Shown: in pieces, positions 1 to 64,000 of the stretch | How positions within the stretch are numbered: the stretch's first letter is position 1 | Layout of the letters: each line of letters opens with the position of its first letter | Notes under the pieces: generated by a model | What the model was told of the DNA's origin: nothing | Databases searched by the model: none | What the model saw: only the letters and a program-made list of their open reading frames with translations | Position numbers and translations under genes: made by a program | NCBI GenBank assembly: GCA_030998225.1 | Contig: JAPYXD010000266.1 | Location: 310,001-374,000 of the forward strand | DNA length: 64,000 bases | Origin: Diplolepis rosae | Lineage: Eukaryota > Arthropoda > Insecta > Hymenoptera > Diplolepididae | Direction: 5' to 3'

Positions 1-385
1 AAAGAGATAAAGAAGAAGAGATCGGAAGAAGGAATCAGAAAATTTAGAGAAAGGCTCGAAGACGTATCATTCGAAAGGGAAGGAGTACAAGAAGGTTTAA
101 GAGAGCTGGTGGAGAAAATGAGGAAAGCAGTAACTAAGAAAAGAATGAAAATACAAAAATGGAGGCCCGGTAGAAAAAAGCGGTGGAACAAGGAATGCAG
201 AGAAATCAAAACAGAATTAACCAGGAAATTAAGAGAATACAAAGCAGGAAAAATTGATAGGAAAGAGTTCGCAGCTGAAAGGAATAGGCAGAAGAAGATA
301 TGTAAAGAAAGAGAGGAAAAGCAACGGAAGGAGAAAATAGAGAAAATAATGAACTTAAAAGATGAAACAGAAATATGGAAGTATA
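1..385 (+). pseudogene. Non-LTR retrotransposon ORF2 fragment (endonuclease-RT linker)
   Basis: The frame is open from base 1 up to the edge of an inserted MITE. It encodes a very basic, Lys/Arg/Glu-rich stretch with the motif RWNKECREIKTELTRKL near the middle. That motif is typical of the linker between the apurinic endonuclease and the reverse transcriptase in insect I/Jockey/R1-type non-LTR retrotransposons. Both catalytic domains lie outside this piece. The matching downstream part resumes after the MITE and again after a solo LTR, so this is one old element cut twice. The family is recognised from the linker and from the RT motifs downstream; the exact clade is not resolved. It is non-functional. 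Confidence 0.7.
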
Positions 386-834
386 TTGGCAAAACAAACG
401 TCCACCGCGGGCTTAGGGGCGCTGCTGCATGAAAAAAATCATGGCTGCCGCAGGGCTTCGGCGTTCACGTATTTACCGTTGATCTGAATAGGACTTTAAA
501 AATTACGTTTATCTGTAAGTGCTAAAAGTGCTTTTTTGTCGTTAAATACGATACGCGAGTACGCACAAGCACTGCCCTTACGAGTAAAGTCCTTTTCTTT
601 CCTGTGCTTCGGTGAGAATTCTATTTTCACGCTTATATTTATTTATGCACTTGTCACTTACTTTTTATGTTAACTATATATTTATTTGTCAATCAATTGA
701 TTAATTACTGCGTTACACTGTGAGCATTTGGCTTTAGTATAGTATACACAATGCTGCGCGAAGCCCAACGGTAGCCATATTGATTAGTTCGCTTTTCGAC
801 CACCAGGTCTCGCATTGCAAGTTTGAATTGCCAA
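386..834. mobile_element. 449-bp MITE with TA target duplication
   Basis: The ends are inverted: TTGGCAAAACAAAC on the left and GTTTGAATTGCCAA on the right, matching at 12 of 14 positions. Each end is flanked by a TA dinucleotide (384-385 and 835-836). Further in, ATGGCTGCCGCAGGGCTTCG on the left is mirrored imperfectly on the right around 755-780, so the inverted arms extend well past the termini. There is no coding capacity. Size, TA duplication and imperfect long arms fit a Tc1/mariner-type MITE. It interrupts the ORF2 linker of the host retrotransposon. Confidence 0.72.
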
Positions 835-836
835 TA

Positions 837-979
837 GGGAAGGAAAGAGAAAAAAGAGTGATGATAGTACATGATTGGAAACAACACTTCATGAATGTAT
901 TGGAAAGAACAGAAAGGGGCAGAGAAGAAGAGAGAAGGATAAAGGTGGAAGGGGGTGAAACAGAAGAAAATTAAAGAGT
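837..979 (+). pseudogene. Non-LTR ORF2 fragment, continuation before the RT domain
   Basis: After the MITE the reading resumes with a charged segment containing HDWKQHFMNVLERTERG and a Glu/Arg-rich tail. This matches the short conserved block that sits just before the reverse transcriptase in the same class of non-LTR elements. It runs directly into the target duplication of the solo LTR that begins at 984. It is a fragment only and shows no independent start. Confidence 0.6.
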
Positions 980-983
980 AGCC

Positions 984-3348
984 TGTGACGTTGCAGTATT
1001 CACGTCATAAATTATTTTGAAAATTCAGTAATTCTAGTAACTTTAATAAAAATAAAATTCACTTAAACCTATGGCCGACTCCGAGACTGCAGAACATTCC
1101 ACAGTCAATACCGAGCGATATGAGACGTATTTTTTTTGTAGATATATATCCGACTTTTGTTATTTACTTTTTTTATATGTGCATTTCGACGTCTGCTGAC
1201 AACGTGGGATGTCGAGGGACGCTGACGACCATGAGAAGACCCTAATCAACTCCTTCAGAGAGCTGGCTGACGCGACGACGCATTTTAAATTTGAAGATAA
1301 TCCCGCCCAGCGCGACAGAGTCGACAAGCTGCGCAGTAGCATTCTGTCATGAATACTTTCGCAAAATAACACCAGAATCAGAGGAGCATTAATTAACTAT
1401 TGGATGCTGGATGGACCTATCGACATAAAGTGGAACTTTGGAATATAAATTATCCTTGAAGAAGATTTTGGCGCCCATCCCCGGTATATCGCGTGGGACC
1501 TCTAGGCTCAGGCCCGTAACATACCGCATTTCATCTGCTGGCTCCCTGCAAGACTCCTAGCGTGTACAGATGAGCATGGGAGGCCAGAAATTGACTTCGT
1601 GGATGCTAACGGAGAGGAAAGACGTCAGCTTAACATCTTCCGTATAAATAATTAATTCACTAAAAATAATTAATCACTAAAAATGATTAATTACTAAAAA
1701 TAATTAATTACTATGAATAAGTAATTACTATGAATAATTGATCACTATGAATAATTAATTACTATAAATAGATTGAATTACTATAAACAGTAAGACCACT
1801 GTCATGATTGGATGAAGTAAACTAGGACTAGATACGTTCCTGTATTTAAATGAATTACTGCATCTGCATGGTGGCTCCCTCTTTTTCACTAGTAGCGGGC
1901 GGAAGACAGCAAGAGTGGCGACTGGAGCGACACCTATAGAGAATTTTGGCGGGCTGAAACGACGAAGCGGAAGCAAGAACGTGGCTAGATAGACACTTCT
2001 AGTGGGACTTCGAGAGAGTAACATCGAGAGTCGGCCAGAGAGGAAAGTGTCCGCTGATTAACGAGGAAAAGGAAGGCGATTTCCGAGCTGGTTTTGAAGC
2101 AAGGCGAGATAGCGAGGAGTAGCGTTCAGCGTGGACAAATTGTGATAATGAGGTAGGTCTCTTTTGTGTTTAGCGAGAGGATATTTTTTGAGGTTAGGCG
2201 CCACGTGCAGGCACCAAGTAAAATTGTGCTAAGAGAATATAGTGTGGGAAATTTCATTAAGTCGCGTATTTTATGGGGTTAAAGATTATTGAGTGTTTTA
2301 TCGATTAAGAACAGTGTCGCGTAATATTAGTGATTTCGGGTGGTAACAAAGATCTTGCTTTTGAGGTTGAGGCTTGCACGTGTTGACGCGTAATGGAATC
2401 CTCAGCCAATTAATGGTGAGACCACGTGAGAAATCTCGCGGAGTGATTGCGATTTTGAGTAGTTGAATTCTCACACGTGCTCCAGAATTTTAGCGATCGG
2501 GTTTATGGAACTATCGTAGAGTAATTTCGAGTTTTTTTGCCGAATAATGCACGTGTGAGGATTGAATATTTTTCTTTTATATATGTATATCCAAGTTTGA
2601 CTGAGTGTGGAGTGAAATTTACGAACTTCGATGGTAGTATTATCATTGTTAACATTTATGGCACGTTATTGTATATCTTAGAGTGTTATTATTATTGTCG
2701 TAGTAATATAGTAGCTTGAAATTAAATAATGGCTGTAGAATGAGAGGAGGGGAAGTCCTAACCTTTTGCGAGCTAGCGAAACAAGATGGCGCAGACGGTT
2801 TGGCACTGAGCTACTACGATTGTATTGTCGTTCGAACTAGGTTAGCGTATTATTGTGTTATTGAGATTTAGGAATGTCGCCGGAATAGTGGATTTAATTA
2901 TAAATAAATAGAATTTTATAACATTTTGTTTCAGCTTCCTTATTTTTTTTTGGATTGAAGCCTTTACTTTCCCTATTGTGCACGAACCCCGCGCTCCACC
3001 ATTATCCAGAATTCGGAACTGAGCTAGACTGATATTGCCCGGTATACTGTGTTTCTGAGTTTTGGTTTATTTTTGAGGTTAAGTTTTGTTAATGATTATA
3101 GTCTCGCGATGCGTTGTGCCCGGGATATAAGAATTTGAGTTGGTGCTTGTCGTGCTCTTGTTTGCGGTACGCCCTGAGGCAACAAGTGACCCCCCCCCCC
3201 CTTTTCGTGAGTGTGACATTGACCCAAGAAAGGTCTGGCGCCCTGAGGGGTTTGTTTTGGATTCAGATTATAATTTTGTTTTTTGGGAATCTCAGAAATA
3301 CGGTACCGAAGTGGGCGTTGCTGGCCGACAAGAAATAGCAGCGTCACA
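984..3348 (+). mobile_element. Solo LTR of a long-LTR gypsy-type element (2,365 bp)
   Basis: The sequence starts TGTGACGTTGC and ends GCAGCGTCACA, inverted complements at 10 of 11 positions. It is flanked by AGCC on both sides (980-983 and 3349-3352), a 4-bp target duplication typical of Ty3/gypsy integration. No internal region is present, so it is a solo LTR left by LTR-LTR recombination. It carries a 17-bp tandem repeat at about 1645-1790 and coding-like segments around 1200-1370 and 1495-1650, the second related to sequence in the LTR at 13.5 kb. The termini also resemble those of the retrovirus at 15,584. Insertion is within the RT-containing ORF of an older non-LTR element. Confidence 0.85.
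1645..1790. repeat. 17-bp AT-rich tandem repeat
   Basis: About eight imperfect copies of a 17-base unit close to ATAATTAATTACTAAAA or ATAATTAATTACTATGA lie head to tail. The later copies differ consistently from the earlier ones (TATGA or TATAA in place of TAAAA), so the array grew in two steps. It lies inside the solo LTR. Confidence 0.8.
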
Positions 3349-3352
3349 AGCC

Positions 3353-4110
3353 GTAGGACGGACAGGAAGGCATAATATGCCCAATATACAAGAAAGGGGA
3401 GAAATCAGAAGCAAGCAACTACACAGGAGTAACGTTATTGTGCACAGAGTATAAGATATAAGAAATGATAACAGAAAAAAGATTAAGAGAGGAGACAGAC
3501 AGGTTACAATTATTAACGAAAACACAGTCGGGATTTAGAAAAGGAAGAAGCGGTTTAGACAATATATATATTACAGATCGCAGCAGAAAAGACGATAAAT
3601 AAGAAAAAAGGTAAACTGTTTGCATTTTTGTGGACCTAAAGGCGGCATTCGATAAGGTAAGAAGGGAAAAGCTATGGAAGTAATTGAGGGAAAAATATAG
3701 AAGAATACCTAACGAAAAGACAGGAAAGAGAAATTACAATTGGGAACAAAGGAGTTTACGCGTTGGCATACGCAGATGACGTGGCGATAATCGCAGGAAC
3801 GAAATAGGAAATGGAGAGAATGATAAAGTACCTGAATAAGTACTTTATGGAAAAAGAACTGGAGGTAGATGCCGAAAAATCGAGAATAATGGTATTCAGT
3901 AAGAGAAAAGGCAGAACGAAGGGAGAGTAGAAATGAAAGACCAGGAAATAGAAGAGTTAGCAGAGTTTAAAAGTCTAGGGTACACGTTTAAATACAATAA
4001 CAAGGACGATGTACACATGCACGATTTAATAAACACAGCAACAGCAGCAATGGTACAGAAATGAAGCATAGAAGATAGAAAGTTTGGAAGAGATTTCATA
4101 AGGAGAATAA
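3353..4110 (+). pseudogene. Non-LTR reverse transcriptase fragment, decayed
   Basis: This continues the element interrupted by the MITE and the solo LTR. By eye, in shifting frames, one can read the early RT block PIYKKGEK near 3385, SGFRKGRSGLDNIY near 3530-3570, FVDLKAAFDKV near 3628-3658, the catalytic box LAYADDVAII near 3764-3793, and MEKELEVDAEKSRIMVFSK after it. Block spacing is too short between FVDLKAAFD and YADD, so part of the palm domain is deleted. Several stops (for example near 3808) and frame changes are present. The blocks identify an I/Jockey/R1-like insect non-LTR element. It is dead. Confidence 0.8.
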
Positions 4111-4368
4111 TTATTAGTCCAGTAGAATTAGCCGAAAGCGGCTTTTTTCGCTTACTCCTCTGTTACAAATCATGAAAAATACTAGAAACATATAGAGGAA
4201 GAAAAAAAGACCGTGAATAGTGTGCACAAATTTTGGTGGCGAGTTTAAGTGGAAAAAAGTGTTTTTTGTCTTTAAGGCGTATCCGGCCAAAAAATATGAG
4301 TCGGACAAAAAAAGTTTGGAAGCAAAAGTTATAGCCAGATGATTAATGAACAAAATGGCACAAATAGG

Positions 4369-4900
4369 ATACCGAAAAAATGATTTGTTTACGAAATATG
4401 AGATTGTTAAGCAAAACATGTATTTGCCGGTTTTAGGGTTAAATTTCAATTTTTTCAAAATTCGCTGAATCTAATGCGCTTTTGTCTGTTTTGAAGAAAT
4501 TGAAATTTAACCCTAAAACCGACAAAGAAAAAGTGCCAGTTAGTTGCAAAATGCAAAAAAAATATATAAATAAACAAAAAATTGCAATTTCTTGATTGCA
4601 AATTGGAGTGAAGTAGTTATTGGATGGATTCCAATACCTTATCACTATTTTAGATTGTTGAAAAAAAAGTACAAGGGCCTAAACAGGGACACTTTCGCTA
4701 AATTAACAATTTGATAATTTAAAAAATATAAATCGGGCAAACTTGCAATTTTCAGACAATGTTGGCATATAGATTGACTCGATTTTGAAAAAACCAACAT
4801 TTTAAATTTTTTATTTGCAGTTACACGACTAAAATAAAAAAGGTTAATTTTTTGAATAACAATCTCGTATTTCGTAAACAAATCATTTTTTCGGAATCGG
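4369..4900. repeat. Fold-back repeat with nested inverted arms
   Basis: An outer pair of arms (about 4369-4413 and 4853-4900) shares the sequence GAAAAAATGATTTGTTTACG in inverse orientation. An inner pair (about 4431-4460 and 4492-4520) shares TTAGGGTTAAATTTCAATTT in inverse orientation around a short loop. The sequence could form a hairpin within a larger hairpin. There is no coding capacity. It is probably a MITE or fold-back element; I could not define a target duplication. Confidence 0.6.
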
Positions 4901-4929
4901 ATTTGTGATTTGTGCATTATCTCAAAAAC

Positions 4930-5720
4930 AGAACAGCGAGAACTTATTCAACATCCCAATAGAAAACGAGAAACATCCATACATCTGTCACATTCTGCGA
5001 TATATTTGAATGTGTATAATACGTACAGGTTAGGCATAGAAAGTCTAGGGAATAACTATAAAACAGAAATCAGAAGTAGGGACATGTAGGGGGTCCTTCA
5101 ATTCTCAGGAAAAAAGACTTGGTCACGTGAAACACTGACTGTTGTATTATACAGAAACATATAAGAGGCCCGATACAATAGCAAGCCGTTCAGTTTTTTT
5201 TCTAAAATTTAACGTTGGTCTTGCGAGAGAGAATAGTGCTGCTTCTCCTATTGAAACTCTAAAGAATTTCACAGTGTGGGGTCGCAAAATTTGACAGGCT
5301 ACAATCTACAATTCTGAAGTTCGGTAGTCATAAAAATCGTCGTGGCCCATTTCCGAATCTTTGAACAGGTCTTAGATTCAGCGTTGAAAAAGGATAATCG
5401 CTTTTTATCAATTACACTCGTGGGAACAATCACTCCATCGCCCTAATAACTGTGAGAATGATTTGCTCCAATTCGCTCATACTTGCATTTTTGGCTCTGA
5501 TAAGGACGCTCATCAGTGATTCATTTCAAATCTAAAAAATATATAAAAAAATTTCGCTAATGTGAGGTTTTTTTCGTGCGGAATTTTTTTATTCACGTTT
5601 TTGAAAATAAATCGACAAAAAACTTGAAATTGCTTCAGATAAAAATACATTGGAATAACAGGTAAAATGGAACAATTTGACAATTTTTACTCTTAATAAA
5701 TTAGAAAAATTTATGGTAAA
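4930..5720. other. AT-rich sequence with no recognisable feature
   Basis: I find no conserved protein motif, tandem repeat or clear inverted repeat in this stretch. Short open frames are not supported by composition or motifs. Confidence 0.4.
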
Positions 5721-6720
5721 TGTTGCGTCCCGAGTAAAAGGCGAAAGTAGTTTGGATTTTTAGATGTAAGGGAGGCGGTTAACTGATTATATCAGGTTGG
5801 TAAGGCCTGATAATTTATTTTCATCTGTGGGCACGTTGGCACTTGTCAGGTCTATGGGCCCTGAGTTGTTCACAATGATAATAAAACACTGAATTTATAT
5901 ATAAATAATTTATTGAACAGTAAGTAATGAAGTTTATAGAATTTGATAAAGGAACGATACTTATGTAAGTGGTAACTTACTTGTCTACCTCTTACATTAG
6001 AGGGCAAAAGAGAGCTTTGTCGTTTGTTACTCCTATTGGTTACTTTGTTCTTTCTACTAGGCTATATGAACCCTGAGAATGGTGTTAGCCGAGAATTCAG
6101 CTGATGTGGAATGATGTCTAGTTAGTGATGCCCGGTGTGTACGCTAGGAACTTGCTGGTGCTGCTGTTTAGGAATTCTCTGGGCGTGTCTATCCAATGAA
6201 GCTGTGAAGAGGGGACTTTATTCTTATACTGCTATGGAGAGCGAGCACTCCAACTCATCTACTGACAAGGAAAGCTGCTGAAGATTGCGTCTTCATTGCG
6301 CTTGAAGGCCCCTGGGGTGCTTCATCCTTCTTCCCTGGTCCCTCCTATTCGGGGATATTATTAATTAATTAATATTAATAACTATTAATTATCGTGGTTA
6401 GATAACCCCGTTCATTCTCTGTCTGGAAGTACAGTAGCTTGTCCGCGCCGCCAGCTTCGTCGCGATAGTTTGGTAGTGCGTGTTTCCGAATTGGAAGATC
6501 GGTTAGAGGTTGAGATTGACAAGTTAGCAGCATTATTATAGTAAATTTTTACTGTGTATTTTACCTTAAGCCTTCTCGGCCAGTCTCTCTTATTTTGAGT
6601 TTTTCCTTTTCCTATCGTTACTTTTAAGGCTATTTCTAATGATAGTAATAACTAAGTTACCAAATTCCCTTAGGGAGGGGGTCTATTTTTACTTCTGCAT
6701 TAGCTCCCACCGCTACAACA
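5721..6720 (-). mobile_element. Possible LTR, minus orientation
   Basis: Read on the minus strand, the stretch begins TGTTGTAGCGGTGGG and ends GGGACGCAACA, so it has TG...CA ends. It contains a polyadenylation-like AATAAATTATTTAT near 5910. The F-type envelope fragment upstream on the same strand (8.0-8.6 kb) would fit this being a 3' LTR. No matching target duplication or second copy is visible in the window, so the boundaries are tentative. Confidence 0.3.
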
Positions 6721-8039
6721 TGCATATATATATATTTTGAATATGGGTTCACCAATCAATAATTGATGATCCCATTTTTACTTGTACATTATAAAAAAGA
6801 ATTAAGATAGTTAATTAAGGTACTCTACGTTCATTTATTGGTTAGACCTGAAAATTTGACCTAGAAAATAAAATTCCTTATGTACTTGTTTCGATGCCAT
6901 ATTGGCATCACGTGCTTGCGATAGTGGCGATTAGATTGCCTTACCTGAAATTATACTTTATTCGTCCTGATAAATTTCAATTTCGAAGTGCTATTGAAGT
7001 TACATGCTTTTGTGGTTTCGGGAAAGCTTAAATTATGTAGCTCAATTTCGATTGATTTACACAAATGAGACATACCGTTCATGGAGCACTCTGTTTTGCA
7101 TGTCTATGTATTTCATTAGTGCTTTCATGGTAGCAGTTTGTGCAACCGCACTTCTAGTGGTGTATTTATTAGGTGGCCATTGTTACAAAGTCGCCATGAA
7201 ATTTTTTTACAACACTTCCATGATGGCAGCCATGTTTTCGGCGTGTATTATTTAATATCGCGACTTGGTACCTTGTTGTATATTGGTATAAAGCCCGGAC
7301 CAATACTATTTTGGTAAGTCCAATAATGAATATGTCATAGGAAGTCATATGAGTTGAGAAGAACTTCTTAGAGTAATCTTAGTACGTGCATTCCTCTCCT
7401 CGTGGTATGATATGATTCATTCCAGGCGGTAACGGTTCTTCTTATCGCTGGGAGGTTCGAGTTACGCTCTAGGCATGTTTTCGGGAGTCTTGGCTGCTGG
7501 TAAAATGTACGCTGCACTCTACAAAGTGTCACATTGCAATTCTTTGTGCAATTGGATTATAATTCATTATGTTTTCTCTCAGTGGTTGTGATTTATTTCT
7601 TTCATGATTGCGACTGGCTGCAAGTTTGCTATTGCTAACTCCTCGTACTTTTTGTGATGATCCTTTTTCTTTTAACTCCATTTTTTTGATGATTAGTTTA
7701 TTGTGGGTGCCATTATTATGATAATATGTCCTTTTTCTGTTTTTCCCTTTTTACAGGTGATGCTAATTGGCCCTGGATTTTTGGTTCAATATATCCATGC
7801 TTTTAATGACAGAATATGCTTCCAGTAAACTGAACTTTCTGTGTTTATTTTAACATCACATTAATGTAAAATTTTTATTGAAGGGCGTGTAAGCATCAGA
7901 CATTCACAGGACGTAGTTATAGTTATGACGTAATTATTGTTATAGTTATAGTTAATAGTTATGACTATCTCGTCTATTGGTTGGGTGCTTTCGGAAATAG
8001 TGTGGTAGATTGTTTTCTGGCAAGTATCATGATAATCTT
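6721..8039 (-). other. Probable 3' part of a decayed retroviral element
   Basis: The interval lies between the possible LTR and the recognisable envelope fragment. In the minus frames there are scattered Cys- and Trp-containing stretches around 7400-7560 that could be the C-terminal half of the same envelope gene, but stops are frequent and no diagnostic motif survives. The plus-strand open frame at 7004-7255 is hydrophobic and unsupported. Confidence 0.25.
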
Positions 8040-8600
8040 GTCTGACAAAAAGAATTTTCTTTCGTCTTCTGCCAGGGCAATGTATTGCTTTTTTGGTGAG
8101 ATGTGGACGGCTCTTGTGTAATTTTCTGAAATGTTCTAGTATACAGGAAATGGATAGATTTTATATAATTGTAGTGCTTTTCTATCTAGTAATGGAATGT
8201 CTACTGATATTAGTAGTTTTCCAGATGCAATTTTGATGTCTGTTTTGCCAATTTGCGAAAGTAATTCTGCCCTAATATGTGAAGTGGAAATTCGTAGTCT
8301 TCTATTTTGCTGTGTATTTCGATGATTACTTCCTGTAGTTGGGCTTTGGGAATTTTCGAGGGGTGTAATTTGCCTTCTCGTGCATATTCTGTTATTTTAA
8401 TGAACTATTTTAATACTCCACGTGAATGTTATAATCTTAGTTCCAAATGTGTTGGCCATTAGATCATTTTTTCGTATTACATGTAGTCGTTCCAATATTG
8501 TCCTTGTGATTCTATTTTGTGAATAGTTTAATTTAGTTTCTTCTGAATGGTTTGAATTTGTTCAGTTTCCTTTTTTAAGTCCTGATGACTATTATTTACT
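8040..8600 (-). pseudogene. env: Errantivirus F-type envelope gene fragment
   Basis: On the minus strand, across several broken frames, the order of motifs matches the fusion-type envelope of insect errantiviruses. A coiled-coil-like stretch with LKKETEQIQTIQKKLN lies near 8530-8585. The block AREGKLHPSKIPKAQLQEVI lies near 8340-8395. The conserved IPLLDRKALQLYKIYPFPV lies at about 8146-8205. In the family this protein sits in the virion or cell membrane and mediates fusion. Here it has many stops, no start, no transmembrane end and no intact frame, so it is an old remnant. It is a different envelope type from the one in the 15.6-28.9 kb retrovirus. Confidence 0.65.
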
Positions 8601-8639
8601 TCTGCTTTTACTATGTCTGACGTGCACATTTTTACTGCT

Positions 8640-8760
8640 GTGAATGCTTGTTACTCTGGGCATTTCACAAGCTGTAGGCAGTGCTGAAGGGACGCCAGTG
8701 ATTGACGGTCGCGAATGATCAGACGGCAAACTAGTGATATCTGTAATAAGTTCGTCTGAG
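8640..8760 (-). repeat. Segment shared with the gypsy element at 31.6 kb
   Basis: The minus-strand sequence encodes LPSDHSRPSITGVPSALPTA, closely matching the upstream part of the open frame at 31,284-31,673. The nucleotide match is also plain (for example CCAGTGATTGACGGTCGCGA in both). In the 31.6-kb element the segment lies between RNase H and a macro-like domain, whereas here it lies just before envelope sequence. That suggests an internal deletion joined the two parts, or that the segment moves separately. Confidence 0.6.
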
Positions 8761-8822
8761 TATCTGGGTATATTTATTTCCATTCGTCGCTTTAGTTGAT
8801 TGTTTGAGGCTTGGGTCATCAT

Positions 8823-9355
8823 CTACTTTTTCTGGAAATAGAGTGAAAATAGCCTTGGGTTTTCTGAATGGTGAAATAGTTGTATCTCATGCTGTGCTGG
8901 AATTTCTAGAGTGGGTGCAAATAAAAAGCATTTCTTCATCAATTATCCATGTCTCCTGAAAATTTTGTTCCGCACCTGCACATTCAGAAAATTATATAAA
9001 TATTTTGATCTCAAGGAAAGGATTTGTGTGAGATTGTCGTTGGAAAACTTAGCTACCAACAATTAATTTAGCTAATGTTCATTGTCTACCATAACTACAC
9101 GCAAAAAATGATATTTTATGTAGCTGAAACATTTTCAAAAAATTACCTAATAATCACTTCGGATTTTTCATTTGTATGAACTATTTTTGCTATGAAATTG
9201 GTATTAACAGTATAAAATTGTTAGTCATATAGAGATTGAAATTGTTTTTCTATTTAATAATTTTATAATTGAGATATACTTTTTAATGAAAACACATTTC
9301 CTTATTTTTTTAATTTACTAAAATTTAGTATAGCTGATTACGTCCCTATAATATA
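8823..9355. other. AT-rich sequence, no feature seen
   Basis: I see no motif or repeat I can defend. The minus frame upstream of the shared 8.7-kb segment is partly open but matches nothing I recognise. Confidence 0.35.
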
Positions 9356-10558
9356 CAGGGTGAGGCACATAAAATGTTACAGAGCGATATCACTCAAACT
9401 ATTGATCATATCCAAATATGTTTCAGACAAACTTTTCAGTGTTCGAGAAGGCCGTCATACTCGACCACCCTATTTTTTATCGGTGGAGGCGCTGAAGCTA
9501 CGTCAAGGTCAACTTCACTTTTTTAAATGGAACCATGTATTTCTTTTTCGATGACATTATTACCGATTTTAAGACGAATTCAGCGTCCTACAACACAAGG
9601 TCATTCTAGTCAACTAACCTTGGTTTGGGTCTACTTACAGAAGATGCTCGAAGTGATGACCCTCGATTTGTTGCATCCACATGTTCATGCGAACATGCAA
9701 GGGCACGTCTTCCATTAATTGAGGCAGTACGTTTTGCAGAAAGTTTGCGTAAACTTGCCCAGTCAAGCGACCTTAAAAAAATATGGACCAATGTCGTGAT
9801 CGCCGACAATGCCGCACCAATAATTAACGGGCCACGGATGTTGAAATGGTACAGTTTTCATCGATCGAGGATTCTCATTTGCGCAATAATGCATATTATG
9901 CCTATTCACATTTCCCGTATTTGCGAAGTTAGCTTCATCAGAAAAAAGCGCATGACTCAAAAATGAGACATCTGTGCGCATTTTTCTACGAATCCAATTA
10001 CAGAAATAGACGCGTTTTAGAAAATCATTGTCGTATAAATCCTGATGTAATGATATACGATACGGATGGAACTTGTGTTGATGAAAGATTCTTAATACAG
10101 ATCGCTGACTAATTCCACTTTTTTTTCCATTTGTCTGCTGCTCGCATGTGGATTTAGTGCAGAAAAAGCTAAGATAGCAGCCGCATTATTTTCATTAACA
10201 ATTGGTCGACGTTTGACTCGTGTTTGTTTCACTGTACCGAAGCGACAGAAATGGTCAGCTAATCGCTTAAAAGCCATGTGCGATTTTAGTTGCCAATCCG
10301 GATCACAAGCCGTATACAAATGTAGGTCGCTGAATGCGTCTTAAAATTGGTAATAATGTCATCGAAAAAGAAATACATGGTTCCATTAAAAAAAGTGGAG
10401 TTGACCTTGACGTAGCTTCAGCGCCTCCACCGATAAAAATATAGGGTGGTCGAGTATGACGGCCTTCTCTAACACTGAAACTTTTGTCTGAAACATTTTT
10501 GGATATGATCAATAGTTTGAGTGCTATCGCTCTGAAACACTTTATGTGACTCACCCTG
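9356..10558 (-). mobile_element. Mariner-superfamily element with about 200-bp inverted ends
   Basis: The left end CAGGGTGAGGCACATAAAAT and the right end (CACTTTATGTGACTCACCCTG) are inverted copies, and the similarity continues inward for about 200 bases (to about 9570 and 10,350). TA precedes the left end at 9354-9355; the dinucleotide after the right end is TG, which I read as a decayed TA. The interior codes for a mariner-type transposase on the minus strand. Arms this long are unusual for mariner relatives, whose terminal repeats are often short. Confidence 0.85.
9620..10319 (-). pseudogene. Mariner/IS630-type transposase, frameshifted
   Basis: Translated from the minus strand, the N-terminal part shows a helix-turn-helix region with NAAAILAFSALNPHASSRQM (10,092-10,319). 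After frame changes comes the DDE-domain block FSDEANFANTGNVNRHNMHY (about 9870-9930), whose D should be the first catalytic Asp, followed by NYWCGIVGDHDIGPYFF. The last recognisable part, DVPLHVRMNMW near 9690-9720, precedes the place where the second catalytic Asp is expected; the sequence then breaks off into the inverted end. The catalytic triad is therefore incomplete. In the family this enzyme binds the terminal repeats and cuts and joins DNA in the nucleus. Confidence 0.8.
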
Positions 10559-11138
10559 TGAGTCAATATGCAATGTGCATACACAATCTGAATTTACTCA
10601 TATTCCAACATAATTTGCTATGCAAAATTTAGAAGGAAGTGCATTAAAACAATTTTGTTTTGGGATCCTTGCATTTTATAAGTGAATTTTTAACACAGTT
10701 ATCTATTGCAATTAATACTACTCAAACGATGTTTCATCCCAATTAAAATGAAACACGAGAAGAAAATTCTGGATTCGAATATTATTAGAATTAAGGATAT
10801 TACTTTAAACACTAATAAAATTTCGCAGAAAAATTATTTTATGATCATCCTGTTCAACGGGATTTCAAGAATATCAGCCAGTTCACTTATCCATAAAATT
10901 GACATATTATTACAAATTATTGCCATCTTACTGATTATTCAATAAACTTAATTTTAAATCGCGGAAGTGTAAAATTAAAAGTAGACATGCATGTCATAAT
11001 ACTTATATCTTGAACAACTATGAAAGAAATTAAAAGTTGAAAAGTTTCTGGTTAATTATTTGAATAAATAATTTATAGACATATTAGTTATAAATATTAA
11101 ATGTTATAAATAATAAAACAAGTTTTTCTGTGGAAAAA
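10559..11138. other. AT-rich spacer
   Basis: No supported feature. The short plus-strand frame at 10,706-10,945 is Ile/Lys/Asn-rich, as expected by chance in AT-rich DNA. Confidence 0.4.
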
Positions 11139-12120
11139 GGAACGCTTCCACTTCCCTGGGTATGAAGCCCAGGACCTTTCGATTGCCGGTCGAATGCTCT
11201 ATCATCTGAGCTACGGAGGTTCCACAAAACTTTTCTCACAGAATCTATTTACACCAATTTGGCCACGGATATATCATGAACTATATACAAATTTTGCCAA
11301 ATCATTTCGGTCGATTATGTCGATAATTAGAAGAGTGTATCACTCACCATGATAAACGAACTCTACCATAACGATCTTATCAACCTGTGATTTATTGTTA
11401 ACGCCATTTAAGACCAGATGGAATTTTCAATATATATTTGAACAATTCTTTCTGTGAAAAAAGGAACGCTTCCACTCCGCTGGGTATCAAGCCCAGGACC
11501 TTTCGATTGCCGGTCGAATGCTCTATCATCTGAGCTACGGAGGTTCCACAAAACTTTTCTCACAATCGAAAGGTCCTGGGCTTGATACCCAGCGGAGTGG
11601 AAGCGTTCCTTTTTTCACAGAAAGAATTGTTAAAATATATATTGAAAATTCCATCTGGTCTTAAATGACGTTAACTCTAAATCACAGGTTGATAAGGTCG
11701 TTATGGTAGAGTTCCTTTATCATGGTGAGTGATACACTCTTCTAATTATCGACATAATTGACCGAAATGATTTGGAAAAATGTGTATATAGTTCATGAAA
11801 TATCCGTGGCCAAATTGGCGTAAATAGATTCTGTCAGAAAAGTTTTGTGGAACCTCCGTAGCTCAGATGATAGAGCATTCGACCGGCAATCGAAAGGTCC
11901 TGGGCTTGATACCCAGCGGAGTGGAAGCGTTCCTTTTTCCACAGAAAAAATTGTTCAAATATATATTCAAAATTCCATCTGGTCTTAAATGACGTTAACT
12001 CTAAGTCACAGGTTGATAAGGTCGATATGGTAGAGTTCGTTTATCATGGTGAGTGATACACTCTTCTAATTATCGACATAATCGACCGAAATGATTTGGA
12101 AAAATTTGTAAATAATGAAA
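11139..12120. repeat. 324-bp repeat carrying a tRNA-like unit, tandem and inverted copies
   Basis: Complete tRNA-like units lie on the minus strand at 11,139-11,223 and 11,463-11,547 (spacing 324) and on the plus strand at 11,849-11,933. A half unit lies on the plus strand at 11,563-11,609. Each unit has TAGCTCAGATGATAGAG (A-box and D-arm), a perfect TTCGA/TCGAA anticodon stem around loop CCGGCAA, and GGGCTCGATACCC-like or GGGCTTGATACCC-like T-arm and B-box. Acceptor pairing is only partial (about five of seven) and position 33 is C, so it is not a standard tRNA. The minus unit at 11,463 and the half unit form a hairpin with 47-base arms. Between units is a conserved 240-base sequence. Confidence 0.8.
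11849..11933 (+). other. tRNA-like unit (anticodon position GGC), not a canonical tRNA
   Basis: This is the best plus-strand copy of the tRNA-like module. The D-arm GCTC/GAGC, the anticodon stem and the CTGGG/CCCAG T-stem all pair, and both internal RNA polymerase III box sequences are present. The anticodon position reads GGC, nominally alanine, but the usual T at position 33 is C and the ends of the acceptor stem do not pair. Because it recurs inside a repeated unit, it is better treated as a SINE-like or satellite-borne tRNA relic than as a tRNA gene. Confidence 0.45.
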
Positions 12121-12361
12121 TCTAAAATTTTAATATTATGTAATCTGGAGATAATTTTTTAAGTTGGAAATTTAGTTCAAGTTAAAGTTACTTTGAAAGG
12201 CTGTATTCAATGAGACGAAGAAGTATATTTTTGATTACAAGAATTTGATTTTTTTTTTATACTTCTGTATAACGAATTAATTTTTTGGTTATGCTTACTG
12301 TCATGAATAATTTAGTGTATTAAAACAATATTATTTAAAGAATTGTTTACCTTAAGTTAAG

Positions 12362-12760
12362 ATTTAAGCAGCCGTATCCGACAGCTAGATACATTTTGGT
12401 TCCCTTAGTGGTGCCAGATGGAAACTAATCGGTAAGGCGGCGCCACCTCTGTCCTCTCCTATAAAAGTATTGTTCTGCGAAAATTCTGTTTTAATCATCG
12501 ATAGGTAACTAATGAATAGAATAATTCAAAAAAGTGGTTACGTAATTCAAACATGAACAAAAGTGCGTGCAAAAATAGCACGAATAAGACTGATCGCCCT
12601 ACCCAAAACTAGACTATTAGCGACTCATGTAATTGCCTAAGTCGACCCGTGATGATTACCCTATGTGATAAATGAATAAAGGCTTTGTTTCTCTTTGAAT
12701 TTACTCCGAATAAGGTGTGGTATTTCTTTCAGTATTTAATTTGACCCTCATCCCGAATTG
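12362..12760 (+). mobile_element. Possible LTR remnant with TATA and polyA signals
   Basis: A TATA-like CCTATAAAAGTATTG near 12,460 is followed about 210 bases later by ATGAATAAAGGCTTTG. A related segment, GGTATTTCTTTCAGTATTTAA near 12,720, recurs in diverged form near 13,165. This is the pattern of two related LTR 3' parts, but no TG/CA ends or target duplication can be fixed. Confidence 0.3.
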
Positions 12761-13507
12761 ATATTTTTTTTGCTGCTTTGTTAAAGGACTAGTATTAGCC
12801 TTGACCATGAGACTGAGTAGAGTAAAATGTATTTGTGATGATATCGATGCAACGTAAAGTACCAATAGTTGTGAGAATGTATTAAAATGTATATAATAAC
12901 ATGATAAAAATGAGTAACCCCAGAAGATTGTTGGTACCCTCAGCTTTGAATAGGATATCTTACTTAAGATTATTTTAGATTATAAGGACTCCGGTTTAAT
13001 TTATAACCCAACTGTATCAACGACAAATATGTAAATTTTGTGACCCATTAACGACCTATAGCCCTGGCCTTTGTGCCTCCCAGTTAAAGAAACCCGTTGA
13101 AGCTTAACGACAACCACCCCCTGATAAAGGAATAAATCAGTATATTTTACTCTAAAGTATTTGTAGTATTTCTTTAAGAATTTATTTGTTTTTCCTTTCC
13201 AATTATTTGATATCGCTGATTGAAAATATTTTTTTTTTTTTGGTACTAAATTGAGTTACCCTTATTCAGTATAAAAGCTATAAAGTATACCTAAGGGTTT
13301 CTGGCGGGATGTAAAGGGGCCTCACCGACGCAAAATCTATTCAGATTTTTGTTTAACGTGATATAGATGGATTAATAACGATGGATTCTTTGAGCTCAAT
13401 AAAGTTTTGCTACGATGTAGTTTTTGTTTGCCTTTTGGGGATTTTTAACGTAGAAGCATAACCCTTCGGTTAAGACCGGGTTCAGTCCTTTCTGGTGAGG
13501 AGGGTGT
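12761..13507 (+). other. Decayed 3' internal region of an LTR element, ending in a purine tract
   Basis: Most of the interval has no readable motif. Its last bases, GGTGAGGAGGGTGT, form a purine-rich tract immediately before the LTR-like TGTGACGTTGC start, as expected of a polypurine tract priming plus-strand DNA synthesis. The internal genes are gone. Confidence 0.35.
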
Positions 13508-14150
13508 TGTGACGTTGCAAAATTTTGCAACTCACAATTATGAACAAAATATACGATTTGTTAGTGTTTAATTTTGGAATGTTTAATTTTGAATGATTTT
13601 ATCGAACTAAAGAGTTCCTCAAAGGCTGCACGGTACTCCAGGACCAGGGACTATATTTAGAATTTAATATTAAGGATTTATTGCTGTGTTTGTTTTATTG
13701 TTTTATTCATTTATATCCGAGAGCAACGCGGGACGTCGAGGGAATTAAGGACCGGAAGGACGAATCGACGACTCACGCTGTCGCATGGCTCGAAAGGATG
13801 TCGATTTCACCGACTTGTGCCGAACCTGCCACTTTCAAGTTTTGCCGCCTATTCTCGACCAACTATCGACTACGTCACCCCATGCACTGGGCACCCTGCG
13901 AAGATGCCCCCAGGACCTGTACTGCGTTTTCTGCCACAAGGATCCTGGACGACTCCTCCACCTGGTGTGGAACTACGTAGACCGAGTCATCGGCAACTCC
14001 AGTCTCGACCTCCAGTTTCACTAGAGAGGCCCCTATAGCCCAGGCCCGTGACATACCACCCTTTTATTGGATCCCAGCAAGACTCCTCGTATAACGGATG
14101 AGCAAGGGAGTCCCCAAAATTTTGATTACGATATGGATGGACGAATTAAG
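13508..14150 (+). mobile_element. Truncated LTR related to the 984-3348 solo LTR
   Basis: It begins TGTGACGTTGCAAAATTTTGC, the same terminus as the solo LTR near the start of the window, and is preceded by a purine tract. About 210 bases in, both LTRs carry a GC-richer segment with GGGACGTCGAGGGA-like sequence, and both later encode a related stretch (AQARDIPPFYWIPARLLV here, AQARNIPHFICWLPARLL there). No matching 3' end is visible, so I treat it as a 5' piece; similarity fades after about 14,150. Confidence 0.6.
13785..14024 (+). CDS. Cys-rich open frame inside an LTR, function unknown
   Basis: A 79-residue frame starts MARKDVDFTDLCRTC. It contains two paired-cysteine motifs, CRTC near residue 12 and CVFCH near residues 47-51, a spacing that could bind one zinc ion. 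The base composition is clearly richer in G+C than the surroundings. It ends in a stop at 14,022-14,024; in another frame just downstream lies a stretch similar to the LTR at 1.5 kb. I do not recognise the family. It may be part of an LTR-encoded accessory protein, now broken. Expression is not shown. Confidence 0.35.
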   Translation: MARKDVDFTDLCRTCHFQVLPPILDQLSTTSPHALGTLRRCPQDLYCVFCHKDPGRLLHLVWNYVDRVIGNSSLDLQFH

Positions 14151-15260
14151 TCTTGAAATTTCACCAGGAATGTGGAAGTTGGGGTACTGCAGGCTCCTCG
14201 TCAGTACACTGCTGCGATACCTCTGTTCTAGATCGTAGCAGAAGTGGGCCGCCAGCCAATCAGCGCGCCGGAACAGCGGTAGGGGAAGCAGCCGGAAGGT
14301 ACGAGCGACTAGCAAGCGACAGCATCGTCCTACTTCGTCGGCAGCACAGTGGGTCCACTCATATAGGAGAAAAGGGGAACGAATTATAATGTTTGCTATC
14401 AACAAGTGGTGGCGCTATTGTCGCTACCGATGTTATTTTTAAACTGTTGTAACCATAGCAACCATATCATTGCCAGTTGAAATAATACAGCCGATGCTCA
14501 TTTTACTCAACTACCGTTCGAAGCACCTCAAGCGTCGGTGATATATTTATACATTTCAGGTTAACCCACTGACGCATTGTGATGCCCTGTCGTCGACAAC
14601 GTTTTATTCAACTCCTTACTATTTCCTATGTAACGCTTATTGATATTCACTTTGGGTGAATTAGATATTTATCAAATTAATTTTACCCGACTAGGATTTA
14701 ATAGATGTTCAAATGTCCTTAAGTCCCAAGTTTAATCGACAGAGTTGAGTAAAATTACTTCAACTATTTTTCTCTGTCTAATAGTACAGTATTTAACTGT
14801 TCATTGTGATTCATATTTAAAAATTCTTGTTGTATTTTTATTCTTTCACGAATTATTTTCAACTTAAAATCATTTAAATTTATTAAATGGATTTCATACA
14901 ATATATGGTATTTCAAAATTTTCCGCTCTTTAGAATACATCGGGTTGGGGGGACGGGGGTTTCGTTTGTATTGATATTAGTTCTTGCTATCAAAACTTGG
15001 CGGCGCTAATACTCATTTTCACTTTTTTAAGTACCCTCCTAAAATACATGGTAGTGGCCGCACTGTGTGCGTAGTCGAGGCGTAACAGAGACGTAGCTGA
15101 GGCAAAGCCGAGACAAAGCCAAGATGAAGCCGAGGCGCGATCAGTCCTGCGAGCATTTTAAGCGAGTCTCGTAATTACCCGATTTGTGTGCATTGGTACA
15201 TATTCTATTTTATGTGATTTCGGTGCGTCTACGAGTTTTTATGCGTACACTCGAATCTAA
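14151..15260. other. Unassigned sequence with a short imperfect GC-rich repeat
   Basis: No coding motif is recognised. Around 15,070-15,140 there are imperfect 11-12-base repeats of the type GAGGCAAAGCCGAGACAAAG. The minus frame at 14,064-14,405 is open but shows no conserved pattern. Confidence 0.35.
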
Positions 15261-15261
15261 T

Positions 15262-15583
15262 CTAGTATTCATCATAATTCTCGTCCATTGCACTTGATAT
15301 TTCGTGACTAGTTCCGGCCATTTTGATTTTCTCGATCTTGTGTAGTAACAGCGGGTTATATTCAAGCAATTTTTTCTGTGAAAAAAGAAGCGCTTTCACT
15401 CCTCTGGGTATCGAGCCCAGGACCTTTCGATTGCCGGTCGAATGCTCTATCATCTGAGCTACGTAGGTTCCACAAAACTTTTCTCACAGAATCTATTTAC
15501 GCCAATTTGGCCACAGACATATCATGAACTATATACAAATTTTTCCAAATCACTTCAGTCAATTATATCGATAATTAGAAGAG
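15262..15583 (-). repeat. Left half of a tRNA-like repeat copy, split by the retrovirus
   Basis: A minus-strand tRNA-like unit at about 15,386-15,471 is followed by the same spacer seen at 11.2 kb, up to CGATAATTAGAAGAG. At that point the retroviral LTR begins. The uninterrupted copy at about 11,320-11,350 reads on through AGAAGAGTGTATCACTC, so the pre-insertion site can be seen in the same window. The rest of this copy continues at 28,876. Confidence 0.8.
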
Positions 15584-17761
15584 TGTAACGTCCTGCGTCC
15601 GTCTTTTGCTTTTTATTATTATCATTTATTTTTATTAATTCCTGTAATAAGTAAAATTATAATATCTCATTTTATATTTCTCCGAAGTCTTACTCATAAA
15701 AATGTAAATATATTAAACGCAATCTCTTCTCTAAAGATTGTATAAATTCAAAAAGCTTTTTAGAAAATGTGCAGCTGCGTAAATACAAAGATATGAACTT
15801 TCTTAGCAATCCGTAAAAGTAATAAAACTTGCACTTTGAAACTTTGACCAAAAGATACAGCCCACAATCGTATTCCTTTTAGATATTTCTGTTTGCTATC
15901 CTCTAATAAATAAATGCATAGAACTGCATAGAGCCATAGCATTATATAGCTTAGCGATTAGCCATTTCCGGAAATATCGTAAATAGCTTAGGCTAATGGT
16001 CAAAAGGGCCCGCGCTTGTACCACGCCCAAGTAAATACAAACAAAGCACATTGTATTTACTGCGCTTAGAAAATAGAATAGGCCATATATATAATAGATA
16101 ATAAAAATTCTCAATTAATAAGAATGTTAAAATATTAAGAATTTAGTTTTAAAATAATATTATTTATTTTTATATTATTTCAGTATACTATGAATAAAAA
16201 ATAAAAATGAACTATTATATTAGTTAATAATAGGAACAGTAATTCTAATCTAATTTTTATTTGAAACAATAGTTCAAACCTATTTGATTGTATGTAAAAA
16301 CCAATAGCAATTCATCGAAGATTTTAATAATTAGGAATCTACCTTATCAACGAATGAATTTATGAGAATTCAATTCTGAAGTTAAAATACTAATTAAAAT
16401 TTACTAAATGATATTCTTACACCCTTTTATTCAATTCTAGAAAAGTTAAAGTATTAGTTTACATGATATGTAGTTTAATTTATACACAACATATTTCAAC
16501 AGTAAATTTTTAAACATTACTATTTTACCTTCACAAAAATATATATTTCCAATCTTCATAAACATATTTTTAAGTTCGTAAATTCCAAAAACTAAAAACT
16601 TATTTGCAAAAGATTTAATTTAATTTTCAAATAACGTCAGAATACAAATGAGCATTAGCTAAATATTAGAAAAATTAACAATTTAAGTTAATTGAAATAC
16701 TGTTATTAAAGATTTGCAATAATGAAATGTTCTGTTTTACCGACAAAATTTCATATTCGAATATGTATTTTATAAATAACTTTACATATTTTTTAAAAAG
16801 GAACAAACTCAGCTTCGAATATGTAAATCTTTACACTTATTTTTACAAATAAGAAGTTTATATAAAAATGAAAAATCACAAACTTTCAGAATTACTTTTT
16901 ATATTTTATCGAATAAATTCACAAAAGGAAACTAATATTAAATTTACCCTTTTAAATGAATAATTTTGTATATTTAAAACCACATATTCGATGTTTAGTT
17001 TTAATCTTATGATGTTTATGTTTATTCATGAAACTAATTACAGAATAAAAATTAATCGTATGTATTAATGATTCTTTTGAATTTTGAAAAGAAGAATAGT
17101 CAGTCTAATGTAAATTAACGGGTTTTTAAGTTAAAATTAGACATAAATGAATTATATTGTAATTTAACTTAACGAAATCTGTAAACATAATTATTTAAAT
17201 AATTAATTTGTAACACATTTTATTTAAGAATATACAAATGTCGCCATCTTTTGGAAGGTGACTGAACTTGGAGAAAACTTGGTACGGCCCACAAGGCCCG
17301 GAAAACTTGCAACGCCCCTAGATTTTTACACTAAGGGAAGTCTGGGCGTAACTAGACTTGCCTAACTAGGCCAATAGAAAGCCAGGACAGCTACCCCCAG
17401 ACTTTTCCTAAATTTGAAATATCGCGAGGGAAGCGGGGTGCTGCACATAAAACTAACTGCAGACAAAATTTTCATCAGTTCTTCTCCGGCATTAAAATCT
17501 TTAAAAAATATTCCTTCTGCAACTACTTCGTGGTCCATGAAAATCTTTTCAAGTTATTTTCATGATTTCATAAAGTAAAATTTAAAACATAATACGAAAT
17601 AAACGAATTTTTCAAATAAAACTCCCTCGTCGGTTGGAGTTATTTCTCAACGAATTTAATAACCAATCATCACGAAGCTAAGTTTTCTCCTGATCCAGTC
17701 ATCTACCAAGGATTAATAACCAGAACTTTAAACAACACTAATAAAAAGTAAGTTTAAAATT
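15584..17761 (+). repeat. 5' LTR, lacking its 3' end
   Basis: It matches the 3' LTR from its TGTAACGTCC start to GTAAGTTTAAAATT. The following 399 bases of the 3' LTR (28,477-28,875), including the terminal GACGTCACA, are absent here, and no primer-binding site can be found after it. Because reverse transcription rebuilds both LTRs from the same template, this loss should postdate integration, or be an assembly error. AATAAAAAGTAAGT near the end of the homologous part also makes a good 5' splice site. Confidence 0.85.
17748..17754 (+). promoter_or_regulatory. Candidate splice donor for a subgenomic env RNA
   Basis: AAAA/GTAAGT fits the 5' splice consensus and lies upstream of gag. A matching acceptor (TTTCATTTTCAG) sits directly before the envelope start at 24,555. 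Gypsy-type retroviruses of insects express env from a spliced RNA, so this pairing is plausible but untested. Confidence 0.45.
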
Positions 17762-18260
17762 TTTCAAAGTGATCAAATGAATCCTTATTATAAAACAAAA
17801 TTTCTATTGACCAAATGAATCTAAATTTCAAAGTTTTCGAAATCTCAAAATCTTCATTAGGATTATAAAAATCCTAAATTTATAAATTTTTAATGGTTCA
17901 TAAGAATCCTGATTTTAAACAAATTTATATGGATCAGAAGTATCCAAATTTCAATTTTTATATATTTCTAAATTTTCAATAGGATTATTAAAAAAATCCT
18001 ATATTTCTAAAATTTTTAAAGGGATCACAAGTATCCTGATTTTTAAAACAAAATTTTATTGGATCACAGGAATCCAAAATTCTAAATTTTCTATATTTTA
18101 AAATTTTTAATAGGACTGTAAAAATCCAAAATCTATAAACTTTTAAAGGGATCACAAGAGTTCAAATGTTAAATTTTTTCTAAATTTTCAAATTTTTAAT
18201 AGGATTCTAAAAATCCTAAGTTTCAAACGTTTCGAAAAGATCACGAGAATTCTAATATAA
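17762..18260 (+). repeat. Leader array of about twelve short imperfect palindromes
   Basis: Between the truncated 5' LTR and gag, two kinds of short inverted motif recur every 35-55 bases. One is of the type GGATCACAAGTATCC (17,931; 18,022; 18,060 and variants). The other is of the type AGGATTATAAAAATCCT (17,860; 17,982; 18,201 and variants). The stems stay paired while the middle bases vary. A role in RNA packaging or translation is possible but is inference only. Confidence 0.65.
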
Positions 18261-18288
18261 ATTAGCGAAATTTTAAATAAAGCTACGT

Positions 18289-19957
18289 ATGTCGGACAAA
18301 AGAATTACTCGAACACAGGCATCTAAAGATTTAAATCTCCAAAAGGAAGTTGACGAATTTAACCCCTTTACTCCAAGAAAAGAGTTACCACGTGGTGAAG
18401 AGGAACATTCTTTAAATCTTTCAACATCCTCAAGTAAGGATACAGAACCCTTGAATGATACTAGGGAATCAATTCAGGAAAATTATTCTTTTGAAAACCC
18501 TTTCGATATTTCAGTACTATCAAACAATAGTACTAAAACATTAGTAGACTTAAGGGAATCTCATTTAAACTATTCTTTAGAGAAAAGCCCCAAAATTGAA
18601 AGCAAGATGAGCATGTCAGAAAAGTCAGGTTCCGGGAGACCGAGTTCTTCTGAGCAACCTAATCAGAATGTAAATGCTAACCAGCAACCGGTTACAATCC
18701 AGGTTGTTACTTTACGGGACGCACTAATGGTAGTACCCGATTTTAACGGTAGAAATATTCTTTTAGCACAATTTATAGAAGGTTGTAATGAAGCTAAGTG
18801 CATGATAGAACCCGAATCAGAAATTAACTTAGTAAAATTAATCAGAAGCAAAATAACAGGTGAAGCCCGTCAAGCTATTTCTGGTCAAGTATTTTTAAAC
18901 ATCGATGAGCTTTAAACTTTCCTTAAAAATATATATACCCCAGCTAGGACTGACTATTCCTCAATTACTAGGAGAGCTAAGACAGGAATTTCAAAGAGAT
19001 CACGAAAACGTAATTACTTATGCTAACAGAATCAGAGATATTGGAACTAGGATTTTGGAGGTTAGGAGTTTAGAAAATCAAGGTTTTATCGACCCAAATT
19101 TCCGCGCGTCAATCGAAAACACATTGGTTGATTCTTTTAAAAGGGGACTTAAATTCGAACTGGAGCAACGATTGGAAAACGAGGAAGTGGAAGATGTCAA
19201 CAACTTAATAAAAAATGCGATCACCATCGAGCGAAAATTGGAAGCTCAAAAAAATCTTAGAAGGACAACAGTAAGTAACCGAAATGAAGACAATCATTTA
19301 AGAACTCGACGTATGTTCCCATGTCGAATTTGTAATCGAGAAGGACACGAAGCAGGGCAATGCAGAAATAGACTCTGGTGTACCAACTGTAAAATAAATG
19401 GGCATAATTTAGAAAAATGTTTTAAGGCTCAGAAAACTTTAAAATATGAACCACTTAATCAAATTAAGTGCCAACTATGCAATAAGCAAGGGCACACGGC
19501 TACCCAATGTTTTGGCAACCAGGAATGCCAAATATGTAAAAAACAGGGACATACTGCTAAAGATTGTTTCCTAAATAAACTATCAACTAGGGTAACATGT
19601 CAACTGTGTAATAAACAAGGACACAGTGCAGACAAATGCTTTTCATTAAGCAAACCAATAAGACCGTTACCAACTGAAATAAATAAGGTCTTAACCTGCC
19701 AAATCTGCAATCGATCTGGACATGAAGCAGCGAGATGTAGAATGATGTCCACCCAAAAGGAATGCAAATATTGCAAAACACCAGGGCATACGATCGAGGA
19801 CTGCTACAAAAGAAAATATAATGAAGAAAGAAGGACGGGAAACGGATGGAACCTTCCGGGACCGAGTGCAACCGAGAAGGAGAACCAAAATCAACAGCGC
19901 TCGAATCAAAGAACATCAATAGAACAATTCCAAAGCGAATTATTACCATCGATATAG
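18289..19957 (+). pseudogene. gag: Gag polyprotein with seven CCHC zinc knuckles, broken
   Basis: Gag forms the capsid and binds genomic RNA in the cytoplasm. The N-terminal part (18,289-18,915) is polar and Ser/Glu-rich and then enters the capsid-like region. A stop lies at 18,913-18,915 and the frame changes again within the next 50 bases; the second open part runs to 19,957. It contains QLLGELRQEFQRDHENV, a block typical of gypsy capsids. The C-terminal third holds seven C-x2-C-x4-H-x4-C knuckles, from CRICNREGHEAGQC to CKYCKTPGHTIEDC. One or two is usual for this lineage. The tail overlaps the protease frame, in the -1 relation common between gag and pol. I see no classical slippery heptamer in the overlap. 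Confidence 0.85.
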
Positions 19958-20451
19958 AAGAAGATTCAACGAAAATTCCATTTATATCCTTCAAACATCC
20001 AGTAATGAATGACACGATTAAACTAATGCTTGATACTGGATCGGAGTTAAATATTCTAAAAATCAAAAAAATCAGCCCTCTTCAAATAGTCAATCTCGAG
20101 GAAACAGTATTTCTCAAAGGAATAGATTCTGTTATAATCCCATCAATCGGTACAATAGAACATACACTAATGGGTCATACAGTAAAATTCCACATAGTAC
20201 CCGATGAATTTTTTATACCTTTTGACGGAATCCTAGGTTCCGAATATTATACTAATGCAAAAGCAAAAATTAACTTCCTTACGAATCATCTTATTGTAGG
20301 AGAAAAGTCCATTAAATTTCAACAAAATCATGAGTTTCCAACCGAAACAAGAATAAGTGGAATAACAAGATGGACCAATAATTTAAAGAAGAATAACCTG
20401 CATTTCATTAAGTATTCAACCCTCCTTCAAATAGTCTGGGACAATTTATGA
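19846..20451 (+). pseudogene. pol: First retropepsin (aspartic protease) domain of pol
   Basis: The frame overlaps the end of gag by about 110 bases. The protease core starts near 19,985 and shows the catalytic motif LMLDTGSELN (DTG at 20,032-20,040), a central TVFLKGI strand, the HTVKFHIV strand, and the flap/dimer-side DGILGSEY near 20,224-20,247. That is the full order of elements in a retropepsin of gypsy-like elements. Such enzymes act as homodimers to cleave Gag-Pol. A second, clearly related domain begins about 70 codons later. The frame ends with a TGA overlapping the ATG of the next open frame. Confidence 0.85.
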
Positions 20452-22280
20452 TTGATACAGGGTCAGAAGCAAATATTATCAAGAATTATTTATTACCAAC
20501 TGAAATAGATATGGATAATTTTAAAACTGTTTTTCTTAAAGGGGTAGGTGATAAATTAAATCGCACTATGGGAACAATAAAACTTGCAGTATACGGACAT
20601 ACATCCACATTTCATGTAGTATCTGATGATTTCGATATTCCATGTGAAGGAATTTTAGGTGCCACATATCTAACAGAAACTAATGCAGTAATTGACTACG
20701 AAAACGAATCAATAGAAACGAAAGATAAAATCTCTAAATTTACATTAGGAAACGAATTTTTACCGGATAAAAATCGACAATTTGCTATAGAGGAAAATAA
20801 AAATTGTATTCCCAACATACCAGAAGAAATTAAAAGGACAGATTCATCATGGAGCCTGGATGCAATTGCGTCATCAAGTCATTCAATCTTACTTCAAGAA
20901 TACGAACAAGAAACCCCTATAAACGACTCTGAAGAATTAGATAGCCCTATCTATCCAGAACATGAAGAACTTACATGGTGCACAAAAGATAAATTTCAGG
21001 AAACTTTACTTGAAATTTCATCTGAACTTAATCTAGATTCTTATTCCGAATTGGAAATTTATGAAACTTATGAAACTTTTCAAAGAAATTTCTCCGAAGA
21101 GGAAATTTATGGAAACTTCTCCATAGGAAACAAAGATGCAGTCTCAGAAGAGGATTTACTAATTAATAAGTTGAGATTAAATGATTTAAATGAAAATGAA
21201 AGGGATTATGTAATTAAATTTGTAACTTCAAACAAAGATCGGTTTTTTAGAGAAGGACAGAAACTAGAAGCAGCAAGTACAGTCATGCACCGAATTCCAA
21301 CCATAGATGATGTTCCAATCAATGTAAAACACTATAAATTTCCAATTTCACTAAAAGAAGAAGTAGAAAGGCAAGTTCAGGAAATGTTAGACTCTGGAAT
21401 AATAAAACCATCAAGTTCACCGTACAATTCACCTCTATGGATTGTACCCAAAAAAATGGACTCTTCAGGAAAACAAAAATGGCGACTTGTTTCAGATTTT
21501 CGCCAAATAAATGACAAAACGATCAGTGATGGATACCATTTACTAGATATTACACAAATTATCGACCAAGTAGGAGGACATAAATATTACACAACCCTTG
21601 ATTTAGCAAAAGGATTTCAACAAATTTTAATGGATCCACGAGATGCACATGAAACTGCATTTAGCACTCCCCACGGTCATTATGAGTATGTAAGAATGAC
21701 TTTTGGCTTAAAAAATGCCCCTCCAACTTTTCAAAGATTTATTGACGAAACATTTAAAAATCTCCAAGGAAAAATTTTATTCACATTCATCGATGACATA
21801 GTAGTATTTGCCGATTCTTTAGAAGAGCATGATGAAAAAATGAAATTAATTATGGATAGATTACGGAAATCTAATCTTCAACTAAATCCCGATAAATGCG
21901 AATTTTTACGAGACAAGGTATGTTACCTAGGACACATGTTAAATATAAAAGGAGTTAGCCCTGACCCAAGAAAATTAGAAGCAGTTAGAGAATTTCCAAA
22001 ACCTAAAAATGTCAAAAATATACACCAATTTTTGGGCTTGGCTGGATTTTATCGCCGTTTTATTCAGAACTTTGCTCAAATTGCAAAACCACTAAGCAAA
22101 TTACTTCAAAAAGATATCGCATTTAAATGGACAGAAAAAGAAGAACAGGCTTTTTCTACACTAAAAGAACACCTTTGCAACCCCCCAATTTGCAGTACCA
22201 TAATTTTTCAAAACCTTTCAATATCACAACTGATGCATCTGGATATGCTATTGGTGGAATTCTTTCTCAGGGAGAAATAG
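20448..22280 (+). pseudogene. pol: Second retropepsin domain plus reverse transcriptase and RNase H start
   Basis: A second protease domain opens this frame: FMIDTGSEAN (DTG at 20,454-20,462), TVFLKGV, TSTFHVV and EGILGATY, in the same order and spacing as the first. The start ATG falls inside the active-site strand; homology extends about 12 codons further upstream in the same frame before a stop near 20,410. An acidic linker follows. The reverse transcriptase spans roughly residues 270-480, with WIVPKK, YYTTLDLAKGFQQI (first catalytic Asp), GLKNAPPTFQRF and FTFIDDIVVF (Asp pair in the FIDD form). The connection domain FLGLAGFYRRFI follows. The frame is lost near 22,195 at the start of RNase H. 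Confidence 0.9.
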
Positions 22281-23815
22281 GCAAAGACCTCCCTATAGCA
22301 TATACCTCAAGAGTTTTACGTGGTCCCGAGCTTTCTTATGAAGTCTATGAAAAAGAAGCTCTGGCTATGATTCACGCAGTTAAAATCTTTCGTTCGTATA
22401 TCTATGGAAAGAAAATTAAAATAATTACGGATCATCAACCTTTAGTATGGTTCAAAACAGCAGAATTAAATACTAGAGTACAAAAATGGCGTTTTAAACT
22501 CTCTGAATTCGATTATGAAGTCATTTATAAGCCTGGAAAATTAAACCTTAACGCAGATGCACTTTCAACAAATCCTACGGAGCAAGTGCCAACGCAATCG
22601 TGCAACATCATCACCAGGAACCAGAAGAAAAAGGAAGAAGCAAACGATGTATCAGCTGATGAAAAACGTGAGTCAAAAAGAATAGAAGGAAAACCAACCC
22701 TTAATTATGCTGAAAGTGAGTCAAGTTACTCAACAAATCCAAAAGCAAAAACGGCGTTACCGCCGGACAAAATTTCTTCAAAATCAGTATCATCAAAAAT
22801 AGAAGATGATATTGAAGACACAGTCAAAATGACTGAATCAAACTTCGAGGAACAAGTCCTCATTCAACAAAAAGAAAATTCAAATGTCAGTAGTACATCA
22901 AGCTTCGATTCTTCAAATTCTAACCAAGAAACTAGGGAATTCGACCCCAATCTAAAATCTCAAATTATTGAAACTAAAGAAATAATACAATTTCGAAAGG
23001 ACAATTTAATATACTTTGTCACAAGTACCGGAAATCCCTGCGATAAAGGTGCAAAGGATTTAATTGAATTTAACAAAATTGAAACAAATCAAGCGTTAAA
23101 GGAAATAAGTGCTACCCACACAAATAAAGGGAGCAAAACAAACCATTTCGCTCTTTGCATAAGAGGCGAAAAACAAGAATCTATTTCAAATATTAGAGAA
23201 AACTTGTATATAGTATTAAAGCAGTTAAGAAATTTAATAGATAAACTTAATGTAAAGATAGTAAGTGTAGCACGAAGCGAACATGTAGAAAATTTACCAT
23301 GGTCCGAAGTGTTGTTAGCTTTTAAAACAGTATTTAAGAATGTAAATATTAAAATTCTTATTTGTAAGGGAACATTGAAATTTGTTCCACTAGATAAACG
23401 AAATGAAATATTTGAAGAATTACACTGTTCACCAATTGGAGGTCATAGAGGAGTCTCCAAAACTTACAACAGAATAAAACAAAACTACTACTGGGAGAAT
23501 CTGAAGGAAGATATTCAGCGAAGGATCCAGCAATGTTTAAATTGTCAACTAAAAAAATTAGTACGATTAAAAACAAAACAGCCAATGGTGATTACAGATA
23601 CACCAGGAACAGTGTTCGATAAAATAGCCCTAGATGTGGTAGGACCCCTACCCAAAACGAAAAATGGATTCGAATACATTCTCACAATGCAAGATCAACT
23701 TTCTAAATTCTGTCTAGCAGTCCCATTAAAAGATACTCTTGCCACTACAATAGCTGTTAAGAAATTTATTTGTTTATTCGGAGCCCCTAGGGTTGTAATC
23801 ACCGATCAAGGTTAA
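22127..23815 (+). pseudogene. pol: RNase H, macro-like domain and integrase N-terminal part of pol
   Basis: After the frame change the RNase H reads FNITTDASGYAIGG, YEKEALAMIHA and ITDHQPLVWF, the expected acidic positions, ending with the KPGKLNLNADALS tether. A low-complexity Ser/Lys/Glu linker follows. Then comes a globular region (22,980-23,385) resembling a macro domain. The integrase starts with its zinc-binding HHCC region (LHCSPIGGHRGVSKT ... CLNC) and the catalytic core LDVVGPLPKTKNG and VVITDQG, which supply the first two Asp. A stop at 23,813-23,815 interrupts the core; the same frame reopens immediately after. Confidence 0.88.
22980..23385 (+). other. Macro-like (OARD1/Poa1-type) domain between RNase H and integrase
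   Basis: The first part, NLIYFVTSTGNPCDKGAK, resembles the strand and glycine loop of small macro domains that bind ADP-ribose. The second part, with RENLYIVLKQLRNL, then VSVARSEHVENLPWSEV, then VFKNVNIKILIC, follows the helix, loop and final strand order of OARD1-type domains, where the central loop carries an R-x-G-x-G-L-D pattern; here that loop has lost its glycines. A related stretch occurs in the separate gypsy element at 31.3-31.7 kb. Known macro domains bind or remove ADP-ribose on proteins. Whether this one binds a ligand is unknown, and the degenerate loop argues against full activity. Confidence 0.55.
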
Positions 23816-23833
23816 AATTTTCTAAGCAAACTT

Positions 23834-24475
23834 ATGCAACGAATTTCAAAAAGATTTAAAATTAAAAAAATTAGAACTACTGCTTTTCATCCTCAGTCTA
23901 ATGGCTCATTGGAAAGGTCACACGATGCTTTAGGTGAATTTTTAAAACAATATACCAATGCAGATCAAGAATGGGATGAATGGTTGGAAATCGCGATTCT
24001 AAATTTTAACATGTGTGTATCGGAAAGTACTAAACATACGCCTTACGAAGTAGTATTTGGAAAATTGGCTAGATTACCCTCAGGTGACCCCTTAAGGGAA
24101 ACAGATATATTGCCTTCTTATAAAGGATATATTATAGACTTAGTAACTAGACTAAACGGAATAAGAACTTTAGTTTATGAAAATTTAGTTGGATCCAAGA
24201 ATCGTTCAAAAAAATACTATGACAGAACGATAAATCCGCGTAATTTTAGAATAGGAGACTATGTTTTTCTTTTAAAAGGCCCTAAGCCAAATAAATTTGG
24301 TGATCGCTATTCAGGACCACACAAAATTTTGGAGATTATTAATAAAAACAATATTAAAATTCAATACTATCAAGGTAACAAAATTGTTCATGCAAACAGA
24401 CTCAGAATTTCACACATAAATCACACGGTGAAACCAAAGAAAATACAAAATCGCAGAGACACTAGTAATGATTAA
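23834..24475 (+). pseudogene. pol: Integrase C-terminal part of pol
   Basis: This continues the integrase core after the stop at 23,813, in the same frame. TAFHPQSNGSLERSHDALGEF contributes the third catalytic residue (Glu), about 35 residues after the second Asp once the stop is counted as one position. The remaining part has the GPY/F-type chromatin-proximal module (GDYVFLLKGPKPNKF, RYSGPHKIL) found in gypsy integrases. It ends 80 bases before the envelope start. The enzyme inserts viral DNA into host chromosomes; this copy cannot be translated as one piece. Confidence 0.88.
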
Positions 24476-24542
24476 TTAATAATCATCACTAGTAATGCAA
24501 AGATGGGAAGATGTAAACCCTGAAATGTAATACTAATACTTA

Positions 24543-24554
24543 TTTCATTTTCAG
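24543..24554 (+). promoter_or_regulatory. Candidate splice acceptor before env
   Basis: TTTCATTTTCAG lies directly against the ATG of the envelope frame. The position fits a spliced env message, with a donor such as the one at 17,750. Confidence 0.55.
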
Positions 24555-25974
24555 ATGTTTTGCTTATTATTTTGTGTAATAATAAGTAATGCAAATGCTT
24601 TTATTGGATACGATTGTGGGTCCCGAAACTTAAACGTTACAACGCTTTCACTATTAGAAGTAGGAGAATGTGAGCTACCAGAAACAAATGTCGATGTATC
24701 CGAAAAATATATACAGCTCCTGCAAATCAACGAGTATAGTGAAACGAAAATAATTCAACTATTTGCTTACTTTCTGATGGTCATTGCATTGACCAGGAGG
24801 GAGGTTATACCTTTTGGAATACAGTACCGGTTGATAATTGTAAATTTCAGCAATATAGCATCCTTTATGAAGGACTAGCAAATAAAGTAATAGATCACGA
24901 TTTTGATAACAAACAAATTATGTACTCTCTTTCCACCCAAGATATAACGTTCGCCCTGACAGCAAAAAGCAAGGAAACCGTTTGCGGTTATATAGTTATA
25001 AAAACCGAACATCCTAAATTGTTAATATTTGAAACAACTAAAGGTGAAAGCTTTGCAAATTATAAAAAAATCTCTGTAACTAATTTAGATATTTTTGCAT
25101 ATGTTAACTCCAAATTTGTATACTTCGAAAAACATTTACGCTCTCAGATGAAACAGTTGTATAAGGACGTACTCACCCAAAAATGTAAATTAGAGAAGCA
25201 AACTTTGAAAAAATCACTTTCAATAGCAACAAAATCACCGGACGAGTTCGCCTACGACTTGATGAAGGCACCGGGGTACATGGCAGTTGTTGCAGGTGAA
25301 GTAGTACACATAATCAAATGTGTACCAGTGGAAATAAAAATAGAGCATGGAGATCCTGTTATGGAGAACTTCAGGTAACTAGAAACAACAAAACGTACTT
25401 CCTTACACCAAGAACTCACATCCTCAAGACACAAGGAACACAGATACCTTGCAACAGAATGTTACCTTCTCAATACTATGTTGGTAACAAATGGTACAAA
25501 ATACTACCGCTACCTACCACAGCAGAAAAACCTACAATTATTAAGCCGATGACAGCACCTACGTGGGAATACGTCAATCCATCAGAACTGGCGACCAACG
25601 GAATATACACAGAAGAAGAATTGGACCAAATTAGGGAACGAATTATGTTTCTAGTAGAACGACCAGCAGTTCTCAATGATTTAGCTAGAGAAATGCGAGG
25701 ACATCCCTTGGGCGACAATGAAGGAAGTCTTTTAAAGCTACTTAATGAAGACGTGATTACTACAATAGCCAGCAACACATGGAACAAACTCTGGACACAT
25801 TTCATCACTTTCGGGACTGCAAGTGCCGGAATAATAGCTATTTTTATGATTCTCCATCTGATTAAAGCTATAATAGATATCATCATTCAAGGTTATACAC
25901 TGCATGCCGTCTATGGTTGGTCCATACACCTTTTAGGAGCTCTGTGGAGTTCAGTTACTTACCTACTCATATAG
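24555..25974 (+). pseudogene. env: Envelope glycoprotein, chuvirus-G-like, three broken frames
   Basis: The N-terminus is a typical signal peptide (MFCLLFCVIISNANA) followed by FIGYDCGSRNLNVTTLSLL. The frame changes near 24,760, where a stretch also seems deleted, and again near 25,360. The middle part (to 25,378) contains VCGYIVIKTEHPKLLIFET and GYMAVVAGEVVHIIKC. The last part (25,318-25,974) ends with a long hydrophobic membrane segment (FGTASAGIIAIFMILHLI) and LHAVYGWSIHLLGALWSSV. A stop at 25,972 precedes a further 45 open codons of charged, tail-like sequence. The pattern resembles glycoproteins shared between chuviruses and insect retroelements, not the F-type envelope of errantiviruses. 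The family assignment is from memory of motif patterns and is moderate. Confidence 0.6.
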
Positions 25975-26267
25975 ATCGCTAGAAGACCAACAGCTTCAAA
26001 CGACATAGAATTGGGAGAAATACAGACAACTGAACAGGACAACTCTAATCAAGAAAAATCAACTCAGCGGGAAAAAGAAGAAAAGCCCTCAAAAAATCGT
26101 CCATATTTCTAAAGAAAAACTTATCAGACAACGAAAACACATTGATTTATGTGGAAAATTCACCCACAACATACATGCCTGTACCTTTTCAAAGCTAGCA
26201 ACAGCAGAAGAAAGAAGATCTACATAGGGATATGTTTGCTACTAAAGTTGCACTCTACTAGCAACCA

Positions 26268-26281
26268 TTTTACGGTGGGGG
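26268..26281 (+). promoter_or_regulatory. Purine-rich tract before the 3' LTR
   Basis: ACGGTGGGGG immediately precedes the TG of the 3' LTR. It is the expected location for the RNase H-resistant primer of plus-strand synthesis, though short and interrupted by one T. Confidence 0.5.
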
Positions 26282-28875
26282 TGTAACGTCCTGCGTCCGT
26301 CTTTTGCTTTTTATTATTATCATTTATTTTTATTAATTCCTGTAATAAGTAAAATTATAATATCTCATTTTATATTTCTCCGAAGTCTTACTCATAAAAA
26401 TGTAAATATTTTAAACGCAATCTCTTCTCTAAAGTTTGTATAAATTCAAAAACCTTTTTAGAAAATGTGCAGCTGCGTAAATACAAAGATATGAACTTTC
26501 TTAGCAATCCGTAAAAGTAATAAAACTTGCACTTTGAAACTTTGACCAAAAGATACAGCCCACAATCGTATTCCTTTTAGATATTTCTGTTTGCTATCCT
26601 CTAATAGATAAATGCATAGAACTGCATAGAGCTATAGCATTATATAGCTTAGCGATTAGCCATTTCCGGAAATATCGTAAATAGCTTAGGCTAATGGTCA
26701 AAAGGGCCCGCGCTTGTACCACGCCCAAGTAAATACAAACAAAGCACATTGTATTTACTGGGCTTAGAAAATAGAATAGGCCATATATATAATAGATAAT
26801 AAAAATTCTCAATTAATAAGAATGTTAAAATATTAAGAATTTAGTTTTAAAATAATATTATTTATTTTTATATTATTTCAGTATGCTATGAATAAAAAAT
26901 AAAAATGAACTATTATATTAGTTAATAATAGGAACAGTAATTCTAATCTAATTTTTATTTGAAACAATAGTTCAAACCTATTTGATTGTAAGTAAAAACC
27001 AATAGCAATTCATCGAAGATTTTAATAATTAGGAATCTACCTTATCAGCGAATGAATTTATGAGAATTCAATTCTGAAGTTAAAATACTAATTAAAATTT
27101 ACTAAATAATATTCTTACACCCTTTTATTCAATTCTAGAAAAGTTAAAGTATTAGTTTACATGATATGTAGTTTAATTTATACACAACATATTTCAACAG
27201 TAAATTTTTAAACATTACTATTTTACCTTCACAAAAATATATATTTCCAATCTTCATAAACATATTTTTAAGTTCGTAAATTCCAAAAACTAAAAACTTA
27301 TTTGCAAAAGATTTAATTTAATTTTCAAATAACGTCAGAATACAAATGAGCATTAGCTAAATATTAGAAAAATTAACAATTTAAGTTAATTGAAATACTG
27401 TTATTAAAGATTTGCAATAATGAAATGTTCTGTTTTACCGACAAAATTTCATATTCGAATATGTATTTTATAAATAACTTTACATATTTTTTAAAAAGGA
27501 ACAAACTCAGCTTCGAATATGTAAATCTTTACACTTATTTTTACAAATAAGAAGTTTATATAAAAATGAAAAATCACAAACTTTCAGAATTACTTTTTAT
27601 ATTTTATCGAATAAATTCACAAAAGGAAACTTATATTAAATTTACCCTTTTAAATGAATAATTTTGTATATTTAAAACCACATATTCGATGTTTAGTTTT
27701 AATTTTATGATGTTTATGTTTATTCATGAAACTAATTACAGAATAAAAATTAATCGTATGTATTAATGATTCTTTTGAATTTTGAAAAGAAGAATAGTCA
27801 GTCTAATGTAAATTAACGGGTTTTTAAGTTAAAATTAGACATAAATGAATTATATTGTAATCTAACTTTTCAATTAATTAAACTTAACGAAATCTGTAAA
27901 CATAATTATTTAAATAATTAATTTGTAACACATTTTATTTAAGAATATACAAATGTCGCCATCTTTTGGAAGGTGACTGAACTTGGAGAAAATTTGGTAC
28001 GGCCCACAAGGCCCGGAAAACTTGCAACGCCCCTAGATTTTCACACTAAGGGAAGTCTGGGCGTAACTAGGCTTGCCTAACTAGGCCAATAGAAAGCCAG
28101 GACAGCTACCCCCAGACTTTTCCTAAATTTGAAATATCGCGAGGGAAGCGGGGTGCTGCACATAAAACTAACTGCAGACAAAATTTTCATCAGTTCTTCT
28201 CCGGCATTAAAATCATTAAAAAATATTCCTTCTGCTACTACTTCGTGGTCCATGAAAATCTTTTCAAGTTATTTTCATGATTTTATAAAGTAAAATTTAA
28301 AACATAATACGAAATAAACGAATTTTTCAAATAAAACTCCCTCGTCGGTTGGAGTTATTTCTCAACGAATTTAATAACCAATCATCACAAAGCTAAGTTT
28401 TCTCCTGATCCAGTCATCTACCAAGGATTAATAACCAGGACTTTAAACAACACTAATAAAAAGTAAGTTTAAAATTACAATTGCTGTGTCTTTTTCTAAA
28501 ATACTGTCTACCCTGTCTCTTTAAATATAATTTTATTCATATTCATACAAATGTTTGAGTGCTGGTAGCCACCCCAGTACTAGCATTTGTATAATTTTGT
28601 TTACCTATCGTTCCAAATCCCCGAATCTAAGACAAGTGGCGTGCTCCCTTTTACGGGAATAGTACGACTTGTCTAAAATTCACATGTCTTTTCCCATTTT
28701 TCATCTTATTTGATATTATTTTGGTTTGAGAAAAAATTATTGTGAACGGTAGTCCTGGGTTATTGGAATTAATTTTTCCAGACCCGAAATTACCAAGATT
28801 ATTATATTATCTTCAAGAATATAATAATAAAATTATATAATTAAATCTTTCTCTTGTGTGTCTTCAGACGTCACA
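26282..28875 (+). repeat. 3' LTR, full length (2,594 bp)
   Basis: It runs from TGTAACGTCC to GACGTCACA and is followed by the AGAG duplication. It matches the 5' LTR across 26,282-28,476 apart from scattered substitutions and one insertion of about 17 bases near 27,866. The last 399 bases have no counterpart in the 5' LTR. No ORF longer than about 75 codons is supported inside it. Confidence 0.9.
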
Positions 28876-29660
28876 AGAGTGTATCATTCACCATGATAAC
28901 CGAACTCTTCCATATCGACCCTATCCCCCTGAGATTTAGTATCAACGTCATTTAAGACCAGATGGAATTTTCAATATATATTTAAACAATTTTTTCTGTG
29001 AAAAAAGGAACGCTTCCACTCCGCTGGGTATCGAGCCCAGGACCTTCCGATTGCCGGTCGAATGCTCTATCATCTGAGCTACGGAGGTTCCAAAAAATTT
29101 TTCTCACAATCGAAAGGTCCTGGGCTCGATACCCAGCGGAGTGGAAGCGTTCCTTTTTCCACAGAAAGAATTGTTCAAATATATATTCAAAATTCCATCT
29201 GGTCTTAAATGACGTTAATTCTAAATTTCAGGTTGATAGGGTCGATATGGTAGAGTTCTTTTATCATGGTGAATGATACACTCTTCTAATTATCGACATA
29301 ATTGACCGAAATGATTTGGAAAAATGTGTATATAGTTCATGATATATCCGTGGCCAAATTGGCGTAAAGAGATTCTGTGAGAAATGTTTTGTGGAACCTC
29401 CGTAGCTCAGATGATAGAGCATTCGACCGGCAATCGAAAGGTCCTGGGCTCGATACTCAGCGGAGTGGAAGCGTTCCCTTTTTCACAGAAAAAATTGTTT
29501 GAATATATATTCAAAATTCCATCCGGTCTTAAATGACGTTAATTCTAAATCTCAGGTTGATAGGGTTGATATGGTAGAGTTCGGTTATAATGTTGAATGA
29601 TACAGTCTTCTAAGTATCGACATAATCGACTGAAATGATTTAGGAAAATTTGTATATAGT
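28876..29660. repeat. Right half of the split tRNA-like repeat with inverted copies
   Basis: After the AGAG duplication the spacer resumes (GTGTATCATTCACCATGATA). It then carries a minus tRNA-like unit at 29,007-29,091, a plus half unit at 29,107-29,153 and a complete plus unit at 29,393-29,477. The minus unit and half unit form the same hairpin arrangement as at 11,463-11,609, with the break at the same CAATCG position. The repeated occurrence of the identical junction means it was copied as a unit. Confidence 0.85.
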
Positions 29661-30725
29661 AGCGGATTGTAATGGACGCATGCGCAGTTCAAATGTACAA
29701 GGCTTTGTCAGTATGGTACCAACGCTGTATGAAGAAGAAGAAGAATAAGAAGAAGATTACGCTCCGCTGTATGGTTATAGGCGCATGCACAGTTAAATTT
29801 TTACATTATATTCCTGTGTAGCGTAATACATTAGATTGCGCTACTCTCAATTGTAGTGTAAAAACGAGTTTACGCGCGGGAGGCACATAAAATTATAAAT
29901 TCTATGAAAGCAGAACGAAGGTACAATTACATGCAACTGTATCTAGGACTCACTAATTATCACGGTGATTTGAAGTACGTTAAGGGAGTTACTCAGGATG
30001 AAGAATTAACGAACAGAAAAATCTTAAACTTTGCAGAGCGTTAGAATATAATTAAAAAATTATCCCTACGAAATTTTAAGGTCTGAGGTGGGTTTTTTAG
30101 TGAGATATCCATATTACCAATTTGCTCCCCTTTAGTCGATTCAACATGGACTCTTATGAGAAATCGCGGAGGTTATCGTGTATTATCATTGATATCTTTT
30201 CAACTGACGAACAGATCATAAGGGGATTTGAACAGTAGAAAAATAAGATGTTCAGGAATAGTTATTCACTTTAATAACATTCAAAGGTGGGTTCTAAAAG
30301 TAATAACAAATACGATGAAGATTGGAAATTGCTGTGATTTTGGTATGTGACAACGTCGCATTCGTAGGTTATGTGCGCGAAATTTGAAATGTATGCGTTA
30401 TATCTATTCAGCAGCTCATACCAACTGGTGATCAAAATTTGTTATGAAAATCATATTTTTAATAAATGAAATATAAGATATTAATTATTCGTCTGATAAA
30501 TGAACGAATTAAGTACATACAAACAACTTTATTTACATACATATCATAACACGTAGTACGTAAAATCTTTCTCAATGGCATACTAAATTTGTCTTATTTT
30601 CACAGTCTTGAATCGATATAACAATTTTTCAATACTTATCTATTATCATCACAATCGCTCATTAATTATAATTTAGAATATTTAATACATATACAATAAA
30701 TATATACCAACTAAACTAAAGTAAA
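29661..30725. other. Unassigned sequence with a short GAA microsatellite
   Basis: A GAAGAAGAAGAAGAATAAGA run lies near 29,732-29,755. Around it, GCGCATGC-type words occur twice (near 29,686 and 29,783). The rest is AT-rich and shows no supported gene. Confidence 0.4.
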
Positions 30726-31058
30726 TTAGTATTTTGTTTTCAGATAATCACAGATTTTATTTTTAACCTTCCTATTATTTGACACACGAATTTTCCCGTT
30801 TTTATCAGCACCAACCAAACGAGATAATCCACCAAAACCATGTTCTCTGTATGCATCGATAACCATAGCTACCGTGATGCCAGAGGCAATCATTTTTTTC
30901 CTCATTTGGACGGATGTACAACTTTTTAATTCATTGTATAATTTCATATCTGAGAAATATTTCTTAGGTACTGACGTGACCATATGTGCGAGTGTACACC
31001 TGTGCGCACATGAACAAACAAGATGCGACGTTGCCAGATCAAGTACTACTGTAGTCAA
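30726..31058 (-). CDS. Uncharacterised 110-residue open frame
   Basis: The frame starts with a Cys/His-containing segment (HLVCSCAHRCTLAHM) and ends with GITVAMVIDAYREHGFGGLS and a basic C-terminus. The C-terminal half looks like real protein: a helical, mixed-charge composition and a HGFGGL turn that resembles the ends of uncharacterised proteins found in transposon-rich insect genomes. I cannot name the family. The first 30 residues may be read-through of non-coding DNA, with the original start further upstream lost. No promoter or splice site is evident. Confidence 0.35.
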   Translation of the reverse strand: MTTVVLDLATSHLVCSCAHRCTLAHMVTSVPKKYFSDMKLYNELKSCTSVQMRKKMIASGITVAMVIDAYREHGFGGLSRLVGADKNGKIRVSNNRKVKNKICDYLKTKY

Positions 31059-31283
31059 CGTGCGTGTTTAACCCTGTTTTGACTAGGCGGGTAGGTGAGT
31101 AACTCCCTTAATCCAAATTTCACAATCTGTACCTTTAAATTGTAACACTACATATTTCGCACTTAAAACTCAAATTTTACACTTATAACACTAATTTTAG
31201 GTTTCGATGACGATGACTCGTTCCACTGGAACACGCTATTTACCACCAGCTGGTTAGTAGTCGGTTGGTCACCGGCATTCCCT

Positions 31284-31673
31284 CTAAGGATCGTACTTCG
31301 CGCACGATCGTCGCTCCGAAAAATCCCACGATGGACTTGCTTCAAGTTCCTTAATTATGAGAGAGTATATGTTAAAATGTCTACGAGGAGTGATTGGCAT
31401 TTCTCCTATTTTTGGTTTCCTATCCTTTAGGTGCTGGAGGTCAACTTCTCCCAAGTCCACAAGTAGGCGGCTTACGGGGGTGACAAACTCACAGTCAGCC
31501 GAGAGAAAATGTACATAGTTTCCTTTCAAATAAGTGAGATTCTCTCTGCTGCTATTTAGTCTGATCTGCATGTTTTTACTACTGTGCGTCTCAGTTCCAC
31601 TGGGCATTTCACAGGCCTTAGGCAGTGCTCGAGGGATGCCAGTGATTGACGGTCGCGAATGGTCAGACGGCAA
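31284..31673 (-). pseudogene. pol: Linker and macro-like domain of the second gypsy element
   Basis: The first 50 residues are shared with the 8.7-kb fragment. From about residue 55 the sequence NYVHFLSADCEFVTPVSRLL and then HFNIYSLIIKE resembles the first half of an OARD1-type macro domain, matching the arrangement in the retrovirus at 22,980-23,385. The glycine-rich ligand loop is not conserved (EFVTPVS). The second half is missing and the frame soon runs into unrelated sequence. Confidence 0.5.
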
Positions 31674-32043
31674 ATTTCTCTTGTTCCAACTAATCTTTCT
31701 CCTGATCTTCTTCCGTCGTTCTATCTTCGCTGTCGCTGGGTGGCGGACTCACCATTTGAATGGGTTCTGTTTCCTGCTTTCTGCCATAGCGCTTGATTTC
31801 TCCTGGTCTTCTGAGAAGAATTCGGTTGAATCCTCTGGTGCTTTCGCAGGTGCACTTTTGGGTATTGTTGATGATTGGTATGCTGCAGGTGTCATGTTCG
31901 AGCTCGGGAGCACACTTTTTCTTTTTTAGAGAATTGGGGGTGATTCAGGATCCCTTTCCGTTTCTTCCAAACTACTGTCCTCCATATAGTCAGGTCCATT
32001 CTGAGCTCGTTGAGTCTCTACCCGTCGCCGAATCAGATGCTTA

Positions 32044-32565
32044 CTAATAGAGCTTCTGTAGGTGAAGTAGGTGGTTTAGAGGGTCTAATCCTAGAAGTGG
32101 ATCCTTTTTAGTTTGAACCGCAGGTCTATTTTTGAATTCGGCCTCTGAAGTTTTTGAAACGAGTTTTGAGATATTTTCCTCTCGTTTGTTAGCTTGCCTA
32201 GTTAGCATTGGCAGTAACCTGGCAGGTTGTTTTCCTTCTGTCTCTTCTTCGTCAGAATTTTCTACGATTAGATTTCTTGATGGGGCACCGGCGTTAGTAT
32301 TTAATTTACCTGGTTTGTATTTAAATTCGTATTCACGGTCTCTTAATTTTAGTCTCCAACAAATTAGTCTTTGGCCTGAATCTTTTACAAAATCTATCCG
32401 CATGAGGGATTCGTGATCGCTCATAAGGGTGAATTTTCTTCCATGAATGTAGGGTCGGAATTGCTTTACCGCGTAAAGGACCGCAAGGCATTCCTTCTCC
32501 GTTGTGGAATAATTTAATTTAGGTCCAGCTAACACTCTAGACATATATGCTACAGCGAGATCCAT
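32044..32565 (-). pseudogene. pol: Gypsy RNase H and linker
   Basis: The frame contains VAYMSRVLAGPKLNYSTTEK, the ECLAVLYAVKQFRPY helix with its conserved Glu, and the SDHESL motif with Asp, followed by YKPGKLNTNAGAPSRN. The first Asp-containing strand lies upstream in another frame (TDASDYAIGAALS-like, near 32,600). An acidic, Lys-rich linker of about 80 residues follows and leads toward the macro-like region. Confidence 0.82.
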
Positions 32566-32718
32566 TTTATCATTTTCTTGACTCAGGGCGGCTCCTATTG
32601 CATAATCTGAGGCATCAGTGGTTACTGTGAAGGGTTTTTCAAATTCAGGGTATTGTAATATTGGGCATTCACACAGAGCTTGTTGTAAGTCCTTGAAGCT
32701 TTTCTCTTCTTACAGTCT

Positions 32719-33710
32719 TTATTTAAATAAGGCTTCTTTTTTTAATAAATTTGATAAGAGTTTTTCTCTCGCCGAAAAGTCCTTGATGAATCTTCTATAG
32801 TATCCAGCTAGCCCTAGGAATATTTTTATGTTCCTAGGTGTTTTCGGTCTGGGGAAATTTTGAACAGCTTCGATCTTTTTAGGATTCGGCTTTACCCCCT
32901 TGTCACTAATTATGTAACCTAAGTACGCTATTTCTTTGAAAAGAAATTCGCACTTTTCCGGTTGTAGTGAAAGATTGGCTTCTGGTAGTTGTTTGAGAAG
33001 ACGTCTTAACTTTCTACCGTGATTTTCTAAGTCTTTAGCATATATCACTATATCGTCTAGATAGACAAATAGTTCAGTACCCTGTAGTCCTAGTAGAACT
33101 TGGTCCATTAGGCGTTGAAATGTAGCGGGTGAATGTTTCAATCCCATGGGCATTCTAATGTACTCATAGTGCCCGTTCAATGATGAAAATGCTGTCTTGT
33201 CTATCTTTTGGGTCCAATTCTATTTGATGGAAACCACTGGCTAAACCGAAAATGGAAAAGTATTATGCAGTACTCAAATGGTGTAAAATATGTGAAATAT
33301 TAGGCAATGGATATGCATCGATCACCAATTGTTTTCTCATTTAAGAGCGGAAAATCAATTACTATCCTCCATTTATTTTTTCCTGTGGCGTCTATAATCT
33401 TAGGTATAATCAGTAAGGTTGAATTATAAGGAGATTTTGAATTTTGAATCGCTCCTTCTATCTTCATTTTATGTATTACTCTCTTGACTTCTTCCCTTTG
33501 AGAGGCTGAAAATCGGTATGGTCTGGTGTTAACAGGTACGTCGTCTAAGGTATGAATTTTGTATTGTACTAAATGAGTAGGGGTTAGAGGTTCTCCTGGT
33601 AGGTAAAAATTATCAGGAAATTCCCTTACTATCTCCAGTACATGATCTTTTTCCTCTGGGTTCGAATGATCTGAGCGAAAGTTTTTTAGAACTTCATCAG
33701 CCTTATTCAC
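32719..33710 (-). pseudogene. pol: Gypsy reverse transcriptase, split and mutated
   Basis: Two frames are joined across a break near 33,180-33,300. The first holds the RT start (HTLDDVPVNTRPYRFS and KSPYNSTLLIIPK). In the break the motif around the first catalytic residue reads SIFGLASGFHQIELD, so the usual Asp is lost. The second frame has YEYIRMPMGLKHSPATFQRL, the Asp pair in LFVYLDDIVIYA, and the connection motif FLGLAGYYRRFI. It is non-functional. Confidence 0.85.
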
Positions 33711-33935
33711 TGTGGGTGAAAAATCTTCGTCTGCAGAATCCTCATCAAAATCCTCTCCTGGAAATTTGTGATATTTAAAGGAGATGATTTATTGTGGGTG
33801 TAGTTCTATTTGGAGGTCATTGTCTGTGGTGTTGATAGCGAATGCATGACAAATTCCATTCAAGTTGGTTACGGTTGCTTCACATATTAGCACGCCTTCT
33901 GTGGTTTTTATTAAGGGTAGGTACCCTTCCTTTAT

Positions 33936-34196
33936 TTATGAGTTTATTACTGATATTTCCACCTTTTCTTGTAGAAGATATTCTCGTCCTAGTATTCCAT
34001 CTGTGCTTATTGGAAAGTCAGAATGCACTACATGAAAGGTAATTTTAGATTTCATTAATTCAATGTTTACTGTGCCTATGATCGAAATTCTACTTTGTGT
34101 TATTCCAGTAATTTCTATTGCTTTGTTCTGATCGGCCAGTAGGTCTTCATCTAAAGCATTTAACTTAATGAAATTTATGTCCGCACCTGTTTCCAC
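33936..34196 (-). pseudogene. pol: Gypsy protease with Glu replacing the catalytic Asp
   Basis: The active-site motif reads ETGADINFI where retropepsins have DTGA. The remaining structure (ITGITQSRISIIGTVNIEL, FHVVHSDFPI, DGILGREYLL) follows the family order. Without the Asp the protease should be inactive. The listed start is simply the first Met at the active-site strand; true sequence extends further upstream in a disrupted frame. Confidence 0.75.
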
Positions 34197-34319
34197 TAAA
34201 AACCTTGACTTTGATCGTGAAAGTTCATTTGATGAAAGTTCATTTGATGAAAGTTCTACTACTGGGGATTCTCGACTGAGTTTGCTGCAGAAGATTTTTC
34301 TTGTTTCTTGAGAAATCTC

Positions 34320-35010
34320 ACGTCGGTCCTGTTATGTTGATATAAATAAGTACTTACATGAATTATAAAAACGAGAGAACACATGAAGATTTAGTCTTAT
34401 AATTAAAATTGTCATTATAATTAAAGCCTCAAAGATTGAGGGCTTCAATAATTTAAAATTACATTGTAATATGGTGTGTACAATCCGGCGAAGCAACGCA
34501 AACTGTAGGATAGAGAGACGAAGATACGATAAATTGAATCAAATTCACCAATGAAAATCGTGCTAAAACTTGAGAACGCAAACTTGGAAACCATATGTTA
34601 AATAATACTATGTTAAATTTGATTAATATTCATAATTTCAGTCTTTAAATTTATTGAAATATTAATATTTTTATTGATAAAAATTGATTCAATAATTTTT
34701 CTTTTATACTTATTGTATTCTCAAGCTAAAATTTTAATATTATTAAAGTCAAAGAAATGATTGTAATCCCAAGAATGTCGAGATGAGCCTGTATTCAAAT
34801 TTTCAAGTCTACAATCTCTTGTATGCCCATAAATTCTATTTTTTAAATTCTGCCAGTTTCACCAATGTAGACTGTATCGCATCCAGTGCATTTTATAAGG
34901 TAAACTACGTTGGATAGATTTTCCATTCTATCAGAATCTTTATTGTTGTTTAATAATTTTCCCAAAGTATGGTTATTATTGAAATAGACTGAAACATTTC
35001 GACCTTTTTG
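34320..35010 (-). mobile_element. Penelope-like element 3' end with GIY-YIG endonuclease
   Basis: On the minus strand NNNHTLGKLL is followed by SNVVYLIKC and CDTVYIGETGR, the hallmark of the GIY-YIG nuclease that follows the reverse transcriptase in Penelope-like elements. After a frame change, SSRHSWDYNHFFDFNNIKIL and KIIESIFINKNI represent the rest of the domain. About 500 bases of this piece (34,320-34,815) recur in inverse orientation at 48,500-48,985, so both mark the family's 3' end. In the family the enzyme nicks target DNA for insertion. Confidence 0.8.
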
Positions 35011-35780
35011 ATCTCAAACTTATCAATTTTCAAACATTTATAAATCTATTTTTGCCCGATTTGGTCAAAAGTTTCGCTTTTAAATTCTGATTTTAAATTT
35101 CAAATCTGCAATTTTTAATTATATCAATTTCCTGAATTTTGGAAAGGCAACTTTGCCCTATTTTAGTTCAAAATTGTCCTTTTAAAATTTACGTGTGGGT
35201 CACACGAAGGGTGAAAATTTCGCGAGTTTTTATTCTTTATTTAGTGAGTAAGAAAAACCGAAGAAACTCACGACGTTAATTTTTTCCTGTGAACGAAGGA
35301 AAAATGTACGAATTCTCGCAGCAGTACCCGTGATATGGAAATTTTAGGAGTCTAAAAACCATAAAAGACAACTTCAATTAACGTTGTTGCAATTTCGCGC
35401 AATTGCGCCTTCAAATACACGTTTTAATTTTGGGAATTCCCTGATCCTGAAAATAAAATTTGGTTGACTGGCAGGCTCTTTTCAACATGAATTTTCCTTG
35501 TGCATTACGATTAAGTATTCCACCCTCGAAACATCCAAACCCTGGCAAGAATTTATTTAGTCTTTTTGCTTACTCTAATTAAGGAAATCTTCCAGATTTA
35601 TAGCATCAGAGGTTTTGTGGTGACTAAAAGCATCTAGGCTCACACTCACAGAAACTTTCATCATCTGCCCTGAAAGTACGTTAAAATCCTTAATTTTCCA
35701 AAAGAAAACCTCCCCACACAATAAAGCGACACCCGTGGATTTGTTTTCCCGGTTCTCCGAGCGCAAGGAAAAACGCTTCA
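35011..35780. other. Unassigned sequence between Penelope and hairpin repeats
   Basis: I see no supported gene. It becomes less AT-rich toward 35,770 and probably belongs to the LTR-like block that follows. Confidence 0.3.
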
Positions 35781-36004
35781 CTGGTGAAGCGCCCTAAGGG
35801 GCTACGGCACCAGATCCACAATTGAGTTTGCAAAAAAAAAATATAGAGAGAGAGAGAGAGAGCAAACTTCATCTCACAGGTAAAGCGCCCTGAGGGGCTA
35901 CGGCACCTGGAAGACAATTAAATATGTATATATATAAAAAAAGAAAAACAAAAATAAAATATATCGCCTAGCAGATAAAGCGCCCTGAGGGGCTACGGCA
36001 CCTG
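35781..36004. repeat. Three tandem copies of a conserved hairpin (about 95-bp spacing)
   Basis: Copies at 35,781-35,813, 35,877-35,909 and 35,972-36,004 share AAGCGCCCTGAGGGGCTACG (first copy CTAA for CTGA). The flanking stem differs yet still pairs: CTGGTG with CACCAG in copy 1, CAGGT with ACCTG in copy 2, GCCTA-CAG with CTG-TAGGC in copy 3. Stem changes that keep pairing suggest an RNA structure under constraint, or hairpins copied before divergence. A GA microsatellite lies between copies 1 and 2 (about 35,843-35,862). Confidence 0.75.
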
Positions 36005-37027
36005 ATAGGCAATTAAAACTTGTAAAAATTGTCCAAAAAGAAAAGGAGAGTAACTTTCCCAATTTCTCGCTCTAAAGCGAGTTAACGGGTACTTGTTACT
36101 CGAGATCTGGAGAACAAATCCATTTAGACCGATTAAAAGCGATTCCTCTTTCGAATGCCGCTATCAAAACACAAAAAAACTAATAAGCTGTAATAAAATT
36201 TACGTCTAACCGCGCCTAAAATATATATGAAAGAAAACTAAAACCTGCCAATCCCTATCTGCTCGGGGGGCGGAGAAAACATAAGCAACCAAATTCTCTA
36301 ATAGTCAGGTGCGGTGATGCTACAATGCACCACACCTAACTATGAGCTTTGATTTGATGAATGTCCAAAATCGCCGCGAAAAGCGACGAGTCCTCACCTT
36401 TTTGAGGTGCGGCACCGGACTGACTTTTGAGGATCGGCAATCAAGCACGTCGACTCGGATTTCCACCTCTTAATCAATTCCCCCCTTAATTAACTTGCGC
36501 GCGCCTGAATTAGCGACCGCGATCACGTCCGATTAAATCAATAAATTAAGAATTTTATGCACGATGTTTTCCCACCTTTTACGACCGTTTTCGGGTTGGA
36601 ACTCAGTACCAGGAGAAAGCTGATATTTTCGCGATTCTGACGATGTCTTTCAAATTTCAAAAAGTCGCATATTTCGTCCCGTGGGAGTGTTTAAAAATTG
36701 ATGTGCACTCAAAAGCGAAAGCGCACCGCACGACGGTGACGAGAAAGCCTTTCCCCCATTTCACCTCCCGCTGGCGCGTGCTACCTGCGTGGGCGCGGGT
36801 TCCTATTGGACAGCAGTGTGGGCAGGCTTGAACGTCGTATAACGATTTATATAATAAAAAGGAAATTTCAATAGATCAACCTCAATTCATTATTGTTAAA
36901 TGACCCATTTTTATAAATACAGTTATTCGTAATGTTAATACTAATGGAGTTCATGATACAATAATAATTATCTTGATAAGGTCCTCGGGGTAGGTGTAGG
37001 AAGTGGGGGAGGGACGCTTATGCTAGG
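36005..37027. other. LTR-like non-coding sequence with further hairpins
   Basis: Short self-complementary stretches include CTCGCTCTAAAGCGAG (near 36,081) and CAGGTGCGGTGATGC with its partner CACCACACCTA (near 36,305-36,340). No coding motif is seen. I think it is part of the same minus-oriented LTR-type material as 38-41 kb, without proof. Confidence 0.3.
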
Positions 37028-37372
37028 TGGGTGTCGGCTGGGTTCCAGCGATAGAGTGTAGCGTGAGAGAGAGAGTGCGTGGTAAAGAGAGAGGGAGCCG
37101 ACTGGGTTGCCAGCGACAGAGTATTGAGAGAGTGAGTCGGCTGGTTTCCAGCGACTGTGAAGAGAGTGTGAGGGAGAGCGAGTGTGTGAGTCGGCTGGGT
37201 GCCAGCGACAGTGTGGTGAGCGAGAGAGAGTGTGTGTGTATGTCAGCTGGGTACCAGCGACAGCGTAGAGAGCGAGAGAGAGTGTGTGTATGTCGGCTGG
37301 GTGCCAGCGACAGTGTAGAGAGCGAGGGAGAGAGAGTGAGAGACCGACTGGGATACCAGCGTCTCAAATGCA
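37028..37372. repeat. Minisatellite, unit about 50-60 bp, seven copies
   Basis: Units contain GTCGGCTGGGTGCCAGCGAC followed by a purine-rich AGAGAGCGAGAGAGAGTGTG run. Variation among units is mainly in the length of the GA/GT tract. The core TCGGCTGG...CCAGCGA can pair with itself. Confidence 0.85.
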
Positions 37373-38177
37373 GCGAGTGAGAGTGCGTAGTTTAGGCGTT
37401 GAAGCTTCTGGTGGGCGGCGAGTGGAGGTATCCTGGGATCGTAGTCAGGAGCAAGAATTGGCACCAGAGAATGCGGTACATCGTAGGAGTTTATTTTTAC
37501 TATATTCAACTACACTTATTGTTCACTAAGTCGAAATACTAGGTGTTAGCTCTCACTCCTGTGGCCAGCATCGTTTCATCCTTTTCTTCCCAATTCGTAG
37601 CGATTGATTGGGAAGGGGTCAGCGTTGAGAGAAGTCTCTCCTCTCTGCATTTCCTTGCCTTTCCCGGCTTTCACTTTTCTAGCTTGCAGTGAGTGAAGGC
37701 CGTTCTTAGGCAAGGGAGGTGAGACGGTAGAAGGGAAGGCACTCGCATCTGGTCGGTCAGTTGCAGTGGTGCGACAAGGACGGGGCTTTTCCGATGTTAG
37801 TGCGTGTGTCGGAAACGGACGCACGGCCGTACTCTTCTAACGGTACTGCTTTTCGTAGGCTTCAAGACGTTTTTTTTCTAAGTGAATCTCGGACAAGCGT
37901 CTTCTAATGGTAGGAAAGTGTGATGGTTTTCTACCATTACTATATACGGCTTAAGACGCGTATATCAATTCCTCTCCTTCTTTTTAAGATGCTTGTCCGA
38001 TTTGCTAACTTAATTTATTACCTATCGTAAATACAATAAGAGTAGGCTAAAAAAACTTAAAATCTAGTCTTAGGGATATTGGCTTACAGCTACGTTTCGA
38101 ATAAAAAGTTAATTTACTAGCGACTTAACTAATTCTACTTAGTCTCTAACTTAATTAATTAGGGTGGTTATAAGTAC
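37373..38177. other. LTR-like sequence, minus orientation, no gene
   Basis: Polyadenylation-like AATAAA occurs on the minus strand near 37,490 (GTAAAAATAAACTCC). TAAGACG- and AAGATGC-type segments repeat loosely between 37,850 and 38,000. No coding motif was found. Confidence 0.3.
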
Positions 38178-39470
38178 ATTTATTAAACGCACCTCTTCCG
38201 AGGTGTGTACAGCCGCGAGTCCTGATAGTAGGATTTCTGGTCTGCCCTTGGTGTATAACGCTTCCTTGCGTTATCTCTTTTATAATTATTATGGTTCCCC
38301 ACTAGGTATCCATTGTTTGCTATCGTTCCTTCCTCTTCATTCGCTTGCGGCTGTTCGCCGTCGCTGGAATTGGTTGGGGATTCAGTACCGCTGTGCTTCG
38401 TCTCGGTAGCCGTCGGTTGAGCACGACTGTTCGTCGTTGCCATGGTTTTTATTTGTAACTGCGTACGGTTGTGCACCGGCACGCGTGTGATTGGTCGACC
38501 GTGGCTTACAACCGCTGTCTGGTGGTGGGGGTAGGCCCCTGTTCAGTGTGCTGCTTGACGTCGAACATGTCGGTGTTTCGTCGTGGTAATTACTGCTTTG
38601 CTGCGGTTGTTCACCGTCAGGTATGTCTGCCATCTCTCTGGAATCATCCGTCGGTAAGTACGTCCTGCGTCTGATCTTGGTACTTCTTCGGTGGTAAGTT
38701 GGTAAGTTCAGTTGGTTGAGTCGATTACCATGCACCTTAATCGGTCTTCCCTCTTGGTTCATTATGTATTCCGGCTATTCTTTCTAGTTATGGTCCCTTC
38801 TTGTTTTTTTTTTATTCGCTTGCGGCTGTTCGCCGTCACTGGAATTGATAGGGGTTGAGCACCACTGTGCTTCAATGCTGCTGTGCTGCAGTCTCCTCGT
38901 ACTAGTATCTTCCATGCTATGGTGGCTCGGTATCAGTGGTTGTCCGCTGCCCTCGGATTTTGGACCCATATTTCGATGTGCATCACTTAGTGTGCCACTG
39001 GAGGTTGAGGGCGACGGTTCTCTGTCGTAGTGGTTTTCATTTTTAGCTGCGTACGGTTGTGCACCGGCACGCGTGCGATTGGTTGACCGTGGCTTGCAGC
39101 CGCAGTCTGGTAGTGGGGGTAGGTCCCTGCTCAGTGTCCTTCTTGACGCTCGACGAGTCGGTCCTCTTGGCCGAGGTTGCTGCTGGTCAATGCGCAAGGC
39201 TGTGCGCTGGCAAGCTCGTGATTGGCGACCGCTGTATGGTAGTGGGGGTAGGTCCCTGCTCAGTGTGCTGTTTGACATTGAGCACATCGGTGTTCTTGAC
39301 CGGAGGTTGCTGCTTGTGGGTGCGTAGAGCTGTGCGTCTGCGTTTTCTTCGCTGGTTTGGTCGTGCCTTGTCGTCGTGTCCAGCTGGGCATGTTTCGGGG
39401 TGTGTACTTCCCGGAGCTGGCTGGAGCTGTGAAGCACGAATTTTTTTGTATGGATTGACATCATGATTTC
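38178..39470 (-). pseudogene. Proline-rich repetitive ORF of an LTR-type element
   Basis: Three overlapping minus-strand frames (39,464-38,784; 38,762-38,382; 38,482-38,183) encode repeats of one pattern: LSRDLPPLPDCGCKPRSTN or close variants, RTRAGAQPYA, and SSDGEQPQAN. At least three copies of the DLPPLP/GLPPPP unit are visible, also as DNA repeats (GTGGGGGTAGGTCCCTGCTC). The protein is low-complexity, with PxxP-type motifs and no zinc knuckle. The last frame's stop codon TAA is the start of TAATAAA, so coding and polyadenylation signal overlap. It may be a gag-like or LTR-encoded protein. I do not recognise the family. Confidence 0.45.
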
Positions 39471-39755
39471 TACGGCCTGGGCGGGGTTGTCAATACTTGT
39501 TGGCTTCCTTCTGTGGCTGTGGTGTGGCAGGACAATGTTGTGTGTTGGTCTGTCATTGTTGTTCTTTCTGTTGCTATGTCGGTTTTTAGAATGATGCTGG
39601 GCGCCACCGGATTTTTATTTCGGTCACTTCCGGAAGTGACAGCAGTAGGGTGGGTAGAGATGGTACGCTCGACAGTATTTTTTGTTACCGGCGAGTTTAG
39701 TATCATTTCTTCCGTATGCCGGCAGTGAGATCTAGGGTGTGGTTTTTTGTTATTT

Positions 39756-39780
39756 CTCGAGCCCCTTAGTTGGGCCGCCA
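39756..39780 (-). promoter_or_regulatory. Probable primer-binding site, tRNA-Lys type
   Basis: On the minus strand the sequence TGGCGGCCCAACTAAGGGGC lies two bases after a possible LTR end (GGGTAACA). It resembles the tRNA-Lys-complementary primer site TGGCGCCCAACGTGGGGC used by many gypsy elements and retroviruses, with one inserted G and a changed centre. This would make the DNA above 39,783 a 5' LTR and the DNA below it the internal region of a minus-oriented element. Confidence 0.5.
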
Positions 39781-39984
39781 ATTGTTACCCGGCTGGGTTG
39801 AGGGGGTATACGGTACGAACTAGGTGGGAGGGAATATCTCGTGGTTCCCCACAGGATATCTTAGGGAGAGGAAAAGATTTTTGGTTCCACCGAAAATCAA
39901 TTGGAATTGACCAGGAACTATGGGAGGTTTGCGGAAAATAATGTGACGCACGTCAGTACCTTAAAAGATGTTTATTTCGCTATC

Positions 39985-40554
39985 TTACAGCTTAACCGGG
40001 TGATACGGGTGTGGTCGAGTCGTTGGGGCGTGTGTGGGCGCCAACTTGGCCCTGGCTGGGCTGCCAAGGCAGTGCGTGTGCGGGCCCCGTAGCTTGGTCG
40101 GAGGCTTCCGTGGCCGGGTGGGTCGGCGCCGAGTCTGCGGGTCCTCTGGTGGTGGTGGAATGAGCTTGATCTTACGTCCTGGGGCTAACCCGGCGAGATG
40201 GCCAGATCCCTGCGGCCGATTGGTGGGGGCCTGATTCTCCCGGTTGTCCTCCGGGAAAAGTTGGCGCGAGATATGGCGCCCTGATAGTCGTGGCTCCTCA
40301 GGGGGAATCCTTTCCGGGGTCTCCTTAATCGGGGAGCAGGTAAGCTCTAACTCCCAGACTGGAGATTGGAGCAACTCGTCCAGGGTACGCCCGGATGGCT
40401 TCTCCTGGGGCACTGTCCTGGGGGTCTCCGGGCGGGCGTACAGTTCGACGATCTCGTCGAACAACGCCTCAAAATCCGCGGCGCTCAGCTCCGTCGGTGT
40501 CGGCGATGATTGAGAAGCAGTCTGAGAGGTCGGCGGCCGGGTCCTGGTGGCCAA
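39985..40554 (-). CDS. Proline/threonine-rich 189-residue frame within the putative LTR
   Basis: The frame is GC-rich and encodes a disordered, Pro/Thr/Arg-rich protein with one structured-looking segment, SAADFEALFDEIVELYARPE, near residues 24-43. The stop is followed 15 bases later by AATAAA on the same strand, and the probable LTR end lies about 190 bases further. If the primer-site call is right, this ORF lies in the U3/R part of an LTR. No family is recognised, and chance openness in GC-rich DNA is possible, although the minus strand frame is long for the region. Confidence 0.35.
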   Translation of the reverse strand: MATRTRPPTSQTASQSSPTPTELSAADFEALFDEIVELYARPETPRTVPQEKPSGRTLDELLQSPVWELELTCSPIKETPERIPPEEPRLSGRHISRQLFPEDNRENQAPTNRPQGSGHLAGLAPGRKIKLIPPPPEDPQTRRRPTRPRKPPTKLRGPHTHCLGSPARAKLAPTHAPTTRPHPYHPVKL

Positions 40555-40878
40555 GGTAGCGCCAGTAGTGGGCGGTAGCGAGGCGGCTGGCAGGGTTGGC
40601 GGCGTCGATACTGAACTCCCTCCCCGATGTATCGCCCTGGGCGTCCGCCTTTAGTGTGGCGCAGGCAATTCCGTCGGCGTTGTAACGGCCTCGTCGTACC
40701 CTGGTTTGGTCGGGCTGTATCCGGGCGTTGCCCCGTTGGCTTCCCTAGCCAACCTTTCGGCCCGTTTGCGATCAGCCTGGGCAAGACTTCGCTCTAGGTC
40801 CCTCCTGACCCGGGATGGGCACTTCCTCTTTCCTTGTTTTTTCTAAAAGGAGAGAACAAAACCTTCAGCCATGTTACT

Positions 40879-41227
40879 CCGGTTCCCCGGTGTGGTTAAG
40901 AAGGGGAAAAGGGAAAACGAAATGGGGGGGGGTATCTTCTCGGTTCCCCGAGAAAATACTGCGCTGATGACCGCCCGGGTACCCCCGGGTTAGCGCCAGG
41001 ATGGGTTAACTCTTCGGTTTCCCGAATGAGTGGGAGGAGTGAGGGGAAAGTGCTTCCTTTCGGTTCCCCGAAAGTAAGTAGAGAGAGAGAGCTATCGTTC
41101 GGTTCCCCGAATGATATAGGGGAAATTGCCCGGGTAACCCCGGGGCAAGCACTTATGACAGGATGGTTTTCGGTTCCCTGAAAACTGGAGGAAGGTGGAC
41201 GAGATCCCCGGGTATTCCAGGGGAGAT
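40879..41227. repeat. Array of nine short hairpins with varying paired stems
   Basis: Two hairpin types lie between purine-rich spacers. Type one has the core CGGTTCCCCG with different outer pairs: TTCTCGG/CCGAGAA (40,937), TTCGG/CCGAA (41,013; 41,097), CTTTCGG/CCGAAAG (41,057), GTTTTC/GAAAAC (41,165). Type two has CCCGGG paired with CCCGGG or nearly so (40,974; 41,127; 41,204). The outer bases change together in most copies. Another pair, AACCTCTGG...GAGAGGGTT and AACCCTCTGG...GAGGGGGTT, lies at about 41,322 and 41,396. Two looser examples lie near 39,845 and 39,880. Confidence 0.7.
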
Positions 41228-41429
41228 AGGATTTTGCCTTTTTAAAAACTTACCGGGGCACAGGATGTAGAAAGAAACTCCATGGTTGTCAGGCACACAC
41301 TACACTTTATTTTTCTATGATAACCTCTGGTCTCCCGAGAGGGTTGCTGTGGCTGGTCACGCTCCAGACACAACTCACTAAAATGTCGGTTCGAGGTAAC
41401 CCTCTGGACTCCCGAGGGGGTTGAAAGTG

Positions 41430-42600
41430 TCTGGTCAATCTCCAGACACAACTGTCTAAAATCGTCGCTTCGAGGCCCGTTTATAATGAGGGAAATTGAG
41501 GAGAAAATCCTAGTAGAGGGAGAACGCGTTTTTTTACTATGGTTTTTGGCCATTGGTATTCCTTCCCTAGTGCAGTACTTGAGTTTTCATGTACTTGAAG
41601 GGCTGGGCCAGCATCGTCCTTCCTCACTCCTACGACAAACTCCTTCTTTCTCCTTCTGGCTACTTACATTATAAGTGTCTTGGGAAGGGGTAAGTAAGAA
41701 AGCGAGCGTCTTCATTTCTCCGCTTTCTCTATTTTCCATGTACTTTTCCAGCCCGGGCTGCTTGACCATGGAGTTGTAGAGGGAGGTGGGGAGAGGGGTG
41801 CTTGGGTCTAGTAGCCTTCCGTAGAAAGTGAGAGGGTGCATGTCCCGAAAGAGAGGGTAGATGCTGGTTGTCCCTTTTGCTTCGTTTTGACGATTTTCCG
41901 TCATAATATTAGGGTCTCGAGGCGACTTGAAGGTTTTGGAAAGACAAGCGGATTTTATATTTTACCTCCTTGAAAAGGTGCGTATAACAATCTTTATTTA
42001 TAATATCAAAGATCTATAATACTTGCAACGTGATAATGATTACACTTATTTATTTAAAATGAAATAACGATTATATTTCCTTATTTACAATATAATAATA
42101 ACTGTATTTATTTATAACCATACAATTTGTTGATTTATTTATATATTACATTTGTTTATTTAGTTGCTTTATTTAATCATTAATTAAAACTCCCATACGT
42201 GCAAATGAACAAATGATCCTGCAATAAATAATAAAAAAGAACATAAAAAAAATAACAGTGTGGGACGCCCAACTATCCAGCGAACCATACCGCAAGCTGC
42301 TTGATCTGAGTAAGCGGTCGAGTGGAAGCAGGCACAGGTTAGTGTGGCACTCGCTGAGGATACGAACGAAAATATCCGTGAAAAGTAGACTGCCTCGTTC
42401 TCGCCACGCTCACTTCCGGTTTGGAAGTAAATCATTAATTGCTGCTCGAATACTTGATCATACCTCGCAATTCTTTTGTGCGAGTCTCATGGGAACCTAC
42501 TTGTTCCTAAAGTGGCCTTCGTTTCGCGGATTTTACTCCCGTTTCGTCGCAAAAAGGCGGATACTTGAGGCTGGGCCGTCTCAAGACATTAATATTGAAT
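41430..42600. other. LTR-like and AT-rich sequence without a recognised gene
   Basis: Open frames such as 41,587-41,904 (minus) and 42,258-42,608 (plus) show no family motif. Several AATAAA-like signals occur near 41,990-42,060 on the minus strand. I cannot define an element here. Confidence 0.3.
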
Positions 42601-42601
42601 T

Positions 42602-43012
42602 TTTTTAACCCTCCCCTAAGTCTTTCAGAAAGACCTTGGATGTAAGGTAAAGTAACTTTAATTTCAGTTTTTTAATATTTTTCCAACCATTTCATTTTCT
42701 TTTTATCTTTAGATGAAGTATTGTATATTTCATGAACACGTTCCTTAATGACACTCTGTCAACGGTAGTGGATAACTATTCAATTGTAACATAACTTTGA
42801 TTTCATCTAAATTTTCTTTTCAATATTTGATGTCACTTAATTTAATACATCTATCAACTAAACCTTGAATTAAACCAATCTTCTGACTAAATAAATGATG
42901 AGATTCATAATTTAAATAGCAACCGGACCATGTAGGTTTTTTAAACCAGTTTTTAATTAAAGAACTATTACTATTTTTTATTATCTTTAATTCTAAGAAG
43001 TTTAAGGTGTTA
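42602..43012 (-). pseudogene. Penelope reverse transcriptase C-terminal fragment
   Basis: The minus strand reads TLNFLELKIIKNSNSSLIKN and FKKPTWSGCYLNYESHH, closely matching the plus-strand Penelope piece at 46,945-47,046. It then continues with the next part, SQKIGLIQGLVDRCIKLSD, and after stops ends with LPYIQGLSERLRGG-like sequence. This is the RT thumb and connector that precede the GIY-YIG domain. It has several stops. Confidence 0.75.
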
Positions 43013-44985
43013 CGAGCGTATCAAGGCGGCGGAATTTTTCCGAAAATTCGTAATAATAAATCATTAATTAAACTTGTATGCCACTTGAAGCGCCCGCAAC
43101 CCGAGCACCTTGACAAGACCGCTGATGCAGCTAATCATTGCTCGGGTCGAAGACTAAAAAATGGTTGGTTCAGAAAAGAAATTCCCAATCGTGTCACTTT
43201 ACGCCAGATAGTTATTAACTTAAAATTTTTATTACATAACTTCATCGTTAAGATGTTATTGATTTTGATGTACTCAAACATACAAATGGTAGATCAAAGT
43301 CAATGCAATTGTATGTTATGAAAAATTGGTATACATTCATATTAAATTAAATAACTTTTCAATCAAAATATATCAAAATCAAAGTTAGCATTATTAAAAT
43401 ATATGCATAAAGTATATTAAAATTAAAGTTAAAAGCTGTATTCTTCTTAAGATGGAAGCATTTCGAATTTAATATGCGCTACTGAAAAACAAACTTCCAT
43501 TATATGCGATGAAAATTTAGTTTCCAAATAGTTCCCATCTAGTTTTTCTATAGTTTTCCCTACATTCCCTCCAGAATTACCTATAATGGTTTTGTTAAAC
43601 GCATAAGTACTACGGTGCTTTTCTATAAACACTATAAACTATAAATACTATGAACAAACTTGGATAGCTGCAAGTTACCATAGCCAGTGTAGACGATATT
43701 TCCGAAAAGGATCTGAACCATTGTTTTTCTAACTATGAAAAATATTTAAGGTGTCAGAGTCCAGAATTAATAATCAACGGAATCGATTTAATTATTTTAT
43801 ATTGATATTCGATTTATTGGTGTCATGAAATATGATCCAAAAATTTCAACTATGTCAGAAATAACCATTTCATCACAAACTTCACTTGGCAACAGGTAAT
43901 AACAAGTAGGCTACCAAGTAGTTAGGCAATCGGTAATTGCAAAATTACCAGTAAGCATGAATTCCTTCCAAAAATCAGGCCACCCAGAAAAATCCCAAAA
44001 TCATCAAGATACCCCACCTAAGCATCATCGATACAAGTCTATAAAATAAATCAATTTGAAATCAAAATTCGCAGTTACTCGAGCAACCTGGTACTAACCA
44101 GAACTACTCGGACATTAGAGAATGTACTTTTCTCTACTTTGCCCGTCCGCGGTTCGCAACAAGTACGTCCTATCACCTGGATAGTTAACTACGATTCGTA
44201 AAAAATTGGGGATTGTACTTGGACGGACGTAAATACTTCTAAAATCTTTCCTCCGACGAAAGCCGTTCACGGGGTTGTCGCGCTAAAAAATTATACAAGT
44301 AAAATTTTGACCACAACGCTTCGCGCTGAAATAATATTTTGAGTGCGTCTGTGGTCGGTTAGCCGCGAATGTTAACTGTGCGTGTACAGGCTGACGTTGA
44401 AAACCTAGCTAGTTTAATACTAACTAGCTAAGGAAATCTACATCTCGTCGAATCTCAAAACGACGAGGAATTATTTCCTTATAACCAGAAATAGGTTTAT
44501 TGTGAGACAGGAGTGGCGAAGGACAGGCAATTTAAAAGTACTGCCTCCCTTCTAGTTCAAAGCTATCCATTTCTTTCTCACCTTAAAGCTCTAAGGTTGA
44601 AGTAAAGAAAAAGGGTGTGGGCGCGAGTGAGTCGCGTAAGGACAAGGGTGGTTCCTTTTTGGAACCACGACAATCTCAAATCGAATTTGGACCGGATCTC
44701 CAGGACTTCAGCAGCCAGAACGTATTCTCCTTCTTTGCTTTTGCTCCCAGGACATCCGGTAGGATTAAGGAACTAGAATAAACACAAGAAGGCGTTAACG
44801 TATTTTGTATCGTTCTAATTTACTTTTCTGCTTTAACCCATGTAAAAATGTTCACATCGGTTTGGATGTTTTATTTTCCTTAAAAATAAATTCTCTCTTT
44901 TTACGTATATGAATCTCAGCAGCCTGATTCAAACTTATTTGAAGCACCTTTTCCCTCTTCTTTCGTTCAAAATTAAAAGTGATAA
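43013..44985. other. Two-kilobase insertion-like sequence between Penelope fragments
   Basis: It begins TGTTACGAGCG and is bordered on both sides by minus-strand Penelope sequence, but the missing Penelope part means it is not a clean insertion. The right half (about 44,100-44,780) is GC-richer and has self-complementary stretches such as CTAGCTAGTTTAATACTAACTAG. It resembles an LTR by composition. No gene is supported. Confidence 0.3.
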
Positions 44986-45284
44986 ATGTAGGCGTGTATG
45001 TACATTTAATTTTTCCTCTATGCAATCTAAAGCTAAATCCAGAGGAATGTTATCAAATAAAGAAACCACATCTAAAGATAGCAATGAATGAGTTGAAGGC
45101 ACTTTAATATTAGTAATTATATCTTTTAGTTCCCAACTATTTTTGATAAAAATAGATCATTATTTCCGGAAATTGGTTTTAAGATAATAGACAAATATTA
45201 AGCCTAATTATAAGTTGGGGATCCAATTGAGGGAACAATCAATCTCCAGTTCAAACCTGGTTTGTGCACCTTTGGGAGCGCATA
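44986..45284 (-). pseudogene. Penelope RT fragment, downstream of the fold-back insertion
   Basis: Reading on the minus strand, YALPKVHKPGLNWRLIVPSI begins directly after the fold-back element and continues GSPTYN. A degraded part follows, then LSLDVVSLFDNIPLDLALDC near 45,010-45,070. These are the first conserved RT blocks of Penelope-like elements, including the first catalytic Asp (LDVVSLF). The sequence loses similarity after EEKLNVHT. Confidence 0.8.
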
Positions 45285-46141
45285 CCCTATTGAAAAACTT
45301 GACGTAAAAAATAACGTAAAAAATGACGTAAAAAAGGACGTCAAAAATGGCGTAAAAAACGACGTCAAAAATGACATAAAAAACGACGTCAAAAATTACG
45401 TAAAAAACGAAGTTAAAAATTGGGACAGTTTTTTACGTCGTTTTTTATGTCATTTTTGACGTCGTTTTTTACGTCGTTTTTGACGTACTTTTTTGTCTTT
45501 AAGAAGCCTTACATTTCCTATTACATTTTTGTGACTCCTTTACGAAATGCCCATTCCACTTTGAAATAAATTATTTTATTATACAATAGTTCTTTTACTG
45601 ATAAGCATTTCTCAATTACGATACCCAATGAACGACCGAATATAAATTGTTAAGGCTTCTTAAAGACAAAAAAGTACGTCAAAAACGACATAAAAAACGA
45701 CGTCAAAAATTAAGTAAAAAACGATGTCAAAAATTGGGTTAGTTTTTTACGTCATTTTTTACGTTATTTTTTACGACGTTTTTTACGTAATTCTTCGACT
45801 TTAAGAAGCCTTAACAATTTATATTCGGTCGTTCATTGGATATCGTAATTGAGAAACGCTTATCAGTAAAAGAACTATTGTATAATAAAATAATTTATTT
45901 CAAAGTGGAATGGGCATTTCGTAAAGGAGTCACAAAAATGTAATAGGAAATGTAAGGCTTCTTAAAGACAAAAAAGTACGTCAAAAACGACGTCAAAAAT
46001 GACGTAAAAAACTGTCCCAATTTTTAACTTCGTTTTTACGTGATTTTTGACGTCGTTTTTACGTCATTTTTGACGTAATTTTTGACGTCGTTTTTTATGT
46101 CATTTTTGACGTCGTTTTTTACGTCAAGTTTTTCAATAGGG
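45285..46141. mobile_element. 857-bp fold-back element with ACGTAAAAAA repeats
   Basis: The ends CCCTATTGAAAAACTTGACG and its inverse (ACGTCAAGTTTTTCAATAGGG) are perfect for at least 26 bases. ATA occurs on both sides (45,282-45,284 and 46,142-46,144), a 3-bp duplication that doubles a Tyr codon in the host Penelope RT. The arms consist of tandem units of about 13 bases built on GACGTAAAAAA or GACGTCAAAAAT. A second inverted pair of unique sequence (AAGAAGCCTTA...TTTCAAAGTGGAATGGGCAT) lies inside, around a central repeat tract. There is no ORF. It could fold into nested hairpins. Confidence 0.88.
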
Positions 46142-46144
46142 ATA

Positions 46145-46558
46145 AGTTTTAGCCACTACACTACTATGGGATTTTAATTTATAAGCGATAAACTCATTTA
46201 TGTACCTTTTATTTTCCCATATCGAAACAATGTCATTGCATTTATTTTCAACTGTTGGAACTATATCAGTTTTTACATTCTTGTATAAATTGTTGTTTAG
46301 CAAATTATTTTCTGAGGTCTGATTATAATCATTTCTATTTGCTGCCACCATAATATTACCTTTGTCAGGTTTACCAAATATCAAATCTTTGTGATTCTTT
46401 TGAAAATTTTCCACAGTATTAGCAATTTTATTATTGTTTTTAAACTTATTGCTTCTGTTGTGATTTGAAATAATATCAGTACGTGTAATTTTTAAGTTAT
46501 CATCATCATGATCCATGTTTTTTATACAATTTTCAATGCTAGCTACAATATTATTCAC
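46145..46558 (-). pseudogene. Penelope ORF N-terminal region
   Basis: The minus-strand frame includes NHKDLIFGKPDKGNIMVAAN, a conserved block upstream of the RT in Penelope-like elements, and ends SHSSVVAKTY where the fold-back element cuts in. The RT continues beyond the insertion at 45,284. The Met start is only the first in the open stretch; a preceding Penelope piece in the opposite orientation begins within 10 bases. Confidence 0.78.
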
Positions 46559-46563
46559 TGGAA

Positions 46564-47046
46564 TATTGTTATGTTACCCCTGGATTTAGCTTTAGATTGC
46601 ATAGAGGAAAAATTAAATTTACATACAACAAGGATTTCTAAAAATGAGATTTTCATTTATGTTAGAACAGTGTTTAATAATACAGTTTTTTCATTTAATA
46701 ATAAATTTTATAAATAGACGTCAGGTTGTCGAATGGGGTCTCCATTGTCACCTTTAGTATCAAATTTGGTTATGGAGGATGTAGAAAAACGAGCGTTATT
46801 AAAATTATCTTTTAAACCTATTCTCTGTAAACGTTATGTGGATGATATACTTACAATTGTCCAGACAGATAAAATTGCAGAGTTTTTTGGTGATTTTAAC
46901 AGTATTGAGCAATCCATTAAATTTACATTTCAAAAGGAAGAAAACAATACCTTAAACTTCTTAGAATTGGAGATAATAAAAAATAGTAATGGTTCTTTAA
47001 TTAAAAACTGGTTTAAAAAACCTACATGGTCCGGTTGCTATTTAAA
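46564..47046 (+). pseudogene. Penelope RT fragment in inverse orientation
   Basis: The plus strand encodes LDLALDCIEEKLNLHTTRIS, a stop at 46,717-46,719, then MGSPLSPLVSNLVMEDVEK, the catalytic box KRYVDDILTIV and the FFGDFNSIEQSIKFTFQKEE region. These are the central RT motifs of Penelope. The copy begins almost exactly where the minus-strand copy starts, giving a head-to-head arrangement. It ends abruptly at KPTWSGCYL, where an R1-type fragment begins. Confidence 0.82.
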
Positions 47047-48499
47047 ATGACCGAGGACCTCCCTAGCCATACCCCATTTTGCGCAGACGAAGAGTGCGTG
47101 CTCTACGTTATCCACCGGGAAATCGCAGTAGCAACACGTCTCCTCGTCTCTCTTTTTAAAGCGCCTCAGGTACGCGTTAAAACAGCCATGGCCCGAGAGC
47201 GCTTGCGCCAAGTAAAAGCCGACTTCCCCGTGCTTTCTGTTTAGCCAGGTGGCGAGTTCCGGGATCAGGCGGTAGGTCCATCTCCCTGTCTGCTCACCAT
47301 GCCATCTCATCTGCCATTTCTCGACGAGTCTGCGCCTTCCATCCTTGCGGATGGCCTCCTTCGCGCGAGCGATTTCCTGCAGGTCGGCGCAGGTAAGCTC
47401 CTTGCGAAGCTGAAAGGTTTCCTGCCTTTCCTCCGCCAATAAATCTATTGGCGGGACGCTCGTCAGGACCAGCACAGCGCTCGTCGAGATAGTTCTATAT
47501 GCCGAAACTATTCTCAGCGCGACAAGTCTCTGCGCCGAGAACAGCTTCTTCTGGATAGCATGGTTTTGCAAGGCATTGGCCCAGACCGGAGCTGCATAAA
47601 GCAGCTTCGAATGGACCACGCTCGCCACCAATCTTCTTTTCGCTTCCCTGGGTCCACCAATGTTTGGCATAAGCCGGGCCAAGTTCGCTCCACATTGGAT
47701 GGCTTTGGCAGGTGCGATCTTTAGGTGTTCGCCAAAGCTAAGCCTACGATCCAGCTGCATCCCCAGGTACTTAATGCTTGTTTTCCACTCGACTTCATGC
47801 TCTCCGAAAACGATCCTCGGGTATTGGAAGGATCTCCTGTCCGTAACGAGCAAAGCCTCGGTTTTCTCAGGGGCCATTTTAAGACCTCTGCCATCCAACC
47901 AGCGCTTCGCTCGCCACAGACTTTCATTGATCTTCAGCTCTAGGATTCCGACGTCGTCAGCGGCGCACACGACAAGTGCATCATCCGCGAAGCCGACGAT
48001 GCTCGTTCCAGCGGGCAGGTCCATGCGCAGAAAGTCATCGTACATGACTTTCCAAACGAGTGGACCCACCCGCGACCCTTGAGGAGTGCCACATGTCATC
48101 TCTTCTTCAAGAGACCATTTGTCGCCCTCGTATATCATCCACCTGTCGCTCAGATAGTCATCTATCATTCGCAACAGGTAGTCTGGAACCTTTTTTCGCA
48201 TCATCGCCTCGATGCAGATGTCCCATCTTGCGGTATTGAACGCATTGCGTATGTCAATGCTAATCAACGCACAGAATCCCTTACGCTTACCAGTTCCTTT
48301 TCTTGCATTTGTGGCGATTTTAACCACAGCTTGGATGGCGTCCACAGTGGACCTGCCTTTCCTGAATCCGAACTGGTTTTCTGAGAGCCCATTCTCCCCG
48401 ACCAAGAGAGCCTGAAGCCGTTGTAGAATCAACTCCTCCAGAAGCTTCCCGATCGTATCCAATAGACATATTGGTCTATACGATGAGGGATAAAATATT
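47047..48499 (-). pseudogene. R1-type non-LTR reverse transcriptase with C-terminal zinc motif
   Basis: A 474-residue uninterrupted frame (48,462-47,038) holds the RT from SYRPICLLDTIGK upstream of its first Met through ENQFGFRKGRSTVDAI, SIDIRNAFNTARW, GTPQGSRVGP and the catalytic VGFADDALVV. The C-terminal part ends with a C-x2-C-x8-H-x4-C motif (CCYCDFPVDNVEHALFVC), characteristic of R1-clade elements. It lacks the endonuclease, the start of the RT and the 3' UTR; both ends abut Penelope sequence. The RT copies element RNA at the target site. The open frame suggests a more recent origin than its neighbours. Confidence 0.88.
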
Positions 48500-48990
48500 G
48501 TAGACTTGAAAATTTGAATACAGGCTCATCTCGACATTCTTGGGATTACAATCATTTCTTTGACTTTAATAATATTAAAATTTTAGCTTGAGAATACAAT
48601 AAGTATTAAAGAAAAATTATTTAATCAATTTTTATCAATAAAAATATTAATATTTCAATTTTTTTAATGACTGAAATTATGAACATTAATCAAATTTAAC
48701 ATAGTATTATTTAACATATGGTTTCCAAGTTTGCGTTCTCAAGTTTTAGCACAATTTTCATTGGTGAATTTGATTCAATTTATCGTATCTTCGTCTCTCT
48801 ATCCTACAGTTTGCGTTGCTTCGCCGGATTGTTCACACCATATTACAATGTAATTTTAAATTATTGAAGCCCTCAATCTTTGAGGCTTTAATTACAATGA
48901 CAATTTTAATTATAAGACTAAATCTTCATGTGTTTTCTCGTTTTTATAATTCATGTAAGTACTTATTTATATCAACACAACATAAAAAAG
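48500..48990 (+). mobile_element. Penelope 3' end (GIY-YIG C-terminus and 3' region)
   Basis: The sequence matches 34,320-34,815 in inverse orientation with few differences. It includes the degraded coding stretch HSWDYNHFFDFNNIKIL and ends with a small hairpin (AAGCCCTCAATCTTTGAGGCTT) and AT-rich tail. It gives an outer edge for the Penelope cluster. Confidence 0.75.
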
Positions 48991-49634
48991 AAATTTTTAC
49001 AGTAAAGTAAAAAGAAATTAGATTGTGAATTGATTTGTTCAATTTTTAATGACAGATATATTCCTTGAAAAAGACCTGCAGTAAGGTCGAAACGTTGGAG
49101 AATTTTTTAATATATATAATGAAGGAGTTTTTATAGAATTTTGATTTATTGACCGTAAGATCGACTAAACCAAACCTATATGACATAATAATATAACGGT
49201 CGAAGAAAGGAATGACAGTCATTACTGTTTATGATTAAGAACACTAGATGCTTAGGGAATAGGTTTCTCAGCTGAAAATTTAGAGTATCACTGATACACT
49301 TAGTTATGAACAATTGACAATGAAAAAATGTAAAGATTTTAAATTAAATTCGGTTATGAAGTCATTTCACACACAAATTTACTGATATTTGGTATACATG
49401 GTATATATTGCGGCCTGACCGTAAGAAAAATTCATAAAATTCAATGATTTTAGCTGCTATTACCTAAATAGGGGCTTTTGAGGTCGCTGCAGATTGCGAA
49501 TCTGGTTTTAGATTTTGAAAACTCAAAATAATGGATTGAATATAGGGGTGAAGTTTACAAAAAATTTGAATTATGTATTTTTTTTGGCCAAATACTGAAA
49601 TTAATTTGAATTACTCTATTAGAACGGATAAATA
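48991..49634. other. AT-rich spacer, no gene seen
   Basis: No motif or repeat is supported before the mariner-type element at 49,635. Confidence 0.4.
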
Positions 49635-50391
49635 AAGGGTTTCCCAATAGGGGTGATATGATTTTGAATGTCCCTATCGGGCTCATTTGAACTGAAATTT
49701 TTGTCGTCTGCTGTCAGTTGTCATCAGTAAGGTTTGCCATTTAATCATGAGTAGTTTCACGCTTCCACAACGTTTGGAAATTGTCCAATTATTTTATCAA
49801 AATTCGAGAAGTTTTGTCGGTGTTCAAAGAGCATATCGTGCAAAATATGGTCGTCATTCTGCTCCATCCGCGCTCTCAATTCGTCGAATAATCGATAAGT
49901 TGGAGAGTGAATTTACTCTATTGGATACTAAGCCTAAAAATCGTATGCGTACCGCACGTTCTACACAGAATATAGCCGCCGTACAGGCCAGTATCGAGGA
50001 AAACCGTGAATTGTCCGTGCCACGCCGATCTCAGGAATTGGGCCTGTCCAGGATGACTACCTGGCGTATTTTGCGATTGGATCTTGGCCTGCATCCCTAT
50101 AAGATGATTCTGGCCCAAGAACTGAAGCCTAATGACCATCGTTTGCGTCGGGAGTTCGCGGATTGGGCTCTGGAATCAATTGAAAATGATCCCAATTTTC
50201 ATCAAAAAATCATCTTTTCTGATGAGGCGCATTTTTGGCTCAAGTCTCGGGGGACATTTGGCCGATATATTGTTTAAATCATAAATGGCATAGAATATCC
50301 AATATAATAAAAAAGATTTCGATCAATTCCGAATGAATATTCAGTGTTTTTTTTCAATTTCAAAACATATCACCCTTATTGGGAAACCCTT
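49635..50391 (+). mobile_element. Tc1/mariner-type deletion derivative (757 bp)
   Basis: The ends AAGGGTTTCCCAATAGGGGT and its inverse (CACCCTTATTGGGAAACCCTT) are flanked by TA (49,633-49,634 and 50,392-50,393). It carries the N-terminal two thirds of a transposase; the C-terminal catalytic part has been lost. The TIRs are about 27 bases. It could be moved by a complete relative but not by itself. Confidence 0.88.
49747..50277 (+). pseudogene. Mariner-type transposase, C-terminally truncated
   Basis: Residues 1-60 form the N-terminal DNA-binding region with LPQRLEIVQLFYQNSRSFV, the DUF4817-like helix-turn-helix seen in many insect mariner relatives. A second helix-turn-helix lies around residues 85-115 (ELGLSRMTTWRILRLDLGLH). 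The DDE fold starts with HQKIIFSDEAHFWLKS, giving the first Asp. The frame then ends shortly after GTFGRYIV, so the second and third catalytic residues are absent. A full member would be about 350 residues. The ATG has no competing upstream start. Confidence 0.85.
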
Positions 50392-50571
50392 TAGAAGAAA
50401 CTTTTGCAGATATTGTTCTGTGTTTTTGAATTTGAACACAGATTTTTCCACTGCTAAACGGTAAACTACAGCAGAAATTTACTTACGAAAAATCAAATTT
50501 TTGAGTATAGTAGAAGAAGAACATCTAAGAAAGAATAAACAAGATCCCGTGTATTTAAAATTTCTACCGTG

Positions 50572-50825
50572 TTATGGATCACGTTCGAGTGGCAGGCTAA
50601 CGGTCAAAATAGTGTGCTCATAGTTTTTACTTTGCATTCAATTTTCTGATTGATTAGTTGAATAAGACAGGCGAGTAATTTCGATAAATCAAAAACTTTT
50701 GGCCGTGTTAGAGATCACGTTTGAGTAGCGGGCTAACGGTCAAAATAGTGTGATCATAGTTTTTACTTTTCATTTAAGTTTCTTATTGATTAGTTGAATA
50801 AAAAGAGTGAGTAATTTTGATAAAG
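50572..50825 (+). repeat. 125-bp tandem duplication
   Basis: Two diverged copies contain GGGCTAACGGTCAAAATAGT (second copy) or GGCTAACGGTCAAAATAGTG (first copy), followed by CATAGTTTTTACTTT and TTGATTAGTTGAATAA. They lie immediately before the piggyBac-like coding remnant and may be its 5' untranslated region. Confidence 0.75.
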
Positions 50826-50830
50826 TCAAA

Positions 50831-51255
50831 ATGAGTGATTCTGAAGAAAAATATGAAGGAGGTGAAATTCCACCAGGCAACGAATCTGTCGATGGGAATG
50901 GCATCAGCGATGATGAAGATTGTGACCTGAATAGGCATTGGAAGGCATTCTGCTAATTATTCTCGTAGGTTCGAAGACACTCAAAATTTGTCAAATGAAA
51001 CTTGGTCAAATCAGTCTTTGCCTTACAATGGTTTACCTTTCACACAGAATGTTGAACCAAAGAATATTCCAGATACTGTCAAAACACCTGGAGATATTTT
51101 CTTGATGCACTTATCAACAGAAAATATTAAGCTTATGGTTCAATAAACAAATCTGTATTATCAGCAGAATAAAAATAAGAATGGTGTTCTCGTAACTGCA
51201 GAAGAGATGAAGAAATTTATTGGAGTGAACATAATGATGGGCATGGGGGTGAAAC
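50831..51255 (+). pseudogene. piggyBac-like transposase N-terminal fragment
   Basis: It starts MSDSEEKYEGGEIPPGNESV, an acidic N-terminus usual for piggyBac transposases. After a frame change it reads LPFTQNVEPKNIPDTVKTPG, DIFLMHLSTENIKLMVQ and, after a stop, VTAEEMKKFIGVNIMMGMGV. That order is the start of the DDE_Tnp_1_7 domain. It breaks off before the catalytic residues. Two tandem 125-bp repeats precede the start. Confidence 0.7.
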
Positions 51256-52416
51256 CCAATGGTAAATTATTGGAAACAAACATGGAGGTAAAAGCATGCG
51301 ATCCCCCACTTTTGCATAGAGCCTCTCAGTGCTCCCGCTGCCCTCCTGCCCCGTTGCCCGAATAAATTCTGAAATGAAATTTTTATACATCTGAAGCGAT
51401 TAGGTGCTGAAATTGCAAAACTTTGTATTACCATGTATTAAGCAGTAAATTTAGTGTTGTAATTTCATAACTTGATCGCCTCTGGTGCCTCATTGAAGTA
51501 TTTGGCATTAATTTCCTTTGCTTCAGACTAAATATCATTTCACAAGCAGCTATGAGTCTTCTGAAATGCGAGATCAACTGTTTTCTGGGGGATTTTTGAT
51601 TGACATAGTGATTCCCCACATTTGCATAAACGTGTTTCTCCCCTTCCAAAGCGGGCTTCACTCCCATGGTGATGGGTATCAAACGTTTACCGTTTTGTGA
51701 CGGATTGTACAGAGCTGTACACTCAGTCACGTTCTTCCCCACCAGCATACCGACCAGCGCGCGCAGCAGCGTCCCATACTATTCTCCGCTTTCCCTCACC
51801 ACGCGCAGACAGGTATAAAAGGGAAGGCCGGAGAGCCGACAAAGGGCAGTTCGCCTGGGGTGGCGAGCCGGGTCACACCGGAGCGTCGCACTGGGCGGAC
51901 GGCACGGAGATGCCTTTCCTGATGGGTAATCCCACAGGAGGGTATCTCCAGTACCCACCAACTTCCATACCTGGTGGCAGGGGGTTCAAACTCCGGCAAA
52001 ATCATGCTAGAGTTTCTTCTCCCCGCTTCTCTCTACCTCTCCCGCATGCCCCTCACAGCGAGCCCATATTGCTCCAAGTTTCTCCTCTCCGGCGCGAGAA
52101 AGTGGGGGCAAATAGGGACCGGCAGCGAGATGTATTAACTTTCAACTATGACCTAAAATGCTAATACTACAGTAACATTAAAATTTAAAATACATCGAAA
52201 TCATCAATTTTCGGGTGCCTGCTCCGATGTTCTCGCTGAGTGAACGTCACTTTCACTTACTCCAATATATTCTATCTTGCTTTATGTACATATCCTAGCT
52301 AGTTGTGTACGCGCTCTCTTTTCCACGTATTCCTTTCTTCAGAAATTGTTCGTAAAATATTTTTTTAAATTAATATAATTAATTAATTTATTAGTGTATT
52401 TATGATTGTTGATATA
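51256..52416. other. Unassigned sequence, GC-richer in the middle
   Basis: A GC-rich part (51,760-52,110) contains GGGGGTTCAAACTCCGGC, which resembles a polymerase III B-box, so a SINE is possible but unproven. The open frames here overlap on both strands and are not supported. Confidence 0.3.
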
Positions 52417-53239
52417 TTGGATCTATAACTTAATTCGTGCGGTTTTTTTTTCAAAATTTGAACGTTTGTTTAAGAAAAAAATGCACAATTGTATTATTCA
52501 AAGTATTGCCCATCTGAAGCTATGACTTTTTTCCATCTTTCTGGCAATTTGTGGATTCCATCCCAAAAGAACTGCGCCGAATTGGCGGCCAAGAATGAAT
52601 CAAGCCAATTTTTGATACCTTATTCTGATGTGAACCGTATTCCAGTGAGGGCGTTCTGCATCGACCGGATCAAATGGTAGTCAGAAGGGGCAAGGTCTGG
52701 GCTATAAGGCGGGTGGGGTAAAATTTCTCATCCACTGTTTTCCAAATAGTTCTTAACATGGGGCCAATCGTCGTTATGATGAAAAATTATTGCCTCAGGT
52801 CTGGTCGCATATTCCGGGCGTATTTCGGCTATTGCTCTCTTCAAACGGATTGTGTTCGGTAGCGTTCTCCATTGATGGTTATACCCGGTTTCAGCAGCTC
52901 ATAATACAGCACACCCTCTTGATCCCACCCAATACAGAGCATTACCTTCGCGCTATGGATATTCAGCCCCTTCTGACTACCATTTGATCCGGTCGATGCA
53001 GAACGCCCTCACTGGAATACGGTTCACATCAGAACAGGGTATCGAAAATTGGCTTGATTCATTCATGGCCGCCAAGCCGGCGTAGTTCTTTTGGGATGGA
53101 ATCCAAAAATTGCCAGAAAGATGGGAAAAAGTCATAGCTTCAGATGGGCAATACTTTGAATAATACAATTGTGCATTTTTTCTTAAACAAACGTTCAAAT
53201 TTTGAAAAAAAAACCGCACGAATTAAGTTATAGATCCAA
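52417..53239. mobile_element. Palindromic mariner (mauritiana-type) dimer
   Basis: Both ends read TTGGATCTATAACTTAATTC outward-in and are flanked by TA (52,415-52,416 and 53,240-53,241). From the left, the minus strand encodes the C-terminal half of a mariner transposase; from the right, the plus strand encodes the last about 70 residues of the same protein (DGIQKLPERWEKVIASDGQY and stop near 53,160). The outer 250 bases on each side are thus inverted copies. The structure is a head-to-head partial dimer, not a standard element. Confidence 0.85.
52480..52985 (-). pseudogene. Mariner transposase C-terminal half
   Basis: Reading on the minus strand, blocks include WVGSRGCAVL, the position of the second catalytic residue (HHNDDWPHV, normally H-D/Q-N-A-x-P-H), ILPHPPYSPDLAPSDYHL, and ALTGIRFTSE. 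The tail WDGIHKLPERWKKVIASDGQ and stop complete it. The motif PSDYHL with its Asp is the third catalytic position in mariner (DD34D). The N-terminal half is absent. Confidence 0.82.
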
Positions 53240-53256
53240 TACATAATACATAATAC

Positions 53257-53367
53257 ATTTTTAAATAATGCATGAAATAATCTCAAATTTTGGATTTCTT
53301 CATTATTTATGTTTGTTTATCAATCCTTGAAATTTCAAGGAAATCGGAAACATGGAGTCCTGAATTT
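53257..53367. repeat. Fragment of the long-TIR element found at 55.25-57.10 kb
   Basis: The sequence from TGCATGAAATAATCTCAAAT to GAAACATGGAGTCCTGAA closely matches the right arm near 56,970-57,065, and in inverse orientation the left arm. Only the arm's outer portion is present. Confidence 0.7.
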
Positions 53368-53384
53368 TTTAAGAAAAACATGTA

Positions 53385-53976
53385 CAATAGTATTATTCAA
53401 AGTATTGCCCATCTGAAGCTATGACTTTTTTCCATCTTTCTGGCAATTTGTGGATTCCATCCCAAAAGAACTGCGCCGAATTGGCGGCCAAGAATGAATC
53501 AAGCCAATTTTTGATACCTTATTCTGATGTGCTCTTCTTGTGTTTGGCAACAATCTTCATCGAGTAATGCTTTCAGTTCTTCATGTTCAAACTTTTTTGG
53601 CTGCACAGGACGCTCTTCGTCTTCCAAGCCAAAATCACCACTTTTAAATCGTGCAAATCACTTTTGGCACGTTCGCTCAGCTAGAGCATGTTCACCAAAA
53701 ACTTCCACCAAAATATGATGAATTTCGGCAGCAGTTTTCTTCATTTTAAAGTAATAAAGAAGAACTCCCCGCAAAAACACTTTTTCAGGCACAAAGTTCA
53801 ACATATTTGAGTGAAAAAAAATTATTGTTGTTTACGCTTCAAATGAATGACATATACTGAAAAAGACGCACAATGACAGTAACTTTCCAACTCATGTTCG
53901 GAATATTGGAACGATGGAATAATAATCAAGTTACGCCATCTCTTAGCAAACCGCACGAATTAAGTTATTGATCCAA
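53385..53976 (-). mobile_element. Mariner internal-deletion copy
   Basis: The minus strand joins the N-terminal region (start near 53,803: VPEKVFLRGVLLYYFKMKKT, AAEIHHILVEVFGEHALAER, SGDFGLEDEE) directly to the C-terminal tail near 53,530 (RIRYQKLA, WDGIHKLPERWKKVIAS). The right end has the same CGCACGAATTAAGTT terminus and GATCCAA as the dimer at 52.4 kb. The left terminus is missing. It is the same mariner family. Confidence 0.8.
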
Positions 53977-54235
53977 CATATAATATAATTATTGATCAAT
54001 ATTTAGTATACATTTTTATTGTAACTACGTATGAAGTTTAATGAACCTAAATTTTCAAATGTATATTAAAAAATTGCATTATTATCAAAAAGTATCTTGT
54101 GTAAAAACATTTAAAAGAAGGTTCTTTTATTTTCAGTGTTGCATATTTTGAAAATATGGATTTTATGTATAATTACGAATTCCAAATTATTATTGTGCCT
54201 AAGGAATTTATGTGAAATCTAAATCCTGTGTACAG

Positions 54236-54910
54236 GGTGCGCCATCTAGACCCTCGGTATTTCAACATTGAATAACTCTGTTGTTTTTCAGCCGATTTTG
54301 ACAAATGAGCACGATTCTGAAACGTCATTCAGTTAGTGTTCTAAAATTCCCGGTGTGTCTTTTTCTAGCCTATAACTCCATGTTTCTCTAGTAAAGGACA
54401 CCGCTATAGGTTAAAGAAGGACACACCGGGAATTTTCGAACTCTACATTCAGTACCATTTTAACCATGAGCCAATACACACCGATAGAATGCGCTGAAAT
54501 CGTAGCGTTTTACATTGAAAACAATCGTTCAATTGTAAAAACTGTTCCCGGGACACGTTGTGTCGAAAAATGGCGATTTGGAGTGGCCTCCTCGTTCTCC
54601 GGATTTAACTGTATCTGACTTTTTTCTTTGGGGTTATTTAAAAAGAAAAGTTTATGCCAGCAAGCCAAAGACAATTGACGAACTTAAATGTAACATACGA
54701 GCCGAAATAGCTGCTATAATGCCCGAAATACTGGCCAATGTTATGCAGAATGCGCGAAAAAGAGCTGCTTTTTGTGTATCGAATGGAGGTGGTCATTTAA
54801 TCGACGTCAGTATGTTGAAAATTGAACACGATTCTGAAATTAAAAAACGTTTATGTGTTCCCAAGGTGCAGATTACTTTCATTAGTTCCTGCGTGAATAT
54901 ATATAGCTAG
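54236..54910 (+). mobile_element. Mariner-superfamily deletion derivative (third family)
   Basis: The left end is CAGGGTGCGCCATCTAGACC after TA. The N-terminus MSQYTPIECAEIVAFYIENN (54,466-54,560) is fused to the C-terminal part GDLEWPPRSPDLTVSDFFLW and KPKTIDELKCNIRAEIAAIM. The fusion removes the first two catalytic residues; the SDFF Asp remains. The right terminal repeat is not found, so the right side is truncated near the hairpin MITE. Confidence 0.8.
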
Positions 54911-54979
54911 CGGAATAAATCTTGCGATTCACGGTTTACTTAAATCTCCATTAAAGTGTACACGGAAAACGAACTCGGC

Positions 54980-55133
54980 AGTTTGCTCGCTCGCGACAGT
55001 GGCGTCACGCCCCCAGAGTGTGCGTGCATCTAACTGCCACACGTTGGCGGGACGGCGGCGCCACTTGGGAGATCACGTGCCAATAGCTAGCACACTCTGG
55101 GCACGTGGCGCCACTGTCGCGAGCGAGCAAACT
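54980..55133. mobile_element. 154-bp GC-rich hairpin MITE
   Basis: The left arm AGTTTGCTCGCTCGCGACAG and its inverse on the right extend for about 43 bases with three mismatches. The G+C content contrasts sharply with flanking AT-rich DNA. There is no ORF. Confidence 0.78.
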
Positions 55134-55252
55134 AACGAGTTTATGTGCCTTTATGTTCACTCCCAGATTTTGACATCCATATCTACGTAAAACACAATAT
55201 TAATTCAGAGTTATTGTTCTTAAACTTTATAAACTTCTCTGATATATATACG

Positions 55253-57101
55253 CATATATATGATGTGTTCCATGGCAAATCAGACGGGTTCAGGACTCCA
55301 TGTTTCCGATTTACTTGAAATTTTAAGGATTGATAGACTAACATAAATAATGAAGAAACCCCAAAATTTAAGATTATTTCATGCATTATTTAAAAAGTTA
55401 TGGGATAAAGGGAAAAAAATATATTTTTGTTCTTTTTCAATTATTTAAAAACTGAAACGAGGAAGAATTCTGAAAAAAATTACACAAACGTATCATTATA
55501 TGGCCGATGTAGTAGTATTTTTTGGAAAAATTTTTACTCCAAATTTAATAATAAAAAAAATGTTTTTTCAAACAAATTGATTTTTTGACAAAGCGCCATC
55601 TTTGAAAAATCTGAAAAAATTTATAGTGATAGCCCCAAGTATTACGCAAATTTTAGATATATAATTAAGGTGAGCACTCGAAGATTGTGCGAAATATGAA
55701 TTTTTTTGTAAAGTGATGCGCGTGGAATCACGATCTTCGATCGACAGCGTCGGGCGCAAGTTCCACTAATGTTCTATTACTGTCTGCTTTTTCGAGAACA
55801 TTACTATCAAAAAGTGATGGCAAGTGATTATTAATTGTTTAATTATAGCTTTAGACTCATACCATATGAATAATGTAATGAGTTTCATAATTATACATAA
55901 ATTATCAAAAAAATAATTTTTTTTATTATCATGAAAATAAATTAGTTGGTAAAAAGTCCACGGGAGTTTATTTTCAAAGAGTAGTTGACATGATTCGACA
56001 AAAAAGGAAACATTGTTGTAATCCATACAAAAACAAAAACCGTAAGTGAGTATTATGTGATTTTTCACTCTCGATACAAATTAAAATATAGTGAAATCAT
56101 CACGTGCTGATCTATAAATAATTTATCAAGCCTGAGATTAAAATTTATTTTCCTCTTAATAAATTATACTCGCAGATTCAAATGAAAGCAGTTTGAGAGC
56201 TTCCCCAGAGCATTTTCTCAATAAATTCAAAGATGTTAAAAAAAATGCTCTCCTTTGCAACACATGCAGGATAAGAGTTATGAAAGATAAAGTTTTAGAA
56301 GAAGGATAGAAAATAATAATTGACGAAAAGTCAGAGTCCTTGCGATTCCTCACATTCTCATGAACATACAATTCAAAAAATCACTCTCCATACTTTCTGA
56401 CGTAAAAAATTTGTTCATGGATTTTTTTCGAGCAAATTAATTTTTTTGATAATTTATGTATGATTATAAAACTCATTACATTATTTATATGTTATGAGTA
56501 TAAAGCGATAATTAAACAATTAATAATTACTTCCCATCACTTTTTAATTGTAACGTTCTCGAAAAAGTAGACAGTAATAGAACATTAGTGGAACTTTCTC
56601 CCGACGCTGTCGATCGAAGATCGTGATTCCACGCGCATCACTTTACAAAAAAATTCATATTTTGCACAATTTTCAAGTGAGCAACTTAATTAAATACCTA
56701 AAATTTGCATAATACTCGGGGCTATCATTATGAATTTTTTCAGATTTTTCAAAGATGGCATTTTTTCAAAAAATCAATTTGTTTGAAAAAAAACATTTTT
56801 TAAATATTAAATTTGGAGTAAAATTTTTTCCAAAATATACTACTACATCGGCGATATAATGGTACGTTTGTGTCATTTTTTTCAGCATTTTTCCTCGTTT
56901 CAGTTTTTAAATAATTGAAAAAGAACAAAAATATTTTTTTTTTCGTTTATCCCATAACTTTTTAAATAATGCATGAAATAATTTCAAATTTTGGGTTTCT
57001 TCATTATTTATGTTAGTCTATCAATCCTTAAAATTTCAAGTAAATCGGAAACATGGAGTCCTGAACCCGTCCGATTTGCCATGGAACACGCCATATATAT
57101 G
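55253..57101. mobile_element. 1.85-kb element with inverted arms of about 660 bp
   Basis: The left arm runs from CATATATATGATGTGTTCC to about 55,925 and the right arm from about 56,435 to GGAACACGCCATATATATG. They are inverted copies with roughly 90 percent identity by eye, including GATCTTCGATCGACAGCGTC mid-arm. The 510-bp centre includes a plus-strand stretch reading ALLCNTCRIRVMKDKVLEE near 56,245-56,300, which could be an exon remnant with a Cys pair. The right end is 15 bases from a splice acceptor. No transposase is seen. Confidence 0.82.
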
Positions 57102-57116
57102 TCTCTTTTTTTTCAG

Positions 57117-57650
57117 CAGAAAGTCCGTAAAGTCAGAACGAATCTTGAAGATAAATATCAGCATTTTTTAGTGAATAACAAGGAGAAAGAAGAGGTTCCA
57201 CAGAAAAAAGGGGTTCCAAAGACAGAAGAGAACGTTGTTGAAGCGGAATCAACTAACGTCGAATTTCAAGAACTTAGGCTACTGTCGTCAGAAAAGGACG
57301 ACGAATTAATTGTTCCTGACGCGGAAATGGTGTTTGTTAGTAATACGGTATCTTTCGGTACGCAGTTTGAAACGATTCCTCATAGTAATAATGTCTCTAT
57401 AGGTACGCAGTTCAAAACGATTGGTGATAGTAATAAGGCATCGGTAGGTACGCAAACAAGCATTGAAGCCGTCCCAGAATCTGCATTTCAAAAATATAAA
57501 AGTAATGTCAAAGTACGCTCTGTATGTACACAGACTTCGAAAAACATGCTAAGAGATGTTCAAAATAAAGCAGAATGTAAAATGACTACTTCTTGTTTTA
57601 ACGCGTTTAAGATGTGGTTTCCTTTTGGAAGATATGTCTTACAGATTTGA
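57117..57650 (+). CDS. Exon of an unidentified gene with repeated GTQ motifs
   Basis: TCTCTTTTTTTTCAG at 57,102-57,116 is a strong splice acceptor, and the frame is open from there to a stop at 57,648. The product is Lys/Glu-rich at first (QQKVRKVRTNLEDKYQHFLV). It then has four copies of a short motif: VSFGTQFETI, VSIGTQFKTI, ASVGTQTSIE, RSVCTQTSKN. Such GTQ repeats occur in uncharacterised proteins of insect DNA transposons that combine a zinc-finger N-terminus with a transposase, but I cannot assign the family. The stop may lie in a retained intron. It is likely an internal exon. Confidence 0.45.
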   Translation, partial: QKVRKVRTNLEDKYQHFLVNNKEKEEVPQKKGVPKTEENVVEAESTNVEFQELRLLSSEKDDELIVPDAEMVFVSNTVSFGTQFETIPHSNNVSIGTQFKTIGDSNKASVGTQTSIEAVPESAFQKYKSNVKVRSVCTQTSKNMLRDVQNKAECKMTTSCFNAFKMWFPFGRYVLQI

Positions 57651-58410
57651 AGTTAGCGTTGAGCTTTTGAGTAGCATAAACATGGAGAATAGACATAAGG
57701 AGATCAAAGTATTGTAACCAAAAATAAGCACATTTTCCTCCGAAGTACGTAGTACGGAATCTTCCCGAGAGAGTCGCACGTGCGAGTACGGGCTGAAATG
57801 GCCGCTGCCGTGTCAACACGTCAACGCGAGCTACATAACCATGTACGTAACTTAAAATGAAAATAAATAATTAACATGCGATTGAAAATTTGTGCGTAAA
57901 AATTTTGCTATTAAAAAAGATGTGAAAATTTTGCTGATGAAAAGGAGGTTCAAGAATGGTTACGTGAAGTCGTGTATGAAGACGTAAGGAAGGTAAGTCA
58001 TACAGTAGCAATTTTCAAGTGTCTAATTTAGCTTTATTTGCTTGATGAATGAAAGTGTTATCAGACACGAGGGAGCGGGAAAATTAGAAGAAAATGTAAA
58101 TGAAATTGTACATAATAATATCAAGTATGCGTTACGTTCATTTTCTCTTTTTGCATTATTTTGTCTGTGTAAGAGGAAAAGAATAGTGAAGAAATGAGTT
58201 TTTGTGTAGAAAAGAATTAATGTACTGTTTTATTATTTGCAGTAGCAATGGCCAAAACGATAAAGTTCGACTTCAATTACCTGAATCAGAACTAACATTT
58301 GGTATGATGCTTACCGTCAAATCGTGCATGGGGAATTCTTAGAATGGATAATTTTTCTTACATTGCTTTTCAGAACATAGAAAATGGCAATACTAAGCGG
58401 AAAATAGTAA
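57651..58410 (+). other. Spacer with two short candidate exons
   Basis: A frame ending ADEKEVQEWLREVVYEDVRK runs into GTAAGTCATAC near 57,992, a good splice donor. A second candidate begins after TTATTATTTGCAG near 58,243, reads SNGQNDKVRLQLPESELTF and ends at GTATGA near 58,301. Both could belong with the exon at 57,117. The remaining sequence holds nothing recognised. Confidence 0.35.
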
Positions 58411-59032
58411 TTAGAAACAATTTAAATGACCACCACGGCTGACTATACAGTAGCTTATCCGATCCACCCAATTTTGGAGTACTTTCTCGATGGTTTCAGG
58501 CCTTATGGCAGCAACAGCAGCTTGAATCTCGTACTTTAGATCTTGAATTATTTCTGGATGGTTGGCGTAACATTTATCTTTAACAGCTCCCCACAGAAAA
58601 TATTCCAACGGAGTTAAATCACAGCTTCTGGGAGGCCAATTCACATCACCTCTTTTGCTGATAATGCGATTTTCGAAGATAGGGCGTAAAAGATTGAGTG
58701 TAGCGTTTGCTGTATGGCACGTAGCGCCGTCCTGATGGAACCAAGTATTGTCCAAGTCTTGCCAACCATCCAGAAACAATTCAAGATCTAAAGTACGAGA
58801 TTCAAGCTGCTGTTGCTGCCATAAGGCCTGAAACCATCGAGAAAGTACTCCAAAATTGGGTGGATCGGATAAGCTACTGTAAACTCAGCCGTGGTGGTCA
58901 TTTGTCCGAAATTGTTTTACACAAATAAATTTCATAAAACAACCTTTCAAATAAATGTTAGACCTTTGAAAAATATCAAGCTGTTTTTTTTTATTGACTT
59001 TTTAAATTTAAAATTTTATATGGCCCACCCTG
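58400..59032. mobile_element. Mariner-superfamily partial palindrome (fourth family)
   Basis: The minus strand (58,779-58,411) and the plus strand (58,785-58,930) encode inverted copies of the same transposase end, both with AAVAAIRPETIEKVLQNWVD. They meet head to head near 58,782. The right terminal repeat (TATATGGCCCACCCTG, then TA at 59,033) is intact. The left one is missing. The arrangement parallels the palindromic dimer at 52.4 kb although the family is different. Confidence 0.82.
58411..58779 (-). pseudogene. Mariner transposase C-terminal fragment
   Basis: The frame includes NTWFHQDGATCHTANATLNL (second catalytic Asp in QDGA), NWPPRSCDLTPLEYFLWGAV (third position Glu in LEYF), and ends with SRGGHLNCF. 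The N-terminal DNA-binding part and the first Asp are absent. The listed first Met is internal to the original protein. Confidence 0.82.
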
Positions 59033-59249
59033 TATGTAGTATGAATTTGAATGTGCCAATTTGAAATGTGTGCCATAGTAATTTTCTGTATTTCATATGC
59101 TAAAGTTATAAAGTTATGGTTTGTGAAATTAAAAAATACTTGAGCGTATTCCGTTATTAAGAGGGAATGAGTTCTCAATTTGTTACAATATATGGAAAAC
59201 AGAAAATTGTGGCACATAAGTTTATAAACAGTGCGGATTTTGAATATGA

Positions 59250-59384
59250 ATTGTAAATATGGTTCCGCGTGTGGTGTATTGGTTCGAGAGAGGGGGTTTT
59301 TTGGTTTTAACAGGTATGCCTAGACCCGTCCTAGGAGAGTCCTGTACAACGTCTATAAAAGATTTTGCCATTTTTCCTCCTCAC

Positions 59385-59416
<32 letters not shown>
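59250..59416 (+). mobile_element. SINE-like sequence with a 30-base A tail
   Basis: GTTCCGCGTGTGGTGTATTG and GGTTCGAGAGAGGG resemble weak A- and B-boxes of a tRNA-derived polymerase III promoter. About 100 bases later comes a run of roughly 30 A residues. This fits a short retroposed SINE, though the box matches are loose. Confidence 0.4.
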
Positions 59417-59418
<2 letters not shown>

Positions 59419-60194
59419 GTGTAATGAAATTTTTTATTTCTGTTCTTCTTTTATACATTGATGTGGCAAAATTATAAATTTTTATGTATATTTTTACTTC
59501 TTATTTTTTATACACATGTATTTATTTTTATATCTTAATTTCTATAGTTCTGGTTATTCAGAAAACTTTTATTCTTTTACATCATGAATATCATGTATAC
59601 AATAAAGCATTTTAACTGAAGCTCATCTCACATAGAATTTTAAAGCCTTTAAGTTCATCAGGAAAGTTACGTTGATTTCGAAAGTTTTATTCAAATAAAA
59701 AGTGTGAACACAAAACGATAAAAACTTGATGGCCAAATTATAGCACAATTATAACGTTGTGCCCCGCAATCATGAGTTTTATGATTTATTTATTGTTATA
59801 AATTCTTTTTACACCACTCTGTCATGTTAATTTTTTACACCTTAGATACGTATTACTAGTAATTCAGTTTCCATTGTGTATGGCGTGTTTATTGTGAATG
59901 ACACTGTGAGACGCAAAAAAAATGTATTAAAATGAAGATGTGAGTGTGAAAATAAAGATAACAGCTGTGATGAAAATAGTTGTATTCTTTTTTTCTTTAA
60001 AAAAAAAACATTTTTATTAAAACTTTCAATTTTCTTATAGACATTATAGACATTCAAAAGATAAAGAATGTAAATATGAAATATTAAACATGCATATTTA
60101 CAACTCAGTGTCTTTCTTTCACTTTAGAATGTAAACCAATACAATTGTGAAAAATAAACAACTTGAATACGAAACATTCAAAATACGTTGCAGT
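59417..60194. other. AT-rich 3' flank of the P-type transposase gene
   Basis: On the minus strand AATAAA lies near 60,015, about 180 bases after the transposase stop, and could be its polyadenylation signal. Nothing else is supported. Confidence 0.4.
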
Positions 60195-60944
60195 TCAAAG
60201 CTTTGCGTCTTTTCTGCATTTTTTTGATTTTTTTCGACAAGCATCGTTTATAAGGTTATATCGCTTTGTGATGAAGTGTGACCGCGTTATTAAATAAAAG
60301 CTAATGATTGACTTAGTGAACTTATGACTATGCTCAGAACATCCCACTTTTGGAATTTCACAATCATCGAGACTATCCAAGATGTGAAGAAACGTGTTAC
60401 GATTCAATTGACCGCCAGCCAAAATATGTAAAATAACATTTTCGAGATTATCGGTCAATTTATATAAATCATCCGATGGATATTGCAGTCGTTCACGATT
60501 GCAAGCATCAATCAATTTATATCGTTCGTCGTCTCCTACTTTTCTTTGGTTTTGCACATTTGCGATGCTGTCTATACACTTTGTTAATGTTTTAGCTCGA
60601 AAAGCGACGTAACCGGCAACGAACCCTTGTACAAAGTCCGGTGATTTGCACAATCGGTGGTCATGATGTTTAATTTTCTCCAAAAATGTTGGAATGTGTT
60701 CTACAGCTGGGTCATCATCGGATATAATGGTGTCTAAAATTTCACACACATTTTCCTGATTTTTCTCTGTCTGTAGATCACGAAAATTCAGCATGGTATT
60801 CAAGATGTCAACGCCTTCAACATTGCTTCCTCTTCTAGGTTTGATAAGAGAGTAAACACTTAGAAGGCGATAAATTTGTGCAAACTTCCGAGAGTCGGGA
60901 TGGTCATTGGAGCCGCAAGCTTGCCTTACTAAGCCAAAAAATCG
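60195..60944 (-). CDS. P-type transposase, last exon (C-terminal 250 residues)
   Basis: GGACTTTCAG precedes the exon. It opens RFFGLVRQACGSNDHPDSRK, following LNQDALE in the previous exon, which together match the conserved C-terminal catalytic block of P-element and THAP9 transposases. The remaining 200 residues are helical with a Cys/His-containing stretch (GCSEHSHKFTKSII), ending in a Lys/Arg-rich tail and stop. The listed internal Met is not a start; the frame begins at the splice site. Confidence 0.82.
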   Translation of the reverse strand, partial: RFFGLVRQACGSNDHPDSRKFAQIYRLLSVYSLIKPRRGSNVEGVDILNTMLNFRDLQTEKNQENVCEILDTIISDDDPAVEHIPTFLEKIKHHDHRLCKSPDFVQGFVAGYVAFRAKTLTKCIDSIANVQNQRKVGDDERYKLIDACNRERLQYPSDDLYKLTDNLENVILHILAGGQLNRNTFLHILDSLDDCEIPKVGCSEHSHKFTKSIISFYLITRSHFITKRYNLINDACRKKSKKCRKDAKL

Positions 60945-61060
60945 CTGAAAGTCCAAGTGAAAATCAATTTAAATTTAAAAAGTGGAGAAACATGTTTTTT
61001 TTCCTATAGAAATAATGTCAATTGCCACAAGCATTTCTATATTTTTGTAAATTTCCATAC

Positions 61061-61258
61061 CTCTAGAGCATCCTGATTCAATCGACTTGTCATCAAGTAT
61101 GATAAGTTACATTTCTCCTTTAGAAAAGCAAACAGCTGTAAGGTCGCGTTTAATGTAACTTTTAGTCCTAGGCACGTGCTATGACTTAAAAAGGGAATTC
61201 CATCTCTTTTAGCTCCTCCTTCCCATTCTCCAAGATATTGTAAAAAGTCAAATATGGC
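61061..61258 (-). CDS. P-type transposase internal exon (DFLQYLGEWE block)
   Basis: The exon lies between acceptor TTTTTTGTATAG and donor GTATGG. It encodes AIFDFLQYLGEWEGGAKRDG, LSHSTCLGLKVTLNATLQLF and LTSRLNQDALE-like sequence, matching the region before the last catalytic residues in P-type transposases. The exon is open throughout apart from small uncertainties in my hand translation. Confidence 0.72.
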
Positions 61259-61850
61259 CTATACAAAAAAGAAATATAAATCCGAATAAATCTTTCTTTC
61301 AAGTGATTCATTAAAGTTTGAAATTTTGATTTCCGTAAGAAGTATTCAATATTTTTGTACTAACTTTATACCCATCTGAGTTTTCTCTCAGTGAATTTTC
61401 GGGTGTACGAGACATCATAGCCGTTATCAGCTTTCTGATTCTTTCCATGAAAGTCCTCGTGCCTAACGAATCTTTTAATTCGTTGCTAATATTACTGTAG
61501 AGTTCCATGGCTCTATATACGGGTTTTGAAAAGAACTGGACATTTTTGATGTTTTAAAAAGTGAAATATATTCAATAGTACTTGCAGGAATGGTAAAAAG
61601 TGTAAAAGTACATACGTAAAATGCCATCGGAACATTCATTTTTTGATAATACTTTGGATCTACATGGTCAGGGGTTAACTTATAAGCCACTTTCATGTTG
61701 TAGAAATTTTTGTTCTCTACTTCCAGAACAGCTCTCCAATGCCTTTTTCGAATTATGCCATCAGGAGTCTGTAATGAAGTAATATATTTTAATGTACTCT
61801 TAATAAGATAAACAGTGATTACATGTAGTTAGAAAATAAACAAAATTTAC

Positions 61851-62196
61851 CCAGGTTTCCTCTTTGGATACGATAAAGTTCCTGCGATTTTTGATCAAGT
61901 GGGGAAAATCCGATAAGAACCACAGTTGTTCTTTCTCATCACAGGGGTGTTGACAAGATACGTTGTTTTCATGTATTCCAAAGTGAGTCCACATTCCCCT
62001 GTTCCATTGAAGCATCCAAGAGTCTGAACCCATTTTCCAGCAAACGGCTGAAACATGAAGACTAACGCATGATCTCCCAATTCCCTACTTTGATGCGCTG
62101 GAGTGTGTGCACCAAGATCAGTAAATCCGTTAAAACGAAAACTCTTTCGGTCAAACGATACTGAAGGAGTTAGCTGCATCTCGTCTAGTAGAAGAA
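61851..62196 (-). pseudogene. P-type transposase exon with a deletion in the catalytic core
   Basis: The exon starts LLLDEMQLTPSVSFDRKSFR, giving the first Asp, then TDLGAHTPAHQSRELGDHAL and VFMFQPFAGKWVQ. In related proteins about 40 residues follow before the second catalytic Asp; here the sequence jumps to WNRGMWTHFGIHENNVSCQH in a different frame. The first frame runs on to a stop-free but unrelated tail. It ends at donor GTAAAT after VSKEETW. The lesion should inactivate the enzyme unless a very unusual splice avoids it. Confidence 0.72.
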
Positions 62197-62428
62197 CTCC
62201 AAGAAAAGAAAAGTAAGACGAATAAAGCTTAATTCTTTTCTTTGATTCCAGGCCTCGCAGTGCTTAATGAGTTTTAAAAGATAGTAAAAATCTCTGTATC
62301 TAGAAAAAGTAGCAAAAACTAATGTCGACTTTTATAAAAGTAAAATAATTGCCTTCAGTCTTGGTTTAAAAATGTACATTAAAAAACGTAAAAATAAGTA
62401 TCTCGTTGTAAACAGAAATAATTATTAC

Positions 62429-62804
62429 CTCTTCTTTCAAGTTCACTCATATTTGAACACTTCTCTTTCAGACATTCAAAGACATTTAAATCAAAGCCGT
62501 ACGAAGAATGCATTTTTTTAATGTATAAATTCAAGGTTTGTAAGGTCGGAACAACTAATATCTTTCTCTCATGAATGTGTTCGTACAAACTTTTACTCTT
62601 AATTCTCATGAGAATGCATTCGTAAATCCAGCGTGTGTCATACCGTTTCCCTCGCGGATTCTTTACTTTTGCTGCTTCAAAACATGTACGAACCGCCTGC
62701 TGTTGTTCTGATGGCAATGAAGCAATATTTTTCTCAAGAATATCCTCCTTCATTCTAGAACACTTATTTTTTAAATGAACTATGCATTCTCTGAATTTGA
62801 TAAC
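62429..62804 (-). CDS. P-type transposase exon (N-terminal helical region)
   Basis: The exon follows acceptor TTTGTAATACAG and ends at donor GTAATA. It encodes LPSEQQQAVRTCFEAAKVKN, GKRYDTRWIYECILMRIKSK, and VPTLQTLNLYIKKMHSSYGF, a conserved helical block after the coiled coil in P-element and THAP9-like transposases. No stop interrupts it. Confidence 0.78.
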
Positions 62805-62896
62805 CTGTATTACAAAGAAATAACCTCATTACGTGAAAGGCATGAAAATATGGAAAATTGCGATTGTAAAGACAGAAATATTAAGGCAATACATAC

Positions 62897-63083
62897 TTTT
62901 GCTTTCAAGCGCTTCATTTTGTCTTTCAATGACTGTAATATGTTTTGTTTCTTTTTCTTCAGTTCCTTGCCTCGTTTTTTCCTCCATGCTTCTTTGCGTA
63001 TTGTTTTGCGTCGTAGTAGGCGACATGGTACGCAGAATTCGCTTCTTGTGTTCGCTCCCAAGTATCGTACACAAGCCTCTGAC
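62897..63083 (-). CDS. P-type transposase gene exon with Cys pair and coiled coil
   Basis: After acceptor TTAATATAG the frame reads SEACVRYLGANTRSEFCVPC and then a strongly basic helix ending SLKDKMKRLKAK before donor GTATGT. The three Cys residues (C-x15-C-x2-C) could be part of a zinc site; the helix could be a leucine-zipper-like dimer contact, as P-type transposases oligomerise through coiled coils near the N-terminus. Confidence 0.6.
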
Positions 63084-63168
63084 CTATATTAATGTACACA
63101 ATTGAGCGTTACATTTACGTAAATAGCAATATGATCTACACAAATAATTCATTATTTGTGTATTCTAC

Positions 63169-63605
63169 CTTGTATTTTTCTTCACTCCAGGACATGGCTT
63201 TATGGCATTTAAAACTTTTAAATTATGGGTCACATCTTCGAAAGAATTTATTTCTCTTATTCCTAGCAGGAATACTTGTGCTTCGTTCATATAAATCTAG
63301 ATAAAAACGGAAATAGATGACGGCCGAAGAAAGACTTGATTAGCCATCAAACCTGATAATTCATTTATTTTACATAAAAAAAATCATTGCAATTAATTGC
63401 ATCTAGTAATTATTTTGTCCACCTTAGTAGACATATCCATATCAACAATCAGTTTCTTTGCACTGGACCCCAATTTATCCCACTGGCCAATTATTATTCT
63501 GTTTCGGTTGCAAGGGAATACAACAACTGACCAATTGTTACGTAGCATCTTCTCAGCATCGTGTTGTAACTTTTTAAAATTATACTCATAAGCCTTCTCG
63601 TGTTT
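63169..63605 (-). CDS. Upstream exons of the P-type gene, function unknown
   Basis: Exon 63,605-63,423 (acceptor CTGACTGCAG) encodes KHEKAYEYNFKKLQHDAEKM and RIIIGQWDKLGSSAKKLIVD. Exon 63,296-63,169 (acceptor TTTTTATCTAG, donor GTAGAA) encodes IYMNEAQVFLLGIREINSFE and IKPCPGVKKN. They show no domain I can name, but good splice borders and open frames suggest they are joined to the transposase exons downstream. The donor of the first exon (GTGGAC) is weak. Confidence 0.5.
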
Positions 63606-63739
63606 CTGCAGTCAGAAAAGTTGTAAATTATTCGTATTAAAGGAAAGTCAAAATGAAAAAAAAATCGTTTACTTACATATGTTGCATTGCCAAACATTCA
63701 TTCAGGACAACGAGATTCATGTTGAGTAGAAGTTTTCGA

Positions 63740-63979
63740 CTCTGAAGAGACAAAATCCTGCACGTCAATTTCCCCTACTGAATACGCATTTCCATTGCCA
63801 ACGTTGAGAGAAGCGACCGTAGTATCCTAAAAAAAGTGAAAAATATTTTGTATTTTAGTTTCCTTAAAGTAATTATTAAAAGCAAGTTATACCTCTGAAG
63901 AGACAAAATCCTGCAAGTCAATTTCCCGTACTGAATACGGATTTTCATTGCCAACGTTGAGAGAAGCGACCGTAGCATC
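63740..63979 (-). repeat. Tandem duplicated 87-base exon
   Basis: Two copies (63,979-63,893 and 63,826-63,740) each follow a TTTTTTTAG-type acceptor and encode VASLNVGN, YSV and QDFVSSE in the same frame. The upstream copy ends at donor GTATAA; the downstream copy reads on for about 60 more bases to a GTAAGT donor at 63,676 and contains a stop near 63,702. They differ at 7 of 87 bases or so, giving about six residue changes. The length, a multiple of three, would allow either copy to be skipped without a frame change. Confidence 0.75.
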
Positions 63980-64000
63980 CTAAAAAAGTGACAAATATTT

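What the first reader, a model, noticed from the sequence alone, without database searches (positions are those of the whole stretch)
19975..20790. Two successive retropepsin domains in one retroviral pol
Both copies have the full order of protease motifs: DTGSELN/DTGSEAN, TVFLKG, TVKFHIV/TSTFHVV, and GILG. They are clearly diverged from each other, so this is an old duplication, not a recent assembly repeat. Retropepsins normally work as homodimers of one domain. A tandem pair could form a covalent pseudo-dimer, as in pepsin-type proteases. A duplicated protease is not something I know as a standard trait of gypsy-like elements. The two copies are in different frames in this copy.
Basis: partly seen in the sequence, partly recalled or inferred. 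Interest (0 to 1): 0.88.

Follow-up and report, generated by a model that had tools for sequence, protein, structure and literature searches.

The report
Natural tandem retroviral-type protease in gypsy
A family of insect retrovirus-like elements carries two side-by-side copies of a protease that normally works as a pair of identical separate copies, and the two are predicted to fold into one single-chain enzyme, much as pepsin is thought to have arisen.

Summary
The gypsy-type pol holds two complete, diverged retropepsin domains (PR1 about 19975-20337, PR2 about 20412-20756; 39% identical, E 3e-23). It is not peculiar to this copy: another copy of the family (P0001) and a distant relative (P0003) carry both domains in one frame with both catalytic motifs. 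P0005 and a Trichogramma wasp protein (P0024) keep part of PR1 before PR2; P0002 keeps only PR1's end. In an RT tree the four tandem elements tested form one clade (99/95), apart from the relatives seen to have one protease. So the duplication looks old, single and kept; the frame break here is decay of this copy. AlphaFold of P0001, without templates, packs PR1 against PR2: the 15 best PDB matches are 198-203-residue two-copy HIV-1 protease chains, followed by DDI1 and pepsin-type enzymes. Best reading: a natural single-chain pseudo-dimeric retropepsin. Activity and oligomeric state are untested. The lobes' own tree is weak, 52 of 68 protease-bearing relatives are cut too short to judge, and the host genome could not be searched. 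Six literature searches showed no such case in an LTR retroelement.

The parts
15583..17761 (+). 5' LTR (boundaries approximate)
   Evidence: 98.3% identical to 26281-28476 over 2196 columns; no clear target-site duplication seen
18277..19957 (+). gag, in two overlapping frames in this copy (18277-18915 and 18899-19957), with seven CCHC zinc knuckles at about 19322-19804
   Evidence: frames; PF00098 E 1.2e-6; seven CX2CX4HX4C matches
19837..19843 (+). candidate -1 slippery heptamer GGGAAAC, in register with the gag frame and leading into the PR1 frame
   Evidence: weak: 19% of shuffles of the overlap have one too and the RNA downstream folds no better than shuffles, z -0.80
19975..20337 (+). 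PR1, first retropepsin domain; catalytic DTG codons 20032-20040
   Evidence: orthologues in P0001, P0003, P0005 (part), P0024 (tail, weak)
20338..20411 (+). linker between the domains; the reading frame changes near its end in this copy only
   Evidence: frames; P0001, P0003, P0005, P0024 and P0002 read through the junction
20412..20756 (+). PR2, second retropepsin domain; catalytic DTG codons 20454-20462
   Evidence: PF00077 weak here, above cut-off in four relatives
20757..21443 (+). spacer between PR2 and RT; lacks the post-protease domain seen in many single-protease relatives
   Evidence: own profile of that domain: 62 of 123 rows hit, none of the 7 tandem-clade rows
21444..21938 (+). reverse transcriptase (RVT_1)
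   Evidence: PF00078 E 8.2e-34
22202..22510 (+). RNase H, in a frame different from RT in this copy
   Evidence: PF17917 E 9.8e-34
23384..24475 (+). integrase: zinc-binding domain, core, and C-terminal part in a further ORF
   Evidence: PF17921 E 1.3e-19, PF00665 E 0.00022 (under cut-off)
24537..25974 (+). env-like gene, fusion glycoprotein of Monjiviricetes (chuvirus-like) type, broken into three ORFs
   Evidence: PF24664 E 3.6e-17, 2.7e-62 and 1.3e-77 on three ORFs
26281..28476 (+). 3' LTR (boundaries approximate)

Best explanation
This is one decayed copy of an env-bearing gypsy-type (Ty3-like) LTR element from a lineage, so far tied to Hymenoptera by one named member, in which the retropepsin was duplicated once, long ago, head to tail inside pol. 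In intact members PR1, a linker of about 30-40 residues and PR2 are read as one chain upstream of RT. The two lobes most likely pack against each other in the chain, each giving one catalytic Asp of a shared active site and one flap: a natural single-chain, pepsin-like version of the retroviral protease. It would then not need two Gag-Pol molecules to meet before becoming active, so its action must be held back in another way (low frameshift output, slow self-cleavage, or placement in the precursor). Shown: two domains, conservation in relatives, one clade. Modelled: the pseudo-dimer. Inferred: shared active site, activity, and any other control.
Against: No assay, structure or expression data. 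AlphaFold was trained on tethered dimers, DDI1 and pepsins and may impose that packing; mean pLDDT 68.8 and pTM 0.51 are modest, and the linker is near 50. Foldseek rmsd to the tethered dimers is 6.0-7.3 A. P0001's gene model starts at the strand before DTG and lacks PR1's N-terminal strand. The model of P0003 could not test the packing, as RT matches filled both lists. Among predicted viral proteins, matches over 200 columns did not superpose (rmsd 19 A or more). In the protease tree P0005 and P0024 PR2 do not group with the other PR2s, P0048 (post-protease domain, upstream part not seen) falls with the PR1s, support is only 93/77 and the bootstrap had not settled. PR1 and PR2 of one element are about as alike as orthologues: window PR1 against P0003 PR1 36%, P0003 PR2 39%, window PR2 36%.
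Confidence: 0.66

Rival explanations
1. Two working proteases in series: PR1 and PR2 each pair with the same lobe of a second chain, giving two homodimeric enzymes with divided tasks or cleavage sites.
For: Each domain is complete, with N-terminal strand, D[TS]G, flap and ILG, and every solved retroviral protease is recalled to be a dimer of one domain. Both lobes diverged to a like degree.
Against: The model of one chain already satisfies the dimer arrangement between its own lobes, and a 30-40 residue linker makes that pairing the likelier one.
Confidence: 0.2
2. One lobe is only a helper: it shapes or inhibits the other (for instance as a pro-domain) and its own catalytic residue no longer matters.
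For: The post-protease domain common in relatives is not found in this clade, so the extra lobe may stand in for it. P0002 has lost most of PR1, if its gene model is right.
Against: The Asp and its Gly are kept in both lobes of all 3 members where both are visible.
Confidence: 0.1
3. Betaretrovirus-like layout: PR1 and PR2-RT are separate ORFs joined by a second programmed -1 frameshift.
For: In this copy PR2 is in the -1 frame relative to PR1, as PR1 is to gag.
Against: No X XXY YYZ heptamer lies in the overlap 20412-20451, and 5 of 5 relatives covering the junction read straight through.
Confidence: 0.02
4. Artefact: assembly repeat, chimera or a chance recombinant with no lasting function.
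For: This copy is broken in gag, pol and env.
Against: Only 39% identity between the domains; the same layout in independent database entries forming one RT clade.
Confidence: 0.02

Closest known systems
Retropepsin of Ty3/gypsy and retroviral pol (clan AA, single domain, dimer)
   Same: D[TS]G, flap, ILG motifs; fold; place upstream of RT, RNase H and integrase
   Different: two diverged domains in one chain instead of one; no tandem case found in the searches made
Engineered tethered or single-chain HIV-1 protease dimers (1g6l, 4ep2, 2o40 and others)
   Same: best structural matches of the intact relative P0001: two retropepsin lobes in one chain
   Different: those are laboratory constructs with identical or near-identical halves; here the halves are natural and far diverged, with a longer linker
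Pepsin-type (A1) proteases
   Different: no Pfam pepsin match in this element or its relatives; lobes much smaller and still retropepsin-like; sits in a polyprotein
DDI1-type retroviral-like protease domains
   Different: one lobe per chain, dimeric (recalled); cellular proteins
Anakin, a mosquito BEL/Pao element with a chuvirus glycoprotein (Dezordi et al. 2020, as cited in PMC10084718 and PMC12440569, passages seen)
   Same: LTR element carrying a chuvirus-type fusion glycoprotein
   Different: BEL/Pao pol, not gypsy; no tandem protease mentioned in the passages seen

Membership tests
Ty3/gypsy (Metaviridae) LTR retroelement | long terminal repeats flanking gag and pol | tested here: met
   LTR pair 98.3% identical over 2196 columns; gag knuckles, RT, RNase H, integrase
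Ty3/gypsy (Metaviridae) LTR retroelement | domain order PR-RT-RNase H-IN and a Ty3-like RT | tested here: met
Retropepsin | D[TS]G[SA] catalytic motif and hydrophobic-hydrophobic-Gly motif in each domain | tested here: met
   both domains of window, P0001, P0003; in P0005 and P0024 PR1's catalytic motif lies outside the gene model
Retropepsin | retropepsin fold | tested here: met
Retropepsin | one domain per polypeptide, active as a dimer of two chains | tested here: not met
   two domains per chain in P0001 and P0003; the oligomeric state itself was not testable
Pepsin (A1) | two homologous lobes in one chain, each with a catalytic Asp, packed as a pseudo-dimer | tested here: inconclusive
   two lobes and two Asp are in the sequence; the packing is a model only
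Pepsin (A1) | A1 sequence similarity | tested here: not met
   no pepsin-family Pfam match up to E 1 among the 9 window ORFs and 5 relatives scanned
Errantivirus | baculovirus F-type envelope | tested here: not met
   the env ORFs match the Monjiviricetes fusion glycoprotein PF24664 instead
Betaretrovirus-like gag-pro-pol with a second frameshift | pro and pol in different frames joined by a -1 slippery site | tested here: not met
   no heptamer in the overlap 20412-20451; relatives read through

The most novel reading that the evidence does not exclude
A natural retropepsin that has gone through the gene duplication and fusion long proposed for the origin of pepsin, kept in a lineage of env-bearing gypsy elements of Hymenoptera: an active single-chain viral protease with two diverged lobes, not dependent on Gag-Pol dimerisation and so held in check in some other way.
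Probability: 0.55. Interest if true: 0.87.

Novelty: new variant of a known kind. Interest (0 to 1): 0.78.

Why it matters
Pepsins are assumed to come from duplication of a dimeric, retroviral-like ancestor (stated in PMC2642776, passages seen), but living intermediates are not at hand. Here two lobes that are still plainly retropepsins sit in one chain, about 36-39% identical, with single-domain sisters in the same RT clade for comparison. That makes the step from homodimer to single-chain heterodimer open to experiment. It also bears on retroviral maturation: protease activation is tied to dimerisation of domains linked to Gag (abstract of PMC10361719, seen in a listing), a control that a single-chain enzyme would lack; that tethered HIV-1 protease within the polyprotein spoils particle assembly is recalled, not looked up.

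Tried and rejected
Own-genome copies: the genome search ('own') with the protease pair was asked ten times and never answered, so copies in the host genome, their number and their frames are unknown. Public DNA: three viral-contig scans confirmed no relative; one genome-contig scan gave two sphingomonad loci 25-27% identical over the PR2 part, bacterial retropepsin-like proteins by inference, not followed. Protein searches: three of three used. Searches found 2 proteins each. One search found 656, of which the best 120 were listed and used.

Limits of the single-versus-tandem count: 123 rows scanned (121 fetched proteins, 2 window ORFs), 70 with at least one protease match. Of the 68 fetched proteins with a match, 4 have two, 9 have one with at least 100 residues before it, 3 have one with 65-82 residues before it (P0002, P0081, P0114), and 52 have under 50 residues before it and cannot be judged. 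More tandem elements may hide there. P0099, sister of the tandem clade in the RT tree, is one of these 52.

Literature: ten searches. Those aimed at tandem or duplicated retropepsins were (1, 0, 3, 4, 57 and 14 papers; one search listed 40 of its 57). Those aimed at chuvirus glycoproteins, errantiviruses and envelopes were. Passages only were seen of PMC10084718, PMC2642776, PMC13172572 and PMC12992720; outline and passages of PMC12440569. PMC13524379 (Chary and Hayashi) is not held. Subscription papers and preprints are mostly outside the library, so absence of a report there is not shown.

Full report
What is there. The window holds an LTR element on the + strand between two long terminal repeats (15583-17761 and 26281-28476, 98.3% identical). 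Between them lie gag with seven CCHC knuckles, protease, RT, RNase H, integrase and an env-like gene. The copy is decayed: gag is split over two frames, pol over several and env over three ORFs. RT of the family is Ty3-like: the profile hits Ty3 RT with E 2e-122. The env pieces match the Monjiviricetes (chuvirus-like) fusion glycoprotein family, not a baculovirus F protein. The host is unknown. The named RT relatives are largely hymenopteran (ants, wasps, bees, parasitoids), so I infer an insect, likely Hymenoptera.

The tandem protease. PR1 (about 19975-20337) and PR2 (about 20412-20756) are both complete retropepsins, 47/121 identical, E 3e-23. Each has its own N-terminal strand motif ([IL]P[FY]I), D[TS]G, flap and ILG, as the intact relatives show. 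In this copy they are in different frames. In 5 of 5 relatives that cover the junction (P0001, P0002, P0003, P0005, P0024) the chain reads through it. The break here is therefore decay, and no slippery heptamer lies in the overlap.

Is it conserved? P0001 is another copy of the family (PR1 95%, PR2 91% identical). P0003 is a distant relative (RT 76% identical) with both domains, PR1 carrying DSG and PR2 DTG. P0005 (RT 58%) shows PR1 from after its catalytic motif on, E 4.8e-19, then PR2. P0024 of Trichogramma kaykai shows a short PR1 tail, E 0.056, then PR2. P0002 has a zinc knuckle, the end of PR1 and PR2, so it has either lost PR1's core or has a faulty gene model. Of the 68 fetched proteins with a protease match, 4 have two; 9 have at least 100 residues before a single one; 52 are too short to judge.

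One origin. RT columns alone put the window, P0003, P0005 and P0024 in one clade: SH-aLRT 95 with 114 rows, and 99/95 with 47 rows that I chose from these. The 11 relatives counted as single (the 9 above with P0081 and P0114) lie outside it; 9 of these 11 were in the second tree. The protease tree (55 of 66 rows; rows under 90 residues dropped unless tandem) separates PR1s from PR2s in 98% of 200 bootstrap trees, with 93/77 support. But it is weak: the PR2s of P0005 and P0024 do not join the other PR2s, P0048 falls with the PR1s, and the bootstrap had not settled. Orthologous and paralogous identities are alike, 36-39%. I take one old duplication as likely, not proven. The tandem clade also lacks a post-protease domain found in 62 of the 123 rows: none of its 7 rows matches. 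Some rows outside the clade lack it too, for instance P0085 and P0114.

What is new. Known retropepsins are single domains that pair; pepsins are two-lobed; tethered HIV-1 proteases are laboratory constructs. A naturally fused, diverged retropepsin pair in an LTR element did not appear in the six searches made for it. The library is open-access only, so this is not proof of absence. It is a new variant of a known kind: the element is a gypsy element and each lobe a retropepsin. It works, if the model holds, like a small pepsin without being one (no A1 match).

Verdict.

Noticed in passing
24537-25974: A gypsy-type element carries a chuvirus-like (Monjiviricetes) fusion glycoprotein as env. PMC10084718 (passages) found no clear capture by Gypsy elements; PMC13172572 (passages) mentions gypsy elements with type III fusion glycoproteins in mosquitoes.
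   Followed up: partly
19322-19804: Seven CCHC zinc knuckles in a row in gag, unusually many by my recollection.
   Followed up: no
20757-21443: The spacer between PR2 and RT has no match to the post-protease domain that 62 of 123 scanned rows share; it may have been lost when the protease was doubled.
   Followed up: partly
31287-34331: A second, decayed gypsy-type element on the - strand with one protease domain (ORF 33939-34331); no other protease-like match lies upstream of it. A single-protease contrast in the same genome.
   Followed up: partly
19837-19843: GGGAAAC in register for a -1 frameshift from gag into PR1; chance alone gives one in 19% of shuffles and no stable downstream fold was found.
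   Followed up: yes
15357-15587, 11110-11339, 11733-11963, 29277-29507: A repeat of about 230 bases, 91-93% identical between copies, ends just at the 5' LTR in one copy but goes on in the others; no clear target-site duplication of the element was seen.
   Followed up: partly
17834-18261: Imperfect direct repeats of about 86 bases in the leader between LTR and gag.
   Followed up: no
47041-48525; 49696-50274; 58414-58884: Other mobile-element ORFs: a non-LTR-type RT on the - strand and two mariner/Tc-like transposase pieces, named by eye from the translations.
   Followed up: no
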